From positions 2,790,001 through 2,854,000 of the forward strand of contig NZ_CP029481.1 of NCBI RefSeq assembly GCF_003151255.1: a stretch of DNA of 64,000 nt, read 5' to 3'. Both the position numbers and the translations under genes were made by a program. The number at the start of each line of letters is the position of its first letter. Within the stretch, counting starts at the first letter, position 1. The notes below the pieces were generated by a model. It searched no databases. It was not told the DNA's origin and saw nothing but the letters and a program-made list of their open reading frames with translations. Source of the stretch: Microvirga sp. 17 mud 1-3 (GTDB lineage Bacteria > Pseudomonadota > Alphaproteobacteria > Rhizobiales > Beijerinckiaceae). This document shows positions 1-64,000 of this stretch, piece after piece.

Positions 1-67
1 CGACCTCGTGGCCGTTCTTGGCGAAGTAATCGAGGAAGGTCGACCGGATTTCGTTGACGCCGCTCAT
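1..67 (-). CDS. alaS: Alanyl-tRNA synthetase, N-terminal fragment (runs off window)
   Basis: Reading the minus strand from position 67 gives ATG and 22 codons beginning [20 protein letters not shown], the characteristic opening of bacterial alanyl-tRNA synthetase, whose N-terminal domain activates alanine and charges tRNA-Ala. The rest lies beyond the left edge. It follows recA on the same strand, the usual recA-alaS order in this group, but a terminator after recA (316-352) suggests that alaS has its own promoter within about 70-315. The fragment is short, so the call rests on the N-terminal signature plus gene order. Confidence 0.85.
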
Positions 68-437
68 GGAATTCAAAGCTCGGTAGGGGCAAGGCCCGAA
101 AAACACACAGGGTGGCCGGTTTTAGACGCAGGCTGAGGCGCTGTCGAGGCATTCGCATCAGGATGCCTGCGCATGGACGAATATGGCACAGGGCCAGGCT
201 TTCGGGCCTGGTCCCTCGGTGCAAGGCGCGCCATGGTTCTGGCACCGCACAGCTGAACCCGGTCCTCCGGACCATTCCAGATTGACGGGAGAGTATCATC
301 CCCCTCTGTCGGCAGGAAAAAAGAAAGGCCGCCGCGATCTCTCGCGACGGCCTGCCATTTTGCCCTTGAAGGAGAGCAAATCTCGATTCTGCGGGACCGT
401 TGTCGAACAACCGGTGCCCGCTTGTCCGGGTCGTGCG
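68..437. other. recA-alaS intergenic region (370 bp)
   Basis: This holds the recA terminator hairpin (316-352, listed separately) and, between it and alaS, about 250 bp that should carry the alaS promoter. No convincing open reading frame with a ribosome binding site, tRNA-like fold or T-box-like structure was recognised. The reading frame that covers it on the plus strand is the antisense shadow of recA. Confidence 0.5.
316..352 (-). terminator. Rho-independent terminator of recA
   Basis: On the minus strand, 86 nt after the recA stop, an 11-bp GC-rich stem (positions 342-352 with 327-337, one G-U type mismatch, loop TCTC-like at 338-341) is followed directly by a T-rich tract (complement of GAAAAAAGAAA at 316-326). 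This is the classical intrinsic terminator layout. Confidence 0.8.
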
Positions 438-1529
438 TTACGCAGCGCCCTCGTCCAGGTCCTCGGCCGTCGGGGTCGCCTGCTCCAGGATGCGGTCGGC
501 CAGGAGGCCGGCATTCTGGCGGATGAGCGCCTCGATCTTGCCGGCGACCTCCGGATTGTCGCGCAGGAACTGCTTGGCGTTCTCGCGGCCCTGGCCGAGG
601 CGCTGGCTGTCATAGGAGAACCAGGCGCCGGACTTCTCGACGATTCCGGCCTTGACGCCGAGATCGATCAGCTCGCCCACCTTGGAGACGCCCTCGCCGA
701 ACATGATGTCGAACTCGACCTGCTTGAAGGGCGGCGCGACCTTGTTCTTGACGACCTTCACGCGCACCGAGTTGCCGATCGGATCGTCCCGGTCCTTGAG
801 GGTCGAGACACGGCGAATGTCGAGGCGCACGGAGGCATAGAACTTGAGCGCATTGCCGCCCGTCGTCGTCTCAGGCGAGCCGTACATGACGCCGATCTTC
901 ATGCGGATCTGGTTGATGAAGATCACCATCGTGTTCGAGCGCGAGATCGAACCGGTGAGCTTGCGCAGGGCCTGGCTCATGAGACGGGCCTGGAGGCCCG
1001 GCTGGACCTCGCCCATCTCGCCGTCGAGCTCGGCCTTCGGGGTGAGCGCCGCCACCGAGTCGATGACCAGCACGTCCACGGCGCCGGAGCGCACGAGCGT
1101 GTCGGCAATCTCCAGGGCCTGCTCGCCCGTGTCGGGCTGGGAGATCAGCAGGTCGTCCAGATTGACCCCGAGCTTGCGGGCATAGACCGGATCCAGGGCA
1201 TGCTCGGCATCCACGAAGGCGCAGACGCCGCCCTTCTTCTGGGCTTCGGCGATGGTGTGCAGGGCGAGCGTCGTCTTACCCGACGATTCCGGCCCGTAAA
1301 TTTCGATGATGCGTCCCCGCGGCAGGCCGCCGACCCCGAGCGCGATATCCAGGCCGAGGGACCCGGTCGAGATCGTCTCGATCTCCACCGGCTGCTGGCC
1401 CTTGCCGAGCCGCATGATCGAACCCTTGCCGAAGGCGCGTTCGATCTGGGAGAGCGCCGCGTCGAGAGCTTTCGACTTGTCTTTATCCATTGATGAGCTT
1501 TCCACCAGTCTCAGAGAAGACTGCGACAT
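438..1529 (-). CDS. recA: RecA recombinase
   Basis: ATP-dependent strand-exchange protein for homologous recombination and co-protease for LexA self-cleavage in the SOS response; cytoplasmic. The 363-residue product has the P-loop GPESSGKT at about 79-86, the core stretch around [13 protein letters not shown], the L2/ATP-linked segment [13 protein letters not shown] and an acidic C-terminus (EDLDEGAA). The ATG at 1529 is chosen because AAGGA lies about 9 nt upstream; a GTG two codons earlier has no such signal. It precedes alaS on the same strand. A perfect GAAC-N7-GAAC box lies about 90 nt upstream, so LexA control is expected. Length and motifs are normal for the family. Confidence 0.98.
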
Positions 1530-1616
1530 GACCACGAATCCTTATGGCACGGAGGGGGACTGAATCTCAACGCGGTGTTGAGGTCATATATGTACCCTTT
1601 TTGTTCTCTGAAGCAA

Positions 1617-1631
1617 GTTCGTTTTTTGTTC
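1617..1631 (-). promoter_or_regulatory. LexA binding site (alphaproteobacterial SOS box) of recA
   Basis: The plus strand reads GTTC, seven bases GTTTTTT, GTTC; on the recA strand this is GAAC-N7-GAAC, exactly the direct-repeat SOS box known from alphaproteobacteria. It lies 88 nt upstream of the recA start. A further GTTC at 1603-1606 is out of register and probably not part of the site. Confidence 0.85.
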
Positions 1632-1771
1632 TACGGCAACCTTATTCACAGGCTTAGCAAGGCGCGATTGAGCCCGCCCAACATGGTCTGGCGAAGTGGG
1701 CGTCAGGCTCGACAATCTCAACGACAGTCGGCGATGAAAGCCTTTGAGCAGGCCATGTCTCGACAATACTA

Positions 1772-1822
1772 AACCAATCGGTTGACTATTCTGCGGGCAC
1801 CTGTATATTTAACCACATGGTT
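1772..1822 (+). promoter_or_regulatory. Promoter with twin AACC-N4-GGTT operators, probably leaderless
   Basis: A -35-like TTGACT (1782-1787) and a -10-like TATATT (1804-1809) with 16-bp spacing place transcription start at about 1816-1817, on the ATG of the ArsR gene itself. No Shine-Dalgarno precedes that ATG, so the transcript is probably leaderless. Two inverted repeats of the same form, AACCAATCGGTT (1772-1783) and AACCACATGGTT (1811-1822), overlap the -35 and the start region. This is the arrangement expected for an autorepressing ArsR protein. The operator role is inferred. Confidence 0.65.
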
Positions 1823-2182
1823 GAATTACAGACACCCCAGCTAGATACCGTCTTCCACGCCCTCGGCGACGCCACACGCCGGCGGATGCTCCGTGATCTT
1901 GCGGGCGGTGAGCGGACGGTCGGGCAGCTTGCCGAACCCTTCGCGATCTCGCTCGCGGCCGCCTCGAAGCACATCAAGGTGCTGGAGAGCGCGGGGCTGA
2001 TCCGCCGCGAGATCCGGGGCCGCACTCACCTGTGCCGCCTCGATCCAGGACCGCTCGCCAGCGCCCATGCGTGGCTGAGCGCCTATGAACGCTTCTGGAC
2101 CGAACGTCTGGACGTGCTCGAACGACTCCTCCGCGAGGAGGACGCCCGCAAAGACCCTACCCCCAAAGGAGACGATTCATGA
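1817..2182 (+). CDS. ArsR-family winged-helix transcriptional regulator
   Basis: DNA-binding repressor of 121 residues. The winged helix-turn-helix spans about residues 14-77 (LGDATRRRMLRDL, then AAASKHIKVLESAGLIRRE). There is no ELCVCDL-type cysteine pair, so a classical metal-sensing role is unlikely. It belongs to the ArsR group encoded upstream of SRPBCC/AHSA1 proteins, and its stop overlaps the next start by ATGA (2179-2182), giving translational coupling. Two AACC-N4-GGTT operators cover its promoter, so autoregulation is likely. The ligand is unknown. Confidence 0.9.
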   Translation: MVELQTPQLDTVFHALGDATRRRMLRDLAGGERTVGQLAEPFAISLAAASKHIKVLESAGLIRREIRGRTHLCRLDPGPLASAHAWLSAYERFWTERLDVLERLLREEDARKDPTPKGDDS

Positions 2183-2715
2183 CCGACCTCGCGCCACTGG
2201 ACACCTACGGAGTGCTCACCGAGCCCGCCACTCTGACGATCCAGCGCCTTCTGCCCGGCCCCATCGAGCGGATCTGGTCCTACCTTACGCAGAGTGACCT
2301 GCGCCGCCGGTGGCTGGCGGCGGGCGAGATGGAGATGTCGGTCGGAGCGCCCTTCGAATTCGTCTGGCGCAACGACGAACTCAGCGACCCGCCCGGCCAG
2401 CGGCCACCGGGCTTTCCTGAAGAACACCGCATGCAGGCCCGGATCACCGAGCTCGATCCGCCCCGTAAGCTCGCCATCACCTGGGGAACCACCGGCGGAG
2501 TTTCCTTCGAGCTGGAGCCTCAGGGCAACGAGGTACTGCTCACCATCATCCACCGCCGCGTGCCCGACCGCTCGGTTCTCCTCAACGTGAGTGCGGGCTG
2601 GCACATGCATCTCGACCTGCTGGCTGCCGCCGTGAAAGGCGAGAAGCCGACGAGGCCATTCTGGGAGGGCTGGAGCCGCCTGAAGGCGGAATACGACCGG
2701 CGCCTGCCGGCCTGA
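2179..2715 (+). CDS. SRPBCC (START-like/AHSA1) domain protein
   Basis: A 178-residue protein with an activator-of-Hsp90-ATPase-like SRPBCC fold over most of its length: LPGPIERIWSYLTQSDLRRR near the start, then WLAAGEMEMSVGAPFEF and a conserved tail HMHLDLLAAAVKGE. Such proteins form a helix-grip pocket for small hydrophobic ligands; the ligand is not predictable from sequence. It is co-transcribed with, and overlaps, the ArsR regulator, a very common pairing in which the regulator controls the SRPBCC protein. Function in the cell remains undefined. Confidence 0.85.
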   Translation: MTDLAPLDTYGVLTEPATLTIQRLLPGPIERIWSYLTQSDLRRRWLAAGEMEMSVGAPFEFVWRNDELSDPPGQRPPGFPEEHRMQARITELDPPRKLAITWGTTGGVSFELEPQGNEVLLTIIHRRVPDRSVLLNVSAGWHMHLDLLAAAVKGEKPTRPFWEGWSRLKAEYDRRLPA

Positions 2716-2828
2716 CGCCTGCTCGGCAAGGCTTCCCTTCAAACGGATCCCATCTGCGGCGACGCGGGCGGACCTGACGGTGCGCCCGCCGGCAGCTTGC
2801 GTCCATAACCCAACGCCAGGACAACAGA

Positions 2829-3668
2829 ATGCTCACGCTATTCCCCAGCAAAAGAACCGCGACCTGCCTCAACATCCGCGAAGCGAGTGCCGGCGCCCGA
2901 AGCCAGGCGAAAGCCCGCCTCTGGTCCTGGGCAGCTCCTCTCCTTGCCTTCGCGATGCTCGGAATGTCGGCGCCGGTGGGCCGGGCCGCCGAGGCGACAC
3001 TCGCACCGATGCCTGCGGATCTCGAGACGCGATACGCGCTGAGCGCATTGCCGCCCGCACTTCGGGAGCCGGCGAGTGTCTTTCTTCTCGATCCAGGCAA
3101 GGGCTATCGACTTTCAAGGCAGGGTACGAGCGGAGTGGCCTGTCTCGTCGAACGCACCGCCTGGGAATTGGCCGACTTCCGCAACGATATCTACGTCCCG
3201 ATCTGCTTCGACGCCGAGGGCGCGCGGACATACCTGAAGGCCATCATGGACGCGGCCGCGCTTCGTGCCGAAGGAATGGGCCCTGTCGCGCTGAAGACGG
3301 AGATCGAGCACCGTTTCCAAAACCGGACCTATGCGGTTCCCGGAAAGGCGGGTGTCTCCTACATGGTCGCCCCGGTTATGCGCACCGTTGGACCGCCTGA
3401 GATGAAGGTGCACACCATGCCCATGCCGCACTTCATGGTCTACGCACCCGGCGTCACGAACGAGGACATCGGAGCGGCGCCCGATCTCGGCGCCCCTTCC
3501 AGCCTTCTCTTGCCGTTCATCGACCGGCAGGGCGTTGCCGAACACAGCTACATCATCCTGCTCGTCGGCGAGGCCGAGAGGGCGAGGATCCTGGCAGACG
3601 AGAAGGTCCTGATGGATGATCTCTGCGCCTATCGCGAGGTTCTCTGCCTCGAAAAATCCGGGCACTGA
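2829..3668 (+). CDS. Exported protein of unknown function
   Basis: A 279-residue protein not assigned to a family. The N-terminus has a long basic n-region followed by a hydrophobic segment (WSWAAPLLAFAMLGMSAP, about 32-49) and a likely signal-peptidase I site after VGRAA, so it is predicted to be periplasmic. The mature part has no recognised catalytic motif; methionine-rich stretches (KVHTMPMPHFMVY) and cysteines (SGVACL, VPICF, DDLCAYREVLCLE) are visible. The start at 2829 is supported by AGGAC about 7 nt upstream. It stands alone between the SRPBCC gene and the convergent cckA. Confidence 0.7.
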   Translation: MLTLFPSKRTATCLNIREASAGARSQAKARLWSWAAPLLAFAMLGMSAPVGRAAEATLAPMPADLETRYALSALPPALREPASVFLLDPGKGYRLSRQGTSGVACLVERTAWELADFRNDIYVPICFDAEGARTYLKAIMDAAALRAEGMGPVALKTEIEHRFQNRTYAVPGKAGVSYMVAPVMRTVGPPEMKVHTMPMPHFMVYAPGVTNEDIGAAPDLGAPSSLLLPFIDRQGVAEHSYIILLVGEAERARILADEKVLMDDLCAYREVLCLEKSGH

Positions 3669-3725
3669 TCCGCGGCGCGGCAACCCCCTTTTCTAGGGGA
3701 CGACTCCGTCCGCCCCGGAATCGCT

Positions 3726-6323
3726 CTACCGCCCCATCACCTGCTTCACGGTCTCGACCAGCTGGCGCAGGCTGAAGGGCTTGGGCAGGAAGTTGAATTC
3801 CTCCCCCTCCGGCAGGTTCTTGCGGAAGGCATCCTCGGCGTAGCCCGACACGAAGATGACCTTGAGGTCCGGATAGAGCCGGCGCAACTCGCCGAGCAGG
3901 GTCGGGCCGTCCATCTCGGGCATCACCACGTCTGAGACCACGAGATCCACGGGCTCGCCCCGCTCCTCCATGACCTGGAGAGCCTCGATGCCGGAGGCGG
4001 CCTCCAGCACCGTGTAGCCGCGGGCCGAGAGGGCGCGGGCATTGACGGCGCGGACCGGGTCCTCATCCTCGACCAGCAGGATGGTGCCCTGCCCGGTCAT
4101 GTCGGCTGCGGGCTTCTTGGCCGTGTCTTCCTTCGCGGCTTCGGGCTGTTCCTGAACTTCGGGAATGTGGCGCGGCAGGTAGATTCGGAAGATCGTGCCT
4201 CCGCCGACCTGCGAATCCACGTCGATGAAGCCGTTCGACTGCTTGACGATGCCGAAGACCGTGGACAGGCCCAGCCCCGTGCCCTTGCCAACCTCCTTAG
4301 TGGTGAAGAACGGCTCGAAGATCTTCTCCAGGATGTCGGACGCCATGCCGGTGCCCGTATCGGCCACCTCGACCATGACATATTCGGCCGGCGGCATGCC
4401 GCTGACATGGAGGCGCGCGGCCTCCGCCTCGCTGACGTTCGCCGTGCGGATCGACAGCTTGCCGCCGTCCGGCATGGCATCCCGGGCATTCACCGCGAGG
4501 TTCATCACGACCTGCTCGAACTGGTTCAGGTCGGCCTTCACGAACCACAGGTCGCGGCCGTGGTTGAGGTCGAGCTCGACCCGCTCGCCGAGCAGGCGCT
4601 TGAGGAGCATGGACAGGTCGTAGAGCCGGTCGTTGAGGTTGAGCACCTCCGGCCGGAGGGTCTGCCGGCGCGAGAAGGCGAGCAGCTGACGCACGAGACT
4701 CGCGGCCCGGTTCGCGTTCTGCTTGATCTGCATGATGTCTTGGAAGGACGGATCGGTCGGCCGGTGGCTGCCGAGCAGGAGGTCGCTGTAGCCGATGATC
4801 GCCTGGAGCACGTTATTGAAATCGTGCGCCACGCCCCCGGCGAGCTGGCCGACCGCGTTCATCTTCTGCGACTGGGCGAGCTGCTCCTCGACCTTCCTGA
4901 AGTCGGTGGTGTCGAGCGCATAGAGAACGGCGATCTCTCCGTCCGTTCCGGTCAGGCCCACGGACGTGACCCACACCCGGACAGAACTGCCGTTGCTGCC
5001 CGCCGTGTGAAGCTCGAGGGGCTGAATGTCGCTGCGGTCTTCGGCGGCCGCCTTCAGGGCCGCCTCTACCTGTGCGCCCTCCCCGGCCCGGAATGCCTCG
5101 ATGATCGATGGCCCCTCCCCGTTCTCGCCGGTGCGCGGCAGGGTTCCGAACAGCCGCGTGAACGGGGCATTCGCCTGCACGATCCGGCCGGCCCGGTTCA
5201 CGGTCGCGATGGCGATGGGCGTGTTGTTGAAGAAGCGGGCGAACCGCACTTCCGCAGCCCGCTGACCCTCGTCCACATCGAGGCCGGGAGAGCGGTTGAG
5301 GACCAGGGTGCGGGAAGCGCCCATGCGGCCGTTCTGCCCGAAGGCGATGCGGTGATAGAGCCGCACGGGCAGGAACTGGCCGTTGCGCCGCCGCAGGTCG
5401 AGGTCGAAGGTCTCGGTGCGGACGCTGCCGGGGTCGCCCGAGAAGGAGGTCATCATCGCCACCACGTTGCGCGGCACGATGTCCGAAAGGCTCAAGCCTC
5501 CGGAGCCGACCTGGGCGAGGTCGTAATCGAGCCAGGAGGCGAGGGTCGCGTTGAGATAGACGATCCGCCCGTTCGGATCGATGGACAGGAAACCCGCAGG
5601 CGCATGATCGAGATAATCGATGGCGTGCTGCAATTCCTGGAAAACGTTTTCCTGGCGCTCCCGCTCGTGGGTCACGTCCGCGATGGACCAGAGCGAAGCC
5701 TCCCGCCCCCCCGGCCGCGGCAACGGCCGCACGCGCACGCGATACCAGCCGAATTCCTGCGCCCCGCCGAGGGATGGCGACAGGCGGATCTCCTCCGCGC
5801 CGGACCGATGCTCGCGGGCCGCCTGGGCGAGACGATAGATGGCCTCCGACACCTCGGCCGCCCCGGTGAAGAGACGCTCCACCGGCCGCACGTCGCCCGC
5901 GACGGAGGCGCCCGCCATGGCAAGATAGGTCTCGTTGGCATAGACGACGCGGCCGTCGTCCTCGACGGCGATCACACCCTCGGCGGCCGTGTCGGCGATT
6001 ACTTTGGTGATGTCGTTGCGCACCGTCCGGCCCGAGAACCGGATCACGCCGATCGCAGCCGCGAACAGGAAGAACACGCCCGCCATGGCGAAGAAGGCCA
6101 GAAGGCCGAGGATCAGGAGCTGCGCCTGATCGGGCTCGAGGAAGCGCAGGCCGAGGATCGCACCCACCAGGACGGCCGCCAGAAGGAGAACCAGCCCGAT
6201 ATGGCCGTGCCGGTCGGACCGGTCGATCGTTGCGCTCTTGGGCATCTCGCCTTGGTGAGCCATGGGCTTTCTATCTCTCCGAGGAACGGCGCGTTCGGCT
6301 TCGGCATCCGGCGCGGCGGACAC
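3726..6323 (-). CDS. cckA: Hybrid histidine kinase CckA (cell-cycle kinase)
   Basis: Membrane hybrid kinase that, in alphaproteobacteria, feeds phosphate through ChpT to CtrA and CpdR to control the cell cycle and polar development. The 865-residue chain shows two membrane helices (about 43-60 and 69-92), PAS-like regions (about 105-220, 230-350 and 365-480), a HisKA box with phospho-accepting His500 (GGVAHDFNN), N-box near NLAVNARDA (609-617), G-boxes DTGTGM and GKGTGLGL, and a receiver domain with phospho-acceptor Asp798 ([12 protein letters not shown]) and Lys848. A later in-frame ATG (MAHQGEMPK) is an alternative start. The neighbouring FliO-like gene carries a CtrA box. Confidence 0.95.
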
Positions 6324-6700
6324 GCGTCATGCGCCCATCCTATCCGGAAATTCTTGACCGACCTCTAAAGCATCGTCCCCAAAAGTGGATTGCGCTTTTG
6401 GGATCGATGCGATGCCTCCTCTATAGATCAGAGCGTCGCCGAAGCGAAAAACCGGACGCCGACTTCGCCCTATGCTCCAAGGCGATCGCGCCTGCGGGAC
6501 CAAGCGCCGGAAGCCGCTCGCAGACACCCGGCCGCTTGGACGCCAGCGCCCAGAAGCGCATTTGTGTTTAGATTGAAGGTCTTGGCAAGAGTTTCGACGA
6601 TGCCGGATCAGTCATCGCCCTTCGCGGTCATGACCCGGCAATCGGACGCCTCAACGGGCCGGTCGCGGCGAGGCTGGATTTCCGGCGGTCCGCCGGTGCC
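6324..6700. other. cckA-lipoprotein intergenic region (377 bp)
   Basis: This contains a palindromic repeat (6366-6415) close to the cckA start, and beyond it a stretch with no reading frame that has both a ribosome binding site and recognisable content. The cckA promoter must lie here; no TTAA-type CtrA box was seen in it. A 66-codon minus-strand frame (6327-6527) runs through the palindrome and is considered non-coding. Confidence 0.45.
6366..6415. repeat. Rhizobiales-type intergenic palindrome (REP/BIME-like)
   Basis: Nested inverted repeats: GCATCG near 6370 pairs with CGATGC near 6405-6415, and inside it CCCAAAAG pairs with CTTTTGGG around a loop of about 9 nt. Elements of this build, with an AAAAGTGG-type core, are dispersed in Rhizobiales intergenic regions. 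Only one copy is seen in this window, so the repeat nature rests on general knowledge and not on local recurrence. Confidence 0.6.
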
Positions 6701-7108
6701 CTACCAGCACAGCGCGGCGGTCACCTGGTACTTGGTCCGACAGGAAGGGCCGTCGCCTGTCTGGATCTGCTCGATGGAGCGGGGACGGCAGGCATTGACG
6801 CTTGCGGTATCGATGGCCCGGCCGGCCTCGTATCCCTGAGCCTTGCAGATGTTCAGGGCGGCCCTGCCGCAATCGGTCTCGCCCTCCTCCGTCACGTGGC
6901 AGCGCTCGGAGCCGTAGACGATCCGCGAGACGCGCGGCAGATCCGGAGTGACGTCCTGGATAGCCTGCATGCCGGATTTCAGCCGGGATCCCAGCTGACC
7001 GGACCAGGTCGCCTTCTCGGCCGCGGGATCCTCAGGACCGGCGCACCCGCCGGCCGCCATGAGAGCGGCCACGAGAGGAATGCCGATGCTTCCCCGGAAA
7101 AGCGGCAT
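6701..7108 (-). CDS. Small putative lipoprotein, function unknown
   Basis: A 135-residue product starting MPLFRGSIGIPLVAALMAAGG followed by Cys, a plausible lipobox (AAGGC at about 18-22), so it is predicted to be a lipid-anchored envelope protein. The mature part carries several cysteines (SERCHV, ETDCGRAALNICKAQGYEAG, VNACRP, SCRTKYQV, LCW) that could form disulfides. The start at 7108 is chosen because AAGGGG lies about 7 nt upstream and because the signal peptide begins there; the open frame extends further upstream without support. It is divergent from the FliO-like gene. Confidence 0.7.
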   Translation of the reverse strand: MPLFRGSIGIPLVAALMAAGGCAGPEDPAAEKATWSGQLGSRLKSGMQAIQDVTPDLPRVSRIVYGSERCHVTEEGETDCGRAALNICKAQGYEAGRAIDTASVNACRPRSIEQIQTGDGPSCRTKYQVTAALCW

Positions 7109-7268
7109 GGATTCGCCCCTTCGTGAGTTCCAGTGTTGCGGGCATCCCATGGATACCGGCCCTTCGCAAGAGCGAAGCCCGCGCCTTTCCCGTTCATGAC
7201 GACGCAGGACGGAGGCGCCGGACATCAAATCAACATATTGAAAGACTTCCAGGGCACCGTCGCGGTCG

Positions 7269-7283
7269 TTAACCATCTGTTAA
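7269..7283. promoter_or_regulatory. Perfect CtrA box TTAA-N7-TTAA
   Basis: TTAA CCATCTG TTAA matches the full CtrA consensus exactly, including the TTAACC extension of each half. It lies 89 nt upstream of the FliO-like start and 160 nt upstream of the divergent lipoprotein start. CtrA is the downstream regulator of CckA, which is encoded 1 kb away. The binding itself is inferred. Confidence 0.7.
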
Positions 7284-7371
7284 CCTTGCTGCTCGCTTCG
7301 GTTCTCGATGTGATACAAACGGCATCGAGAACAGGGCCTGGCAAGGTCTTCCCAACGCTTGAGAGTTCATC

Positions 7372-8649
7372 GTGCAATCTCTTTTAGGTATCGAAGCGTC
7401 ACGAGCGGCCCAATACGTCATCGCATTCGCGATCATCCTCGTGTTGGTTGCCCTCTTCGGCTTGGTTCTTCGCAAATTGACGGGCGGACGCCTCATGCTC
7501 CCGGGCCATGACCGGGGACGCAGCCGCCAGCCGCGCCTTGGCGTGGTCGACATCTACGATCTCGACCGGCAGCGGCAGCTCGTCCTGCTGCGTCGGGACA
7601 ACGTGGAGCATCTCCTGCTCATCGGCGGTCTCAACGACGTGGTGATCGAGACCAACATCGTCCGCGTCGCCGGCGCCCGCATTCCGGCTCCCGACGCGGG
7701 AGCGCCGGAGCGCTTCGAGCCGTCCTTCGATCAGGCCCCGCGCCCGCAGGTGGAGCCGTCCGGACGTCCGTCCATCGAGACGCAGCTTGCCGCCCAGCTC
7801 GGCGCCTTCATCCGGCGCCCTTCCGAAGAATCCGACGTAGATCAGGAATTGGCCCCCGTCGCGTCCGTCACGGCCCCGGCACCTGCCCGGCCGGAGCCCA
7901 TGCTCAAGCCCGACCAGGTGACGGTCACGGCTGCGGCCAGCGTGGAGCCCATGCGGCCTCAGGAGCCGCCGCCGGCAAGCTTCCTGCGCGCTCCGGCGAC
8001 GCATGAGCCTCCGGCTCCGCCCGTGCGTCCGGAGCCGCCTCCGGTCCGTCCGGAGCCGCGCCCCGTCACACCGCCGCCACCGTTCCAGTCGCGTCCGACC
8101 CCGGTGCCGCCCCAGCCTCCGATGACGCCTGCCCCGACGCCCGCGCCCGCGCCCGAGGTAGTGCTGCCGCCTCTCGCGATGCCCGTCGAGACGAAAACAC
8201 CCGACGCTGCCATCCTGTCGGACATGGCGAAGCAGCTCGAGGAAGCCCTCAAGCGTCCGGCCCAGCCGGTCGCGCCGCCGCAGCCCCTGCCGCTCGAAGA
8301 GCCGGTCGCGGGGCCGATGGACGACATTCCTGAGATCAGCGACGATCTGGACGAGGACGAGCTCCTGGTCCCGGCCACGAAGGACGAGGAGCCTGAGCTG
8401 CCCGAGCCGGAGCACCGCGAACCGCCGCGCCCTGCCCCGGAACCTGAGCGCCCCGTCGCGACACAGCCGCAGCCAATGGTCGCTCCTGCGCCCGTGCCCC
8501 CACCGCCCCCTGCCGCCCCGGCTCAGGCTGAAGCGGCTCCGGGGCCGGCCTCAGCCCCGAAGGTGAGCGATCCCTTCTCGGTTGAGGAGATCGAGGCCGA
8601 GTTCGCCCGGCTCCTGGGACGCCCGCGCGATCCCGCCAGCAAGGGCTGA
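7372..8649 (+). CDS. FliO-like membrane protein with proline-rich C-terminal tail
   Basis: 425 residues from a GTG start (GAGAG about 5 nt upstream). One membrane helix (about 14-36, YVIAFAIILVLVALFGLVL) is followed by a FliO-type cytoplasmic domain to about residue 105 (LGVVDIYDLDRQRQLVLLRR, then NVEHLLLIGGLNDVVIE). FliO helps FliP assemble in the flagellar export gate. The remaining 300 residues are low-complexity Pro/Glu/Ala-rich and look disordered. No other flagellar gene is in the window; related orphan FliO-domain proteins occur in Rhizobiales, so a strictly flagellar role is unproven. A CtrA box lies upstream, consistent with cell-cycle or motility control. Confidence 0.7.
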   Translation: MQSLLGIEASRAAQYVIAFAIILVLVALFGLVLRKLTGGRLMLPGHDRGRSRQPRLGVVDIYDLDRQRQLVLLRRDNVEHLLLIGGLNDVVIETNIVRVAGARIPAPDAGAPERFEPSFDQAPRPQVEPSGRPSIETQLAAQLGAFIRRPSEESDVDQELAPVASVTAPAPARPEPMLKPDQVTVTAAASVEPMRPQEPPPASFLRAPATHEPPAPPVRPEPPPVRPEPRPVTPPPPFQSRPTPVPPQPPMTPAPTPAPAPEVVLPPLAMPVETKTPDAAILSDMAKQLEEALKRPAQPVAPPQPLPLEEPVAGPMDDIPEISDDLDEDELLVPATKDEEPELPEPEHREPPRPAPEPERPVATQPQPMVAPAPVPPPPPAAPAQAEAAPGPASAPKVSDPFSVEEIEAEFARLLGRPRDPASKG

Positions 8650-8680
8650 CGTAAGCCCTGCGACGAATGCTCCAAACAAG

Positions 8681-8704
8681 AAGGGCTCCGTTTCCGGAGC
8701 CCTT
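8681..8704. terminator. Bidirectional terminator between fliO-like gene and dksA
   Basis: A perfect 10-bp stem (AAGGGCTCCG with CGGAGCCCTT) around a TTTC loop, with T-rich sequence to the right. It sits between two convergent genes and can serve both. Confidence 0.75.
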
Positions 8705-8716
8705 TCTCTTTGGGGA

Positions 8717-9136
8717 TCAATCGTCGCGGTAGACCCGCTCGTTGCGCTCGTGGCGTTCCTGCGCCTCGAGCGACAGGGTCGCGATGGGACGGGCCTCGAG
8801 GCGCTTGAGCGAAATGGGATCGCCCGTTTCCTCGCAATATCCGTAGGTGCCATCGTCGATCCGCGCCAGGGCGGCATCGATCTTGGCGATCAGCTTGCGC
8901 TGCCGGTCCCGGGCCCGGAGCTCGATGGCCCGGTCCGTTTCGGAGGAAGCGCGATCTGCGAGATCGGGATGGTTCTCGTTCTCGCTCTGCAGGGCGGCCA
9001 GGGTTTCCTGGGCCTCCTTCAGGATCTCGCCCTTCCACCGAATAAGCTTACGTCTGAAATATTCCCGCTGGCGTTCATTCATGAAGGGCTCGTCCTCAGT
9101 CGGACGATAACCCTCATCGATTACGGTGCTTGTCAT
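8717..9136 (-). CDS. dksA: RNA polymerase-binding transcription factor DksA
   Basis: Secondary-channel regulator that works with ppGpp at rRNA and amino-acid promoters. The 139-residue product has the long coiled-coil with a DLADRA tip matching the functional D-x-x-D-x-A motif, and the C-terminal zinc-finger region. Only one cysteine of the canonical four remains (YGYCEETGDPI), so this is the cysteine-poor form common in alphaproteobacteria that need not bind zinc. The ATG at 9136 (MTSTVIDEGY) begins the conserved region; the open frame extends further upstream without family similarity. It is convergent with the FliO-like gene. Confidence 0.93.
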   Translation of the reverse strand: MTSTVIDEGYRPTEDEPFMNERQREYFRRKLIRWKGEILKEAQETLAALQSENENHPDLADRASSETDRAIELRARDRQRKLIAKIDAALARIDDGTYGYCEETGDPISLKRLEARPIATLSLEAQERHERNERVYRDD

Positions 9137-9409
9137 TGTGGGCCGTTTATCCCCGATGAACTGTGGCGCCCCTATATCGCCAAGCGAGCCCCGGGACAAC
9201 GCGCAAGAGCGTCATCGATTTGTCTAAGACGCCGCAGCCCGAAGGAGCCCCCTCCCCCGGAAGGGCAATGGACCAGCCCTGAAGCCGAGTCGGCCGATGG
9301 GCGCAGGCCGAGCTGCCGCAAGCCCTGCGGCGCGCACGATCCGGCGTCCTTTCGAACGGAATGCGTCTGTCCGACCCCAGAAATACGAGACCGCCCTAGG
9401 TTCGATGTC

Positions 9410-10462
9410 CTAGCGCAGGCTCTCCAAAGCCTTCACGATATCGTTCTCAATCGCCATGGCGATGGGCTGCCGGTAATGGCTCAGGTCGAAGAAGTAATCG
9501 GGATTGTGGTTCTCCGGCCTGTCGATTCGCCAGTCCACCACGGCACTCCTGGGGTGCCCGGCCAGAGCCGCCTTCATGGCCGCCTTGCAGGCCTTGTCGA
9601 GGTAGCCGTCCTCCGTCCGCTCGGGCGGAAGATAGCTCTTGTACCGGGCCGGATGAACGACAATGAGCGCAGTCTCGGCCGGCAGGGACTCCGCAAGGGC
9701 CTTCAGCTTGTCGGCCACCGGAAACTTGCGCTGCCCTTCCTTGGGATCTCGCTCGAAGGTGGGCTCGCTGGCGAAATAGGGCTTTTCGAGCCGGGCGCGG
9801 ACCTCCGGGCGGGTGTCATAGCCGAGGTTCAGGTAGTCGGGCTCGTAGTCCCAGTAGCCGTCCGGGCGTGCCCGCGCGGGATTCTTGCCGAATACGTAGC
9901 CGAAGCGGCGCGGCAGCTCCTCGAGGATGTCGTAGCGCATCAACCCCTTGGCATATTCCACGGGGTTTGCAGCGTAGAGCCAGAACGGGAACGGCCGGAA
10001 ATTGGGCATCTCCGGGTCGGAGGTGCACCAGGTCTCGTCGGAATCGACCACGAGGGCCTTCACGGGGCCCTTCCGGTGCTTGAGGAACCAGTCGATGAGG
10101 ACGAAATGCTCCTTCGGCCCGGTGGCCGGGACCGCAAGCTGCAGGAAGTTGAAGCCGGTCCGCTTGTTCAGCCGATCCGGGGACAGGAGCTGGATCTGGG
10201 AATTGCCGAAGATCGCCGCATCGAAGGAGGGATCGCGCCCCCGGCTCGCATTGGCCGTGCGGGGACCCTGGGGACGCACGCCTTCACGCCCGAAAAGCAG
10301 GGAGCGGCCCGTATCATAGGGGTCGATCACGTAGGCGGCCGCGATGACGCCGAGGACGGCCGCAACCGTCAAGCCGACGAGGAAGACCGAGAAGCGCCGC
10401 CAGGACGTCTCGGTGGCTTCGGTGGCCGCGATGGCCTCAGAACTGGAAGTAGATGAATTCAT
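9410..10462 (-). CDS. SGNH/AlgJ-AlgX-like partner of an MBOAT acyltransferase
   Basis: A 350-residue membrane-anchored protein with one N-terminal helix (about 24-46, FSVFLVGLTVAAVLGVIAAAYV) and a periplasmic domain. An SGNH-hydrolase-like block I (IFGNSQIQLL) and a late Asp/His-containing block (YFFDLSHYRQPI) suggest an acetyl-esterase/transferase fold of the AlgJ/AlgX kind. The start overlaps the MBOAT gene by 26 nt, so the two are co-translated. Such pairs O-acetylate exported polysaccharides: MBOAT moves the acyl group across the membrane and the SGNH-like partner places it. The acceptor is unknown and the assignment rests partly on context. Confidence 0.65.
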   Translation of the reverse strand: MNSSTSSSEAIAATEATETSWRRFSVFLVGLTVAAVLGVIAAAYVIDPYDTGRSLLFGREGVRPQGPRTANASRGRDPSFDAAIFGNSQIQLLSPDRLNKRTGFNFLQLAVPATGPKEHFVLIDWFLKHRKGPVKALVVDSDETWCTSDPEMPNFRPFPFWLYAANPVEYAKGLMRYDILEELPRRFGYVFGKNPARARPDGYWDYEPDYLNLGYDTRPEVRARLEKPYFASEPTFERDPKEGQRKFPVADKLKALAESLPAETALIVVHPARYKSYLPPERTEDGYLDKACKAAMKAALAGHPRSAVVDWRIDRPENHNPDYFFDLSHYRQPIAMAIENDIVKALESLR

Positions 10463-11810
10463 AGTTCACGTCGTCGCCGATCTTGAACAAGACGATCACG
10501 AAGAGGAGCGCGAAGAGAAGCGCGATCCAGCGCCGGGGCGGCAGCTTGTGGACCAGGGTCCAGGCAGTCGGCCCGATGAACGCAAAGGCCGCGCCGACAG
10601 CGATGGCCCGCCACTTCATGCCCGCCCCGTCGGCCCCGAGGCCGAGCATTCCCTGATAGATGCGCCAGGCCGCATCGAAGCTCTGGGCCCGGAACACGAT
10701 GATGGTCAGCACGAAGAAGCTGAACATGCAGAACCAGCCGAGGATCTTCGGCATGGTGAACCCGGCCTTGCGCCACAGGGTGTTGGCCGCAAGGCCCACT
10801 CCGTGCATGAAGCCCCAGGCCACATAGGTCAGCCCCGCCCCGTGCCAGAGGCCGCCGAGGGTCATGGTGGCCGTGAGCGCGCCGATCTGGATGGCCAGGC
10901 CCCGGCGGCTACCGCCCATGGCGATGTAGAGATAATCCCGCAGGAAGCGGGACAGGGTCATGTGCCAGCGCCGCCAGAAATCCTGCAGGGAGATGGCCCG
11001 GTAGGGCGAGTCGAAGTTCTGCGGCAGCACGATGCCGAACAGGAGCCCGAGGCCGAGGGCCATGTCGGTATAGCCCGAGAAATCGAAATAGACCTGGAAC
11101 GTGAAGCCCAAAGCCGCCTGCCAGGCCTCGCCCATGCCGATGGCGTGGCCGGCCATGGCGCTTTGGTAGATCGGGTTGGCGTATTCGGCCAGCTGATCGC
11201 CCAGGAACACTTTCTTGGCGAGGCCGAAGACCAGGAGCATCAGGCCGCGGGCGAAGCGCTCCGCAGCGTCGGAGCGCGCATAGGGCCGCTCCTCGAACTG
11301 GTGCATGATCTCGCTCCAGCGCACCAGCGGACCGGCCAGCACCTGCGGGAAGAACGCGATGTAGAGGCCGTAGCGGACGAGATCGAAGCGCGGCGCTTTG
11401 CCGGCCTTCAAATCCGTCAGGTACATGATGTGGTGGAAGGTGAAGAACGAGATGCCGAGCGGCAGGGCGATGTCGTAATGGGGCGCCGCGATCCCGGGGA
11501 TCATGTCGGCCAGGTCGGCGAAGAAATTGAAATACTTGAAGATCGCCAGGACGATCAGGTTCGCGCCGATGGCGAGCGGGATCAGGACATCCCGCCCGGA
11601 GCGGATGAAGGCACGGGCGACGAGCCAGTTGACCAGGATCGAGACGATCAGGAGCGGCGCGAAGCGCCAGTCCCAGTAGCCATAGAAGACGAGCGAGAGG
11701 AGGAGCAGCACCGGCAGGCGCCATTCGGGCCTGAAGCGCTCCACGAGCCAATGCACCAGAAGCGCAATGGGAAGAAAGGCAAAGAGAAAGACGAACGAAT
11801 TGAAGAGCAT
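10437..11810 (-). CDS. MBOAT-family O-acyltransferase (AlgI-like)
   Basis: A 457-residue polytopic membrane protein of the membrane-bound O-acyltransferase family, which transfers acetyl groups to polysaccharides on the periplasmic side. It opens MLFNSFVFLFAFLPIALLVHW as AlgI-like proteins do. The family core is visible: SLQDFWRRWHMTLSRFLRDY, then LGGLWHGAGLTYVAWGFMHG with the catalytic His in the WHG motif. It is the first gene of a two-gene operon with the SGNH-like partner. No polysaccharide synthase lies beside it, so the substrate is not deducible here. Confidence 0.92.
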   Translation of the reverse strand: MLFNSFVFLFAFLPIALLVHWLVERFRPEWRLPVLLLLSLVFYGYWDWRFAPLLIVSILVNWLVARAFIRSGRDVLIPLAIGANLIVLAIFKYFNFFADLADMIPGIAAPHYDIALPLGISFFTFHHIMYLTDLKAGKAPRFDLVRYGLYIAFFPQVLAGPLVRWSEIMHQFEERPYARSDAAERFARGLMLLVFGLAKKVFLGDQLAEYANPIYQSAMAGHAIGMGEAWQAALGFTFQVYFDFSGYTDMALGLGLLFGIVLPQNFDSPYRAISLQDFWRRWHMTLSRFLRDYLYIAMGGSRRGLAIQIGALTATMTLGGLWHGAGLTYVAWGFMHGVGLAANTLWRKAGFTMPKILGWFCMFSFFVLTIIVFRAQSFDAAWRIYQGMLGLGADGAGMKWRAIAVGAAFAFIGPTAWTLVHKLPPRRWIALLFALLFVIVLFKIGDDVNYEFIYFQF

Positions 11811-12045
11811 CGCAATCGGAACGGGTCAGACGGCGCGCCACGCTCCCTTCCGCGCCAGAAGGCGGGTCCTTGTGCGGGAATACGCCGCCGCCGTCAACGC
11901 TCCAGAGGGTGGCGCGCTGCCGCTCCCTGCAGAGAGGGGGTGACGGCGGCGCAATGCTGCTCTTCGCTCCGCAGACATGCCCGGGAGGCCAAGACATAAC
12001 GACGCGTTCGCTCGGTCCGCGCATTGGACACAGGAGTCAGAACCC

Positions 12046-12104
12046 TTGTAATTCATCCGGCATCATCCATATACCATCCATGCAGATGGTATATGGATGA
12101 TGCC
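12046..12104 (+). promoter_or_regulatory. Promoter/operator of the RHH regulator: 46-bp palindrome
   Basis: Positions 12059-12078 and 12085-12104 are perfect inverted repeats (20-bp arms, GGCATCATCCATATACCATC and its complement) around CATGCA. A -35-like TTGTAA (12046-12051) and -10-like ATATAC (12069-12074, 17-bp spacing) put the -10 and start site inside the palindrome, which also covers the first codons of the regulator gene. An autorepression operator is the simplest reading; a cruciform or an mRNA hairpin hiding the start codon is the alternative. Confidence 0.7.
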
Positions 12105-12522
12105 AATGACGAGAGTGCAGGATCTCAGGCCGCGGATCCCGGAAACCGAGAAGATCACGATCAACCTCGGCTACGTGGATCTCGGGCACATCGATCTTCT
12201 GGTGCAGGAAGGTTTTTATTCCAATCGCACGGATTTCATCCGGACCGCCATCCGCAACCAGCTCGACCGTCACGGCGACGCGGTCCGGCAATCGGTGGCC
12301 CGGCACCGGCTCGATCTTGGCCTGCATCACTATACGCGCCGGGACCTTGAGCAGGTCCGGGCGGCCGGCGAGACATTGCATATCCAGGTTCTCGGGCTGG
12401 CGGTGATCGCGAACGACGTCTCGCCGGAGCTTGCCCGGGACACTATCGCGTCCATTCACGTCCTTGGTGCGCTGCAGGCGAGCCCGGCCGTGAAGGCGGC
12501 TCTGGGCGACCGCATCCGCTGA
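12097..12522 (+). CDS. Ribbon-helix-helix (CopG-type) transcriptional regulator
   Basis: A 141-residue DNA-binding protein. The RHH domain is near residues 14-55: a beta strand (EKITINLGYVDLG) followed by HIDLLVQEGFYSNRTDFIRT and a second helix. The C-terminal half (YTRRDLEQVRAAGETLHIQV, then VIANDVSPELARDTIASIHV) resembles a ligand- or dimer-forming regulatory domain of unknown specificity. Three in-frame ATGs (12097, 12100, 12106) are possible starts; none has a strong ribosome site. A large palindrome covers its promoter and start. It lies 81 nt upstream of an esterase gene on the same strand, which it probably also controls. Confidence 0.85.
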   Translation: MMPMTRVQDLRPRIPETEKITINLGYVDLGHIDLLVQEGFYSNRTDFIRTAIRNQLDRHGDAVRQSVARHRLDLGLHHYTRRDLEQVRAAGETLHIQVLGLAVIANDVSPELARDTIASIHVLGALQASPAVKAALGDRIR

Positions 12523-12603
12523 CGTTTCCCCTCGTGGCCTCCTCCCCGGCGGACGGTGGCCTCCTGTTCTTTTAGACCTTTGCCAACAATAAGGACCAAG
12601 TTC

Positions 12604-13707
12604 ATGGCCGTGCTTTCGAAGATCGACATGATGGAGGCGACCCGTCTCACCCGCGAGGGGCGCCTCGACGAAGCCATGGGCGTCCTCCAGAAAGCGCTCG
12701 GAACCCCGCCCATGGGCGGATCCACGATGGAGGGCGGGTCTCCGTTCCCGAAGACGGTCCACACGCTCCTCGACCGTCTGGGCCAGGGCGGTGGCCTGAG
12801 CGAAACCCTGCGCCGCCCCGCGGTCCGGGACCAGCCGGTTCCGGAAGGCGCCCGTTTCGAGGAGCGCACTTACGCCGATGTGGCCGGCAGCCGGACCTAC
12901 AAGCTTTACGTTCCGAGCGGCTACCTGGGCGAGGCGGTCCCGCTCGTCGTGATGCTCCACGGCTGCACCCAGTCCCCCGACGATTTCGCCGTCGGCACCG
13001 GCATGAACGACCTCGCCGAGGAACATACAGTCCTTGTCGCCTACCCGGCGCAGGCTCCCTCGGCCAATGCCTCGAAATGCTGGAACTGGTTCAAGGCAGG
13101 CGACCAGAAGCGGGATCGGGGCGAACCCTCGCTCATCGCCGGCATGACGCGCGAGGTCATGCGCGATTTTGCGGTCGATTCCGAACGCGTCTATGTCGCG
13201 GGCCTTTCGGCCGGAGGGGCCTTTGCGGCCGTCATGGGCGCAACCTACCCGGATCTTTATGCCGCCATCGGGGTCCATTCGGGATTGGCCTGCGGCGCGG
13301 CCCGCGACATGCCGTCAGCCTTCGAGGCGATGCGGCAGGGCGGATCCGCAACGGCGAGAAAAACGGATTGGTCTGGCGGATTCACGGCCCCCGTTCCGAC
13401 GATCGTGTTCCATGGCGACCGCGACACCACCGTCAATCCCCTCAACGGCGATCAGGTGATCGCTCAGTCCAAGGCAGCGGCGGCTTTGAACATGGAGGTC
13501 CATCGCGGCGTGTCTCCAGGCGGCATCGCCTATACGCGCAGCGTCCAATCGGACGAGACCGGACATCCCGTGCTCGAACAATGGGTCCTGCATGGGATGG
13601 GCCATGCCTGGTCCGGGGGGAGCCCGGCCGGCTCCTATACCGAACCCCGCGGCCCCGATGCCAGCAGAGAGATAATGCGCTTCTTCCTGCAGCACCCGAG
13701 GACCTGA
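12604..13707 (+). CDS. PHB-depolymerase-family (Esterase_phd) hydrolase
   Basis: A 367-residue alpha/beta hydrolase of the poly(3-hydroxybutyrate) depolymerase/feruloyl esterase type. The oxyanion region is VVMLHGCTQSPDDF, the nucleophile Ser lies in GLSAGG, the Asp in VFHGDRDTTV and the His in HGMGHAWSGG, giving a full triad. The N-terminal 80 residues form a poorly conserved extension without an evident signal peptide, so the enzyme may be cytoplasmic. The ATG at 12604 has AAGGA about 11 nt upstream and is preferred over an upstream frame extension. The RHH regulator precedes it. Whether the substrate is PHB or another ester is open. Confidence 0.88.
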   Translation: MAVLSKIDMMEATRLTREGRLDEAMGVLQKALGTPPMGGSTMEGGSPFPKTVHTLLDRLGQGGGLSETLRRPAVRDQPVPEGARFEERTYADVAGSRTYKLYVPSGYLGEAVPLVVMLHGCTQSPDDFAVGTGMNDLAEEHTVLVAYPAQAPSANASKCWNWFKAGDQKRDRGEPSLIAGMTREVMRDFAVDSERVYVAGLSAGGAFAAVMGATYPDLYAAIGVHSGLACGAARDMPSAFEAMRQGGSATARKTDWSGGFTAPVPTIVFHGDRDTTVNPLNGDQVIAQSKAAAALNMEVHRGVSPGGIAYTRSVQSDETGHPVLEQWVLHGMGHAWSGGSPAGSYTEPRGPDASREIMRFFLQHPRT

Positions 13708-13717
13708 CTTCCCATGC

Positions 13718-14392
13718 CTCAGGTCGCCGCCGCCTCCGTGCGGCTGACGAGCTCGCCGGCCACGTCGCCGATCTTCGGGGCCTCCTCGCGGATGAAGGGC
13801 AGCGGCCGGCAGACCGACAGGGCCGCGAGGCCGAACCGGGCCGTCATGAGGCCGTTCAGCACCCCCTCGCCCAGCTTGGCCGAGATCCGGGCCGCGAGGC
13901 CGAGCCCGAGGACCTGCTGGAGGACGCTGTCGCCCACCGCCATGCCGCCCGTGACGGCAAGGTGATTGAAGGCCGCCTTGGCGAGGCGCAGGAAGCCGAA
14001 GAGGCCCGGCCGGCCGCCATAGATCCGCGCGAGAGTCCGCAGGAGCCGCACGGCCGCGAAGATCACGAAAGCCACGTCCACGATGGCCCGGGGGCTCACG
14101 GCCGTGACCAGGGAAACCTGCTTGGCCGCCCCCGCGATGGCGCGCTTCGCCTGGGCATCGAGAGGCGCAAGAAGCTCCCGCTCGGCCATGGCGAGGCGAT
14201 CGTCCGCGTCGATGATCTCGTCCATCACGTTCATGAGCCGGGCGCTGCCCTGGACGGCGCCGGCCCGGGAGCCGTAGAGGTTCAGGAGTTCCGACACTAC
14301 GGTCTTGGCGGCCTTGTGGTCCTTCACGGCGAGCGCATCGATGGCCGCTTCCCGCAAGCGCTCGATCTTCTGCTCCCGCCAGATCCCCCTCA
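13718..14392 (-). pseudogene. Truncated duplicate of ycjF (3' two-thirds only)
   Basis: This 675-bp stretch reads as identical to 18770-19444, the C-terminal 224 codons of the intact ycjF, and begins one base past the shared stop codon. It lacks the first ~104 residues, including both membrane helices, and breaks directly after the second helix. The frame stays open upstream into unrelated sequence up to 14576, giving a chimeric 285-codon frame whose first ~60 residues resemble nothing and overlap the autotransporter start antisense. It is therefore treated as a pseudogene. It forms one arm of the direct repeat that brackets the autotransporter. Confidence 0.85.
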
Positions 14393-14545
14393 AAGCCCCC
14401 CAGGGAACAGTTGCCGTTGGGTAACATGGAGAAAGAAAGATCTTCCGCAGAGGAATCTGTCGTAGAATGGTAGGCTTTTCCTCACAATACTGCACGGCCC
14501 AACCGACTGGCATCCGATTTGCGCCTATGCCTACGAGGATCGTGC

Positions 14546-17500
14546 ATGAGATTGTCGCCCTCTTCCCGTCGCGCATTGTGGCATTCCACTACCCGAATCC
14601 GCGCGGTTTCCACCTTCCGGCCGCGCTCGGCAGGCGCGAGGCTTGTCCGCACCGCCCTCCTGAGTGCGGTCGCCCTACCGACGTCCGCCTGGGCTCAATC
14701 GACATCGGTATGGAACGGAGGGATGCCGGGATCATATTGGCAGGACAGCTCCAACTGGAACATGCTTCCATCATCGAGCGACCTGGCGGTCATCGATAAC
14801 GGCGATGTCGTTTATGTCGACGGGAGCCAGGGCTTCGCCGACGCGGGGATCCTCAGGATCGGATCGACCTTCGGCGCAGTGGGCGGAACGGTCTCGATCG
14901 TGAATGGCGGGTCGCTTTCGCTCGGATCAGGGGCCACATCAGGAATTGGCTACGAGACGGGCACCATCGGCAATGTCATCGTGGAGGGTTTCAGCTCGCG
15001 GTGGAACGGCTCGTCCAGCAACCTCACGGTCGGATACCGCGGAGAAGGAAACGTCATCGTCAGGAATCTCGGCACGATGAGCGTTTCCAACCTCTATATC
15101 GGCGACCTCAGTGGGAACGGTACTGTGACGGTATCGTCCGGCGGCACGCTCAACGTTTTCCAGGGCACTCACCTGGGGCGCGGGTTCGGCTCATCGGACG
15201 CGATATTGAATGTCTATAGTGGTGGCGGCGCTTTCCTGAACTCGCTTTCCACCGGCCTGTTCGCGCCCAGCACGGTCAATGTGAGCGGCCCGGGCTCCTG
15301 GCTTTCCGTGGCATCGACCTTTGCCCTGGGAGAAGGCTCCGCCGGAGGCACGCTCAACCTGGGCGACGACGGCAAGATTACCGTCGGCAACGGTTCCGGC
15401 ACCATCACTATCGGGGGCGGCGGCGCAGGCTGGGGAATCTTCAGTGTTGGTGGTGCGGCCGGTTCTCCGGCAGTCGCGCCTGGCACTATCCAGGCTGCAG
15501 CCGTCAACCTGTCCGCCGGGAGCCTCCTAAACTTCAATCATACCGCGTCCGCTTACGTCTTCTCACCGCAAATTACCGGTTCGGGACAGGTACACGTGAA
15601 TAGCGGCACGACCGTATTGGAGAGGGCGAACACCTATTCGGGCGGCACGGTCGTCAATTTCGGTGCCCTCATCGCCAATGCGAGCGGGGCCCTCGGCTCC
15701 GGTGCCGTCTCCCTGAACTCGGATACGGCGTCTCTGACCTATGGCGGCGCGGGCGTGAGCGCCGGACCCGCGGCGATCACGCTTAACAATTCGAGCAAGG
15801 TCACCTTCAGCAACGGAGCGAGTGCCGGTTCGGCGAGCATCACTATCGCGAACGATCCCTCACCGAGCCTGGGGATGGGCCTGTTCTTGACGGAGAACTC
15901 CACGGCCGGCAATGCCACCATCACGAATGTTTTCGGGGGTGGCTACCAGACCGTCACCTTCAGGGGCACCAGCACTGCGGGATCCGCGTCGATCACGAAC
16001 GGCAGCGGCGCCGTCACGGCTTTCGAGAATAACAGTTCGGCGGGCGCTGCCAGCATCACCAATAATGGCGGGAGCACGTTCCTCCAGAACAACGCGACGG
16101 GCGGAACCGCGACCTTCGTTAATACCAACGGTTCGCTCGAAGTGTCTGGATCGAGCAACCTGGAATCCGCCACCGTCACCAACGGGGCGATGGGACGGAC
16201 CTACATCTACGGCAATGCGTCGGGCGGCAAAGCGCGGATCGTCAACAATTCCACCGGCTTTCTCGATATCTCGGGTCTGAGCAGCGCCGGCACCACTCTC
16301 GGTTCGATCGAGGGCGCAGGAGAGGTGCGGCTCGGTTCCAAGAACCTGACGGTCGGTTCCAATAATCTGAGCACGACGGTTTCTGGTCTCATTAGCGGCC
16401 TGGGGGCGCTGACCAAGGTCGGCACAGGCACCCTGACACTTACGGGGGTCAACTCTTATGCGGGCGGCACCACGATCAGCCAGGGCACACTCGAAATCCA
16501 GAGCGCTGCGGCCCTTGGCTCACTTGGCAGAAGCCCTGTTATCCTGAACGGCGGACAGCTACGCTCGAACATTACCTCACTAGATGTATTATTGAATCCT
16601 GTGAGATTTGCGGATAGCAGCGTCATTTCGGTCGCGCCTGGCCAGACCTTCAACATCAATCTCGCCGAGGTTGATGCCGGCGTTACTCTGCGCTTCGGTA
16701 CTGCTTCTGATACCGGAACTCTCGTTCCTGTCGGCATTAACCTTGCTACAGCCGGCTCCACTACCGTCGAGGTGAATGGCGGCACGCTTCGCGCCGGCGG
16801 TCCCCAGCTTCCCAAGCTGCTCGCCGCTGCCGACAGAACGACAATCGCTGACGGCGCCACACTGGATCTAAGCACCCTTGGGGCCACGATCCGGAACCTA
16901 CGGGGCGCGGGCACCCTTATGGGCAGAGACGACACGGTCCAGATCATGAGCGGGGATTTCGCTGGCCGCATCACTGGCGATGTTGCGCTCTACAAGATCT
17001 CATCGGATTCCCTGAAACTTGACGGCGCCAGCACCCTGACCGGCCCGACCTATGTCCAGGCCGGACAACTGGCCGTCAACGGCTCGCTCGCCTCCTCGCC
17101 CGTCACGGTGACAGGGGGCACGCTGTCCGGCACCGGCACGGTGGGGCGGCTTAGCCTGCAGAGCGGTGGCACAGTGGCACCGGGCAATTCCATCGGCACC
17201 CTGAATGTCGCCGGTCCCCTCTCGTTCGGCCCCGGCGCGTTCTATGCGGTCGAGATCGACGGCGCCGGCCGCTCCGACCGCATTGCCGTCACCGGCACCG
17301 CCACGCTCAACGGCGGTACCGTGCAGATCCTGCCCGACCAGGGCATCAACTTCCTGGCCGACCATGCCTACACCATCCTGACCGCCCAGGGCGGGCGCAC
17401 CGGCACCTTTGCGGGCACCCAGAGCACGGACTTTGCCTTCATCACGCCGACGCTCGGCTATACGGCTGATGCGGTCACGCTCACCATGGTCCGCAAGACT

Positions 17501-18730
17501 GTGCCGCCAACCCCTCCGGCTCCGCCTCCGCCGGTTCCCCCGGCGCCGCCTGTGCCGATGGCCTTCCACACCGTGGCGGTGACGGAAAACCAGTATCACA
17601 CCGCCGATGCGGTCGAGGCGCTCGGGGCCGGCAACCGGCTCTACAACACTGTGCTCGGATCGACCGTCGCGGGCGCGCGCCAGGCCTTCGATGCGCTCTC
17701 GGGCGAGGCGCACGGCTCGGCCGTGACGGCGGGCTATGCCCAGGCCGGGCTGATCCAGACCACCCTGCTCACCCGCCTGCGCCAGCCGCTCACGTCCCTG
17801 CCGCTGCTCGCCCAAGGCGCCTACGGCGCCGCCTTCGCGGCCGACCGGCCCGGCCAAGCCGTGATGCCGGTCGCGGTCACGCCCGCTCCCATCGCCCCGC
17901 GCTACGCCCTGTGGGGGGAAGGCTTCGGGGCCTGGGGCAAAACCCGCTCCGACCGCAATGCCGCTTCGCTCGACACCTCCACCGGCGGCTTCCTGATCGG
18001 TGCCGATGCCCAGGTCACGGACGGCTGGCGCCTTGGCCTCGCCGGCGGCTATCTGCGCACCTCGTTCGATGTCGATGCCCGCCTCTCGTCCGGCTCGAAC
18101 GAGAGCATCTTCGGTGCCCTCTACGGCTCTGGCCAATGGGGCGCCCTCACCCTGCGCCTCGGCGCGGCCTATGCCCGCCACGACATCGACTTGAGCCGCA
18201 CCATCACGTTCCCGGGCTATGCCGATGCGGTCAAAGCCTCCTATGACGGTTCGACCCTGCAGGCCTTCGGCGAGCTCGGCTACCGGCTCGGCTTCGGCGC
18301 GCTGGCGCTCGAGCCGTTTGTCGGCGCGTCCGTGCTGCGGCTGTCGACCGACGGTTTCCAGGAGCAGGGCGGGGCTGCCGCGCTGACCGGGTATGGGCGG
18401 ACCTATGATCTCGGCACCACGACCGTGGGCTTAAGGGCCGAGGCGCGCTTGAGCGAGACGGTGCCGCTGACGCTGAGCGGCCTGCTCGGCTGGCGGCATG
18501 CCTATGGCGATGTGGCGCCCGAGGCGCTGCTGGCCTTTGCGGGCGGAGCCTCGCCGTTCACGGTGGCGGGCGTGCCGGTCGACCGGGATGCCTTGGTGGC
18601 CGAGGCGGGTCTCGACTGGCGGGCCTCGGAGGCGATCAGCTTGGGCGTCAGCTATGCCGGGCAGATCGGCGCACGGGCGCAGGAGCATACCGTCAAGGGC
18701 AACTTCGTCTGGCGCTTCGGCACCTATTGA
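14546..18730 (+). CDS. Type Va autotransporter (PATR-repeat passenger, C-terminal beta-barrel)
   Basis: A 1394-residue outer-membrane autotransporter that should export its own passenger to the cell surface. A long basic signal peptide ends near ALPTSAWAQ (about residue 54). The passenger is Gly/Ser/Asn/Thr-rich beta-helix sequence with autotransporter repeats (TKVGTGTLTLTGVNSYAGGT and similar near 620-640) and a seven-unit repeat at about 422-580. A proline-rich linker (PPTPPAPPPPVPPAPP) lies at about 987-1006, and the barrel runs from about 1118 (YALWGEGFGAWGK) to a C-terminal FVWRFGTY. The ATG at 14546 has GAGG upstream; a TTG nine codons earlier is weaker. The first 800 codons look less GC-rich than the barrel and the neighbours. 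Likely role: adhesion or aggregation. Confidence 0.92.
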   Translation: MRLSPSSRRALWHSTTRIRAVSTFRPRSAGARLVRTALLSAVALPTSAWAQSTSVWNGGMPGSYWQDSSNWNMLPSSSDLAVIDNGDVVYVDGSQGFADAGILRIGSTFGAVGGTVSIVNGGSLSLGSGATSGIGYETGTIGNVIVEGFSSRWNGSSSNLTVGYRGEGNVIVRNLGTMSVSNLYIGDLSGNGTVTVSSGGTLNVFQGTHLGRGFGSSDAILNVYSGGGAFLNSLSTGLFAPSTVNVSGPGSWLSVASTFALGEGSAGGTLNLGDDGKITVGNGSGTITIGGGGAGWGIFSVGGAAGSPAVAPGTIQAAAVNLSAGSLLNFNHTASAYVFSPQITGSGQVHVNSGTTVLERANTYSGGTVVNFGALIANASGALGSGAVSLNSDTASLTYGGAGVSAGPAAITLNNSSKVTFSNGASAGSASITIANDPSPSLGMGLFLTENSTAGNATITNVFGGGYQTVTFRGTSTAGSASITNGSGAVTAFENNSSAGAASITNNGGSTFLQNNATGGTATFVNTNGSLEVSGSSNLESATVTNGAMGRTYIYGNASGGKARIVNNSTGFLDISGLSSAGTTLGSIEGAGEVRLGSKNLTVGSNNLSTTVSGLISGLGALTKVGTGTLTLTGVNSYAGGTTISQGTLEIQSAAALGSLGRSPVILNGGQLRSNITSLDVLLNPVRFADSSVISVAPGQTFNINLAEVDAGVTLRFGTASDTGTLVPVGINLATAGSTTVEVNGGTLRAGGPQLPKLLAAADRTTIADGATLDLSTLGATIRNLRGAGTLMGRDDTVQIMSGDFAGRITGDVALYKISSDSLKLDGASTLTGPTYVQAGQLAVNGSLASSPVTVTGGTLSGTGTVGRLSLQSGGTVAPGNSIGTLNVAGPLSFGPGAFYAVEIDGAGRSDRIAVTGTATLNGGTVQILPDQGINFLADHAYTILTAQGGRTGTFAGTQSTDFAFITPTLGYTADAVTLTMVRKTVPPTPPAPPPPVPPAPPVPMAFHTVAVTENQYHTADAVEALGAGNRLYNTVLGSTVAGARQAFDALSGEAHGSAVTAGYAQAGLIQTTLLTRLRQPLTSLPLLAQGAYGAAFAADRPGQAVMPVAVTPAPIAPRYALWGEGFGAWGKTRSDRNAASLDTSTGGFLIGADAQVTDGWRLGLAGGYLRTSFDVDARLSSGSNESIFGALYGSGQWGALTLRLGAAYARHDIDLSRTITFPGYADAVKASYDGSTLQAFGELGYRLGFGALALEPFVGASVLRLSTDGFQEQGGAAALTGYGRTYDLGTTTVGLRAEARLSETVPLTLSGLLGWRHAYGDVAPEALLAFAGGASPFTVAGVPVDRDALVAEAGLDWRASEAISLGVSYAGQIGARAQEHTVKGNFVWRFGTY
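15813..16283 (+). repeat. Seven-unit ~20-28-residue repeat inside the autotransporter passenger
   Basis: Successive protein units share the pattern (S/T)AG-x-A-(S/T)-I-T-N-x-G-x(4-8)-F-x-N-x-S, for example TAGNATITNVFGGG, TAGSASITNGSGAVTAFENNS, SAGAASITNNGGSTFLQNNA and TGGTATFVNTNGSLEVSGSS. Units degenerate toward the C-terminal end. This is consistent with one beta-helix coil per unit. Confidence 0.7.
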
Positions 18731-18769
18731 GCCGGACCACAAGGTCCCTTCCTGAAGACAAGGCAGCGG

Positions 18770-19444
18770 CTCAGGTCGCCGCCGCCTCCGTGCGGCTGAC
18801 GAGCTCGCCGGCCACGTCGCCGATCTTCGGGGCCTCCTCGCGGATGAAGGGCAGCGGCCGGCAGACCGACAGGGCCGCGAGGCCGAACCGGGCCGTCATG
18901 AGGCCGTTCAGCACCCCCTCGCCCAGCTTGGCCGAGATCCGGGCCGCGAGGCCGAGCCCGAGGACCTGCTGGAGGACGCTGTCGCCCACCGCCATGCCGC
19001 CCGTGACGGCAAGGTGATTGAAGGCCGCCTTGGCGAGGCGCAGGAAGCCGAAGAGGCCCGGCCGGCCGCCATAGATCCGCGCGAGAGTCCGCAGGAGCCG
19101 CACGGCCGCGAAGATCACGAAAGCCACGTCCACGATGGCCCGGGGGCTCACGGCCGTGACCAGGGAAACCTGCTTGGCCGCCCCCGCGATGGCGCGCTTC
19201 GCCTGGGCATCGAGAGGCGCAAGAAGCTCCCGCTCGGCCATGGCGAGGCGATCGTCCGCGTCGATGATCTCGTCCATCACGTTCATGAGCCGGGCGCTGC
19301 CCTGGACGGCGCCGGCCCGGGAGCCGTAGAGGTTCAGGAGTTCCGACACTACGGTCTTGGCGGCCTTGTGGTCCTTCACGGCGAGCGCATCGATGGCCGC
19401 TTCCCGCAAGCGCTCGATCTTCTGCTCCCGCCAGATCCCCCTCA
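18770..19444. repeat. Right arm of the 675-bp direct repeat flanking the autotransporter
   Basis: By base-by-base reading of both blocks, this is identical and in the same orientation as 13718-14392 (constant offset of 5052). The match starts one base beyond the ycjF stop codon (T18771 aligned with T13719, plus one further C) and ends at 19444, where CACC diverges from CAAA. Confidence 0.85.
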
Positions 19445-19757
19445 CCTCCCGTCCGATGAGAGCCAGGAAGGCGAGCGTCGCCAGGATGGCGAGGACGAGC
19501 GCAACCCAGCCGAGCCAGGGCGCGACTGCGTAGAGATCGACGATCAGCTTCTCGACCCCCAAGCCGAGCGCCAGCACGAGCAGGCCTGACAGGGCCGAGA
19601 GCAGGATGCCGAGCCAGGGCGCCCGGCGCTTCTCGGCCATGGGCACCAGGGTCCCGTCGGCGGCCTCGATGGCATCGAAGGGCTCGTCCGTCACCGTGAT
19701 GGAACCGTTGGCGAGGTTCGGATCGTCCAGGCGGAAGGCGCGCGGGGGGCGGCTCAT
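18771..19757 (-). CDS. ycjF: YcjF/TIGR01620 family membrane protein (DUF697)
   Basis: A 328-residue inner-membrane protein. It has two helices near 48-68 and 77-101 (GILLSALSGLLVLALGLG, then WVALVLAILATLAFLALIG), and the DUF697 domain fills the C-terminal half (AAKQVSLVTAVSPRAIVDV, then VFVIFAAVRLLRTLARIYGG). The precise role is unknown; it is consistently paired with the YcjX GTPase-like protein and linked to envelope stress in enterobacteria. Its start overlaps the ycjX stop by 4 nt, so the two are translationally coupled. Its last 675 bp are duplicated at 13718-14392 on the far side of the autotransporter. Confidence 0.9.
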   Translation of the reverse strand: MSRPPRAFRLDDPNLANGSITVTDEPFDAIEAADGTLVPMAEKRRAPWLGILLSALSGLLVLALGLGVEKLIVDLYAVAPWLGWVALVLAILATLAFLALIGREVRGIWREQKIERLREAAIDALAVKDHKAAKTVVSELLNLYGSRAGAVQGSARLMNVMDEIIDADDRLAMAERELLAPLDAQAKRAIAGAAKQVSLVTAVSPRAIVDVAFVIFAAVRLLRTLARIYGGRPGLFGFLRLAKAAFNHLAVTGGMAVGDSVLQQVLGLGLAARISAKLGEGVLNGLMTARFGLAALSVCRPLPFIREEAPKIGDVAGELVSRTEAAAT

Positions 19758-21202
19758 GCGAAGCGGTCTCCGAGCAGGAATTCAAGGGCGCGGTCGAGGC
19801 GGATATGGGGCATCCTGGCCATCCGGCCGGCGGCATCGACAGGCAGCTTGGGAGGCCTGAAGCGAGGGAAGCGTAAGGAGCCCGGCGGCACCGCCCCCTG
19901 GAAGACTTGCTCGGCCGTCTCGGGCAGCTCACCGGGGAAGATCGCGGCCTCCGTCTCGCCGTCGAAGATCTCGTCGCCGACCCGCTCCCCGGCCTCCGGC
20001 ACCCCGGCGACAGCCCGCAGGGTCTCGCGGCCCTCGCGGATCGTGGTCTCGCGGGTGGCGCGGACGGAGGCCAGCGCGACCGTGCCGACCCGCGCGCCCG
20101 CCGCCTCCGTGCGCCGGGCTGCGCGGTTGACGAGCAGGCGAAGGATCGCGTCGAGCCGGTCGTGATCGGTATGGTGGATATGGTCCGCCTTCGTGGCCGC
20201 GAAGAGCACACGGTCGGCCCGGGGCGAGAACAGGCGCGACAGGAAGGTGTTGCGGCCGATCCGGAAGGCCATCAGGACCTGATCGAGAGCCTCCTCCAGC
20301 TCGGCCAGTGCGACCGGCCCGGCATCGATGGCCGCAAGCACGTCGACGAGGACGATCTGGCGGTCGATCCGCTGGAAATGGTCACGGAAGAAGGGCTTCA
20401 CGACGTGAGTCTTGTAGGCCTCGAAACGGCGCTCCATGAGGGCCGCAAAGCTCCCCGGCGCGGGGCTTTGCGCGGGCGGAAGGTCGAGCGGCGCAAAGGT
20501 GAGCGCGGGCGAGCCCGCGAGATCCCCCGGCATGAGGAAGCGCCCGGGCGGCGTGGTCGCAACGGCCTCCTCGCTGGAGCGCAGGGCCGAGAGATAGGCC
20601 TTGAAGGCCTTGCTCGCCTTGGCGGCCAAAAGCTCGTCGGGCGGGCCGGCAGGGTCGAGCTCCGCCAGGACCCCGTGCCAGGGCGCTGCGAGAGCACGCC
20701 TGTCGCGCCGGCGGCTCGCCTCGACGGTCTGGCGGGACCATTCCGCATAATCGGCTTCGAGCAGCGCCAGGTCGAGCAGCCACTCGCCCGGGTAATCCAC
20801 GATGTCGAGGGCGAGCGAAGCCGGGCCCGTGCGCCAGCCGGACTTGCGCTCATATTCGATATCGACGCGCAATTCGCTGATGCGGCTCGTCGATTGGGGC
20901 CAGCGCCGGTCGGCGGTCAGGGCCGCCATGTGCTCCTCGAAGGGAAAGCGCGGGATCGCGTCGTCGGGCTGGTGGGCCAGATGTGCCCGCCTGATCCGCC
21001 CCTCGGCGGAGGCTCGGAAGGCCGGCAGGTTGGTGCCGCGGGTCAGGTGATGGACGAGCGCCGTCGTGAAGACGGTCTTGCCGGAGCGGGCGAGCCCCGT
21101 GACGCCCAGGCGAAGCGAGGGCTGGACGATCTGGCCCGAGGCCTCCCAAAGCGACTGCGCCGCCGAACCGGCCCGGGAGGCGATATTGGTAAGCACTGAC
21201 AC
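19754..21202 (-). CDS. ycjX: YcjX-like P-loop NTPase (DUF463)
   Basis: A 482-residue cytoplasmic P-loop protein of the YcjX family. The nucleotide-binding loop GLARSGKT lies at about 36-43, with conserved VDYPGEWLLDLALLEADYAEW and a later IVLVDVLAAIDAG stretch that resembles switch/Walker B elements. YcjX binds GTP in enterobacteria and is linked to phage-shock/envelope stress; the function is not settled. It is followed by ycjF with a 4-nt overlap, the conserved gene pair. Length and motifs are normal. Confidence 0.9.
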   Translation of the reverse strand: MSVLTNIASRAGSAAQSLWEASGQIVQPSLRLGVTGLARSGKTVFTTALVHHLTRGTNLPAFRASAEGRIRRAHLAHQPDDAIPRFPFEEHMAALTADRRWPQSTSRISELRVDIEYERKSGWRTGPASLALDIVDYPGEWLLDLALLEADYAEWSRQTVEASRRRDRRALAAPWHGVLAELDPAGPPDELLAAKASKAFKAYLSALRSSEEAVATTPPGRFLMPGDLAGSPALTFAPLDLPPAQSPAPGSFAALMERRFEAYKTHVVKPFFRDHFQRIDRQIVLVDVLAAIDAGPVALAELEEALDQVLMAFRIGRNTFLSRLFSPRADRVLFAATKADHIHHTDHDRLDAILRLLVNRAARRTEAAGARVGTVALASVRATRETTIREGRETLRAVAGVPEAGERVGDEIFDGETEAAIFPGELPETAEQVFQGAVPPGSLRFPRFRPPKLPVDAAGRMARMPHIRLDRALEFLLGDRFA

Positions 21203-21321
21203 GAGGGCCCCGACCTTTGCTGTGGACGCCTATCAGATGGGCCCGATCGCGCCGAATGCAAAGCAAGGAGGGTATTTTTTCCGGGACCGGACGGGAGGTT
21301 GCCGCCGGCCCCGGAAGAGAT

Positions 21322-21343
21322 CGTGCCTGCCGGAGCAGGCACG
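21322..21343. terminator. Hairpin downstream of the aminotransferase gene
   Basis: A perfect 9-bp stem (CGTGCCTGC with GCAGGCACG) around a CGGA loop, 11 nt beyond the aminotransferase stop on the minus strand. There is no real T-run after it, so it may act as a Rho-dependent or mRNA-stabilising hairpin. Confidence 0.45.
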
Positions 21344-21353
21344 CAGGAAACGA

Positions 21354-22238
21354 TCAGGCGGCCCGGCTGACGCCCTTGTCGTGGGCGAACGCCCAATAGA
21401 GCTCGCGGGCCTTGCGGTAGAAGGCGCCAGGCTGGAGGTCGCGGCTGTCGATGCGCAGGACCGGCATGACCTTGGAATAGTTGCCCGAGATGAAGATCTC
21501 GTCCGCGTTGGCGAAATCCTCGTAGCGAAGCGTGCCTTCCACAACCTCGACGCCGTCGTCGCGCAGGAGGCGGATCACCCGCTGGCGGGTAATGCCGTTC
21601 AGGAAGGAGCCGTTCGGGGCGGGCGTGTAGACCACGCCATCCTTGGCCATGAACACGTTGGACGTGCCGGTCTCGGCCACGTTGCCGAGGGCGTCGCACA
21701 CGAGCGCGTTGTCGAAGCCCTTCTCACGCGCCTCGCGAATCACGCGGGCATTGTTGGGATAGAGGCAGCCGGCCTTGGAATCGGTCGGCATGGATTCGAG
21801 GGTCGGGCGGCGGAAGCTCGACTTCATCACCGACAGGCCGCCCGGCACGGGCATGGGCGCCTCGAACACCGAGAGGCAGAACTGGGTCGATTCCGGGTCC
21901 GCCGCGATGGTGGCCATACCCTCCGCCTCGCCCCAGTACATGGGCTTCACATAGAGCGCGGTGCCGGGCGAGAACTTCTTGGCGCCCTCGTGCACGAGTT
22001 CCTGGATGACCTTGGGGTCCATGGTGGGCTTGAGGCCGATGGTCGTGGCGGAGCGGTTCACGCGCTCGCAATGCCGGTCGAGATCGGGCGAGACGCCCTC
22101 GAACACGCGGGCGCCGTCGAACACCGACGAGCCGAGCCAGGAAACATGGGACCGGGGTCCGATCAGGGGCGGGTTGCCCTCATGCCAAGCGCCGTTGAAC
22201 CAGTTCCATGTCTGCGAATACCAGGCCACTGTCGTCAT
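21354..22238 (-). CDS. Branched-chain-amino-acid aminotransferase-like enzyme (class IV)
   Basis: A 294-residue PLP enzyme of fold type IV. The pattern WNWFNGAWHEG near the start, the Lys in DSKAGCLYPNNARVIREARE that should form the Schiff base with PLP, and DALGNVAETGTSNVFM with the PLP-ring Glu and Asn fit the IlvE/D-amino-acid aminotransferase family. IlvE-type members transfer the amino group between glutamate and branched-chain 2-oxo acids. It is monocistronic, with a hairpin downstream. The IlvE assignment over other class IV activities is by overall similarity, so the substrate is provisional. Confidence 0.8.
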   Translation of the reverse strand: MTTVAWYSQTWNWFNGAWHEGNPPLIGPRSHVSWLGSSVFDGARVFEGVSPDLDRHCERVNRSATTIGLKPTMDPKVIQELVHEGAKKFSPGTALYVKPMYWGEAEGMATIAADPESTQFCLSVFEAPMPVPGGLSVMKSSFRRPTLESMPTDSKAGCLYPNNARVIREAREKGFDNALVCDALGNVAETGTSNVFMAKDGVVYTPAPNGSFLNGITRQRVIRLLRDDGVEVVEGTLRYEDFANADEIFISGNYSKVMPVLRIDSRDLQPGAFYRKARELYWAFAHDKGVSRAA

Positions 22239-22396
22239 CCTTCAAGGTCAGGGTTGCTGCCCCATCGAATCCCCTCCCCGCCCCAGCGTCAATGTCCGGG
22301 CCGGCCTTCCGCACATAAAGACTTGTGATGGATCACATGAACGAGCCTGATCCCTGCGCCCGTTGCCAGATCGACCCCAGGGTGCCAGGCTTCGCC

Positions 22397-23080
22397 ATGG
22401 CTTCCTCCGCTTCCCTCCTGTCGGGCGTCAGTGCGGTCGTCTTCGACGCCTACGGCACCCTGTTCGACGTGCATTCGGCAGTCGCGCGCCATGCAGCCGC
22501 CATCGGCCCTGAGGCGGCCCGGTTCTCGGAAGTGTGGCGCGGAAAGCAACTCGAATATTCCTGGGTCCTGTCGCTCGCCGGACGCTACGAGCCGTTCTGG
22601 ATTCTCACCGAACGGGCGCTCGATTATGCGTTCGCGCGTTTTCCCGATGTGGATCGGCGTCTGCGGCCCGCCCTGCTGGAAGCCTACCGCACCCTCGACG
22701 CCTATGGCAATGCCGGACCCACCCTCGCGGCGCTGCGACAGCGGGGCCTGCGCACCGGCATTCTCTCCAACGGCGATCCGGCCATGCTGGAGGCCGCCGT
22801 CGCGTCGGCCGGGCTTGCCGAAAACCTCGATGCGGTGCTCTCCGTCGATGCCGCGCAGGTCTTCAAGACCCATCCGCGCGCTTACGACATCGCGCTCACG
22901 GCCCTGTCGGTCGCGGCCGACGAGGTGGCGTTCGTTTCGTCCAACCGCTGGGACATCGCCGGCGCAACCGCCTTCGGCTTCCGCACGATCTGGATCAACC
23001 GCGCCGGCCTGCCGGACGAATACGAAACGCTCGCGCCGCGCGCGGTCGTGTCGTCCTTAGAAGATCTGCTTCGCGTTTAG
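22397..23080 (+). CDS. Haloacid dehalogenase type II (HAD superfamily)
   Basis: A 227-residue HAD hydrolase. Motif I is VVFDAYGTLFDVHSAV with the nucleophilic Asp at about residue 17. The (S)-2-haloacid dehalogenase hallmarks follow: WRGKQLEYSWVLSLAGRY, motif II LSNGDPAML, the motif III Lys in VFKTHPRAYDIAL and motif IV SSNRWDIAGATAFGF. This group removes halide from short 2-haloalkanoic acids through an ester intermediate. The ATG at 22397 gives the usual N-terminal length; frames with starts near 22325 extend it by 24 residues of non-family sequence. It is divergent from the aminotransferase and convergent with the downstream GST. Confidence 0.88.
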   Translation: MASSASLLSGVSAVVFDAYGTLFDVHSAVARHAAAIGPEAARFSEVWRGKQLEYSWVLSLAGRYEPFWILTERALDYAFARFPDVDRRLRPALLEAYRTLDAYGNAGPTLAALRQRGLRTGILSNGDPAMLEAAVASAGLAENLDAVLSVDAAQVFKTHPRAYDIALTALSVAADEVAFVSSNRWDIAGATAFGFRTIWINRAGLPDEYETLAPRAVVSSLEDLLRV

Positions 23081-23165
23081 AGAGGTTCGACAGACCGGGC
23101 GCGGTTCGCTGCTAAAAGAACGTGGCTACCAACGAAAAGACGCTTTCGCACAAGCGGAAGCGGCT

Positions 23166-23858
23166 TCAGGCGGCCGGTTTCGCGCGCAGATCCTGCAGCA
23201 GCATTCCGGCTTCCGCAGCCTCGCGCTCGTGATCGGGCTCGCGCCAGGTTTCGGCGAGACCGGCCTTGTACCAACTTTGCATTGCGGGCAGAGCCAGGAG
23301 GCGTGCCACATAGGTCATCGCCTGCCCTTCGAGTTGCAGTCCGTAGGTCTGAACCCGGAACGCCACCGGTGCGAAGAAAGCATCGACGGCCGTAAAATTT
23401 GCACCCGCCAGAAACGCCCCGCCGAAGCGGGACAGCCCCTCGTTCCACAGTTCGCCGATGCGGGCGATGTCCTGCTTCAAGGCATCAGACATCGCATTCG
23501 GCCGCACCCGGATGCCGCAGCTCATGGGACATGCGCTCCGCAGGGCCGTGAAACCTGAATGCATCTCCGCTGTCGCGCAGCGCGCCCAGGCGCGCGCCTG
23601 AGCGTCCTCAGGCCAAATCCGCCGGTGCCGCTCGGCGAGATATTCGGTGATGGCGAGCGAATCCCACACCACCGTCTCGCCGTCCCTCAGGCAGGGCACT
23701 TTCCCGGTCGGGGAGAAGCTCCGGAACGTATCGTAGCTCCCGCCTTCGGGGAACGGCACAACCCGTTCCTCGAAGGGAATGTCGCATTCACGCATCAGCA
23801 CCCAGGGCCGCAACGACCAGGACGAGTAGTTCTTATTGCCGATGAAAAGCTCGTACAT
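23166..23858 (-). CDS. Glutathione S-transferase family protein
   Basis: A 230-residue cytosolic GST. The N-terminal thioredoxin-fold domain (about 1-78) reads YELFIGNKNYSSWSLRPW, where a Ser of the SSW segment is the likely glutathione-activating residue, and contains the cis-Pro motif GKVPCL and the gamma-glutamyl-binding VVWDSLAITEYL. The all-helical C-terminal domain follows. The ATG at 23858 begins only 6 nt after the M20 peptidase stop, so translation is probably coupled; a GTG three codons earlier overlaps that stop. The substrate is unknown. Confidence 0.88.
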   Translation of the reverse strand: MYELFIGNKNYSSWSLRPWVLMRECDIPFEERVVPFPEGGSYDTFRSFSPTGKVPCLRDGETVVWDSLAITEYLAERHRRIWPEDAQARAWARCATAEMHSGFTALRSACPMSCGIRVRPNAMSDALKQDIARIGELWNEGLSRFGGAFLAGANFTAVDAFFAPVAFRVQTYGLQLEGQAMTYVARLLALPAMQSWYKAGLAETWREPDHEREAAEAGMLLQDLRAKPAA

Positions 23859-23863
23859 GCGCC

Positions 23864-25249
23864 TCACTTCTGCGCCAGGGCCGCCAGAATCCGCGCCCAG
23901 GAGCGCGTGCCCTTGTGGAAGCTCTTGAGGTCGTATTTCTCGTTCGGCGAGTGGATGCGGTCATCGTCGAGGCCGAAGCCGACGAAGAGCGTGTCGAGGC
24001 CGAGCGTGCGCTTGAAATCGCCGCCGACCGGGATCGAGCCGCCCATGCCGATGACGACGGGCTCTGCGCCCCATTCGTCATGAAGAGCGCCCTTGGCGGC
24101 CGTGAGGGCCGGAAAGTCATGCGGCAGCGCGAGGGCGCGGGAGCCCTTGTGGTGGATGAACTCCACGGAGCAATCGGCCGGGATGCGCTCGCGCACGAAA
24201 GCCTCGAAATTGGCCGAGATCTTCGCCGGATCCTGATCGCCCACGAGGCGGAAGGAGACCTTGGCCCGTGCCTCGGCGGCAATCACGGTCTTGGTGCCCT
24301 CGCCCGTATAGCCGCCGATGATGCCGTTCACGTCGCAGGTGGGGCGCGACTGGATCTGCTCGAGGAGAAGACGGCCCTTCTCGCCGGCCGAGTGCTTGAG
24401 GCCCACCTGGCCGAGGAACTCCTCCTCGGTGAGGTTGAGCTTCTTCCACTGATCGAGCACCTGGGTCGGCGTCTCGTGCACGCCCTCGTAGAAATCCTTG
24501 ATGGTGATGCGGCCGTTCTCGTCGTGGATCGCCGCGATAATCTTGGACAGGATATGGATGGGGTTCCGTGCCGCGCCGCCGAAAGAGCCGGAATGAAGGT
24601 CCCGGTCCGCGCAGCGCACGATCACTTCCTCATAGACCATGCCGCGCAGGGAGGACGTGATGGCCGGCGTGTTCTGGTCCCACATACCGGTGTCGCAGAC
24701 GAGCGCCACGTCGGCCTTCAGCTCGTCCTTGTTGGCCTCGATGAACTCGGGGAGAAACTTCGAGCCGTCCTCCTCGGCGCCCTCAACCAGGAACGTGATG
24801 TCGATGGGCAGCGAGCCGGTCACGGCCTTCCAGGCGCGGCAGGCTTCCACGAAGGTCAGCACCTGCCCCTTGTCGTCCGAGGAGCCGCGGGCACTGATCG
24901 CCTTGCGGCCGTCGGGCAGCGTGATCATGCGCGGCTCGAAGGGCGGCCGCTCCCAGAGATCGAGCGGATCGACCGGCTGCACGTCGTAATGGCCGTAGAA
25001 CAGTACGTGCGGCTTCTTGGATCCCTTGGCATGGCCGACCACCGCCGGATGGCCGCCGGTCTCGCGCAAGGAGGTCTCGACGCCGAGGCCCTTCAGCTCC
25101 TCCACCAGCCACTGCCCGGCCTTGCGGCAATTCTCCTTGTACGCCGGATCCGTCGAGATGGACGGGATCGTCAGCCACTGGAACAGGCGCTCCAGGGACG
25201 AATCGAGGTCGGAATCGATCTTGGCGAGGACTTGGTCGAGCTGGGACAT
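23864..25249 (-). CDS. M20 family metallopeptidase (dipeptidase)
   Basis: A 461-residue zinc peptidase. The di-zinc ligands are visible in order: His and Asp in LFYGHYDVQPVDP, bridging Asp in ARGSSDDKGQ, catalytic and ligand Glu in VEGAEEDGS, Asp in LVCDTGMWD, and the final His in RIHSPNEKYDL. A dimerisation (lid) domain lies between. Family members cleave dipeptides and similar amides. The ATG at 25249 (MSQLDQVLAK) has GGAAAG upstream and is preferred to an upstream frame extension. It lies between the HerA-like ATPase (78 nt upstream) and the GST (6 nt downstream), probably as one operon. Confidence 0.93.
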   Translation of the reverse strand: MSQLDQVLAKIDSDLDSSLERLFQWLTIPSISTDPAYKENCRKAGQWLVEELKGLGVETSLRETGGHPAVVGHAKGSKKPHVLFYGHYDVQPVDPLDLWERPPFEPRMITLPDGRKAISARGSSDDKGQVLTFVEACRAWKAVTGSLPIDITFLVEGAEEDGSKFLPEFIEANKDELKADVALVCDTGMWDQNTPAITSSLRGMVYEEVIVRCADRDLHSGSFGGAARNPIHILSKIIAAIHDENGRITIKDFYEGVHETPTQVLDQWKKLNLTEEEFLGQVGLKHSAGEKGRLLLEQIQSRPTCDVNGIIGGYTGEGTKTVIAAEARAKVSFRLVGDQDPAKISANFEAFVRERIPADCSVEFIHHKGSRALALPHDFPALTAAKGALHDEWGAEPVVIGMGGSIPVGGDFKRTLGLDTLFVGFGLDDDRIHSPNEKYDLKSFHKGTRSWARILAALAQK

Positions 25250-25327
25250 GGCTTTCCGCTGCGTTGAACGAATCGAGAGCCGCGACAAGGTGCGCTGAAC
25301 GGAACGGAGCGGCAAGGGGGAGCCGCA

Positions 25328-26869
25328 CTACCGCCGCAGCAACCCGCCCAGGGTTCCGCGTACGATGGCGCGGCCGATGGAGCTGCCCTGGCGGCCGCCG
25401 ATGGACTTGCCGATCTCGGCCGCGATGCTGCCGACCGTCTGGTTGACGACCGTCCGGGTCACCTCGCGGGTGACGCGCTGACCCACTGTCAGCGTGCCTT
25501 TGCGCTGGCCCGTGGTGCCGAACAGGCTGCCCAGCATATCGAGGATGCCGCCCCCGCCCTGCTGCGCCGCCTGGGCGTCCGCGGCGGCCTTCTCGGCCCG
25601 CTTCGCCAGCATTTCGTAGGCGGATTCTGAATCGATGGACTGCTCGTATTTGCCCCGCAGGACGCTCGACGCAATGATCTGCTGGCGCTCTGACGGGTCC
25701 ATCGGTCCCACCTGCGCCATGGGCGGGGCGATCAAGGTGCGCTCCACCATGGAAGGCGCTCCCTTGCCCTCGAGAGTTGAGACCAGGGCTTCGCCGACGC
25801 CGAGTTCCGTGATCGCCTTCTCGGTATCGAAGGCCGGGTTCTGCCGGAAGGTCTGCGCCGCCACCCGCACGGCCTTCTGCTCCCGGGGCGTATAGGCGCG
25901 AAGCGCGTGCTGCACCCGGTTACCGAGCTGAGCCAGGACTGTCTCGGGCACATCGGCCGGGTTCTGGGTCACGAAATAGACGCCGACGCCCTTCGAGCGG
26001 ATGAGGCGCACGACCCGCTCCACGGTCTCGAGCAGGGGCTTCGGCGCATCGCTGAACAGAAGATGCGCCTCGTCGAAGAAGAACACGAGCTTGGGCTGGT
26101 CGAGATCGCCCACCTCCGGCAGTTCCTCGAACAGCTCGGACATGAGCCATAAAAGGAAGGTGGCGTAGAGGCGCGGATTGGCCATGAGCTTGTCGGCCGC
26201 CAGGATATTGACGATGCCGCGCCCGTCCCGGTCCGTCCGCATCAGGTCCTTGATGTCGAGGGCCGGCTCGCCCAGGAATTCGTCGCCCTTCTGGTTCTCC
26301 AGCACCAGAAGCTGGCGCTGGATGGTGCCGATGGTGGCTTTCGAAACGTTGCCGTAGGTGGTGGTCAGCTCCTGGGCGTTGTCGGCGATGAGCTGGAGCA
26401 GCGCGCGCAGGTCCTTGAGATCAAGGAGGAGGAGGCCCTGCTCGTCGGCGATGCGGAACGCGATGTTGAGCACCCCCTCCTGCGTATCGTTGAGATCGAG
26501 GAGGCGCGAGAGGAGAAGCGGGCCCATCTCGGACACGGTCGCGCGCACCCGGTGGCCCTGCTCGCCGAACAGGTCCCAGAACACCACCGGAAACCGGTCG
26601 GCCTTGTAGTCGATACCGATGTCCTTCGCGCGCTTCACGAAGGCGTCCTTGGCGCTGCCTTCGGCGCCGATGCCCGAAAGGTCGCCCTTGATGTCGGAGG
26701 CGAAGACCGGAACCCCGGCCTGGGAGAACCCTTCGGCCAGAACCTGCAGCGACACGGTCTTTCCGGTGCCCGTCGCGCCGGTGATCAGGCCGTGGCGGTT
26801 GGCGAGAGCCAGATCGAGATATTCCGGCTTCGTGCTCCGTCCGATGAAGATCTTGCCGTCCTGCAGCAT
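25328..26869 (-). CDS. HerA-like/DUF853 P-loop ATPase
   Basis: A 513-residue protein of the DUF853 (YjgR) branch of the HerA/FtsK ATPases. Walker A GATGTGKT lies at about 31-38, Walker B in [13 protein letters not shown], and a sensor-like motif in [24 protein letters not shown]. The C-terminal 90 residues are Ala/Gln/Gly-rich and poorly conserved. HerA relatives are hexameric DNA translocases; for the DUF853 branch the substrate is not established. No NurA-like nuclease or Sir2-type defence partner is beside it, so it looks like the housekeeping form. It is the first gene of a likely operon with the M20 peptidase and GST. Confidence 0.88.
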
Positions 26870-26992
26870 CGTGGTCCTCCAAATGCCTCCCCAGTCTAGA
26901 AAATCCCTCCCCGGCTTTCCACTGGAGACCGCCTTGATTTCGGAACCGTCCAGCGCGAATTATCCGGACCATATTTCCCTAAGGAGATTCTC

Positions 26993-27373
26993 ATGGAAGA
27001 GCTCATCGCCCGCATCACCGAAAAAACGGGCCTGGAGGCCTCCGTCGCCAGGAAGGCGATCGGGCTCATCCTGGCCTTCCTCCAGAAGGAGGGCCCCGCG
27101 AACGAGGTCAACCAGCTCATCGCGGCCCTTCCGGGCGCCGAGGAGGCCATCGCCCAGGCCGGCAGCGGCGGGGGCGGCGGCCTCATGGGCATGGTGGGCG
27201 CCATGGGGGGCGGCGTGATGGCGCTCGGCGGCCAGCTGATGGGCGCCGGCGTCTCCATGGGCCAGATGCAGCCCCTGGGCCGGGAGCTCTTCGCCTATGG
27301 CCGCGAGAAGGCCGGCGAGGACGTGATGGGCCCCATCGTGGGCGCAGTCCCGGGCCTGTCGCAGTTCGTCTGA
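26993..27373 (+). CDS. Small glycine/methionine-rich protein, DUF2267-like
   Basis: A 126-residue protein. The N-terminal half (MEELIARITEKTGLEASVAR, then AIGLILAFLQKEGPANEVNQ) is helical and resembles DUF2267-type small domains of Rhizobiales. A Gly/Met-rich segment follows (GGGGGLMGMVGAMGGGVMAL), then GRELFAYGREKAGEDVMGPI. There is no signal peptide. AAGGAG about 8 nt upstream (26980-26985) supports the start. It is divergent from the HerA-like gene. The function is unknown. Confidence 0.75.
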   Translation: MEELIARITEKTGLEASVARKAIGLILAFLQKEGPANEVNQLIAALPGAEEAIAQAGSGGGGGLMGMVGAMGGGVMALGGQLMGAGVSMGQMQPLGRELFAYGREKAGEDVMGPIVGAVPGLSQFV

Positions 27374-27394
27374 GCCTTTACGGCCCCGCTCCGG

Positions 27395-27458
27395 CCTCGG
27401 CATTACGCAACGTGCCGAGGTCGCAAGAGCCTTTTCGCAAGAGCCTTGTCGCAAGGCG
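27395..27458. repeat. Hairpin followed by a 14-bp tandem repeat
   Basis: CCTCGGCA (27395-27402) pairs with TGCCGAGG (27413-27420). Directly after it, the 14-bp unit TCGCAAGAGCCTT(T/G) occurs at 27421-27434 and 27435-27448, and partially again from 27449. It lies between two same-strand genes and may be a terminator region or just a short satellite. Confidence 0.55.
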
Positions 27459-27527
27459 ACGAGGCCCCTCCCTCGACACGGCCTTGCGCCTGTGGCTCTA
27501 TCCCCTGGTCGACTATAGGGGACCGAC

Positions 27528-28154
27528 ATGAGCTTCGAAACCTGGCTTGCCTTTGCGGCCGCATCCACCGTCCTGCTCGTCATCCCGGGACCGACGATCC
27601 TGCTCGTGGTCTCCTATGCGCTCGGCCAAGGCTGGCGTACCGCGCTGCCCATGGCCATCGGCGTCGCGCTCGGCGATTTCACGGCCATGACCTTCTCGCT
27701 CCTCGGCCTAGGCGCGCTCCTGGCGGCTTCGGCGACGCTGTTCACGCTCTTGAAATGGGCAGGCGCGGCCTATCTCGTCTGGCTCGGCATCAAGCTCTGG
27801 CGGGCCGGAGGTGCGATGGACGCCAAGCCGCGAGCCGACGCGGCCTCCTCGTTGAAGATGCTGAGCCATGCCTGGCTCGTGACGGCTCTCAACCCGAAAG
27901 GCATCACGTTCTTCGTGGCCTTCCTGCCCCAGTTCATCGACCCCAAGGCTGATCTCTTCCCGCAGGTCGGCATCTTCGCCGCAACCTTCCTGGTGCTCGC
28001 CTTCGCCAATGCGTTCACGTATGCGCTGATCGCCTCCCGGGCGCGCAACGCGGTGCGCAATCCGCGCACCATGGGCATCGTCAACAAGATCGGCGGCAGC
28101 CTGCTGATCGGCGCCGGCATCGCGACCGTGGGACTGAGGGCGGGCCAGTCCTGA
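27528..28154 (+). CDS. LysE/RhtB family amino-acid exporter
   Basis: A 208-residue inner-membrane protein with about six hydrophobic segments. The family signature is near the N-terminus (VLLVIPGPTILLVVSYALGQG), and LSHAWLVTALNPKGITFFVAFLPQF is typical of the central region. Relatives export lysine, homoserine, threonine or other amino acids; the substrate is not predictable. AGGGG about 6 nt upstream supports the ATG. It is monocistronic and convergent with the mutase gene. Confidence 0.92.
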   Translation: MSFETWLAFAAASTVLLVIPGPTILLVVSYALGQGWRTALPMAIGVALGDFTAMTFSLLGLGALLAASATLFTLLKWAGAAYLVWLGIKLWRAGGAMDAKPRADAASSLKMLSHAWLVTALNPKGITFFVAFLPQFIDPKADLFPQVGIFAATFLVLAFANAFTYALIASRARNAVRNPRTMGIVNKIGGSLLIGAGIATVGLRAGQS

Positions 28155-28175
28155 GAAGGCGAGAAGTCGACGGAC

Positions 28176-30344
28176 CTACTCCGCAGCCACTTTCGAACCG
28201 TAGCCGAGCCTGCGGTTCAACTCCGCGATAAGGTCGACGGCCGCTGAGGCGATCACGGTTCCGGGCGGGAAGATGGCCGAGGCGCCGGCCTTGAGGAGGG
28301 TGTCGAAATCCTGCGGCGGGATCACGCCGCCGACCACGATCATGATGTCGTCGCGCCCGTATTTCGCCAGTTCGGCCTTCAGTTCCGGCACCAGGGTCAG
28401 GTGGCCGGCCGCCAGCGACGAGACGCCCACGATGTGCACGTCGTTCTCCACCGCCTGCCGCGCCGCTTCCGCGGGCGTGGCGAAGAGCGGGCCGATATCC
28501 ACGTCGAAGCCGAGATCCGCGAAGGCGGACGCGATGACCTTCTGGCCGCGGTCGTGCCCGTCCTGGCCCATCTTGGCCACGAGGATGCGCGGGCGGCGGC
28601 CGTCATTCTCCTCGAACTCCTCCACGAGCCGGCGGACCTTCTCGACCATGGGCGATTCCATTCCGACCTCCCGCTTGTAGACGCCGGAGATCGCCTTGAT
28701 CTCGGCCCGGTGACGGCCCCAGACCCGCTCCAGGGCGTCGGAAATCTCGCCCACCGTCGCCTTGGCGCGCGCGGCCTGAACGGCGAGGTCGAGCAGGTTG
28801 CCCTCGCCTGCTGAAGCCCCCTTGGAAAGGGCGTCGAGGGCAGCATCGACATCCGCCTGACGGCGCTCGCCCTTCAGACGCCTGAGCTTCTCGATCTGGC
28901 TCGCGCGCACGGCAGCGTTGTCCACTTTCAGGATCTCGATGGAGGCCTCGTCCGTCGGGCGGAAGGCGTTGACGCCGACGATGATCTGGTGGCCGGAATC
29001 GATGCGCGCCTGGGTCCGCGCGGCCGCTTCCTCGATCTTGAGCTTGGGGATGCCCGCCTCGATGGCCTTCGCCATGCCGCCGAGGGCCTCCACCTCCTGG
29101 ATGTGGCTCCAGGCCTTCTCGGCGAGTTCCTGCGTCAGGCGTTCGACGTAATAGGAGCCGCCCCACGGATCGATGATCCGCGTCGTGCCGCTCTCCTGCT
29201 GCAGGAAGAGCTGCGTGTTGCGGGCGATCCGCGCCGAGAAGTCGGTGGGAAGCGCCAGCGCCTCGTCGAGGGCGTTGGTGTGGAGCGACTGGGTGTGCCC
29301 CTGCGTCGCCGCCATGGCCTCGATGCAGGTGCGTGCCACGTTGTTGAACACATCCTGCGCGGTCAGCGACCAGCCGGAGGTCTGCGAATGCGTTCGAAGC
29401 GCCAGGGATTTCTCGCTCTGCGGATCGAACTGCCGCACAAGCTTCGCCCAGAGCAGGCGGGCGGCGCGCATCTTGGCCACTTCCATAAAGAAGTTCATGC
29501 CGATGGCCCAGAAGAAGGACAGGCGCGGCGCGAATTGGTCAATGGTCAGGCCAGCAGCCAAGCCGGCGCGGATATATTCGACCCCGTCGGCGAGCGTATA
29601 GGCAAGCTCGAGGTCCTGCGTCGCGCCCGCCTCCTGCATGTGGTAGCCGGAGATCGAGATGGAGTTGAACTTCGGCATGTGCGCCGACGTATAGGCAAAG
29701 ATGTCCGAGATGATGCGCATCGACCCTTTCGGCGGGTAGATATAGGTGTTGCGCACCATGAACTCTTTGAGAATGTCGTTCTGGATCGTGCCCGAGAGCT
29801 TCTCGGCCGGAACCCCCTGCTCCTCGGCGGCCACGATGTAGAGCGCGAGCACGGGCAGCACCGCGCCGTTCATGGTCATCGACACGCTCATCCGGTCGAG
29901 CGGGATGCCGGCAAACAGCGTGCGCATGTCGTAGATCGAGTCGATGGCGACACCCGCCATGCCCACGTCGCCCGCCACCCGTGGGTGGTCGGAATCGTAG
30001 CCCCGGTGGGTCGCGAGGTCGAACGCGACCGAGAGCCCCTTCTGGCCGGCCGCGAGGTTGCGCCGGTAGAAGGCGTTGGAATCCTCGGCCGTGGAGAAGC
30101 CCGCATATTGGCGCACGGTCCAGGGCTGGTTCACGTACATGGTCGGATAGGGACCGCGAAGATATGGCGCGATGCCCGGATAGGTATCGAGGAAATCGAT
30201 CCCCGCCCGGTCCGCCTCCCCATAGGCCGTCTTGACGGTAATCCCCTCCGGCGTGAGCCAGGGCTCCGCCTTCGGATTGTCGGGACGGGCCGGCATGGGC
30301 GGATCGGCCCAGGAAACGCTCGAAAAGTCCGGGATGCGGGTCAT
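28176..30344 (-). CDS. Methylmalonyl-CoA mutase, large (B12-binding) subunit
   Basis: Catalyses adenosylcobalamin-dependent interconversion of methylmalonyl-CoA and succinyl-CoA, the last step of propionyl-CoA assimilation. The 722-residue chain has the full TIM-barrel domain ([50 protein letters not shown]) and a C-terminal B12 domain with the cobalt-ligand motif DGHDRG (in [13 protein letters not shown]) and GGVIPPQDF. It corresponds to mutB/scpA/bhbA/mcmA genes elsewhere. The small subunit (32341-34218) and the chaperone meaB (37999-38984) are in the window but not adjacent. Confidence 0.97.
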
Positions 30345-30576
30345 GGTGCCATGCAGCTCTGATCGGCGCGAAGCGCAAACATCTCGGCCGATTTTAGTCG
30401 TCCGACCGAGGCAGGGCCACCCTTAAAAGGTCTCATGGCGGCTTGGCGAACAGGTGGGGATTTCGGCAAAGACCTGGACAAAGATCTGGGTATTAAACGA
30501 CGGATGTCCCGGTGATCTCTCGTTCGGCTCAAGAATGTGATATGAAACATTGTTCTATTGCAATCCAAGCCTTCCA

Positions 30577-31470
30577 ATGCTCCGCCGCCTTCCGCCCATC
30601 AAGCCTGATAGCGCCGCCCGTCTCTGGCCGCCCTTGGAACGCTTCATCGAAATGGAGGAGCGCCTTGGACGGGCCGCCGAGCGCCGCGGGTGGGTTTCGG
30701 CTGGACTCTACGAATTCCTGCGCTTCGGTCTCAAGGAGGCATGGGCTTGCCTGTTCGGTGGCGCGATGTGTGCGCTCCTGCTTGCAACCCACTTCTTCTA
30801 CCCCAGCGACGTTCCGCTGGCCCGATACGATTTCCTCTTCCTTGCCGCCCTGACGATCCAGATCTTTCTCATCGCTTGTCGGCTCGAGACGTTGGACGAG
30901 GCCAAAACCATCTTCATCTTTCATCTTGTCGGGACGCTTATGGAGCTGTTCAAGACGAAGGTCGGGTCCTGGATTTATCCCGAGCCAAATTTCTTTCGTC
31001 TGGGAGGTGTACCGCTCGTCACCGGCTTCATGTACGCGTCGATAGGATCTTATGGCGCGAGAGCTTGGCGCCTGCTGGATTTTCGCTTCGAGAAGCATCC
31101 GCCTTTTGCCGCCACGGTAGCGCTATCAGTTGCGATTTACGTGAACTTCTTCACGCACCATTACATGGCCGATCTGCGCTATGGTCTTTTTCTTGCGGCC
31201 GCCCTGCTGTTCGGGCGCACCACCCTCTATTTCAAGGTCTGGCGCGTGTATCGGCGCATGCCGCTTCTGCTCGGCTTCCTGCTCGTGACCTTGTTCATCT
31301 GGTTCGCGGAAAACATCGGGACTTTCACGGGCATGTGGCTCTACCCGTCGCAACTCAAGGGCTGGTCGATGGTGCCGGTGGGCAAGATTGGATCGTGGTT
31401 CCTTCTCACGATCATTTCCTACGTGCTCGTCTCGGCGGTCAATCGCCCGAAGCCGCTGGGGGAAGCCTAA
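30577..31470 (+). CDS. DUF817 family integral membrane protein
   Basis: A 297-residue polytopic membrane protein of the DUF817 family (Bacillus YoaT-like), function unknown. Several hydrophobic segments are clear (FLFLAALTIQIFLIAC, VTGFMYASIGSYGARAW, LLLGFLLVTLFIWF, SWFLLTIISYVLVS), and so are the conserved stretches FHLVGTLMELFKTKVGSWIYPEP, here broken by family-typical polar residues, and NFFTHHYMADLR and ENIGTFTGMWLYPSQLKGW. The ATG at 30577 is chosen over a TTG nine codons earlier; neither has a clear ribosome site. Its stop overlaps the convergent pseudogene stop. Confidence 0.85.
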   Translation: MLRRLPPIKPDSAARLWPPLERFIEMEERLGRAAERRGWVSAGLYEFLRFGLKEAWACLFGGAMCALLLATHFFYPSDVPLARYDFLFLAALTIQIFLIACRLETLDEAKTIFIFHLVGTLMELFKTKVGSWIYPEPNFFRLGGVPLVTGFMYASIGSYGARAWRLLDFRFEKHPPFAATVALSVAIYVNFFTHHYMADLRYGLFLAAALLFGRTTLYFKVWRVYRRMPLLLGFLLVTLFIWFAENIGTFTGMWLYPSQLKGWSMVPVGKIGSWFLLTIISYVLVSAVNRPKPLGEA

Positions 31471-31830
31471 CTCTGCCTCTCCGCGTTCCACGTGCCTGCG
31501 CAGGCGCGGTTGCCCGAGGCAGTCCAGGTTCCGGTGCCGCGGCTTCCGGCCAAGCGGCCCCTGACGGCCGCGCGTGATGCTGCCCGAGACCTCACCGTTG
31601 CGGCGCACCTGGCCGGTGACGGCGAAATTCTCCGGGCCGCCGTAGCGGACGCGGCCTTTCTCGATCACGACGACGTAACGATAGGCACGGTCGCAGGCGC
31701 CCTGCTCGGTCACGACTTCGACGCTCCACGTACCGTCGAAGGTGCGGGTCTGGGCCTGCGCTGGCGCAACAAGGGTAGGCGTCGTTACCAATACGCCCAT
31801 ACCCAACAGCTAGGAGTTCGCTCGAACCAT
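31467..31830 (-). pseudogene. Inactivated small secreted protein (nonsense plus frameshift)
   Basis: A paralogue of the intact gene at 31905-32300. From ATG 31830, preceded by a good GGGAGG, it encodes MVRANS, then an in-frame TAG (31810-31812), then the rest of a signal peptide (LLGMGVLVTTPTLVAPAQAQ) and the family domain (GTWSVEVVTEQGACDRAYRY). At a run of four G near 31557-31560 the frame is lost. Removing one G restores RQGRLAGSRGTGTW and the expected ending NAERQS with stop at 31467. The family looks like a short exported beta-rich domain of Rhizobiales with no known function. Confidence 0.8.
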
Positions 31831-31904
31831 GGCATCCTCCCAGGCAGATAAAGAAGCTGCCGCGTCAACGGAGGGGTTTCCCGCGAGTTCCGCCCGCAAA
31901 AGCC

Positions 31905-32300
31905 TCAGCTTGCAATGGTGCTCGAGCGCTTCTGGGCGGTCCAGCGGCCTGTGCAGCCGAGCATGTTCAGCTTCCATGTTCCGGCACCGGACCCGCCGGC
32001 CAGCCGGCCGACCGCATCAACCTTGGCGATGCTCCGATAGATATTGAGGTCGACTGATCCGTTGGGCCGAACCTCACCCTTCACGGTGGTGGGTGAGTCG
32101 CCGGGGGCCAGGAGGTAGCGTACGGCGCCGTCCTCGATGGCGATGGAATAGTTGTAGCTGCGTTCGCAGAGCCCTGAATCCGTCACCATCTGCACGCTCC
32201 ACGTGCCGTTATGGACGGAAGAACCGGACGCGGCCATGACGGCACCGGCCGGGAGGGCTGCAAGGCATAGAGCGGCGGCAAGACGATGGGCGGCGATCAT
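31905..32300 (-). CDS. Small secreted protein, function unknown
   Basis: A 131-residue protein with a signal peptide (MIAAHRLAAALCLAALPAGA, cleavage probably after VMAA) and one domain: NGTWSVQMVTDSGLCERSYN, then AIEDGAVRYLL, VKGEVRPNGSVDLNIYRSI, GRLAGGSGAGTWKLNMLGCTGRW. Two cysteines (GLCE, LGCTG) may pair. The same pattern, including both cysteines, occurs in the broken neighbour at 31467-31830, so the two arose by tandem duplication. Predicted periplasmic or secreted. It lies 40 nt downstream of... the region just below mutA in coordinates and is transcribed after mutA on the same strand. Confidence 0.75.
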   Translation of the reverse strand: MIAAHRLAAALCLAALPAGAVMAASGSSVHNGTWSVQMVTDSGLCERSYNYSIAIEDGAVRYLLAPGDSPTTVKGEVRPNGSVDLNIYRSIAKVDAVGRLAGGSGAGTWKLNMLGCTGRWTAQKRSSTIAS

Positions 32301-32340
32301 GAGCGCTCCTCTCGATGGAGGGGATACGCACCGCCGGGCT

Positions 32341-34218
32341 TCAGGCTCCAGCGTGGTCGAGGGCCCGGCTCAGGAGCCCCAGAACGTCGCATCCCACATA
32401 GATGAAATCGGTGACCCCGGCCTCCCGCAGGCTTTGCTCCATCTCTCCGGGGCGACCGGCCAGGTAGATGGGACCCTTGACTGAATCCCGCAAGGTCTTG
32501 GCGACGTCGACGGCCTTCTCTTTGTAGATTTCATCCGAAGAGCAGATGCAAACAAGCTGGGCTTTACTGGCGGACAACGCTCCGACAAGCTGATCCAGAT
32601 TTGCAAATCCATCGTTGGAGATGGCTTCTATTCCTCCGGCTTCGAAGAAATTCTTGGCGAAAGTCGCGCGGGCCGTGAAGGTTGCCAGCGGGCCGAGATT
32701 GGCCAGGAAGATCCGGGGCCTCGCGCCCGTGCGGACCAGGGCAGCATCCGACCGGTCCCGCAGGCGCTCGAAAGGTTCGGCATCGCGAAGGCTGGGAAGC
32801 GGCGAGATATGGACCGCCTCGGCGGGCGTCGCATTCCCCTGCCCGGCCGGCTTTCCATCCCACAGGGGCGAGCGGAGAAGAACCTCGACCGTCGCCTCGC
32901 CCAGATTGGGGAATTCGCTCGTGCCGGTGATCGGCTCGCGACGGGTCGCGACTGCACGGGCCCGCCCGGCCTGCGTCTCGGCGATCTGGGCCTGCAGTGT
33001 CCCGCGCATGAGGCTCTCGACGATGCCGCCGTCGCGCTCGATGTCCTGGAAGGCCGACCAGGCCTTTTCGCAGAGCGCCTCCGTCAGGGCCTCGAAGCCG
33101 CCCGCCCCGGCGGCGGGATCGGCCACGCGCCAGAGGTTCGATTCATGAAGCAGGATGAGCTGCGTGTTGCGGGCAACCCGCCGGGCAAAGGCGTCGGGCA
33201 GGCCCAAAGCCGCCGTGAAGGGCAGGATTGTAACCGCATCCGCCCCGCCGATCCCGGCCGAGAAGGCCGCGATGGTCCCGCGCAGCATGTTGACCCAGGG
33301 GTCGCGTCGGGTCGTCATGCGCCAGGCCGTCTCCGCATGAAGGCGGATCGGCTTCGGCGCGAGGTCCGACATCTGCTCCACGCGGGCCCAGAGCCGGCGC
33401 AGGGCGCGGAACTTGGCCACCGTCAGGAACTCGTCCGCATCGGCGACCAGAAGAAACGAGAGAGCATCCCGCGCCGCCTCGAGGGAATGGCCGTATTGCT
33501 CCAGGGCGCGCAGATAGGCGACGCCCGTGGCGAGCACGGCGGCCAGCTCCTGAGCCTCTCCGGCGCCCGCCTCGTGATAGGGTCGCCCGTCGGCCAAAGC
33601 CGTCCGCCCGGCGAAGCCGCGTTCCGTGAGGTCGGCCAGGGTCTCGCCGAGCCGACCGGCCACGACGGGCCAGGGCGCCGAGAGGATGCCGAGCGCCGCC
33701 ATGGCGCCGATGGGGTCGAGGCCCAGATCGGCGGAGATCTGCGACAGGGCATGGCCGCGCCGCTCCGCCAAGGTGGCGAAATGGCCCGCCACGATCCGCC
33801 CGCGCCCGCCGGCATCGAGACGGATATGGATGAGGTCGAGCATCACGCCGGACAAGGCCCGGTCCAGCTCGTCCACGCTCTCGGCCGCAAGGCCGAAGCC
33901 GCGGGCCGAGGGAGCCTTGCGCGTGACGAGGGCGAGGGAATCCGCCCCGCCCTCCAGATCAGCCAGCGCGAGGGCATTGGCAGCCGCGAGATCCGGATGG
34001 TCCATCCGTTGGGTGATCCGCCAGGGCGCCGCCTCGGTCCGGACGATGGGAGATGTCTCTTCGGCCTTGGGATAGAGCGGCTGGATGCCGAGACCTTCAT
34101 AGGTCCGGGAGACGAGCTTCTTCTCGAAATCCGCTCCCTTCAGCACGCCCTCGACCAGCCTGAGCCACTGCTCGCGGGAGGGCGTGGGGAATTCGGCCGC
34201 GAGGGTGAGGTCGTCCAT
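32341..34218 (-). CDS. Methylmalonyl-CoA mutase, small (non-catalytic) subunit
   Basis: Partner subunit of the heterodimeric methylmalonyl-CoA mutase (mutA/mcmB type), 625 residues. It shows the degenerate barrel (ISPLPSLRDAEPFERLRD preceded by TRRDPWVNMLRGTIAAFSAG) and a C-terminal B12-like fold (FLANLGPLATFTARATFAKN) lacking the DxHxxG cobalt-ligand motif, as expected for this subunit. The ATG at 34218 (MDDLTLAAEF) is preferred; another ATG three codons upstream is possible. The catalytic subunit is 2 kb away, beyond the DUF817 and small secreted-protein genes. Confidence 0.93.
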   Translation of the reverse strand: MDDLTLAAEFPTPSREQWLRLVEGVLKGADFEKKLVSRTYEGLGIQPLYPKAEETSPIVRTEAAPWRITQRMDHPDLAAANALALADLEGGADSLALVTRKAPSARGFGLAAESVDELDRALSGVMLDLIHIRLDAGGRGRIVAGHFATLAERRGHALSQISADLGLDPIGAMAALGILSAPWPVVAGRLGETLADLTERGFAGRTALADGRPYHEAGAGEAQELAAVLATGVAYLRALEQYGHSLEAARDALSFLLVADADEFLTVAKFRALRRLWARVEQMSDLAPKPIRLHAETAWRMTTRRDPWVNMLRGTIAAFSAGIGGADAVTILPFTAALGLPDAFARRVARNTQLILLHESNLWRVADPAAGAGGFEALTEALCEKAWSAFQDIERDGGIVESLMRGTLQAQIAETQAGRARAVATRREPITGTSEFPNLGEATVEVLLRSPLWDGKPAGQGNATPAEAVHISPLPSLRDAEPFERLRDRSDAALVRTGARPRIFLANLGPLATFTARATFAKNFFEAGGIEAISNDGFANLDQLVGALSASKAQLVCICSSDEIYKEKAVDVAKTLRDSVKGPIYLAGRPGEMEQSLREAGVTDFIYVGCDVLGLLSRALDHAGA

Positions 34219-34301
34219 GGCAAGCATCCCGTGCGAAAGCTGTCACAGGCCTTGTAGCCGGTTCGCTCCGGGAACCAAAGACCGCGTGCCTCCGCTTTTC
34301 G

Positions 34302-35213
34302 TCAGGAGGCGGGCGAGAGGCCCGTCAGGAGTGGACGCTCGGCCACGAGCCCCTCTCCCACCACGTCAAAGAAAGCGCGCACGCGGGCGGTGCGGCGCAG
34401 GTCCGCATGGGTGACGATCCATAATTCCCGGGTGAGTTCCGGGATCGGCTCCTGCACGAGACGGACCAGATCCGGCTCCCGGTCGCCGAGATAGCAGGGC
34501 AAAACGGCGACGCCGATTCCGGCCTTCACGGCCACGAGCTGGTTGACGATGCTGTTGGTCCGATAGGCGAAGGCCTGTGCGGACACGTGCTCGGCCAGCC
34601 AGTCGGCCGCATTGATGCCGGTGGTGCCCTCCTCCCATCCGACGACCGGAAAAGCCGCGAGCCCAGTAGGGCCGTCGACCGGCTCCGCCTGGGCCAGGAG
34701 AGCCCGTGAGCCGTAGGCGGTCCAGGCAATGTCCGAGATCTTGCGACCGTGAAGATCGCCTTCCCGTGGGCGATTGACGCGCAAAGCCACATCCGCCTCG
34801 CGCCGAGACAGGCTGAGGATCCGGTTGTCGATGACGAGCTCCACCAGGATTCCGGGGTGAAGCGCGCGAAAGCGGGCGATCTGCGCCGTCAGAACCCGGA
34901 ACGCGAGGGTCTCCGAGGACGTGACGCGCAGGCGGCCGCTGAGGCTGCGGTCGCGGCCGACGATCTCCCGGTCGAGGGCCGTCGTCTCGGTCTCAATCCG
35001 CTCCGCCGCCGCGGCCATCCGCTCGCCCGCCTGGGTCGGCGCATAGACCCCGCCCGGAAGACGCTCGAACAGGCGCACCCCGAGCGTGCCCTCGAGGGCT
35101 CCCAGCCGCCGGAAGGCTGTGGAATGGTTGACCCCGAGATCCTTCGCGGCGCCGGTCAGGCTGCCACTGCGGGAGATCGCGAGGACAAGGCGCAGGTCAT
35201 TCCAGTCATCCAT
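34302..35213 (-). CDS. LysR-family transcriptional regulator
   Basis: A 303-residue LTTR. The N-terminal winged HTH (about 1-60) reads WNDLRLVLAISRSGSLTGAAKDLGVNHSTAFRRLGALE, followed by the linker helix and a periplasmic-binding-protein-like effector domain (LRVTSSETLAFRVLTAQIAR and AVKAGIGVAVLPCYLGDREP). The ATG at 35213 starts exactly at the conserved HTH; the open frame continues upstream only into the shared promoter. It is transcribed divergently from the GST gene at 35347, the usual layout for an LTTR and its target. The palindrome at 35234-35249 is the likely site. Confidence 0.92.
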   Translation of the reverse strand: MDDWNDLRLVLAISRSGSLTGAAKDLGVNHSTAFRRLGALEGTLGVRLFERLPGGVYAPTQAGERMAAAAERIETETTALDREIVGRDRSLSGRLRVTSSETLAFRVLTAQIARFRALHPGILVELVIDNRILSLSRREADVALRVNRPREGDLHGRKISDIAWTAYGSRALLAQAEPVDGPTGLAAFPVVGWEEGTTGINAADWLAEHVSAQAFAYRTNSIVNQLVAVKAGIGVAVLPCYLGDREPDLVRLVQEPIPELTRELWIVTHADLRRTARVRAFFDVVGEGLVAERPLLTGLSPAS

Positions 35214-35233
35214 GGCGGCAGCGTAGCGTCGCG

Positions 35234-35249
35234 CTTGCGATGACGCAAG
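35234..35249. promoter_or_regulatory. Putative LysR-type operator between lysR and gst
   Basis: CTTGCGATGACGCAAG is a perfect 6-bp inverted repeat with a 4-nt spacer and contains the T-N11-A pattern of LTTR boxes. It lies 21 nt upstream of the regulator's start and about 98 nt upstream of the GST start. Confidence 0.55.
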
Positions 35250-35346
35250 TGACACTGTCAAACACACAGACGGATATGCACCAGAGCAAGTCATATTCTT
35301 TTTCCGGTTGCTGCTGCGGCGGCATTCTCGAAAAAGGATCCCCACC

Positions 35347-35967
35347 ATGAAGCTCTATTATGCGCCCGGCGCCTGCTCCCTTGCCGTGCATATCGTGGCC
35401 CGCGAGACCGACATCCCGCTCGACCTCGCGAAGGTCGATCTCGCCAGACACCGGACCGATACCGGCGCGGACCTCGCCACCGTCAATCCGAAGAATGTCG
35501 TACCGGCTCTCGCGCTGGATAACGGCGAGGCGCTGACGGAGGCGGCCGTCATCCTGCAATGGCTGGCCGAGCGGGCCGGGCGAAGCGACCTCCTGCCGGC
35601 CGTCGGCACCCTGGAGCGCTATCGTGTCCTGGAATGGCTGAACTTCGTCGCCACCGAGCTGCACAAGGGCTTCAGCCCCTGGCTCTGGCATTCGGACACG
35701 GCGGAGGCGACCAAGAAGGCGGTTCACACGAAGCTCGCGCTCCGGTTCGGCTTCATGGAGGAGCGGCTCGGGACGAGCCCCTACCTTGCGGGCGACGATT
35801 TCACGGTGGCGGACGCCTATGCGTTCACGATCCTGAACTGGTCGCACATGCTCAATGTCGATCTCGGGCCGTTCCCGCGCCTTCGCGCCTATCTCGACCG
35901 GATCGCTTCCCGCCCGGCCGTGCGCGAGGCCATGCAGGCCGAGGGGCTGCTGAAGCAGGCGGCCTGA
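35347..35967 (+). CDS. Glutathione S-transferase (GstA/beta-class-like)
   Basis: A 206-residue cytosolic GST. The opening MKLYYAPGACSLAVHIVARE carries the beta-class Cys10 in the GACS segment and the following Ser, and cis-Pro lies in KNVVPALALDNGEALTEAAV. The helical domain has the typical GDDFTVADAYAF near residue 150. AAGGAT about 9 nt upstream supports the ATG at 35347. It is divergent from the LysR regulator, which probably controls it, and convergent with the lipoprotein hydrolase. Confidence 0.93.
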   Translation: MKLYYAPGACSLAVHIVARETDIPLDLAKVDLARHRTDTGADLATVNPKNVVPALALDNGEALTEAAVILQWLAERAGRSDLLPAVGTLERYRVLEWLNFVATELHKGFSPWLWHSDTAEATKKAVHTKLALRFGFMEERLGTSPYLAGDDFTVADAYAFTILNWSHMLNVDLGPFPRLRAYLDRIASRPAVREAMQAEGLLKQAA

Positions 35968-35977
35968 CGCGAAACTC

Positions 35978-36011
35978 CGTCGTTCCGGGCGGGCATCCCT
36001 CCGGAACGACG
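35978..36011. terminator. Bidirectional hairpin between gst and the lipoprotein hydrolase
   Basis: A perfect 11-bp stem (CGTCGTTCCGG with CCGGAACGACG) and a 12-nt loop sit between two convergent genes, 11 and 17 nt from their stops. No strong T-run on either side. Confidence 0.55.
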
Positions 36012-36027
36012 CCATCCTCTTCGGGCG

Positions 36028-37008
36028 CTACATCCGCTCGCGCTCGATGGCGCGCTTGACCACCTGCTCCACCTCTTTGTTCGAGAGGAACAGGTCGTGG
36101 TTGATGATGCCGCCGCCGAACTCGGACGCGTCGGCGACGCGGACGCCCAGGGCCTCCAGCCGCTCGCGGTCGGCCGCGCCGGCTCGGATGATGCCGCCGG
36201 CGAGGCGGCTCGAGACGGCGAGCGCCCGGTCGTTGGTGGAACTGATGACTGTTATCTTCTTGGCGTCCGGGCCCAGGCGCTCGATGCTGCGGGCGAAGAG
36301 ATCGATGTCGATGTCGGGAGCCGCCAGCACGATGGCGCCGATCCGCTCCATGGCGCTCGGGCCCCCATCGGTGCGCAGCATGCGCAGGGCCTCCAGGGTC
36401 AGCAGGGTTCCCATGCTGTGCGCCACGATATGGACGCGCCCGCCGCTCGGCGTCTTCGCGATGGCGGCAAGCAGATCCTCCAGCGGATCGCGCGACCACA
36501 TGGCGGCCTCCCGGTCGGCCACGTAGCTCAGGGTCGAGCCTGCGGACGGCCAGGTGAAGAGCCCCGTCACGCCGGAGAACTTGATGCCCTCCGAGAGCTG
36601 GATGGTCGAGGTCGCGGCGGTCTCGAAGCTTTCGCGATAGCCGTGGATGTAGAGCAGAAGGTCGCGCCCCAGGGCCGCCTGCGCGAAGGAGGATGCGGCG
36701 TTCGTCCGGGTGACGCCGTCGACGGACGCGATGTTCCACCCGCCTCGGCCGATGAGCGAGCGGCTCGGGGGCGTCAGGCGTGCCTCGGCAAAGATGAGAT
36801 CTGCGGAGCGTTCGCTGCTGAACCAGGGTTTCTGGATCGGATCGCCGACAGGCAGACGCGTGGTCGCAATCAGAAGACGCGGATCGCTCACGAGCCCGGG
36901 CCTGGGCGCCGCGGGCGCGCTCGTCAAAGCGGTTTCGCCGCCGAGACAACCCGAAAGGACAAAACCGACAAGACCGATGGCAGAGAGGCGGGCAAGGCGT
37001 GGGAACAT
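36028..37008 (-). CDS. DUF900 alpha/beta hydrolase, lipoprotein
   Basis: A 326-residue predicted lipoprotein: hydrophobic signal LSAIGLVGFVLSGC with the lipidation Cys at about residue 21. The DUF900 alpha/beta-hydrolase domain follows: LLLYIHGYRESFETAATS (oxyanion region), nucleophile Ser in HIVAHSMGTLLTLEALR, Asp in VLAAPDIDIDLFARSI or STNDRAL, and a late His in IINHDLFLSN. The substrate is unknown; members are often annotated as esterase/lipase-like. It is divergent from the DUF3750 gene. Confidence 0.85.
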   Translation of the reverse strand: MFPRLARLSAIGLVGFVLSGCLGGETALTSAPAAPRPGLVSDPRLLIATTRLPVGDPIQKPWFSSERSADLIFAEARLTPPSRSLIGRGGWNIASVDGVTRTNAASSFAQAALGRDLLLYIHGYRESFETAATSTIQLSEGIKFSGVTGLFTWPSAGSTLSYVADREAAMWSRDPLEDLLAAIAKTPSGGRVHIVAHSMGTLLTLEALRMLRTDGGPSAMERIGAIVLAAPDIDIDLFARSIERLGPDAKKITVISSTNDRALAVSSRLAGGIIRAGAADRERLEALGVRVADASEFGGGIINHDLFLSNKEVEQVVKRAIERERM

Positions 37009-37190
37009 GGAATCGACGCGATCGACGGAGGAAGGGAATCCGGCACGGCTGTTTTGCCGGGGATGATGGCGAGGGCAAGGCGGCGCCGGATCGGACGTGC
37101 GGGACTTCCGCCCTATGGTAAACCAATGGTGACCGGGAATGGGCGCGGCCTGCCTTGAAGGCCGGCACTTGGACGCCTATCCTCGCAACA

Positions 37191-37943
37191 ATGATACGGC
37201 TCCTCCGCGCATTCCTCGTCTTCCTCGGCCTCTTCCTGTTACCTCTCGGTGCCCATGCGATCTGGTGGGCGATGCGCGACGACGTAGCCCCGACTTGGCG
37301 TGATGCGGACTGGTCGAGCGCGAAGCTCCTGCCGCAGCCGGCCGCCGCGCCCCAGGCCATCGTGGCGGTCTATGCAGCACGGGTCGGGCGCTGGCGCGGC
37401 ATCTTCGCCCACCACACCTGGATCGTCGTGAAGGAGGAAGGCGCCGACAGGTACACGCGCTTCGACAAGGTCGGCTGGGGCAGCCCGGTGCGCACCAACG
37501 GATGGGTGGCGGACGGGCGCTGGTTCGGTAATCCGCCGCAACCCATCGTGCTCATCAAGGGCGAGGCCGCCACACGGCTGATTCCGCAGATCCGGCAGGC
37601 AATCACGACCTATCCTTACGGCAGAGCGGGCGACTACAATGCCTGGCCGGGGCCGAACTCCAACACCTTCGTGGCGCATGTGATGCGCTCCGTGCCGGAA
37701 CTGGGAGCCGCCCTGCCGCCGACCGCCCTGGGCAAGGACTGGCAGCCCTTCCGCGACATCGTCGGCCTGACGCCGAGCCGCACGGGATTCCAGGTCTCGC
37801 TGGGTGGCTATGCGGGTTTCTCGCTCGGCTGGGTGGAGGGGATCGAGGTCGATCTGCTCGGCCTCGTCGCCGGCCTCGACCTGCGCCGCCCTGCAATCAA
37901 GCTCCCCGGCTGGGGACGGATCGGCATGGATCCGGTCCTCTGA
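37191..37943 (+). CDS. DUF3750 family protein
   Basis: A 250-residue protein with one N-terminal hydrophobic segment (LLRAFLVFLGLFLLPLGAHA), either a signal anchor or a cleaved signal peptide, followed by the DUF3750 domain (AVYAARVGRWRGIFAHHTWI, then GWGSPVRTNGWVADGRWFGN and AWPGPNSNTFVAHVMRSVPE). The conserved His, Asn and Trp residues resemble papain-like permuted folds, but no function is established. The ATG at 37191 begins at the signal segment; a frame extension 12 codons upstream is not supported. Confidence 0.85.
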   Translation: MIRLLRAFLVFLGLFLLPLGAHAIWWAMRDDVAPTWRDADWSSAKLLPQPAAAPQAIVAVYAARVGRWRGIFAHHTWIVVKEEGADRYTRFDKVGWGSPVRTNGWVADGRWFGNPPQPIVLIKGEAATRLIPQIRQAITTYPYGRAGDYNAWPGPNSNTFVAHVMRSVPELGAALPPTALGKDWQPFRDIVGLTPSRTGFQVSLGGYAGFSLGWVEGIEVDLLGLVAGLDLRRPAIKLPGWGRIGMDPVL

Positions 37944-37998
37944 CGAAAAGCGCCGAAACCGAATCCCCCTTTGCCTGAAAACGCGCTAAGCCTCCTCC

Positions 37999-38984
37999 AT
38001 GACCGGGGGCATGCCACAGAAGAATCTCGTCACGGCCGAAGCAGTCGCCCGCGGCGACCGGGCGGCGCTCGCGCGCGCCATCACGCTGATGGAATCCCGC
38101 CGCCCCGACCACCGGGCGGCCGCACGTGACCTGCTCCAGGCGCTGATGCCGCGCACCGGCCGGGCCGTGCGGGTCGGCATCACGGGCGTGCCGGGGGTGG
38201 GCAAATCCACGGCCATCGATTCCCTCGGCAGCCTGCTCACGGGGCGCGGCCACAAGGTAGCGGTGCTCGCGGTCGATCCCAGCTCCACCCGCACGGGCGG
38301 CGCCATTCTGGGCGACAAGACCCGCATGGCGCGGCTCGCCGTCGATCCCAACGCCTTCATCCGGCCCTCCCCGTCGTCCGGAACCCTCGGGGCGTCGCGG
38401 CCAAGACCCGGGAGACGATGCTGCTCTGCGAGGCGGCGGGCTTCGACGTGATCCTCGTCGAGACGGTGGGCGTCGGCCAGTCGGAGACCGCGGTGGCGGA
38501 CCTCACCGACTTCTTCCTCGTGCTCATGCTGCCTGGCGCCGGGGACGAGCTGCAAGGGATCAAGAAGGGCATCCTCGAACTCGCGGACATGATCGCCGTC
38601 AACAAGGCGGACGATGCGGAGGCGCGCGCAAAAGCCGCCGCCGCCGAGTACCGGGCCGCCCTGCGCATTCTGACTCCCGCCTCCGCCAGCTGGGTCCCGC
38701 CTGTCCTGACGATTTCCGGCCTGACCGGACAGGGCCTGGACGTTCTCTGGGACAAGGTGCTCGACCACCGCAACCGCCTGGAGGCGACCGGGGAACTCGC
38801 GACGCGGCGGCGGGCGCAGGACACCAAATGGATGTGGGCCCTCGTCCACGAGCGGCTGCACGACCGGCTGACCCACGACCCCGCCTTGCGCCGGCGCGTC
38901 CCCGAGATCGAACGGCAGATCGCAGCGGGCCACCTCTCGCCGACCGCCGGCGCGGAGGAAATCGTGGGGCTTCTGGGGATCTGA
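37999..38984 (+). pseudogene. meaB: MeaB/ArgK-type GTPase, one-base frameshift
   Basis: The G3E-family GTPase that guards and reactivates methylmalonyl-CoA mutase. The first frame (37999-38391) holds the P-loop [12 protein letters not shown] and [12 protein letters not shown]; the second (from about 38393 to 38984) continues with [20 protein letters not shown] and the GTP-base motif NKAD ([10 protein letters not shown]) to a normal end. At GGGG (38389-38392) one G is missing: adding it gives [13 protein letters not shown], the family sequence, and a total of 329 codons, the usual length. It is either a true recent mutation or a sequencing/assembly error. An alternative start lies at 38011. 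Confidence 0.85.
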
Positions 38985-39017
38985 TCGAAGCAGAGACTCG
39001 CTACGCCACCGATGACC

Positions 39018-39261
39018 TCTCCCTGAGGGAGAGGTCGGACCTGCGTTCCGGGTGAGGGGTTACGCCTTCTCCCGAGATGGCTCTCCCCTCTCCCCATGAG
39101 AGAGGGGGGGAGCAGCGGAGAGGTCGCGCGACAGAGACGGAGCACGACCTGTTTCCCTCCCCCTTGTGGGGAGGGATTAAGGGTGGGGGTGTAAGCGCTA
39201 AGTTCTGAGATTTCTGCGCCGACACCCCCACCTCCACCTCCTCCCCACAAGGGGGAGGAGA
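39018..39261. repeat. Intergenic repeat cluster with an inverted ~38-bp pair
   Basis: The meaB-asparaginase gap (38985-39286, 302 bp) holds CTCTCCCTGAGGGAGAG at about 39020 (near-perfect palindrome), further CTCCC/GGGAG-rich stretches at 39090-39115, and two inverted copies of a CCTCCCCCTTGTGGGGAGG-type element (39155-39191 and 39222-39261), each itself palindromic. These are typical dispersed Rhizobiales intergenic repeats. Lying between convergent genes, they may also stop transcription. Confidence 0.7.
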
Positions 39262-39286
39262 GCAGATCGGCGCTTTCCCGCTACCT

Positions 39287-40294
39287 TCAGGCTATGAGGT
39301 CCCGCGTCACACGGATGCGGCCGACCTCGATGCCGTTCCAGTTCTTCAGAACCGGCTGGGCCAGGGCCTCGACCGTGGCGCGCTCGGTGTCGTCGAGCTT
39401 CAGGAAGCGAAGGACGAGCGACGCCATCATGGCTTCGGCGGCACGGCCGGCCCCGTCATCCACCTTGAGGGAGATGCCGTAGCCGAGTTCCGGGAAGGCC
39501 GCGCAATAGACGCCCTCTGCGCCGGCTTTGACGAAGGCGCGCTCGCCCATGACCTCCATGAGCCGGGTGTCGAACCGCCCCGTGCCGGCGACCATGAAGG
39601 GGTGCCGCGCGACGGCCTTGCGGATCCGCTCGGCGGCCGACTTGCAGCCCGGCGCGATGCCGACGCCCGCTCCGAATTTGGCGAAGCCGAACGCGAGGGC
39701 CGGCAAGGGAATCGCGTAGGTCGGGATGGAGCAGCCGTCGATGCCGCTCACGTCCTCCGTATGGGAGGCGCCGGTCAGGTCTTCGAGGGCGCTGCGCACG
39801 GCCTGCTGGACCGGGTGCTGCGCCTTTACGTAGCCCTTCGGATCGTCCCCCATCCCGCAGGCCAGGCAGATGAACCCGGCATGCTTGCCCGAGCAGTTGT
39901 TGTGCAGTTGCGTCGGCTGTCCGCCCTGGGCGGCGAGCGCCCTTGCCGCAGCCTCGCCCAGGGGCCAGTGCACCCCGCATTCCAGGCACGGCTCGCCCTG
40001 TCCGGCCTTGGCCAGCATGGAGGCGGCCGCCGCCACATGCGCGGGCTCGCCCGAATGGGACGCGCAGGCGAGCGCGATTTCCTCGTCGGTCAGGCCGTAT
40101 TTGTCGGCAATCCCGCTTTCCACGAGCGGCAGGGCCTGGAGGGCCTTCACGGCTGAGCGCGGGAAGACGGGCCGCTCCACATCGCCGAGCGTCAGGACGG
40201 TGCTGCCCTCCGCATCGACGACAGCCACGCTGCCCCGATGCCATGATTCGACCAACTGCCCCCGCGTAACCTCGACGAGAATAGGATTGTCCAT
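39287..40294 (-). CDS. L-asparaginase, Rhizobium etli (AnsA/ReAV) type
   Basis: A 335-residue asparaginase II of the rhizobial family, structurally related to serine beta-lactamase/glutaminase folds and unrelated to E. coli AnsB. It hydrolyses asparagine to aspartate and ammonia. Family residues are visible: the Ser-x-x-Lys pair in FPRSAVKAL (Ser47/Lys50), the zinc-site Cys and Lys in NNCSGKHAGF (Cys134/Lys137), the third zinc ligand in GIDGCSIPTYAIPL (Cys188), and a later active-site Lys in FVKAGAEGVY (Lys256). The ATG at 40294 (MDNPILVEVTR) begins the conserved region. Monocistronic, with the repeat cluster downstream. Confidence 0.92.
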   Translation of the reverse strand: MDNPILVEVTRGQLVESWHRGSVAVVDAEGSTVLTLGDVERPVFPRSAVKALQALPLVESGIADKYGLTDEEIALACASHSGEPAHVAAAASMLAKAGQGEPCLECGVHWPLGEAAARALAAQGGQPTQLHNNCSGKHAGFICLACGMGDDPKGYVKAQHPVQQAVRSALEDLTGASHTEDVSGIDGCSIPTYAIPLPALAFGFAKFGAGVGIAPGCKSAAERIRKAVARHPFMVAGTGRFDTRLMEVMGERAFVKAGAEGVYCAAFPELGYGISLKVDDGAGRAAEAMMASLVLRFLKLDDTERATVEALAQPVLKNWNGIEVGRIRVTRDLIA

Positions 40295-40483
40295 GAATGG
40301 CCCCGATTTGAACCGCGGTGTTTTGTCCGTGACCTGTCCGGATGTCAAAGGGATCCTTGTTTCAAAACGCCTTCATGGCGCCCAAACCGGGGGTCGGAGG
40401 GTTCGGCCGAAGCCTTTTCGGGGCGCTTGCGGCCAAGCCTCCGCGCCCTTAAACCGGGCCGCTGAACAAAATGGGATCTCCCG

Positions 40484-41791
40484 ATGCGCATTGCGATGAT
40501 AGGGTCAGGGTATGTCGGGCTGGTATCGGGGGCGTGCTTTGCCGATTTCGGCCATGATGTGTGCTGCGTCGACAAGGACCCGGCCAAGATCGAGGCTCTG
40601 AACCGCGGCGACATCCCGATCTTCGAGCCCGGCCTCGCCGACCTCGTGGCTACCAATGTCCGCGCCGGGCGCCTGACCTTCACGACCGCCCTGCCCGAGG
40701 CCGTGGCCTCCGCCGAGGCCGTGTTCATCGCAGTCGGCACCCCTTCCCGCCGCGGGGACGGCCATGCCGACCTCTCGTATGTCCACCAGGCTGCCCGCGA
40801 GATTGCCGCCGCGATCTCCGGCTATACGGTGGTGGTGACCAAGTCCACCGTCCCGGTCGGCACCGGCGACGAGGTCGAGCGCATCATCCGTGAGACACGG
40901 TCCGAGGCCGATTTCGCCGTCGTCTCCAATCCGGAATTCCTGCGCGAAGGCGCGGCCATCGCGGACTTCAAGCGCCCGGACCGGATCGTCATCGGCACCG
41001 AGGATGCCCGCGCCGCTCAGGTCATGACCGATGTCTACCGGCCGCTCTACCTCAACCAGGCACCGCTGATCGTCACCTCGCGCCGCACGGCCGAGCTGAC
41101 CAAGTACGCGGCCAATGCGTTCCTGGCGACCAAGATCACCTTCATCAACGAAATCGCCAACCTGTGCGAGCAGGTCGGCGCCAATGTGCAGGACGTGGCC
41201 CGCGGGATCGGGCTCGACAACCGCATCGGCACCAAGTTCCTGCATGCCGGCCCGGGCTATGGCGGCTCGTGCTTCCCCAAGGATACGTTGGCGCTGATCA
41301 AGACGGCGCAGGATTACGACGCGCCGGTGCGCATCGTCGAGACGGTGGCGGCGGTCAACGATCAGCGCAAGCGCGCGATGGGGCGGAAAGTCATTGCGGC
41401 CTGCGGCGGCTCCGTGCGGGGCGAGACGGTGGCGGTGCTGGGGCTGACCTTCAAGCCGAACACCGACGACATGCGCGAGGCGCCCTCGATCGACGTGATC
41501 CGCACGTTGCAGGATGCGGGCGCGCGGGTGCGGGCCTACGACCCGGAGGGGATGATTGCGGCCCAGGCCGTGCTCTCGGACGTCGAATATGCGCGCGATC
41601 CCTATGACTGCGCCCGGGGCGCGGCCGCTTTGGTGATCGTGACCGAGTGGGACATGTTCCGGGCTTTGGACCTGCCGCGGCTGAAGGCGGCGCTGGCCAA
41701 GCCCGTGGTGGTGGACCTGCGTAACATTTACCGCCCCGAGGACATGCTCAAAAACGGCTTCCAGTATACCTCCGTCGGGCGGCCATCCTAA
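40484..41791 (+). CDS. ugd: UDP-glucose 6-dehydrogenase
   Basis: Oxidises UDP-glucose to UDP-glucuronate with two NAD+, supplying glucuronic acid for capsule and exopolysaccharide. The 435-residue chain has the Rossmann motif GSGYVGLVSGACFA at the N-terminus, FIAVGTPSRRGDG, STVPVGTGDEVE, the catalytic Cys in GYGGSCFPKD, and the C-terminal UDP-binding domain (LGLTFKPNTDDMREAPSIDV). A second GDH of the family (GDP-mannose type) would differ in the C-terminal domain. The following RAM-domain gene is 87 nt away and may share its transcript. Confidence 0.95.
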   Translation: MRIAMIGSGYVGLVSGACFADFGHDVCCVDKDPAKIEALNRGDIPIFEPGLADLVATNVRAGRLTFTTALPEAVASAEAVFIAVGTPSRRGDGHADLSYVHQAAREIAAAISGYTVVVTKSTVPVGTGDEVERIIRETRSEADFAVVSNPEFLREGAAIADFKRPDRIVIGTEDARAAQVMTDVYRPLYLNQAPLIVTSRRTAELTKYAANAFLATKITFINEIANLCEQVGANVQDVARGIGLDNRIGTKFLHAGPGYGGSCFPKDTLALIKTAQDYDAPVRIVETVAAVNDQRKRAMGRKVIAACGGSVRGETVAVLGLTFKPNTDDMREAPSIDVIRTLQDAGARVRAYDPEGMIAAQAVLSDVEYARDPYDCARGAAALVIVTEWDMFRALDLPRLKAALAKPVVVDLRNIYRPEDMLKNGFQYTSVGRPS

Positions 41792-41878
41792 ACCGGCCGA
41801 CGCCGCAGGTTCACGCGGGCGCCGTCCCGTGCCATAGAACGATCAGGTTCAAGACCCCTCACCCATCCGGAGCACCCG

Positions 41879-42115
41879 ATGCAGACCTTCTTCGTCGAGA
41901 TCAAATGCAAACTCGGGAAGACCTACGAGGTCGCGAGCCAGCTCGCCGACCGGGAGATCGCGTCGGAGATCTACTCCACGGCCGGCAATTACGACATTCT
42001 TGCCAAGTTCCACGTGGACGACGACGTGGATATCGGCCACTTCATCGCCAAGAACGTGCAATCCGTCGAGGGCATCGCCGACACCCATACGATCATCACG
42101 TTCAAGGCGTTCTGA
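41879..42115 (+). CDS. Stand-alone RAM (Lrp/AsnC ligand-binding) domain protein
   Basis: A 78-residue protein consisting only of the Lrp/AsnC regulation-of-amino-acid-metabolism domain (FFVEIKCKLGKTYEVASQLA, then STAGNYDILAKFHVDDDVDI and TIITFKAF). It has no HTH, so it is a small-molecule-binding or oligomerisation module that may act on a full-length Lrp protein. GGAGC about 6 nt upstream supports the ATG. It is convergent with the lytic transglycosylase, 15 nt apart. Confidence 0.88.
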   Translation: MQTFFVEIKCKLGKTYEVASQLADREIASEIYSTAGNYDILAKFHVDDDVDIGHFIAKNVQSVEGIADTHTIITFKAF

Positions 42116-42130
42116 TCCGGGCTCTCCGGC

Positions 42131-43213
42131 TCAAGGAACCAGCGCGTTCGCCTCGATGGTCCGCTCCACGATATGCGGCTGCGGGCGCGTGAACTCGGCG
42201 ATGTACGGGCGCAGATCCTCGTAGCGGTCCATGCGCCGGACGATCTTGGAATCGATCCGGTTGTAGAGCTCGGCGACGCTCACGGCGCGGCGCTTGCGCC
42301 CCTTCCCGTCCATAAACAGACCGGCATTGGCCTTGGCGGCCCGGGGGAAGAGCTTCGCGGCCCTGGTATTCGGGTCCTTGTCGAGCATCTCCAGGAAGCG
42401 CACGGCGCTGCCTGCGCCCAGGAAGTGGGCGAGATAGAGCTCGGCCTCCGCCAGCTCGCGCTCTCCCTGCTGGCGCAGGGCATATTCCACGTCCTTGATC
42501 AGCTCCCCGGCCATGAGGGCCGAAAAGTAAGGATCGCAGCGCAGGCTCAGGATCCAGGCCTTGTCCTTGTCATCGACGACCGGCTCCCCATCGACCATCC
42601 GGATCGCCTTGGCGGCGGCCGCGAAGCCGTAATCGGCCGCATGGGAATAGACGGTTTCGAGCCAGGTCCGGTCGATGAACTGGAAGAGGCCCTGGGCCGA
42701 GGAGGTCGGCGCCTTGGCGTCCGGCGAGAGGCTCGATTCCACATCCGCCAGGGTCATCATGTAGACCGGGTCGACGCCCGTCACATGGGCGGCCTTCAGG
42801 ATGGAATGGACGAGCCAGCGCGGCACGTTGCGGCCGCTGAACGGGATCATCTCGTCCGGATTGCCCGGAGGCTCCGCCATCGTCTCGATCCGCAGGGGCG
42901 GCTCCGAGACCGTGGCGCTCGGGAAGGCCTCCTCGACAATCGAGCGGAAGAGGCCCGGTGCGCTCGCCAATTGAGGCGAGAAGGTGACCGTTTCGGGCAG
43001 GATCGCTTCGGAAGGGACAGAGGGCCGCGCCATCACGGCGCTCGGCAAAGTCGCGACGGCGGCCGGGCCGGCGGTCGGGACCTGAAGGCCGGCGCAGAGG
43101 CCCAGCGCCAGGAGAGCATGAACAGGGCGACGACCCCATCGCCCCTTGGTCTTGGACGCATCTTGCGAAGGATGCGGAGCAGCGCCTTGCGGCGTCCTCA
43201 CATCGGTCGACAT
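42131..43213 (-). CDS. Lytic transglycosylase (SLT domain)
   Basis: A 360-residue exported or membrane-anchored murein-cleaving enzyme. The N-terminal segment HALLALGLCAGLQVPTAGPA (about 32-51) acts as signal anchor or signal peptide. The SLT domain (about 130-300) has the catalytic Glu in MMTLADVESSLSPDAKAPTS followed by SSAQGLFQFIDRTW, and LAHFLGAGSAVRFLEML matches the GAG-type segment of phage-like and rhizobial transglycosylases. Family members cut the glycan strand with 1,6-anhydro-MurNAc formation. It lies downstream of the cNMP/ABC-like genes on the same strand but with 160 nt between, so it probably has its own promoter. Confidence 0.88.
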   Translation of the reverse strand: MSTDVRTPQGAAPHPSQDASKTKGRWGRRPVHALLALGLCAGLQVPTAGPAAVATLPSAVMARPSVPSEAILPETVTFSPQLASAPGLFRSIVEEAFPSATVSEPPLRIETMAEPPGNPDEMIPFSGRNVPRWLVHSILKAAHVTGVDPVYMMTLADVESSLSPDAKAPTSSAQGLFQFIDRTWLETVYSHAADYGFAAAAKAIRMVDGEPVVDDKDKAWILSLRCDPYFSALMAGELIKDVEYALRQQGERELAEAELYLAHFLGAGSAVRFLEMLDKDPNTRAAKLFPRAAKANAGLFMDGKGRKRRAVSVAELYNRIDSKIVRRMDRYEDLRPYIAEFTRPQPHIVERTIEANALVP

Positions 43214-43301
43214 CTACTTTTCCCGCTGGGCCCCGCCGGATGGCTGGGCCCCCCTTTGTGTCATTCTGGGACAAGGGTTGGCCGCAAGTTGTGTCGATAA
43301 T

Positions 43302-43316
43302 CGGTCAGCTTGACCG
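43302..43316. promoter_or_regulatory. Inverted repeat CGGTCA-gct-TGACCG upstream of the transglycosylase
   Basis: A perfect 6-bp inverted repeat with 3-nt spacer, 89 nt upstream of the lytic transglycosylase start and 58 nt after the cNMP-binding gene. It is an operator candidate or a weak hairpin terminator; no T-run follows. Confidence 0.35.
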
Positions 43317-43373
43317 TAAGAATGTGTTTTTCCTGGGAAATTTCCAGTTAACGAAGGGTTTTCATCCTAAATA

Positions 43374-43820
43374 TCAGGAACCCGATTGCGCCACGAGCTG
43401 GGCATTCGTCTGTTCGAGGCGCTTTGCCAGCTCCCGCATGACCGCCAGGGACATCTGCGGGAACTGGGCCAGAAGCTCCAGGAAGACCCTCTTGTCGATC
43501 CTCAGGGCCGTGGTGGGCTCCGCCGCCATGATGGAGGCGGAGCGCGGCGTGTCGGAGAGAATGCCCATCTCGCCCACGAGCGCGTTTTCGCCCAGCTCGG
43601 CCACCTTGATCTCCCCATGGGGCGTATCGAGGAGTACCTGGGCTCTCCCGTCGAGGATCACGAAGGCGGCGTCCGCCGCGTCTCCCTGGGAAAAGAACCG
43701 TTGCCCGCCGGCGAACTGGACCCGCTCGCTGGTGAAGGCGAGAAGCTTCAATCGGGCCGGATCGATGTCGCGGAACATCGGCACCTGGCGCAGTGATTGA
43801 ACCTCGGCCTCAAGGGTCAT
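43374..43820 (-). CDS. Stand-alone cyclic-nucleotide-binding domain protein
   Basis: A 148-residue protein made of one CAP-type cNMP-binding domain (about 15-135) with no DNA-binding HTH. The phosphate-binding cassette is GEMGILSDTPRSASI, which keeps the Glu and Arg that contact cyclic nucleotide, so binding is plausible. Its start overlaps the stop of the 905-residue ABC-like gene (ATGA, 43817-43820), so the two proteins are made together. A regulatory subunit for that membrane protein is the natural inference. The nucleotide could be cAMP or cGMP. Confidence 0.88.
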   Translation of the reverse strand: MTLEAEVQSLRQVPMFRDIDPARLKLLAFTSERVQFAGGQRFFSQGDAADAAFVILDGRAQVLLDTPHGEIKVAELGENALVGEMGILSDTPRSASIMAAEPTTALRIDKRVFLELLAQFPQMSLAVMRELAKRLEQTNAQLVAQSGS

Positions 43821-46534
43821 GCAACCTCTCCTGCTATGGGTTGGGAGTCCGGCGCGGGCGTCTCGGCCCGCCTTGCCGGAGCATTCCGGGTATCTGTGAG
43901 GATCTGCCCGTCGCGGAAGCGCACGAGCACGTCGAAACCGTTCGCCTGCCGGTCGTTGGGGAGCACCATGAACAGGCTCCGCCCTTCCGTCAGTTCGAAA
44001 AGGACCTCGATCATCTTTTGGCTGCGCGCCTCGTCGAAGGCCGAGAGCGCACCGTCGAGCACCAGGATGTCCGGGCGCTTCACCAGGCAGCGGGCAAGGT
44101 TGATGCAGGCCCGCTCCTGCGGCGAGAGAAGGCGGCCCGCGGTGCCGACCTGATGGTCGAGCCCGATCCGCTCGATGTCTTCAAGCAGGTCCATGTCCCG
44201 TACGACGGTGGATACCGCCTCGGCCACCCGCGCCTGCGCATTGGCGACCCGGTAGCTGATGCGGCCGAAAAGAAGGTTATCCCTCAATGGGGCAGCCGCA
44301 CAGATCTTTTCCGGATCATAGAACTCGACACCGTCCGCATCGGCCGTCTGAAGCATCTCGCGCACGAGCCGGCGCGCATGGACGAGCAGAAGCTTCAGAT
44401 GATCGTCGAGGAGCCCCAAACGGTGACGGGGCTCGATATAGGCCAGGGGCAGGGACAGGAGCTTGGCCCGCTCCTCCTTGGAAAGGGCCGCGTTGGAACG
44501 GGAATGCCTGCGCAGGATCGCCTCGAACTCCGTCAGCTCCTCGGCGCCGATGAATGAAAACTGCTCGAACAGGGAATGGCCCGGCGGCAGCCCTTCGAAA
44601 ATCTCCGTCATGGTCTCGGCGATCTGCAGGCCCATATGGACGAGATCGTCGCTGAGTCCAGCGCGCTCGATGGCGTCCCGGAAATCGGGATTGTAGGCCA
44701 GGTTGCGCCCCCGGAATTCGTCCGTCTTCGGAACACCGAACAGGAGGTTCTCGGCGATGGTGGTCTGGTCGTTGTAGCTCTCGGGATCGAACGGATCCAC
44801 GAGCCCGGCCATCCCCTCGGCCTGGAAGGTCTCGCGCAGGCGGTGGCGTGCCTCGACGATTCGCTCCGCCAGCTCGGGCTCCTGATCGGGGACGATCCAT
44901 CCGGCAAGACCGAAGAGATAGATCTCCCCGCCCATCCCGAGCTTGTTGAGAATCTTCACGAGGATCCGGTCGAGATCCTCCTCGTCCTCGGCACCGACCT
45001 GCGCGTAGTCGATCCACTGGTCCCCGATGCTCTCAACAGGGTTCCCGGTCCGCTGAGCCTCCAGGATCCGGCGGTTTTCCTCGCGCGTCGATGTCCCGTC
45101 CTGCCCGAGCGGGCGATGGCGCAGGCCGTAGATCAGGTTCTCGCGGATCGTGCCGGGAAACAGGATCGGATCGATGCCCGCATAGGCCAGTCGCCGGCCG
45201 CTCACCGTGAGGGGAATCTGATGAAGCTCGCGCTCGCCGATGCGGATCTGCCCGCTGAAACCGTTGGTCCGCCGCGCCAGGATACGCGCCAGGATGCTGG
45301 CGGCGCCTCCACCGTTCGACACGATGGCGACCTTTGCGGGCAGCATGATCTCGAAGGATGCGCCATCGAGGACCATGCCCCCATGGGCATCGCTGACGCG
45401 CAGCTCTTCGGCCTGGAGAAGCCCCGTGAGAGCCTCGTCCCGCTCCTTTCCGTCCCGCGCCGTCAGAAGCGGGAGAAGCCGCTCCTCGGCAAAATGCTCG
45501 GTAACCTGGTCGTATTTGACCTGAACGTCGAGGCGCTGCTGGTCCCAGTCGATCAGCTCCTTGAGGGGCGGCGGCAGCTCCCGGTAGGCCCCGATGACGG
45601 CGACGAGCTGGCCGATGTCCAGGGTGCCGCGGATCGCGAAATAGCCGCCCACCGCATAGAAGAAGAACGGCGTCAGCTGGGACAGGAAATTGTTGAGGAA
45701 TTTGACGACGAATTTGCGATTGTAGATCTGCACGCGCAGGTCGAAGAGACGGAAGAGCCGATGGCCGATCTCGGCCTTCTCCCAGCCATAGGCATTGTGC
45801 ACATGCACGGCCTCGATGCCGTCGAGCACCTCGCCGATGCGCCCGGCGAGCTCCCGCGAGGCGAGCTGGCGCTGTTTGCCCAGCCGCAGCAATTCCCGGC
45901 GCAGATAGGGGATGACCGTGAACTGGATCCCCACCACCGCAATCGCCATGAGGCCGAGCCAAAGGTTCTGCACGATGATGAAGAACAGGGCTGTGAGGGC
46001 CTGCGTGCCGAGGAAGATCGGCGTGATGAACGCATCCCCGATGAAGCCGCCGACCGGCTCCACCTCGTCCTTGATGATGGTCGCGGTCTCGGACGACTTA
46101 ACCGTACGTAAGGCCTCGGGCGTGAAGCGCAGCACCATGGTGAACAGGTCGAAGCGCATCCGCCGGAGCATGCGCTCGCCCAGCACCCCCTTGGCGACGT
46201 TGATCCAGTATTTGAACGCGCCGTTGATGATGACGAAGAACAGGAACAGGCAGGAGAGCCCGAGCAGGAGCCCTATGCGGCCGACTTCGAATCCGTCGAA
46301 GATGTGGAAGGACTGGCCCCCGAGCCAGTTGGGCAGGTGCAGGTCGAGCTTGAGAAAGGGCGCGGTCGCCTGTCCCTCCCGGAAGGCTTCGCCCTGGATG
46401 GCCTGATTCACGATCTGGCGGGGCAGGTCCAGAGAGGCGAAGTAAAAGGGCTGGGAAGCGAGCACGACGGCGCACACGATCAGCTGATCGCGCTTCGAGT
46501 GCGTCCAGATATATCGAAACAGGCTCTTTTCCAT
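43817..46534 (-). CDS. ABC-exporter-like protein with degenerate ATPase domain
   Basis: A 905-residue inner-membrane protein. Residues 1-340 form an ABC-exporter-type membrane domain (hydrophobic segments near 18-35, 86-104, 173-190, 192-210 and 286-300). The NBD-like part (365-885) is abnormal. The Walker A position reads AIVSNGGGAAS (403-413) without Lys; the Q-loop Gln is replaced (YAGIDPILF, 451-459); signature is LLSPQERA (802-809); Walker B is DILVLDGA (822-829) with Gly where the catalytic Glu should be; the switch His is missing (LPND, 858-861). About 330 extra residues separate Walker A and signature, and an ENLLFG-like x-loop occurs three times (465-470, 595-600, 752-757). ATP hydrolysis is doubtful. 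The cNMP gene overlaps its stop and the glycosyltransferase operon is divergent. Confidence 0.85.
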   Translation of the reverse strand: MEKSLFRYIWTHSKRDQLIVCAVVLASQPFYFASLDLPRQIVNQAIQGEAFREGQATAPFLKLDLHLPNWLGGQSFHIFDGFEVGRIGLLLGLSCLFLFFVIINGAFKYWINVAKGVLGERMLRRMRFDLFTMVLRFTPEALRTVKSSETATIIKDEVEPVGGFIGDAFITPIFLGTQALTALFFIIVQNLWLGLMAIAVVGIQFTVIPYLRRELLRLGKQRQLASRELAGRIGEVLDGIEAVHVHNAYGWEKAEIGHRLFRLFDLRVQIYNRKFVVKFLNNFLSQLTPFFFYAVGGYFAIRGTLDIGQLVAVIGAYRELPPPLKELIDWDQQRLDVQVKYDQVTEHFAEERLLPLLTARDGKERDEALTGLLQAEELRVSDAHGGMVLDGASFEIMLPAKVAIVSNGGGAASILARILARRTNGFSGQIRIGERELHQIPLTVSGRRLAYAGIDPILFPGTIRENLIYGLRHRPLGQDGTSTREENRRILEAQRTGNPVESIGDQWIDYAQVGAEDEEDLDRILVKILNKLGMGGEIYLFGLAGWIVPDQEPELAERIVEARHRLRETFQAEGMAGLVDPFDPESYNDQTTIAENLLFGVPKTDEFRGRNLAYNPDFRDAIERAGLSDDLVHMGLQIAETMTEIFEGLPPGHSLFEQFSFIGAEELTEFEAILRRHSRSNAALSKEERAKLLSLPLAYIEPRHRLGLLDDHLKLLLVHARRLVREMLQTADADGVEFYDPEKICAAAPLRDNLLFGRISYRVANAQARVAEAVSTVVRDMDLLEDIERIGLDHQVGTAGRLLSPQERACINLARCLVKRPDILVLDGALSAFDEARSQKMIEVLFELTEGRSLFMVLPNDRQANGFDVLVRFRDGQILTDTRNAPARRAETPAPDSQPIAGEVA

Positions 46535-46647
46535 CGGCGCGACGATACCATCTTCGGTTCGTCAAACCATCCCTCTTCGCCTCTTTCCCTCTGGACGTTC
46601 TGCCATAACTTCCTTCATGGGTGTGTTGTGTGCTCTTGCAACGGAAT

Positions 46648-46659
46648 GGGCAGCTGCCC
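46648..46659. promoter_or_regulatory. Palindrome in the divergent promoter region (ABC-like / glycosyltransferases)
   Basis: GGGCAGCTGCCC is a perfect 12-bp palindrome in the 186-bp gap that must hold both divergent promoters. It is an operator candidate for joint control of the two transcripts. Promoter elements were not clear. Confidence 0.35.
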
Positions 46660-46720
46660 TAACGTTCGGTGGGCGCCGGCAAAGAATGCCTCTGTGTAAA
46701 AACCTTGTCAGGACTTGAGG

Positions 46721-47965
46721 ATGGATCACCTAACGCAGCTTCCGTCGGGGCGCTCCGACGGCGCCCGGGTCCTGATCTACAGCCATGACACGTTCGGCCT
46801 GGGGCACCTGCGCCGCTCCCGGGCCATCGCCAACGCCATCTCGCAGGAGCAGGCCGATTGCTCCATCGTGATCATCTCGGGTTCGCCCGTGATCGGCAAT
46901 TTCGAGTTCGGCAGCGGGGTGGACTACATCCGCATTCCGGGCGTGACCAAGCTTCCGGACGGGGATTACCGTAGCCTCAACCTCAATCTGGACCTCGACG
47001 AGGCGGTCGGCCTGCGCCAGGCCCTCATTCTCCAGGCTGCCCAGTCGTTCAGGCCCGACGTGTTCATCGTCGACAAGGAGCCCGCAGGCTTCCGGGGCGA
47101 GGTGGTTCCCGCGCTCGATTATTTGGAAAGCCAGGGCTGCCGACGGGTGCTCGGCATTCGCGACGTCATGGACGAGCCGGCACTGCTGGTGCCCGAATGG
47201 GAGCGAAAGGGCGCGAAGGACATCCTGATCCGCGCCTATGACGAGATCTGGGTCTACGGGCTCGAGGACGTCTACCGCCCGCTCGCGGCCCTCGACCTTC
47301 CGGCCGAGGTAGAGAAGCGCATTACCTATACGGGCTACCTGCGCCGGGAAGTGCCGCCGACCCCTTCCCTCACCCGCTACCCCAAGCTCACCAAGCAGCC
47401 CTTCATTCTGGTGACCACCGGCGGGGGCGGCGACGGGGACGACCTGATCGACTGGGTGATCTCGGCCTACGAGCATGACGAAGACATCGCCATGCCGGCC
47501 CTCATCGTGTTCGGCCCCTTCGTGAACCGGGACATGCGCCGCTCCTTCATGGAGCGGATCGCCCGGCATCCGAAGCTCGACGCCATCTCGTTCGACACCA
47601 AGATTGAGCACCTGATGCAGAAGGCAGCCGCCATCGTCGCGATGGGCGGCTACAACACGTTCTGCGAGATCCTGTCCTTCGACAAGCGGGCCCTGATCGT
47701 GCCGCGCACCCGGCCGCGGCTGGAGCAGCACATCCGGGCCGTGGCGGCGGAGCGCCTGGGGCTGGTTCGGATGCTGAGCGATTACGGAGCGCCGCGCACC
47801 CCTGACCGGATGGCCGAGGCCCTGAAAGGCCTCGCAGACCAGCCGCGACCCTCTGAGGTGGTGATCCCGGGTCTTCTCGAAGGGCTTGACCGGGTCCAGG
47901 AGCGGCTTAAGGCTCTCATCGGGTCCAAGGCTCCCTTCCTCCCCGCCCGGCACGCCGCAGAATAA
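46721..47965 (+). CDS. Predicted glycosyltransferase (COG4671-like, GT-B)
   Basis: A 414-residue cytoplasmic GT-B enzyme related to MurG-like and COG4671 transferases. The N-terminal acceptor-side motif FGLGHLRRSRAIANAIS is followed by a linker and a C-terminal nucleotide-sugar domain (FILVTTGGGGDGDDLIDWVI, then AAAIVAMGGYNTFCEILSFD and ALIVPRTRPRLEQHIRAVAA). The ATG at 46721 (MDHLTQLPSG) is chosen; AGGAC lies about 6 nt upstream. It is the first gene of a four-gene operon. Donor and acceptor sugars cannot be read from the sequence. Confidence 0.87.
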   Translation: MDHLTQLPSGRSDGARVLIYSHDTFGLGHLRRSRAIANAISQEQADCSIVIISGSPVIGNFEFGSGVDYIRIPGVTKLPDGDYRSLNLNLDLDEAVGLRQALILQAAQSFRPDVFIVDKEPAGFRGEVVPALDYLESQGCRRVLGIRDVMDEPALLVPEWERKGAKDILIRAYDEIWVYGLEDVYRPLAALDLPAEVEKRITYTGYLRREVPPTPSLTRYPKLTKQPFILVTTGGGGDGDDLIDWVISAYEHDEDIAMPALIVFGPFVNRDMRRSFMERIARHPKLDAISFDTKIEHLMQKAAAIVAMGGYNTFCEILSFDKRALIVPRTRPRLEQHIRAVAAERLGLVRMLSDYGAPRTPDRMAEALKGLADQPRPSEVVIPGLLEGLDRVQERLKALIGSKAPFLPARHAAE

Positions 47966-47976
47966 TATCGACAAGG

Positions 47977-49248
47977 ATGCCATCCGCTTCTTCCCCGCAG
48001 CGCATCGCGATTGCCGTCAAAGGCTATCCGCGCCTGTCCGAAACCTTTATCGCCCAGGAGATCCTCGCCCTCGAGAACCGGGGTCTCTCCCTGGAGATCT
48101 GGTCCCTCCGGCACCCGACCGAGAAGGCCGTTCACCCAATGAACCGCCAGATCAGGGCGCGGGTCTCCTATCTGCCGGAATATCTCTACGAGGAGCCCCT
48201 GCGCGTGCTGAAGGGGGCGGCCTGGAGCATCCGGCAGCCCGGCTTCAGGGCCTTGATGCGCGCCTTCTTCGCCGACCTGAAGCGGGACTTCACGGCCAAT
48301 CGGGTGCGCCGCCTGGGCCAGGCCTTCGTCATGGGGCGCGAACTATCGCCGGACGTGAGGCACCTGCACGTCCACTACCTGCACACTCCCGCCTCCGTGG
48401 TGCGCTACGCGGCCCTCCTGACCGGCCGCACCTGGACCTTCTCGGCCCATGCCAAGGATATCTGGACCACGCCCGACTGGGAGAAGAGCGAGAAACTGGC
48501 CGAGGCCCTCTGGGGCGTGACCTGCACGGCCGAAGGCGCCCGGCACCTCCAGGCCCTCGCGCCGCGTCCGGATCGGGTGTCCCTCGTCTATCACGGGCTC
48601 GACCTGTCCCGCTTCCCTCCGCCTCCGGAGGCGCGCCCTGCCCGGGATGGGACGGATCCGGCCGATCCGGTCCGCATCGTCTCGGTGGGCCGGGCCGTGG
48701 CCAAGAAGGGCTTCGGCGACCTCCTGAAGGCCCTGGCGGCCTTGCCGCCGGATCTGCACTGGCGCTTCGCCCATGTGGGCGGCGGCGAGCTTCTGGAGAG
48801 CCTGAAGACCCAGGCGAAGCAGAACGGAATCGCCGACAAGGTCGCGTTTCTGGGTCCGAAGGCGCAGCCGGACGTGGTCGCTCTCCTGCGGGAGGCGGAC
48901 CTCTTCGTCCTCCCATCCAAGAAGGCGCGGTCCGGTGACCAGGACGGCCTGCCGAACGTCCTCATGGAGGCGGCCGCGCAGAGCCTCGCCATCGTGGCGA
49001 GCGATTTCGCCGGCATTCCCGAATTCATCCGCAGTGGCCAGGAGGGTGAGCTTGTCCCGCCGGGCGAGTGGGAAGCGCTCTCCAATGCCCTGAACCTGCT
49101 GGCCCGGGAGCCGGAACGGCGGCGCGCCTATGGGGCAGCGGCCTATGAGCGCCTGCGGCGAGAGTTCTCCATGGAAGGCGGCATCGACGTGCTGGAGGAG
49201 CGCTTCCGCGCCCTTAACGAGCGTGCGCCCGAGAGCGCGGCTGCGTGA
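47977..49248 (+). CDS. Glycosyltransferase family 4 (operon gene 2)
   Basis: A 423-residue GT4 enzyme. The N-terminal half has YPRLSETFIAQEILALENRG and LHVHYLHTPASVVRYAALLTG with FSAHAKDIWTTP; the donor half has VSVGRAVAKKGFGDLLKALA, the AHVGGGELLE loop, and the GT4 E-x7-E type segment PNVLMEAAAQSLAIVASDFA. Such proteins build exopolysaccharide or lipopolysaccharide chains. It begins 12 nt after the previous gene and overlaps the next by 4 nt (GTGA). Confidence 0.9.
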   Translation: MPSASSPQRIAIAVKGYPRLSETFIAQEILALENRGLSLEIWSLRHPTEKAVHPMNRQIRARVSYLPEYLYEEPLRVLKGAAWSIRQPGFRALMRAFFADLKRDFTANRVRRLGQAFVMGRELSPDVRHLHVHYLHTPASVVRYAALLTGRTWTFSAHAKDIWTTPDWEKSEKLAEALWGVTCTAEGARHLQALAPRPDRVSLVYHGLDLSRFPPPPEARPARDGTDPADPVRIVSVGRAVAKKGFGDLLKALAALPPDLHWRFAHVGGGELLESLKTQAKQNGIADKVAFLGPKAQPDVVALLREADLFVLPSKKARSGDQDGLPNVLMEAAAQSLAIVASDFAGIPEFIRSGQEGELVPPGEWEALSNALNLLAREPERRRAYGAAAYERLRREFSMEGGIDVLEERFRALNERAPESAAA

Positions 49249-50384
49249 CCCGGCTTCCCGTCGCCTTCTACGCCCCCCTGAAAAGCCCGAACCACCCTTC
49301 CCCGTCGGGCGACCGGGCCATGGCCCGGCTTCTCCTGAAAGCCCTGGAGGAAGCCGGATTCCGGCCGGACCTCGCCAGCGAGCTGCGGACCCTCGACCGG
49401 GACGGGAATGCCGGGCCTCAAGAAGAGATCAGGACCCGCTCCGACGAGGAGGCGATCGCCCTGATCGCCGCCTATGAGCGCCTGCCCCCGTCCGAACGGC
49501 CGCGCCTGTGGTTCACCTATCACGTCTATTACAAGGCGCCGGACTGGATCGGCCCCCGGGTGGCCGAGGCCCTGGGCATTCCCTATGTGGTCGCCGAGGG
49601 CTCGCGGGCGCAGAAACGCGCGGACGGCCCATGGGCCATCGGCCATCGCGGCGCCGAGGAGGCGCTCGACCACGCCGGGATCGTGTTCGCCATGACGGAC
49701 CACGACAGGAAAGCGCTCGAGGCTGCCCGGCCCGCCCATCAGGCCATCGTCGACCTGCCTCCGTTCCTGGACATCGCCGAATGGGGCCCGCTTTCGTCTC
49801 GCCCCGCCCGACAGGACCCGCGGCTCCTCGCGGTCGCGATGATGCGCCCAGGCGACAAGCTCGCGTCCTACCGGATCCTGGCCGAGGCCCTGAGCCGCCT
49901 CGGGGACAGACTCTGGAGTCTCGATATCGTGGGCGACGGCGAGGCACGGGAGGAGATCGAGGCGCTGTTTGCCCCCTCCGGCGGACGGGTCCGGTTCCAC
50001 GGTCAGGTCGAGGACAGGGAACAGCTGCGCGCTCTCTACGAAGAGGCCGGTCTGTTCGTGTGGCCGGCCGTGAACGAGGCTTACGGGATGGTCTTCCTGG
50101 AAGCGCAGCTTTTCGGATGCCCGGTCGTCGCGGGTGCCTATGGGGGCGTCGCAGGCGTCGTCCGGGACGGGACGAGTGGTCTTCTCGTGTCGCCCGGCGA
50201 CCCGGACGCCTTTGCGCGAGGGATCGCAACCCTCCTCGACGACCCGGATGAGCGCAGTCGCATGGGAGAGGCGGCCCGCCTGTTCGTGACGACGGAGCGC
50301 AGCCTCGCACATGCTGCCACCCGCCTGCGCGACACCCTGATGCCGCTGGTCGAGACCGGGAGCCCGTCGTCATGCGGGTCCTGA
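49245..50384 (+). CDS. Glycosyltransferase family 4 (operon gene 3)
   Basis: A 379-residue GT4 enzyme starting at GTG 49245, overlapping the previous stop. AFYAPLKSPNHPSPSGDRAM at the N-terminus is a common GT4 opening, and VWPAVNEAYGMVFLEAQLFG with VVAGAYGGVAGVVRDGTSGL is the donor-binding E-x7-E region. It overlaps the next gene by 13 nt. The four tightly packed genes suggest a pathway that needs fixed stoichiometry. Confidence 0.9.
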   Translation: MTRLPVAFYAPLKSPNHPSPSGDRAMARLLLKALEEAGFRPDLASELRTLDRDGNAGPQEEIRTRSDEEAIALIAAYERLPPSERPRLWFTYHVYYKAPDWIGPRVAEALGIPYVVAEGSRAQKRADGPWAIGHRGAEEALDHAGIVFAMTDHDRKALEAARPAHQAIVDLPPFLDIAEWGPLSSRPARQDPRLLAVAMMRPGDKLASYRILAEALSRLGDRLWSLDIVGDGEAREEIEALFAPSGGRVRFHGQVEDREQLRALYEEAGLFVWPAVNEAYGMVFLEAQLFGCPVVAGAYGGVAGVVRDGTSGLLVSPGDPDAFARGIATLLDDPDERSRMGEAARLFVTTERSLAHAATRLRDTLMPLVETGSPSSCGS

Positions 50385-52297
50385 TCGCCGTAACCCATCT
50401 CCTCGGGGGAGGACATCTCACCCGCGCCGCAGCTCTGGCCCGGGCCTTCGCGGAGGCCGGCCACGACACCACCCTCGTGTCGGGCGGAAGCCCTATCCCC
50501 CTGCCGTCCCTCGGACAGGTCCGCCTCATTCAGCTGCCTCCGGTCCGAACCGTTGGGACCGATTTCAGGACCCTTCTCGACGAGGCCGGAGCGCCCGCCT
50601 CTGCCGAAAGGCTGGCGGACCGACGCGACCTCCTCCTGCGGACCCTCGATGCGGTACGCCCGCAGGTCGTGATCACAGAGCTTTTCCCCTTCGGCCGCAG
50701 GGTGTTGGCGGCGGAATTCGAAGCTCTGCTGGAGGCCGCACAGGACCTCGCGCCGCGCCCTCTCATCGTGGCGTCGATCCGCGACATCCTCGTGGCCCCA
50801 TCGAAACCGGAGCGGCTCGACGAGACCCGTCGACGTCTGGCGCGCTTCTACGACACCGTCCTCATGCACGGAGACCCGGCCCTCGTTCCCCTGGAAGCAT
50901 CCTGGCCCGTGGACGATGCGCTTCGGGACATGCTGCACGTCACCGGCTACGTGGACGAAAGCCCCGAGACCGTCGCCTCCGGCAGCCGGAGCGGCATCGT
51001 CGTATCCGGTGGGTCGAGCGCCACGAGCCTGCCCGTCTACCGCGCAGCCCTGGAGGCGGCGCGGCTCATCACCGACCGTCCCTGGCACATCCTGGTCGGC
51101 CGCGGCGTCGCGGAGGCCGATATCGAGTCGCTGGCGCGGGAAGCGCCGCCCCACGTGAAGGTGGAGCGGACGCGGCCCGATTTCCGTGCCCTGCTCGGCA
51201 CGGCCGAATTGTCGGTGAGCCAGGCCGGCTACAATACCTGCGTCGATCTCCTGCGCGCCGGGGTACGGGCGGTCCTGGTGCCCTTCGAGGCCGGCCGGGA
51301 GACCGAACAGCGCCTTCGGGCCGAACGCCTCCGGAGCCTCGGCATTGCCGAAATCGTGCCCGAGGCGGACCTTTCAGGCGAGACTCTGGCCGAAGCCATC
51401 CGCCGCCGCCTCGCGGCGCCCCCGTCGGGGCCACTTCCCGTTTCCCTCGACGGGGCACGGCGCAGCGTCGCCATCGTGGAGGGCCTCGTCCCGTCCGCGC
51501 CCGCCCTGCACGGAAAGCTCGACTGGTCACCCCTCGACAAGGCCCTGGCACGCTCAAGGGACCAGGGCCTGCCCATCCGCTTTTGGTGGCGGGACGATGA
51601 CGCTGTAGCGGCGACACCCCAGCTCGACAGGCTGCTGGAGCTGGCGAACCGCTACGAGGCCGGAATCGCCCTTGCGTGCATTCCGGCCCATCTCGAGCCG
51701 TCGCTTACCGAACGCCTCCGCGGCGAGGACCGAGCCTTCGCCCTGGTGCACGGCTTCAGCCATACCAATCATGCGCCCCCGGGCGACAAGAAAGCCGAGT
51801 TCGGGCCGCATCGGCCCGTCCAGACCATGGCACAGGAAGCCGCGGACGCTCTGGCGCGGGCGCGCCCCCAGCTCGGAGAGCGGCTTTTGCCGGTCTTCGT
51901 GCCGCCCTGGAACCGGATCGCGCCCGCGCTGGTCCCCGCCCTGCCCCGCCTGGGCTACCGCGCTCTCTCGACCTTCCGGGACCGGAGAGCAGCCCGGACA
52001 GCCGAGGGCCTGGTGATCGTCAACACCCACGTGGACCCTATCGACTGGCACGGCACCCGCAGCCTTTTGGATCCCGACGGGCTGGTCCGCAATCTCGCGG
52101 ATGCAGTGGAGCGGCGGCTTTCCGGGGACGCCGATGCCCTGGAGCCGGTCGGGTTTCTCACCCATCACCTCATCCACGACGAGAAGCTCTGGACATTTTG
52201 CGAGAACCTGTTGGTTTATCTGTCACGAAACAATGCAATTTTCGCATCCATCGGCGGGTTACCATATGACAAAATCGGGATCACTGCCGACCCGTAA
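50372..52297 (+). CDS. Glycosyltransferase-deacetylase fusion (GT28-like + DUF2334-like)
   Basis: A 641-residue two-domain protein. Residues about 1-375 are a second COG4671/MurG-like GT-B enzyme (LLGGGHLTRAAALARAFAEA; VVSGGSSATSLPVYRAALEA; SVSQAGYNTCVDLLRAGVRA). Residues about 395-625 resemble a NodB/DUF2334-type polysaccharide deacetylase: FWWRDDDAVAATPQ (metal Asp), HGFSHTNHAPPGDKKAEFG (His pair and EF), PPWNR and a late GFLTHHLIHD. The fusion could glycosylate and de-N- or de-O-acetylate the same chain. The start overlaps the previous gene by 13 nt. The peptide-transporter operon starts 37 nt later on the same strand. Confidence 0.82.
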   Translation: MRVLIAVTHLLGGGHLTRAAALARAFAEAGHDTTLVSGGSPIPLPSLGQVRLIQLPPVRTVGTDFRTLLDEAGAPASAERLADRRDLLLRTLDAVRPQVVITELFPFGRRVLAAEFEALLEAAQDLAPRPLIVASIRDILVAPSKPERLDETRRRLARFYDTVLMHGDPALVPLEASWPVDDALRDMLHVTGYVDESPETVASGSRSGIVVSGGSSATSLPVYRAALEAARLITDRPWHILVGRGVAEADIESLAREAPPHVKVERTRPDFRALLGTAELSVSQAGYNTCVDLLRAGVRAVLVPFEAGRETEQRLRAERLRSLGIAEIVPEADLSGETLAEAIRRRLAAPPSGPLPVSLDGARRSVAIVEGLVPSAPALHGKLDWSPLDKALARSRDQGLPIRFWWRDDDAVAATPQLDRLLELANRYEAGIALACIPAHLEPSLTERLRGEDRAFALVHGFSHTNHAPPGDKKAEFGPHRPVQTMAQEAADALARARPQLGERLLPVFVPPWNRIAPALVPALPRLGYRALSTFRDRRAARTAEGLVIVNTHVDPIDWHGTRSLLDPDGLVRNLADAVERRLSGDADALEPVGFLTHHLIHDEKLWTFCENLLVYLSRNNAIFASIGGLPYDKIGITADP

Positions 52298-52334
52298 TGC
52301 GTTATTGTGACGTGCTGCGTAGCCGGAGGAGTTC

Positions 52335-54200
52335 ATGGACAAGCCGCTCCTGTCGATCCGCGACCTTGCGGTCGACTTCGAGACCGAAACCGGACGGTTT
52401 CGGGCCGTCGATGGCTTGTCCTTCGACATTCCCAAAGGGAAGACCGTGGCCCTTGTCGGGGAATCCGGCTCCGGCAAGTCGGTGACGGCCCAGGCAATCC
52501 TCCAGATCCTTCCGAAGAAGGCCCGCATCAGCGCAGGCTCGATCCTGTTCGACGATCCGGCCCGGGATCTGCCGCTCGACATCGCAGGCCTAGATCCGGC
52601 GGGCTCAGGGATGCGCGAATTGCGCGGCGGCCGCATTTCCATGATCTTCCAGGAGCCCATGACGTCCCTGTCGCCGCTCCACACCATCGGCGACCAGATT
52701 TCGGAAGCGCTCGTCATCCACGCGAAGGTCTCCCAGGCGGAAGCCCTGGAGCGCACCAAGGACGTGTTGGCCCGCGTCGGCTTTCCCGATCCGCGACGGG
52801 CCCTGCGGACCTATCCGTTCGAATTGTCCGGCGGCCTGCGGCAGCGCGCGATGATCGCCATGGCGCTCATCACCCATCCGGCCCTTCTGATCGCCGACGA
52901 GCCCACGACCGCGCTTGACGTGACGACCCAGGCGCAGATTCTCGACCTCATCAAGGAGCTGCAGGTCGAGACCGGCATGTCGGTCCTGCTCATCACGCAC
53001 GACCTCGGGGTCGTCGCCAACGTGGCTGACGAAGTGGTCGTGATGTATCGCGGCAAGGTCATGGAAGCCGGTTCGCGGGAGGCGATCTTCCGCCAGCCGG
53101 AGCATCCCTATCTCCAGGCGCTCATGCGCGCGGTCCCACGCTTCGCCATGGGCGAGGACGAGCGGCTGACGCCGATCCGTGAAGTGAAGAGCGCCACGCT
53201 CGCCGAGGCCCATAAGCCCGAGCGCGTGGAGCCGAAGGGCCCCATCCTCAAGGCCGTGGACCTCACGAAGACCTTCACCCTGCGGTCCGGCTGGTTCTCG
53301 GGCAAGCTCCGCACGATCCACGCGGTCAACGGAGTGTCCCTTGCGCTGCCGGCCGGCGAGACCCTGGGGCTCGTGGGCGAATCCGGCTGCGGCAAGACCA
53401 CGGTCTCCAAGATCATCATGCGGGCGATGGAGCCGAATTCCGGCACGGTGCTCTTCGACGACGGCACCGGGCCGCGCAATGTGCACGAGCTCGACGGCGA
53501 AGCCCTGAAGGATTACCGGCGCAGCGTCCAGTTCATCTTCCAGGACCCGTTCTCATCCCTCAACCCGCGGATGACCGTCTACGAGATCCTGACCGAACCG
53601 CTGATCATCCACGGCATCGGCGACGAGGACATGCGCTACCAGCGCGCCAAGCAGCTCCTCGACATGGTGGGCCTGGACCGTCGCGCCCTGCGGCGTTACC
53701 CGCATTCCTTCTCGGGCGGTCAGCGCCAGAGGCTTGGCATCGCGCGGGCGCTCGCGCTGGAGCCGCGGGTACTGATCTGCGACGAGCCGGTCTCGGCCCT
53801 CGACGTCTCGGTGCAGGCGCAGGTGCTCAACCTTCTCAAGGACCTGCAATCGGCCCTCGGCCTCTCCTACCTGTTCGTGTCGCACAATCTCGCGGTGGTG
53901 GATTACATCGCGGACACCATCGCGGTGATGTGCCGGGGCTATATCGTCGAGCAGGCACCCAAGACGTCCCTGTTCCGCAATCCGGTGCATCCCTACACTC
54001 AGGCGCTTCTCGCCGCCGTGCCGGATCCCGATATCGACCGGCCGCTCGACTTCGCGAAGCTGCGCGCAGGCCGCTTCTCTCATCCGGGCGAATGGCCGGA
54101 GCCTTTCCGGCTCAAGGACGGCGAGACCGGAATCATGAAGGAAATCGAGCCGGGCCACCTTGTGCGGCTGGGTCGGCTCCCCTTGGAGGAGGCCGCATGA
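52335..54200 (+). CDS. Peptide/opine-type ABC transporter, fused dual ATPase
   Basis: A 621-residue protein with two complete ABC ATPase domains in tandem (DppD-DppF/YejF type). The first has Walker A GESGSGKS at about 42-49, signature LSGGLRQR and Walker [17 protein letters not shown]; the second has [22 protein letters not shown] and [17 protein letters not shown]. Oligopeptide C-terminal extensions follow each domain ([31 protein letters not shown]). It energises import of small peptides or similar solutes. It overlaps the binding-protein gene by 4 nt (ATGA). Confidence 0.95.
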
Positions 54201-56116
54201 TGTCGATGCTTCCGCGCCTGAAGGCCGGCCTGCTGGCCCTTCTGCTCGCCTGCCCGGCCCTGCCCGCCCTCGCGGCCGATTATGCCGAGCAGCCCTATTT
54301 CGCCGAGAAGGTCGCCCGGAAGGAGCTGCCGCCGGTCTCGGAGCGGGTGCCCCAGACGCCTTACGTCTCCGAAGAGGCTAGCGGCCAGTACGGCGGCGAC
54401 ATCGTCACGCTGGTGGCCCGCGCCCGCGACATCCGCTACATCAGCACCTACGCCTATTCCCGTCTGGTCGGCTACGACCGGAACCTGGAGCTGCGGCCCG
54501 ACATCCTCGAGAAGTACGAGGATGAGGACGACCGGGTCTTCACCTTCACGATCCGGGAGGGCCACCGCTGGTCCGACGGGCATCCGTTCACGGCAGAGGA
54601 TTTCCGGTACTATTGGGAAGACGTTGCCCTGAACAAGGACCTGTCGCCCGCCGGAGTGCCCGAATTCATGATGGTGGGAGGCAAGCCGGCCAAGTTCGAG
54701 GTGCTCGACGAGCGCACGGTGCGCTACACCTTCGACAAGCCCAATCCGCGCTTCCTGCCCCACCTCGCCGGCCCGGTCGATGCGGCCATCTATCGCCCGG
54801 CCCATTACCTGAAGCAGTACCACGCGAAATATGCCGACAAGGCGAAGCTCGACGAGGCCGCCAAGGCCCAGAAGCTGAAATCCTGGGCGGCCCTGCACAA
54901 CCGCCTCGACGACCTGAAGGAGCACACCAACCCGGACGAGCCTGTGCTCCAGGCCTGGCGCGTCACCAACCGGGCGCCCGCCAACCGCTTCGTCTTCGAG
55001 CGCAATCCCTTCTACCACCGGGTCGACGCCCATGGGCATCAGCTGCCCTATATCGACCGGATCATCATGGACGTGTCCTCGGGCGGGCTGTTCGCCGCCA
55101 AGGCCAATGCGGGAGAGGTGGACCTCCTCTTCCGCGGCATTTCCATGAGCGACATTCCGATCCTGAAGCAGGGCGAAAAGGCCCATGACTACACCACGCT
55201 CCTGTGGCCCTATGCCCGCGGCTCCGAGCTTGCGCTCTATCCCGATCTCAATGCGAAGGATCCGGTCTGGCGCGCGCTCAACCGGGATGTGCGCTACCGC
55301 CGGGCCCTGTCGCTCGCCATCGACCGCAAGACCCTGAACAACGTGTTCCTCTTCGGCCTCGGGATCGAGGGCAACAACACGGTCATGGAACAGAGTCCCC
55401 TTTCGTCCCCGGGCCTGCGCACCCTCAACGCCACCTACGACCCGGCCGAGGCCTCGCGGCTCCTCGACGAGATCGGCCTCTCCAAGCGCAATGCCGCCGG
55501 CACCCGGCTGCTGCCGGACGGGCGCGAGTTGGAAATCATCGTCGAGACGGATGGAGAAGCCAGCCACATCGTCGATGCTCTGACCCTCATCGGCGAGTTC
55601 TGGCGCGAGATCGGCGTCAGGCTCTTCGTGAAGCCCCAGGACCGGACGGTGCTGCGCAACCGGGCCTTCGCGGGGCTGACCAACATGGTGGCAGGCCAGG
55701 GTTTCGACAACGCCGTCCCGACGGCCATCATGCCGCCCAGCGAGTACGCCCCCATGCGCCAGGACAATTACGCCTGGCCGCAATGGGGCCAGTATGTGGA
55801 AACCAAGGGTAAGAACGGCGAGCCCGTGGACATTCCCGAGGCGCAGCGCCTTCTCGATCTCTATTCGGTCTGGATGAACACCGCGAACCACAACGTTCAG
55901 CGGGACGTCTGGACCGAGATGCTGCGCAACCACGCCGAGAACCAGTGGTCCATCGGCACGGTGGCGGGCGCCCTGCAGCCCATCGTGGTGCGCAACGGCC
56001 TCAAGGGCCTGCCCGCGAAGGCCCTCTATAGCTGGGAGCCGACGGCGCTGATCGGCATTTACCGGATCGACGAGATGTATTGGTCCAAGGCCGCCCTGAA
56101 AGAGGCCCGCAGATGA
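54197..56116 (+). CDS. ABC transporter substrate-binding protein, family 5, large
   Basis: A 639-residue periplasmic solute-binding protein. The signal peptide (MLPRLKAGLLALLLACPALP, cleavage after PALA near residue 28) is followed by the SBP_bac_5 fold (TFTIREGHRWSDGHPFTAED, YYWEDVALNKDLSP, and VRYRRALSLAIDRKTLN). It is about 100 residues longer than OppA/DppA, like the YejA and AgpA groups, so oligopeptides or oligosaccharides are both possible. The ATG at 54197 follows GGAGGAGG and overlaps the ATPase stop; it overlaps the permease start by ATGA (56113-56116). Confidence 0.93.
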   Translation: MMSMLPRLKAGLLALLLACPALPALAADYAEQPYFAEKVARKELPPVSERVPQTPYVSEEASGQYGGDIVTLVARARDIRYISTYAYSRLVGYDRNLELRPDILEKYEDEDDRVFTFTIREGHRWSDGHPFTAEDFRYYWEDVALNKDLSPAGVPEFMMVGGKPAKFEVLDERTVRYTFDKPNPRFLPHLAGPVDAAIYRPAHYLKQYHAKYADKAKLDEAAKAQKLKSWAALHNRLDDLKEHTNPDEPVLQAWRVTNRAPANRFVFERNPFYHRVDAHGHQLPYIDRIIMDVSSGGLFAAKANAGEVDLLFRGISMSDIPILKQGEKAHDYTTLLWPYARGSELALYPDLNAKDPVWRALNRDVRYRRALSLAIDRKTLNNVFLFGLGIEGNNTVMEQSPLSSPGLRTLNATYDPAEASRLLDEIGLSKRNAAGTRLLPDGRELEIIVETDGEASHIVDALTLIGEFWREIGVRLFVKPQDRTVLRNRAFAGLTNMVAGQGFDNAVPTAIMPPSEYAPMRQDNYAWPQWGQYVETKGKNGEPVDIPEAQRLLDLYSVWMNTANHNVQRDVWTEMLRNHAENQWSIGTVAGALQPIVVRNGLKGLPAKALYSWEPTALIGIYRIDEMYWSKAALKEARR

Positions 56117-57132
56117 TCCTTTTCCTGTTGCGTCGTTGCGTCACGATGATCGTGACGCTCCTGATCATTTCGGCTCTCGTCTTTCTCATCATCAAGCTCC
56201 CGCCGGGAGACTTCCTGACCAACCAGATCGCCGAGCTGCGTGCGCAGGGCGAGGCGGACGCCGCCGCGAAGGCGGAGTTCCTCATCAAGCAATACGGGCT
56301 CGACAAGCCTGTTTGGCAGCAATACCTCGTCTGGCTCGGCGCCATGCCCGGGCAGAACGGATTCTCGGGCCTGCTGCAGGGCGACTGGGGCTGGTCCTTC
56401 GAATATGACCGCCCGGTCACAGAGGTGGTGGGCGACGCGCTCTGGCTGACCCTCGTCGTCAACATCGCGGTGGTGATCTTCATCCACCTGATCTCGATCC
56501 CGATCGCCATCTATTCGGCGACGCGCCAGTACTCGGTCGGGGACTATATCGCCACCTTCATCGGCTATATCGGCTTGGCCACGCCCAGCTTTCTCCTGGC
56601 GCTCATCCTGCTCTACTACTTCAACCGATGGTTCGGGGTCTCGATCGGCGGTCTCTACGACGCGCGCTTTGCGGGCCAGCCCTGGACCTGGGCCAAGATC
56701 CAGTCGCTCCTCGCCCACCTGGTCGTGCCCACCCTGGTGATCGGTCTCGCGGGCACAGCCGCGATGATCCGGCGTATGCGCGCCAACCTGCTCGACGAAC
56801 TTGGAAAGCAATATTACGTGACCGCGAAGGCGAAGGGGCTCGCGCCCAGCCGCGCCCTGCTGAAATATCCGTTCCGCATGTCGCTGAACCCCTTCATCGC
56901 CGATATCGGCAACCTGCTGCCGCATCTGGTGTCCGGCTCGGTGCTGGTTTCTCTCGTGCTCAGCCTCCCGACCGTCGGGCCGATCCTGCTCAGCGCCCTG
57001 AAAAGCCAGGACCAGTTCCTCGCCGGCTTCATCCTGATGTTCGTGGCGGTGCTCACGGTGCTCGGCATGCTGGTCTCCGACCTCCTCCTGGCCTGGCTTG
57101 ACCCGCGCATCCGGGTGGGAGGCGGCCGATGA
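56113..57132 (+). CDS. ABC transporter permease 1 (DppB/OppB-like)
   Basis: A 339-residue inner-membrane permease. The N-terminal helix (CVTMIVTLLIISALVFLIIK) is followed by LPPGDFLTNQ, an OppB-type opening, and the cytoplasmic EAA-like loop (YYVTAKAKGLAPSRALLKYPFR) that couples to the ATPase. Several further helices follow. The ATG at 56113 overlaps the previous stop by ATGA, and the gene ends in an ATGA overlap with permease 2. Confidence 0.94.
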   Translation: MILFLLRRCVTMIVTLLIISALVFLIIKLPPGDFLTNQIAELRAQGEADAAAKAEFLIKQYGLDKPVWQQYLVWLGAMPGQNGFSGLLQGDWGWSFEYDRPVTEVVGDALWLTLVVNIAVVIFIHLISIPIAIYSATRQYSVGDYIATFIGYIGLATPSFLLALILLYYFNRWFGVSIGGLYDARFAGQPWTWAKIQSLLAHLVVPTLVIGLAGTAAMIRRMRANLLDELGKQYYVTAKAKGLAPSRALLKYPFRMSLNPFIADIGNLLPHLVSGSVLVSLVLSLPTVGPILLSALKSQDQFLAGFILMFVAVLTVLGMLVSDLLLAWLDPRIRVGGGR

Positions 57133-58292
57133 CCGAGGTCGTTCCGCTCAAGGGTCACTACGTCAACAAGGAGCCGTTCGACCCCGGCGCCACCGAGCCA
57201 ACCGGGACCGAGAGCGAGAGCTTCTACCGCGCCTCCTCCTGGCGCCTGATGTGGTGGAAGTTTCGCCGCCACAAGGTGGCCGTGGCGGCCGCCGCCATCC
57301 TGCTGGCCTTCTACCTGCTGATCCCCTTCGTCGAGGTGATCGCCCCCTACAACCAGACCAAGCGCAACGGGGACTTCATCTACGCGCCGCCCCAGTCCGT
57401 GCATCTGATGCATGAGGGCCGGTTCGTGGGCCCCTTCGTGTACCCTTACAAGTTCTCCTTCGACCTGGAGAGCTTCCGCCGGGTCTATACGACCGATACG
57501 TCGAAGCCCGAACCCATCCGCTTCTTCTGCCGGGGCGACTATTACGAGTTCTGGGGGCTCGTGACCTGGAACGTCCATCTGTTCTGCCCGCCCGAGAACG
57601 GGACCCTCTTCCTCTTCGGCACCGACAGGCTCGGTCGCGACATGTTCTCACGCATCATCTATGGGGCGCGGATCTCGCTCACCATCGGTATCGTGGGCAT
57701 CGCCGTGTCGTTCACGCTCGGCCTCCTGTTCGGCGGGCTCGCGGGCTATCTCGGAGGCTGGGTGGACCATGTGATCCAGCGTCTGATCGAGATCCTGCGC
57801 TCGCTCCCGGAGCTTCCCCTGTGGCTTGCCCTGTCGGCCGCACTACCGGCCAACTGGAGCCCCATCCTGGTCTTCTTCGGCATCACCATCATCCTCGGCC
57901 TGCTCGACTGGCCGGGTCTTGCCCGGGCCGTGCGCTCGAAGCTGCTCTCCCTGCGTGAGGAGGATTTCGTGCGCGCCGCGGAGCTGATGGGCGCCTCGAA
58001 GGGGCGCATCATCGCGCGCCACCTCATCCCCAACTTCATGAGCCACCTCATCGCGTCCGCAACCCTTGCGATCCCGTCCATGATCCTCGGCGAGACTGCC
58101 CTGTCGTTCCTGGGGCTCGGCCTGCGGCCGCCGGTGACGAGTTGGGGCGTGCTGCTCAACGAGGCCCAGAATCTCGCGGCCGTCCAGCTTCATCCCTGGC
58201 TTCTCTTCCCCATCGTGCCGGTGGTGATCGTCGTCCTGGCGTTCAACTTCATGGGCGACGGCCTGCGCGACGCAGCGGACCCCTATCACTAG
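57129..58292 (+). CDS. ABC transporter permease 2 (DppC/OppC-like)
   Basis: A 387-residue permease. One N-terminal helix (VAVAAAAILLAFYLLIPFVE) is followed by an unusually large periplasmic loop (about 75-160, with IRFFCRGDYYEFWGLVTWNV), then the permease core (FGTDRLGRDMFSRIIYGARI) and the EAA loop DFVRAAELMGASKGRIIARH. The large loop matches the long binding protein and marks the YejE/AgpC-like branch. It is the last gene of the operon. Confidence 0.93.
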   Translation: MTEVVPLKGHYVNKEPFDPGATEPTGTESESFYRASSWRLMWWKFRRHKVAVAAAAILLAFYLLIPFVEVIAPYNQTKRNGDFIYAPPQSVHLMHEGRFVGPFVYPYKFSFDLESFRRVYTTDTSKPEPIRFFCRGDYYEFWGLVTWNVHLFCPPENGTLFLFGTDRLGRDMFSRIIYGARISLTIGIVGIAVSFTLGLLFGGLAGYLGGWVDHVIQRLIEILRSLPELPLWLALSAALPANWSPILVFFGITIILGLLDWPGLARAVRSKLLSLREEDFVRAAELMGASKGRIIARHLIPNFMSHLIASATLAIPSMILGETALSFLGLGLRPPVTSWGVLLNEAQNLAAVQLHPWLLFPIVPVVIVVLAFNFMGDGLRDAADPYH

Positions 58293-58446
58293 CCTGGAGA
58301 CCCCGGCGATATTCGGGCGCTCTGGCAGACCGTGACCAGCAGGTCTAGAACCGAGGCCGAACTTGACGCTACGGTAGTTTATTGACGGATTGTTAAGGAT
58401 AACGTGACCAAACTCCCGGCCATTCGTCCTCAACAGGGTCTGGGCC

Positions 58447-59055
58447 ATGCGTGTCATCTTCGAGAAGGTGCTCTGGCAGGTGGCGCATGCCGACGCGCAG
58501 GCCGCGGCCCGGTCTCGAAAAGCCGGCCGTCCCGGGAGCCGCATGGAGGACATCATCCGCAAGCGCGATGCCGTTGCGGGGCGTGTCGTCCTCGGTTTCG
58601 GCTGCGCCCTCGCGGTCTCGTCCATTGCATTTGCGGGCTATGCGATCCAAGGCGGCGTGGAACGCTCGGACTTTCCCATGACCGTGCCTTCCCTGGCGAG
58701 TGCCTCGCAAGGGGAGAGCCGCGTCGCCTATCGCACCCGGATCCGGGAACCAGCCGTGACAGGGTCCACCGCCAGCCGGACGGTGATGACCCAACGTGAC
58801 ACCGCGGGCCCGGACGAGGCCGATTCCGGACGCGGCTACGTCCTCAGAAAGGTGCTGCGCAGGGGCGCCCTCGTGGAGGGTCCGGACGGGCTGCACGAGG
58901 TCGCGCCAGGCAGCGACCTGCCGGGTGCCGGGCGCGTCGTCTCCATCATCAGGTCCCAGGCCGGATGGGTGGTGGTGACCTCCGAAACCGTCATCCGGGA
59001 AGGCGCGGTTCTGGGCGCCGGCACCTCGCTCATGGCGTCCCGCGGCGCGAGCTGA
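58447..59055 (+). CDS. Membrane protein of unknown function, one N-terminal helix
   Basis: A 202-residue protein with a basic cytosolic N-terminus (to about residue 45), one helix (VVLGFGCALAVSSIAFAGYAI, about 47-67) and a periplasmic domain with the conserved stretch GYVLRKVLRRGALVEGPDGL and HEVAPGSDLPGAGRVVSIIR, a pattern seen in Rhizobiales hypothetical proteins. No catalytic motif was recognised. It stands alone between the transporter operon and the ABM gene. Confidence 0.65.
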   Translation: MRVIFEKVLWQVAHADAQAAARSRKAGRPGSRMEDIIRKRDAVAGRVVLGFGCALAVSSIAFAGYAIQGGVERSDFPMTVPSLASASQGESRVAYRTRIREPAVTGSTASRTVMTQRDTAGPDEADSGRGYVLRKVLRRGALVEGPDGLHEVAPGSDLPGAGRVVSIIRSQAGWVVVTSETVIREGAVLGAGTSLMASRGAS

Positions 59056-59150
59056 CGCCTTTTCGCGCCCTCCTTTACCTCTCAGGTCATCGCTTCCAGG
59101 TCGTTCCCACGGCAATCTTCGTCCGTCTCGGAACGAAAAGGATGATGACC

Positions 59151-59528
59151 ATGCGGCACGATGCTCCCCTGACCGAACGTGAAGATACGGCGCGCCCCGC
59201 TCCGGGCGGCCCGCATGCCTTCACGGTCGAGTTCCGCCTGAAGCCCGGCTGCGCGGAGGCGTTCATGGATCTCCTGACCCCGGTTCTCGACGCCATGCGG
59301 CACGAGCCGACATTCATCAACGCCGTCCTGCATCGCGATCCGGAGGATGCGAACCGGTTCATGCTCTACGAAACCTGGGCAGATCTCCAGGACGTCATCG
59401 AGGTGCAGATCGGCCGGCCCTACCGGCAGGCCTTCTGGGACCGCCTCCCCGACCTGCTGGCGGAGCCGCGACGGATCGGAACCTGGCAGCCCATGCGTTC
59501 CGACTTTGCGTTCTTTTCGGCCTGGTGA
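59151..59528 (+). CDS. ABM-domain protein (putative quinol monooxygenase, YgiN-like)
   Basis: A 125-residue protein with one antibiotic-biosynthesis-monooxygenase-type ferredoxin-like domain (FTVEFRLKPGCAEAFMDLLT, then ETWADLQDVIEVQIGRPYRQ). Members oxidise quinols or degrade haem; the substrate here is unknown. The ATG at 59151 is preferred because AAGGA lies about 9 nt upstream; ATGs at 59142 and 59145 have the ribosome site too close. It ends 75 nt before the convergent helicase gene. Confidence 0.8.
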   Translation: MRHDAPLTEREDTARPAPGGPHAFTVEFRLKPGCAEAFMDLLTPVLDAMRHEPTFINAVLHRDPEDANRFMLYETWADLQDVIEVQIGRPYRQAFWDRLPDLLAEPRRIGTWQPMRSDFAFFSAW

Positions 59529-59556
59529 AACGGGAAACCCTTCTGCGGCCAAACAA

Positions 59557-59580
59557 AAAGGCGCCCCGAAGGGCGCCTTT
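59557..59580. terminator. Bidirectional terminator between the ABM gene and rhlE
   Basis: A perfect 10-bp stem (AAAGGCGCCC with GGGCGCCTTT) around CGAA, preceded by a run of A and followed by T, so it can end both convergent transcripts. Confidence 0.85.
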
Positions 59581-59602
59581 TCTCATGCGTTATGGGCGGG
59601 GA

Positions 59603-61129
59603 TCAGCGGCGCGGAGCCTTTTCGAGCCACGCCACCTGGGCACCGTCCCGGCGCCCGTCGTTGCGGGCGCGGTTCGGCTGGCCCTGGGACGGCCGCTGCG
59701 GCTGGCGCTGGCCCTGAGCGTTCTGGGCCGGGCGCTGCTGGCTGCCGTTCGGCTGGGCGCCATTTCCGGCAGGCTTCTGCCCGCTGCGACCACGACGACG
59801 CCGGGGACCGCGTTCCGCGTTCGGATCCGCGTCCCGCGACTGACCGTGGCCCTGATGGCCGCGGGCATGGGGAGCCGGACGGCCGCGCTGCTGCTGGGGC
59901 TTGCGCGCTGGCTCCTGGGGCTCCTGGCCGATGGGACCGGCCGAGAAGCCTTCGGGCAGCGCCGCAACCGGCACCTGCATGCGCGTGAGCTTCTCGATGT
60001 CCTTGAGATAGGCGCGCTCTTCGTCGTTGCAGAACGAGATCGCCAGCCCGTCCGCCCCCGCCCGGGCCGTGCGGCCGATGCGGTGGACATAGGATTCCGG
60101 CACGTTCGGCAGGTCGTAATTGATCACGTGGCTCACGCCTTCCACGTCGATGCCGCGGGCCGCGATGTCGGTCGCCACGAGCACCCGGCATGTACCGTTA
60201 CGGAATGCCGAAAGAGCCCGTTCGCGCTGCGGCTGGGACTTGTTGCCGTGGATGGCCGCAGCCGCAATGCCGGCCTTGTCCAGGGACCGGACAACCTTGT
60301 CGGCACCATGCTTGGTGCGGGTGAAGACCAGGACGCGGTCGATGGATTTGTCCTGCAGCACGATCTCGAGCAGCGCCTGCTTGCGGCCGGTCGACACGAA
60401 CATGACCTTCTGCTCCACGCGCTCGGCCGTGGTCGCGACGGGGGTCACGGCCACCTTGGCGGGATCGCGCAGGAAGGCATCGGCGAGCGTCGAGATGGTC
60501 TTCGGCATGGTGGCCGAGAAGAACAGGCTCTGACGGTCCTTCGGAAGCAGGGTGACGATGCGCTTCAAGGCATGGATGAAGCCGAGATCGAGCATCTGGT
60601 CGGCCTCGTCGAGGACGAGGATTTCGACATCGCGCAGGCTTAAGGACTTGCGGTCCACCAGGTCGAGCAGGCGGCCCGGCGTGGCAACGAGGATATCGAC
60701 GCCCGGCGAGAGCTCACGCTCCTGCTTGCCAATGGTCACACCGCCGAACACCACCGAGGTGGTGAGCTTCAGGTTGCGCCCATAGACGCGGAAGCTGTCG
60801 GCGATCTGGCCGGCGAGTTCGCGTGTCGGGCTGAGCACCAGCACCCGGCAGCTCTTGCGGATGCGGGCACGGGGATTTTCGTTGAGGCGGTTGAGGATCG
60901 GCAGCGCGAAGGCAGCCGTCTTGCCGGTTCCCGTCTGGGCGATGCCGCACACGTCGCGGCCTTCCATGGCATAGGGAATGGTCTGGGCCTGAATCGGCGT
61001 CGGCTTCTCGTAGCCCTCGGCAGCCAGGGCCTTCAGGATCGGCTGGGCCAATCCGAAATCGGTGAAGTGAGTCAAGGATGGTGTCTTTCGAACAGATGCG
61101 GTGAGCCGCAGGGCAAGGTCTGCCGACAT
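59603..61129 (-). CDS. rhlE: DEAD-box RNA helicase (RhlE-like)
   Basis: ATP-dependent RNA helicase of 508 residues that remodels ribosomal and messenger RNA. The motifs appear in order: Q-motif (FTDFGLAQPILKALAAEGYE with PTPIQAQTIP), Walker A AQTGTGKT, PTRELAGQI, GG, TPGRLLDL, DEAD in LVLDEADQMLDLGF, SAT in FFSATMPKTI, ARGIDVEGV and HRIGRTARAG. The last 130 residues are Gln/Arg/Pro/Gly-rich and basic, an RNA-binding tail. Cold-induced 5' leader regulation is common for such genes; the 280 bp upstream show no clear box. Confidence 0.93.
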   Translation of the reverse strand: MSADLALRLTASVRKTPSLTHFTDFGLAQPILKALAAEGYEKPTPIQAQTIPYAMEGRDVCGIAQTGTGKTAAFALPILNRLNENPRARIRKSCRVLVLSPTRELAGQIADSFRVYGRNLKLTTSVVFGGVTIGKQERELSPGVDILVATPGRLLDLVDRKSLSLRDVEILVLDEADQMLDLGFIHALKRIVTLLPKDRQSLFFSATMPKTISTLADAFLRDPAKVAVTPVATTAERVEQKVMFVSTGRKQALLEIVLQDKSIDRVLVFTRTKHGADKVVRSLDKAGIAAAAIHGNKSQPQRERALSAFRNGTCRVLVATDIAARGIDVEGVSHVINYDLPNVPESYVHRIGRTARAGADGLAISFCNDEERAYLKDIEKLTRMQVPVAALPEGFSAGPIGQEPQEPARKPQQQRGRPAPHARGHQGHGQSRDADPNAERGPRRRRGRSGQKPAGNGAQPNGSQQRPAQNAQGQRQPQRPSQGQPNRARNDGRRDGAQVAWLEKAPRR

Positions 61130-61409
61130 GTTCGGGCGATTGCTCGGGCTCGTGGCGACCGCCCGCGTGATGGGGCTGTCGGATGATCAAGCGATTGAAG
61201 AAAGGGGCCGGGGTCTCCACCCTCCGGTGGATATCCGTCACGCAGCCCCGCTCAAGCGGCTCCATGAAGAGCGCTGACGCCGTCCCTGTGCATATGAGGC
61301 TTTCGGGCCTGTTCGTCAACCGCCCGGGCTGACATAAAGCCCATAGCCGTCTAATCGTCGGGCCGCCGCACCGGAGGCCGAAGGTGCGGGACGGAACGGT
61401 TCGCAGCCT

Positions 61410-62630
61410 ATGTCCCTCCCCACATCCTTCCCCGACCGCATGCCCTGGGGCTTCGTTTCGGCCCTGTCCCTAACCCAGCTCGTCTCCTACGGGTCGATCT
61501 TCTACGCCTTCGCGCTGTTCATCGAGCCGATGGGCCAGGAGCTCGGCTGGTCGAAATCCGCCCTGACGGCCGCCTATTCCCTCGCCCTCGCCTCCTCGGC
61601 TCTCTCGGCATTTCCGGTCGGCCGCCTGATCGATCGCGGGCACGGCCGCGCCGTAATGACCGGCGGATCCGTCCTGGCCGCCGTGCTTTTGGCCTTCTGG
61701 TCCCGGATCGAGAGCTATCCGGTCTTCGTCCTGATCTGGATCGGGCTGGGCATCTCCATGAGCGCGGTGTTCTACGAGCCGGGCTTCGCGGTGCTCGCCC
61801 GCAGGCTGGGCGCCCGCCTGGCCCGGCGCGGCATCACGGTCATGACCCTGGTTGGCGGCTTTGCCAGCACAGTCTTTATTCCCCTGACGCATCTGCTGAT
61901 CGATGCCTTCGGGTGGCGCGGCGCTCTCCTGGGGCTCGCGGCCTTCAATCTCGGCATCTGCGCCCTTTTCCACGCCATCGCCATCCCACCGCTCGCTCGT
62001 CCCAAGCCGGGCATCGCCCCCACGGGCGCACCGTCAGCGGCCGGGAACCCGCGCCATCTTCTGCGGAACCCCTCGTTCTGGTGCTTCGTGGCGACCTCCA
62101 TCGCCCAGGGCATGATTTCCACAGGGATTCCGCTCCACCTCATCCCCCTTCTCATCGAGCGGGGCTTTTCCCTGGACGCCGCGGTGGCGGCCTTCACGGT
62201 CATCGGGCCGGCCCAGGTCGCCGCCCGGCTCGCCATGGCGGTCGGCGAGCGGTCAGTCAGCATCTGGACCCTCGGCATCCTCACCATGCTGTTCAGCGTC
62301 CTGGCCTTCGCGCTCCTGCCCTTCATCCCGCCCGGATCCTGGCTGATTGCGGTCTTTGCAGCCCTTTACGGCGCCTCCAACGGCATGGTGACCATCGTCC
62401 GGGCCCTTCTGCCGCCCGAACTGTTCGGACGTGAGAATTACGGGGCCATCCAGGGCATGATCGCCATGCCGGTGCGGATCGCCATGGCGACGACGCCTTT
62501 TGCGTTCGGCGCCCTCTGGGCCTGGTGGGGCAGCTACGGGATCGTGCTTGCCGTCCTCCTGGCCCTGGCCCTCTGCTCTCTGGCCTGTTTCATGCTAAAC
62601 CTCGCCTTCGCCCGCAGGGTGCGTACATAG
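61410..62630 (+). CDS. MFS transporter
   Basis: A 406-residue inner-membrane protein with about 12 hydrophobic segments, of the major facilitator superfamily (the A-like loop is SALSAFPVGRLIDRGHGRAV). The substrate is not predictable; the closest resemblance is to monocarboxylate/aromatic-acid-type carriers. It starts at ATG 61410, divergent from the helicase, and lies 83 nt before glpD on the same strand, so it may be co-expressed with glycerol metabolism. Confidence 0.85.
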   Translation: MSLPTSFPDRMPWGFVSALSLTQLVSYGSIFYAFALFIEPMGQELGWSKSALTAAYSLALASSALSAFPVGRLIDRGHGRAVMTGGSVLAAVLLAFWSRIESYPVFVLIWIGLGISMSAVFYEPGFAVLARRLGARLARRGITVMTLVGGFASTVFIPLTHLLIDAFGWRGALLGLAAFNLGICALFHAIAIPPLARPKPGIAPTGAPSAAGNPRHLLRNPSFWCFVATSIAQGMISTGIPLHLIPLLIERGFSLDAAVAAFTVIGPAQVAARLAMAVGERSVSIWTLGILTMLFSVLAFALLPFIPPGSWLIAVFAALYGASNGMVTIVRALLPPELFGRENYGAIQGMIAMPVRIAMATTPFAFGALWAWWGSYGIVLAVLLALALCSLACFMLNLAFARRVRT

Positions 62631-62713
62631 TTCAGTTTTTGCTTGCCTTAGACGGCTAAAGGAAACATGTGCTGGGTGCCGGCGCGGGCCGGCTCGAAGG
62701 AAAGACCCGTTTC

Positions 62714-64000
62714 GTGACGACAGTGACAGATCTTCTGATTGTAGGCGGCGGCATCAACGGCGCGGGCATCGCCCGCGATGCGCGAGGGCGCGGCCTCTCC
62801 GTGGTTCTTTGCGAGCAGGGCGATCTGGCCGGCTATACGTCGTCCGCCTCGACCAAGCTGATTCACGGCGGCCTGCGCTACCTGGAATATTACGAGTTCC
62901 GCCTGGTCCGTGAAGCCCTGTTCGAGCGCGAGCGCCTTCTGGAGGCCGCCCCTCACATCATCTGGCCCCTTCGGTTCATCCTGCCCCACGAGAAGGGCAT
63001 CCGCCCGGCCTGGTTCGTGCGCCTCGGGCTCTTCCTCTACGACCACTTGGCGCCGCGCAAGAAGCTGCCGGGCACCGAGACCATTCACCTGACGCGCCAC
63101 CCGGCCGGCAAGGCCCTGAAGCCCGGCTTCGACACCGCCTTCGTGTATTCCGACTGCTGGGTCGAGGACAGCCGCATGGTCGCCCTGAACGCCCTCGATG
63201 CGGCAGAGCGCGGCGCGGATATCCGCGTGCGCACCAAGCTCGTCTCCGCCCGTCGCGAGGGCGAGACTTGGCTCGCGACCCTGCAGAACGTCGAGACCGG
63301 CGAGACCACGGATGTCCGCGCCAAAGTCATCGTCAATGCGGGCGGCCCCTTCGTGGCCGACGTGCTCAACGCCAAGCTCGGCCTCAACACGCAAAAGAGC
63401 GTGCGCCTCGTGAAGGGCAGCCACATCGTGGTGCCGAAGCTCTTCGAGACCGAGCAGGCCTTCATCCTGCAGAACACGGACAAGCGCATCGTCTTCGCGA
63501 TCCCCTACCAGGGCAAGTTCACCCTCGTGGGCACCACGGACATCCCGGTCGAGTCTGTACCCGACAAGAAGGTGACGATCAGCGACGACGAGATCCAGTA
63601 TCTCTGCAACGTGGTGAACCATCACTTCCAGCGGCAGGTGACTCCGGCGGACGTGGTGTGGACCTATTCGGGCGTGCGCCCGCTCTTCGACGACGGCTCC
63701 ATCAACGCCTCGGCCGTGACGCGCGACTACGTGTTCGATCTCGACAAGCCGGAGAGCCAGGCGCCGGTCCTGTCCATCTTCGGCGGCAAGATCACGACCT
63801 TCCGCAAGCTCGCCGAACATGCGCTCGACGAGCTGAAGCCCTTCTTCCCGGCCATGAAGCCCGCCTGGACCGAGACCGCGAAACTCCCGGGCGGCGATTT
63901 GTCCGATGCGGATTTCGACCGTTTCCTCACCGGCGTGAAGGCGCGCTGGCCCTTCCTGCCCGAGGCACTGGCCCACCGCCTGTCCCGCGCCTACGGCACG
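62714..64000 (+). CDS. glpD: Glycerol-3-phosphate dehydrogenase (FAD), 5' part
   Basis: The frame is open from GTG 62714 to the right edge (429 codons) and is cut by the window. The N-terminus LLIVGGGINGAGIARDARGR is the FAD-binding GxGxxG motif. SSASTKLIHGGLRYLEYYEF and RKKLPGTETIHLTRHPAG follow, and later SGVRPLFDDG and LSIFGGKITTFRKLAEHALD, all hallmarks of aerobic GlpD, which feeds electrons from glycerol-3-phosphate to the quinone pool at the inner membrane. AAGGAAAG lies about 10-12 nt upstream; an ATG at 62667 is out of frame, so GTG is the likely start (a second GTG is at 62723). Confidence 0.95.
   Translation, partial: MTTVTDLLIVGGGINGAGIARDARGRGLSVVLCEQGDLAGYTSSASTKLIHGGLRYLEYYEFRLVREALFERERLLEAAPHIIWPLRFILPHEKGIRPAWFVRLGLFLYDHLAPRKKLPGTETIHLTRHPAGKALKPGFDTAFVYSDCWVEDSRMVALNALDAAERGADIRVRTKLVSARREGETWLATLQNVETGETTDVRAKVIVNAGGPFVADVLNAKLGLNTQKSVRLVKGSHIVVPKLFETEQAFILQNTDKRIVFAIPYQGKFTLVGTTDIPVESVPDKKVTISDDEIQYLCNVVNHHFQRQVTPADVVWTYSGVRPLFDDGSINASAVTRDYVFDLDKPESQAPVLSIFGGKITTFRKLAEHALDELKPFFPAMKPAWTETAKLPGGDLSDADFDRFLTGVKARWPFLPEALAHRLSRAYGT

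Follow-up and report, generated by a model that had tools for sequence, protein, structure and literature searches.

Exporter-type transmembrane domains (TMDs) can work without an ABC ATPase, as in the peptide transporters SbmA and BacA, and in CFTR and SUR the exporter fold, with a degenerate site, serves as a regulated channel or regulator. It is well known that heterodimeric exporters can have a degenerate half, and cNMP-binding proteins of the TIGR03896 (cyc_nuc_ocin) type are encoded beside cyanobacterial bacteriocin exporters. In HetC of Nostoc a cNMP domain is found together with a C39 peptidase and an exporter; the excerpted text of PMC10986499 describes this domain as required for exporter function and as binding ppGpp. 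CyaC of S. meliloti is a redox-sensing adenylate cyclase with a membrane part and with 2Fe-2S and cyclase domains (excerpt of PMC10463352).

The locus described here was found in a 64,000-nucleotide stretch of DNA from Microvirga sp. 17 mud 1-3, which as a whole is called the window. It encodes an exporter-like protein (pseudo-ABC) and a stand-alone cNMP-binding protein, the reading frames and strands of both being as given in the initial annotation (Table 1). The 905-aa protein matched the Pfam family PF00664 (ABC_membrane) with an E-value of 3.7e-15 (56.8 bits, cut-off 28), and its match to ABC_tran was weak. NBD-related sequence was found on both sides of a long insert, in residues 365-475 and 748-885 (hhalign, 99.7%), the latter corresponding to columns 87-211 of the canonical NBD. 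When six transmembrane helices were sought, hydropathy segments were seen only at about residues 17-37, 81-114 and 168-212. The protein did not reach the cut-off of the MsbA equivalog TIGR02203 (118 vs 602 bits), and no Pfam match to a peptidase such as the C39 domain of HetC was seen at E<=1. Judged from the profile matches, the TMD is predicted to have the ABC-exporter fold.

Table 1. Features of the locus, with positions in the window; residue numbers of the encoded protein are in brackets
Feature	Position	Strand	Evidence
Pseudo-ABC-exporter, 905 aa	43817..46534	-	ORF; Pfam PF00664 and weak PF00005; class-wide family
TMD (20-345), most conserved part of the family	45500..46477	-	PF00664 at 91-314; 53.7% mean pairwise identity, n=28
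NBD, N-terminal part (365-475)	45110..45442	-	hhalign 99.7%, canonical NBD columns 1-95
Degenerate Walker A SNGGGAAS (406-413)	45296..45319	-	
Motif copy 1 RENLIYG (464-470)	45125..45145	-	Asn 104/104, Gly 89/104
Insert, 272 aa (476-747)	44294..45109	-	hhalign boundaries
Motif copy 2 AENLLFG (594-600)	44735..44755	-	Asn and Gly 104/104; repeat of copy 3
Motif copy 3 RDNLLFG (751-757), leads into normal helical subdomain	44264..44284	-	Asn and Gly 104/104
Degenerate signature LSPQER (803-808)	44111..44128	-	
Degenerate Walker B and D-loop DILVLDGALSAFD (822-834)	44033..44071	-	
Stand-alone cNMP-binding protein, 148 aa	43374..43820	-	PF00027 4.4e-20, sole Pfam match; pocket conserved in 110 loci
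Phosphate-binding cassette GEMGILSDTPRSA (83-95)	43536..43574	-	GE..PR[ST]A pattern
GT28-type glycosyltransferase, first gene of divergent operon	46715..47965	+	PF04101
GT4-type glycosyltransferase	47977..49248	+	PF00534
GT4-type glycosyltransferase	49245..50384	+	PF00534
GT28-type glycosyltransferase, C-terminal half without assigned family	50372..52297	+	PF04101 at 209-347
Yej/Opp-type ABC importer genes (ATPase, binding protein, two permeases)	52335..58292	+	PF00005, PF00496, PF00528

The initial annotation had reported the replacement of the Walker A Lys, the Q-loop Gln, the catalytic Glu and the switch His, and the residue positions bear this out: the four sites are occupied by Ala412, Ile454, Gly828 (in a Walker B ending in DG) and Pro859, respectively, and the signature motif reads LSPQE. 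Two of the six catalytic residues counted (Ser and Asp) are retained in the window copy, whereas the best relatives retain three or four. The survey of homologues proposed with that annotation found the degeneracy throughout the family, since none of 104 non-redundant members combined the Walker A Lys and Ser/Thr with the Walker B Asp and Glu. Individually, the Walker A Lys was present in 36 and the Ser/Thr in 39 members, the Walker B Asp in 53 and the catalytic Glu in 25, the Q-loop Gln in 15 and the switch His in 12, and the two signature Gly positions in seven and three. In the control set of ordinary exporters, which served as the yardstick for judging the conservation pattern, all nine checked sites were intact in 28 of 28 proteins. 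Because 36 members have the Lys and 25 the Glu, ATP binding is possible in those members. It had been suggested that homologues with an intact Lys and Glu would point to simple decay in the window copy; 20 of the 104 do have both, but not one of these 20 also has the Ser/Thr and Asp pair. A different combination, an acidic residue (D/E) in place of the Walker A Ser/Thr with N/S in place of the Walker B Asp, occurred in 44 members. In the TMD tree, rooted at its midpoint, this combination was found on either side of the root; Kiloniella majae (K-E/N-E) has kept both Lys and Glu, and the clade of the window protein was nearly uniform (A-S/D-G). The order of conservation was also reversed relative to ordinary exporters: mean pairwise identity was 54% in the TMD and 43% in the NBD of the pseudo-ABC family, and 26% and 58%, respectively, in the controls. 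Most family matches had full-length reading frames. On the aligned residues, we conclude that the canonical ATPase site is gone from the NBD and that this degeneracy is a property of the family, not the result of local decay.

The NBD is broken by the insert at a duplicated ENLxxG motif. The length of the insert, first put at about 330 residues, had to be revised to about 270-290 aa: the Walker A Lys and signature Ser positions are 392 residues apart in the window protein, against 99 in one of the genome's ordinary exporters, and the profile alignment places the insert at about 476-747. The initial annotation had also recognized an x-loop-like motif occurring three times. The three ENLxxG copies are real and conserved family-wide, but their location is not that of the x-loop, which (as TEVGERG) sits just before the signature; ENLxxG follows the Q-loop, where the helical subdomain begins. 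The triplication is more than chance because the Asn is invariant at all three copies in 104/104 members and a profile alignment of 50 columns shows copies 2 and 3 to be homologous (E 1.8e-17). For the 272-aa insert no PDB match was found at E<=1, and none of 28 members gave a convincing match to Pfam; it is probably a domain without known family match.

The stop codon of the ABC gene overlaps the start of the cNMP gene in an ATGA (43817-43820), as had been noticed before. No DNA-binding domain, such as the C-terminal HTH of CRP/FNR factors, was found in the 148-aa protein, PF00027 being its only Pfam match at E<=1. Across 110 loci the cassette residues were almost invariant (Gly 110, Glu 105, Arg 107, Ser/Thr 105, Ala 107), and the ligand pocket is conserved. 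The two genes are near-constant neighbours in the homologues: although the counts are inflated by shared ancestry, in 110/110 loci of one set the cNMP gene either came directly after the ABC gene on its strand or was fused to it, and 42/45 loci of an overlapping, wider class-wide set had a cNMP gene. In four proteins the cNMP domain is fused to the C-terminus of the ABC protein, two of these fusions, L091 and L036 (also numbered L178), being in well-separated clades. The 4-base overlap is shared by most Microvirga loci and by Chelatococcus, Bosea, Ancylobacter and one Xanthobacteraceae MAG; at other loci the genes are commonly separated, by up to 315 bases at the named loci and by about 615 at the class-wide locus L027. 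Two contigs (G025 and G087) have the cNMP gene beside the glycosyltransferase (GT) operon without an ABC gene, and one (G108) has the ABC gene with no cNMP match at E<=1e-20.

The pair is divergent from a GT operon, as the initial annotation stated, the operon extending from 46715 on. A search of 142 genomes found the ABC gene in 44, and 42 of these also had the GT28/GT operon (Fisher p 4e-31); the co-occurrence extends to genomes with the two on separate contigs or at a great distance from each other. The pair belongs to a class-wide alphaproteobacterial module. It is uncertain whether the Yej/Opp-type genes, which adjoin the GTs in Rhizobium leguminosarum too, are part of it; for comparison, YejBEF-YepA is a muropeptide importer, and the excerpt of PMC9790009 that describes it also names the ABC exporter Atu2577 and the glycosyltransferases of an uncharacterised glycan cluster. 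Neighbour genes were chosen by a codon-usage gene picker, and no ABC half-transporter partner was found among the recurrent neighbour families annotated. A class III cyclase was near 28 of the 80 named loci (61 non-Microvirga and 19 Microvirga), in whose flanks about 1.9 matches would be expected, near only 3 of the 45 class-wide loci, and absent near 18 of the 19 loci named Microvirga, the window's own kind. One type of these cyclases (F19) combines an N-terminal part that is hydrophobic by eye with 2Fe-2S and cyclase domains. A pattern for the first motif of the cyclases was present in 7 of 12 F19 and 0 of 15 F13 proteins, and GDG in 11 of 12 and 15 of 15, respectively.

The reading we favour, at about even chances, sees the two proteins as the membrane device of a glycan module under cyclic-nucleotide control, a transporter or gate for the product of the GT operon that works without canonical ATP hydrolysis. 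The TMD would probably form a homodimer that moves, or acts as a gate for, an intermediate (glycan or glycolipid) produced by the GT28-GT4-GT4-GT28 operon. The pseudo-NBD with its insert would not hydrolyse ATP but would be a structural or regulatory platform, on which the stand-alone cNMP protein would dock. The latter would bind a cyclic nucleotide supplied by a class III cyclase, which in some genomes has the redox-sensing CyaC layout, and would switch the conduit. In favour of this reading are the catalytic set that is canonical in 0/104 members vs 28/28 controls, the higher conservation of the TMD than of the NBD, the lack of a half-transporter partner among the annotated neighbours, the cNMP pairing and fusions with their conserved pocket, and the co-occurrence with GT28, together with the cyclase near part of the loci and the CyaC layout of its F19 type. 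The signal-gated membrane device proposed in the initial annotation is thereby supported in part. Against it are the missing cyclase in 18/19 Microvirga and its presence in only 3/45 loci class-wide, the Lys and Glu kept in 36 and 25 members, the first cyclase motif found in only part of the F19 and in no F13 proteins, the cNMP genes without ABC gene at G025 and G087, the ABC gene without cNMP match at G108, the inflation of synteny counts by shared ancestry, and the ligand of the HetC domain, which is ppGpp and not cAMP according to the excerpt of PMC10986499. In a bolder form, which we put forward tentatively and consider rather doubtful, the pair would be a conduit of the ABC-exporter fold gated by cyclic nucleotides, in which the binding of cAMP or cGMP to a detachable subunit takes the place of ATP hydrolysis and opens a way through the membrane for a glycan or glycolipid; this would hold throughout the Alphaproteobacteria, and the 272-aa domain would have made the former NBD a docking platform.

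It is conceivable, though we think it unlikely, that the protein is an ATP-powered exporter with a rewired site, in which the acidic residue has shifted from Walker B to Walker A ([K/R][D/E] with [N/S]E), with hydrolysis kept in other clades and the window clade decayed later. The D/E plus N/S pattern of 44/104 members, seen on both sides of the TMD tree, and the 20 members with both Lys and Glu are consistent with such a site, but the Q-loop Gln, the switch His and the signature Gly are gone in most members too, and the window clade is nearly uniform in its A-S/D-G state. The low number of catalytic residues in the window copy, two of six and below its best relatives, would agree with an ordinary exporter gene that has simply decayed in this place. 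This explanation has, however, a negligible chance, and as a general one it is ruled out by the family survey, in which no relative of 104 was canonical, frames were mostly full-length and the motif Asn was invariant.

The protein might be the degenerate half of a heterodimer whose other half, a canonical ABC half-transporter, is encoded elsewhere; the genome of the window does have other exporter-like genes, and one ordinary exporter family was somewhat commoner in genomes with pseudo-ABC (27/44 vs 32/98, p 0.002). This association, the one exporter family examined, is however weak compared with that of GT28 (42/44), and since no half-transporter recurs among the annotated neighbour families, we give the heterodimer a slender chance. 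There is also a small chance that the protein is a membrane receptor or regulator and not a transporter, its TMD sensing a lipid or glycan intermediate and controlling, with the cNMP protein, the glycosyltransferases. The two contigs with a cNMP gene by the GT operon and no ABC gene would fit such a role, as would an NBD that is not conserved as a motor. The TMD, on the other hand, matches exporter TMDs and is the most conserved part of the protein, as expected of a translocation path, although a receptor could look alike.

If the reading of the pair as a cyclic-nucleotide-controlled glycan device is true, a widely conserved protein of the ABC-exporter fold has swapped its ATP motor for second-messenger control. 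Cyclic-nucleotide signalling, with a cyclase of redox-sensing layout in some genomes, would then be tied directly to cell-surface glycan traffic and not to transcription. The naturally occurring pseudo-NBDs of the family, in which catalytic residues have been lost in two different recurrent ways, would serve to explore the abilities of an ABC fold that does not hydrolyse ATP, and the insert of about 270 aa would be a new protein domain.

Among the matches listed from the open-licence literature there was no paper on the ABC/cNMP pair, which is weak evidence of absence, and the excerpts of PMC6180224 and PMC12239276 hold nothing on it. The S. meliloti homologue lies at 841.7-844.4 kb and may be SMb20813, called an msbA homologue in the excerpt of PMC10945364. 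The MsbA2 operon of S. meliloti was considered as a counterpart and rejected, the fragment of its first gene being near 938 kb of pSymB (excerpt of PMC3687685).

The locus resembles HetC in linking a cNMP-type domain with an ABC exporter, but HetC has a peptidase and an essential ATPase residue, whereas in the pair described here the NBD is degenerate and no peptidase was found. The cyc_nuc_ocin proteins are likewise cNMP-binding proteins encoded with an exporter, the match of our protein to TIGR03896 being weak and far below the cut-off (36 vs 161). The F19 cyclases share the layout of CyaC, whose described outputs are the transcription factors Clr and CycR and not a transporter (excerpt of PMC10463352). 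SbmA and BacA are without any NBD, whereas pseudo-ABC keeps an elaborated NBD-derived domain; CFTR and SUR bind and use ATP at a minimum of one site and are not known to have a separate cNMP-binding subunit. The canonical type IV exporters (MsbA, Sav1866, BmrA, ABCB1/ABCB4) are related to pseudo-ABC by sequence profile in both TMD and NBD, from which it differs by the lost catalytic residues, the 272-aa insert, the cNMP partner and the reversed order of conservation.

The window (2790001-2854000 of the 4.40-Mb genome, G000:C1) contains an ABC-exporter-like gene and, sharing an ATGA overlap with it, a gene for a cNMP-binding protein (Table). Its nearest homologues with a name are from Microvirga. 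In Pfam searches the 905-aa protein matched ABC_membrane at residues 91-314 and, weakly, ABC_tran, and the 148-aa protein showed one cNMP_binding domain. All the residues of the nucleotide-binding domain (NBD) which the initial annotation had listed as degenerate were indeed replaced in the 905-aa protein; the size it gave for the insert, about 330 residues, was too large, as the Walker A Lys and the signature Ser positions are 392 residues apart, whereas an ordinary exporter encoded by this genome has a distance of 99. Directly downstream of the pair lies a gene for an SLT-type transglycosylase (42131-43213, minus strand), and a similar gene, of family F10, occupies that place in 18 of those 19 named loci (from the best 80 of 556) that are titled Microvirga. 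Elsewhere in the window a MeaB/ArgK-like GTPase gene (37999-38984, plus strand, labelled by eye) is apparently split between two ORFs in overlapping frames, 37999-38451 and 38418-38984.

Table. Positions of the gene pair and of two paralogues in the genome of Microvirga sp. 17 mud 1-3
Feature	Position in window or locus	Position in genome	Strand	Remark
ABC-exporter-like protein, 905 aa	43817-46534		minus	
cNMP-binding protein, 148 aa	43374-43820		minus	
L038 paralogue	L038:8163-10685	G000:C1 near 4388255-4390669	plus	full-length
L039 TMD-only protein, 336 aa	L039:7381-8391	G000:C1 near 345404-346177	minus	

The non-canonical NBD is conserved throughout the family. Residues were counted in 104 members, representing 228 at 80% identity; 32 of the 104 were database proteins from a Microvirga-rich list, thus the type found in the window is over-represented. 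In Walker A the Lys was kept in 36 and the Ser/Thr in 39 members, in Walker B the Asp in 53 and the Glu in 25. The Q-loop Gln (15), the switch His (12) and the two signature Gly residues (7 and 3) were rarer, and the signature Gln and the D-loop Asp were each kept in 83. Nine checked sites were kept in 28/28 ordinary exporters serving as control (from the same 142 genomes, a long enough ORF having been obtained from 28 of 30 fetched loci). Two patterns prevail. In one (44/104, e.g. L009-L037) Walker A carries D/E and Walker B N/S; in the other (39/104), which is that of the window, S/T and D are present and both Lys and Glu are missing; 21 members are mixed. In the former an acid at the Walker A Ser/Thr position accompanies Asn/Ser in place of the Walker B Asp, as though charge had crossed the site. 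This pattern is probably old, because in the TMD tree it was found on either side of the midpoint root, which serves drawing only, long branches leaving deep placements unsure; the window's pattern was nested.

These observations suggest a device that would not be driven by ordinary ATP hydrolysis. The chief rival explanation is that in the clades keeping Lys and Glu the protein would still be an ATPase, its metal site having been rewired. Both residues are present in 20/104 members, none of which has the Ser/Thr and the Asp besides, and the full set of Lys, Ser/Thr, Asp and Glu occurs in 0/104. Mean pairwise identity in the family (n=28) was 53.7% for the TMD, 43.1% for the NBD core and 44.7% for the insert, versus 26.0% (TMD) and 57.9% (NBD) in 28 ordinary exporters, a control which, being selected for resemblance to a single canonical exporter and consisting of mixed paralogues, has a lowered TMD figure and is biased towards intact NBDs. 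Within the family the reversal stands on its own, independently of the control; it would be expected if the NBD were no longer a conserved motor, but alone it is no proof of lost ATP use. Two paralogues were found in the same genome. The TMD-only relative encoded in locus L039 stops where the NBD would start, which suggests, without proving it, that this type of TMD can work without an NBD; a P-type-ATPase-like and an Hsp20-like ORF (both labelled by eye) lie near its gene. The other, in L038, is a more distant 840-aa copy of the whole architecture and had no Pfam match at E≤0.001. Downstream of it come a gene for a metallo-beta-lactamase-fold protein (43% identity to family F11), sugar epimerases and a Glycos_transf_4 gene, and no cNMP match was found in 19 kb.

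The NBD is interrupted by a domain that belongs to no known family. In profile alignments canonical NBD columns 1-95 corresponded to residues 365-475 and columns 87-211 to residues 748-885, so that a copy of the ENLxxG stretch stands at either edge of the 272 additional residues; a third copy lies within them. Copies 2 and 3 were homologous across 50 columns (98.9%, E 1.8e-17), the match of copy 1 to them being weaker (62.7% and 89.4%). The Asn was present in 104/104 members at each copy, the final Gly in 104/104 at copies 2 and 3 and in 89/104 at copy 1. Comparison of the insert profile with PDB sequences gave no match at E≤1, and Pfam searches with 28 members gave no convincing family (two families, each in 1/28, E about 0.07). 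The profile matched 172 database proteins; there was no clear case of a free-standing domain among the best 120, because many of these were named ABC ATP-binding proteins and several were partial or on short contigs.

The cNMP partner is near-constant. In 110/110 loci (the window's, 29 class-wide and the best 80 of 556 named ones) it is either fused or encoded downstream on the same strand, at most 685 bases past the point where the ABC match stops. A wider set, taken with longer flanks and comprising 45 loci from 43 other genomes (overlapping largely with the 29), had it in 42; of the other three, L193 is truncated at a contig end, L181 (G087) has the gene next to the glycosyltransferase operon on another contig, and L183 (G108) had no match at E≤1e-20. 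With cNMP matches counted at that threshold the two genes occurred together in 41/142 genomes. The ABC gene was alone in G022, where the partner is fused and diverged, in G071, where the contig ends, and in G108; the cNMP match was alone in G009 and G025. Fusion to the ABC C-terminus was seen in L178 (G040), L184 (G105), L190 (G022) and L091. The predicted pocket is conserved in the 110 loci (Gly83 in 110, Glu84 in 105, Arg93 in 107, Ser/Thr94 in 105, Ala95 in 107), and the best-scoring solved relatives include domains of cGMP- and cAMP-dependent kinases and a bacterial cyclic nucleotide-binding protein. In L208 and L209 (G025, G087) the cNMP and GT28 genes are divergently oriented and no ABC gene separates them; G087 has its ABC gene on a separate contig, G025 none at E≤1e-60.

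The pair also co-occurs with the glycosyltransferase operon, whose divergent genes are of GT28, GT4, GT4 and GT28 type, with a Yej/Opp-type importer after them. In 71/80 named loci (the best 80 of 556) and in 31/45 class-wide loci the ABC gene had a relative of the first GT28 gene nearby, and in Rhizobium leguminosarum WSM1325 importer, three glycosyltransferases, ABC and cNMP genes follow each other in a single direction. Among 142 genomes, which are not fully independent but nearly all from different families, ABC (E≤1e-60) and GT28 (E≤1e-40) were each found in 44, with 42 in common (Fisher p 4e-31); for comparison, an ordinary exporter family was present in 27/44 genomes with the pseudo-ABC gene versus 32/98 others (p 0.002). 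G044 and G071 had ABC without GT28, G025 and G070 (a weak match) the reverse. Neighbourhood alone is insufficient to account for this co-occurrence, because in several genomes (e.g. G033, G040, G131, G105) the two genes are on separate contigs or tens of kilobases apart. The device may move or gate the product of the glycosyltransferases.

The family is class-wide. It was detected in 44/142 alphaproteobacterial genomes (E≤1e-60) and, at E≤1e-80, in 25 of a phylum-wide sample of 299: the window's own and 24 others whose labels place them in its family, order or class. Among these 24, G178, G288, G296 and G414 match in the C-terminal part only, as does L038. The named loci, the best 80 of 556 confirmed, include Microvirga, Chelatococcus, Mesorhizobium, Rhizobium, Agrobacterium, Bosea, Ancylobacter, Reyranella, Kiloniella and others. 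Matches were found in 262 plasmid records (Rhizobium 144, Sinorhizobium 80). In L151 (S. meliloti 1021 pSymB 832000-855000) the homologue reads as two pieces meeting near residue 139, unlike in several other S. meliloti records, where it is in one piece.

Cyclase genes adjoin the pair in part of the family. Among the neighbour families, Pfam identifies F19 and F13 as class III cyclases, F14 as DUF3095 and F11 as a metallo-beta-lactamase-fold protein. A cyclase (at least 40 bits) occurred in 28/80 named loci (the best 80 of 556), i.e. in 27/61 not titled Microvirga and 1/19 titled so; by position, 13 of the 28 adjoin the pair on the same strand. A background of 167 PF00211 matches in 18 genomes (about 95 Mb) predicts about 1.9 for the 1.10 Mb of flanking DNA; it was obtained with a different detector, 17 of its genomes were chosen for a linked cyclase, and the loci are related by descent. 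Only 3/45 class-wide loci (L178, L186, L189) carry a cyclase at that score, so the linkage is a trait of some members and not of all. The window's genome has 11 PF00211 matches, and the ten with listed positions are all outside the window. DUF3095 genes with a GGDG-like stretch were found together with cyclases near the pair in 14/80 named loci (the best 80 of 556), e.g. L092, L094, L097 and other Rhizobiaceae/Mesorhizobium loci. A pattern for the first cyclase motif was present in 7/12 F19 and 0/15 F13 proteins, GDG in 11/12 and 15/15.

The device could be controlled by a cyclic nucleotide. F19 proteins combine a hydrophobic N-terminal part (judged by eye) with a 2Fe-2S and a cyclase domain, the layout described for redox-sensing CyaC in PMC10463352. 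The putative ligand of the cNMP protein is not necessarily cAMP, judging from HetC, an exporter with such a domain, which, in the experiments on it described in PMC10986499, bound ppGpp while cAMP gave no protection.
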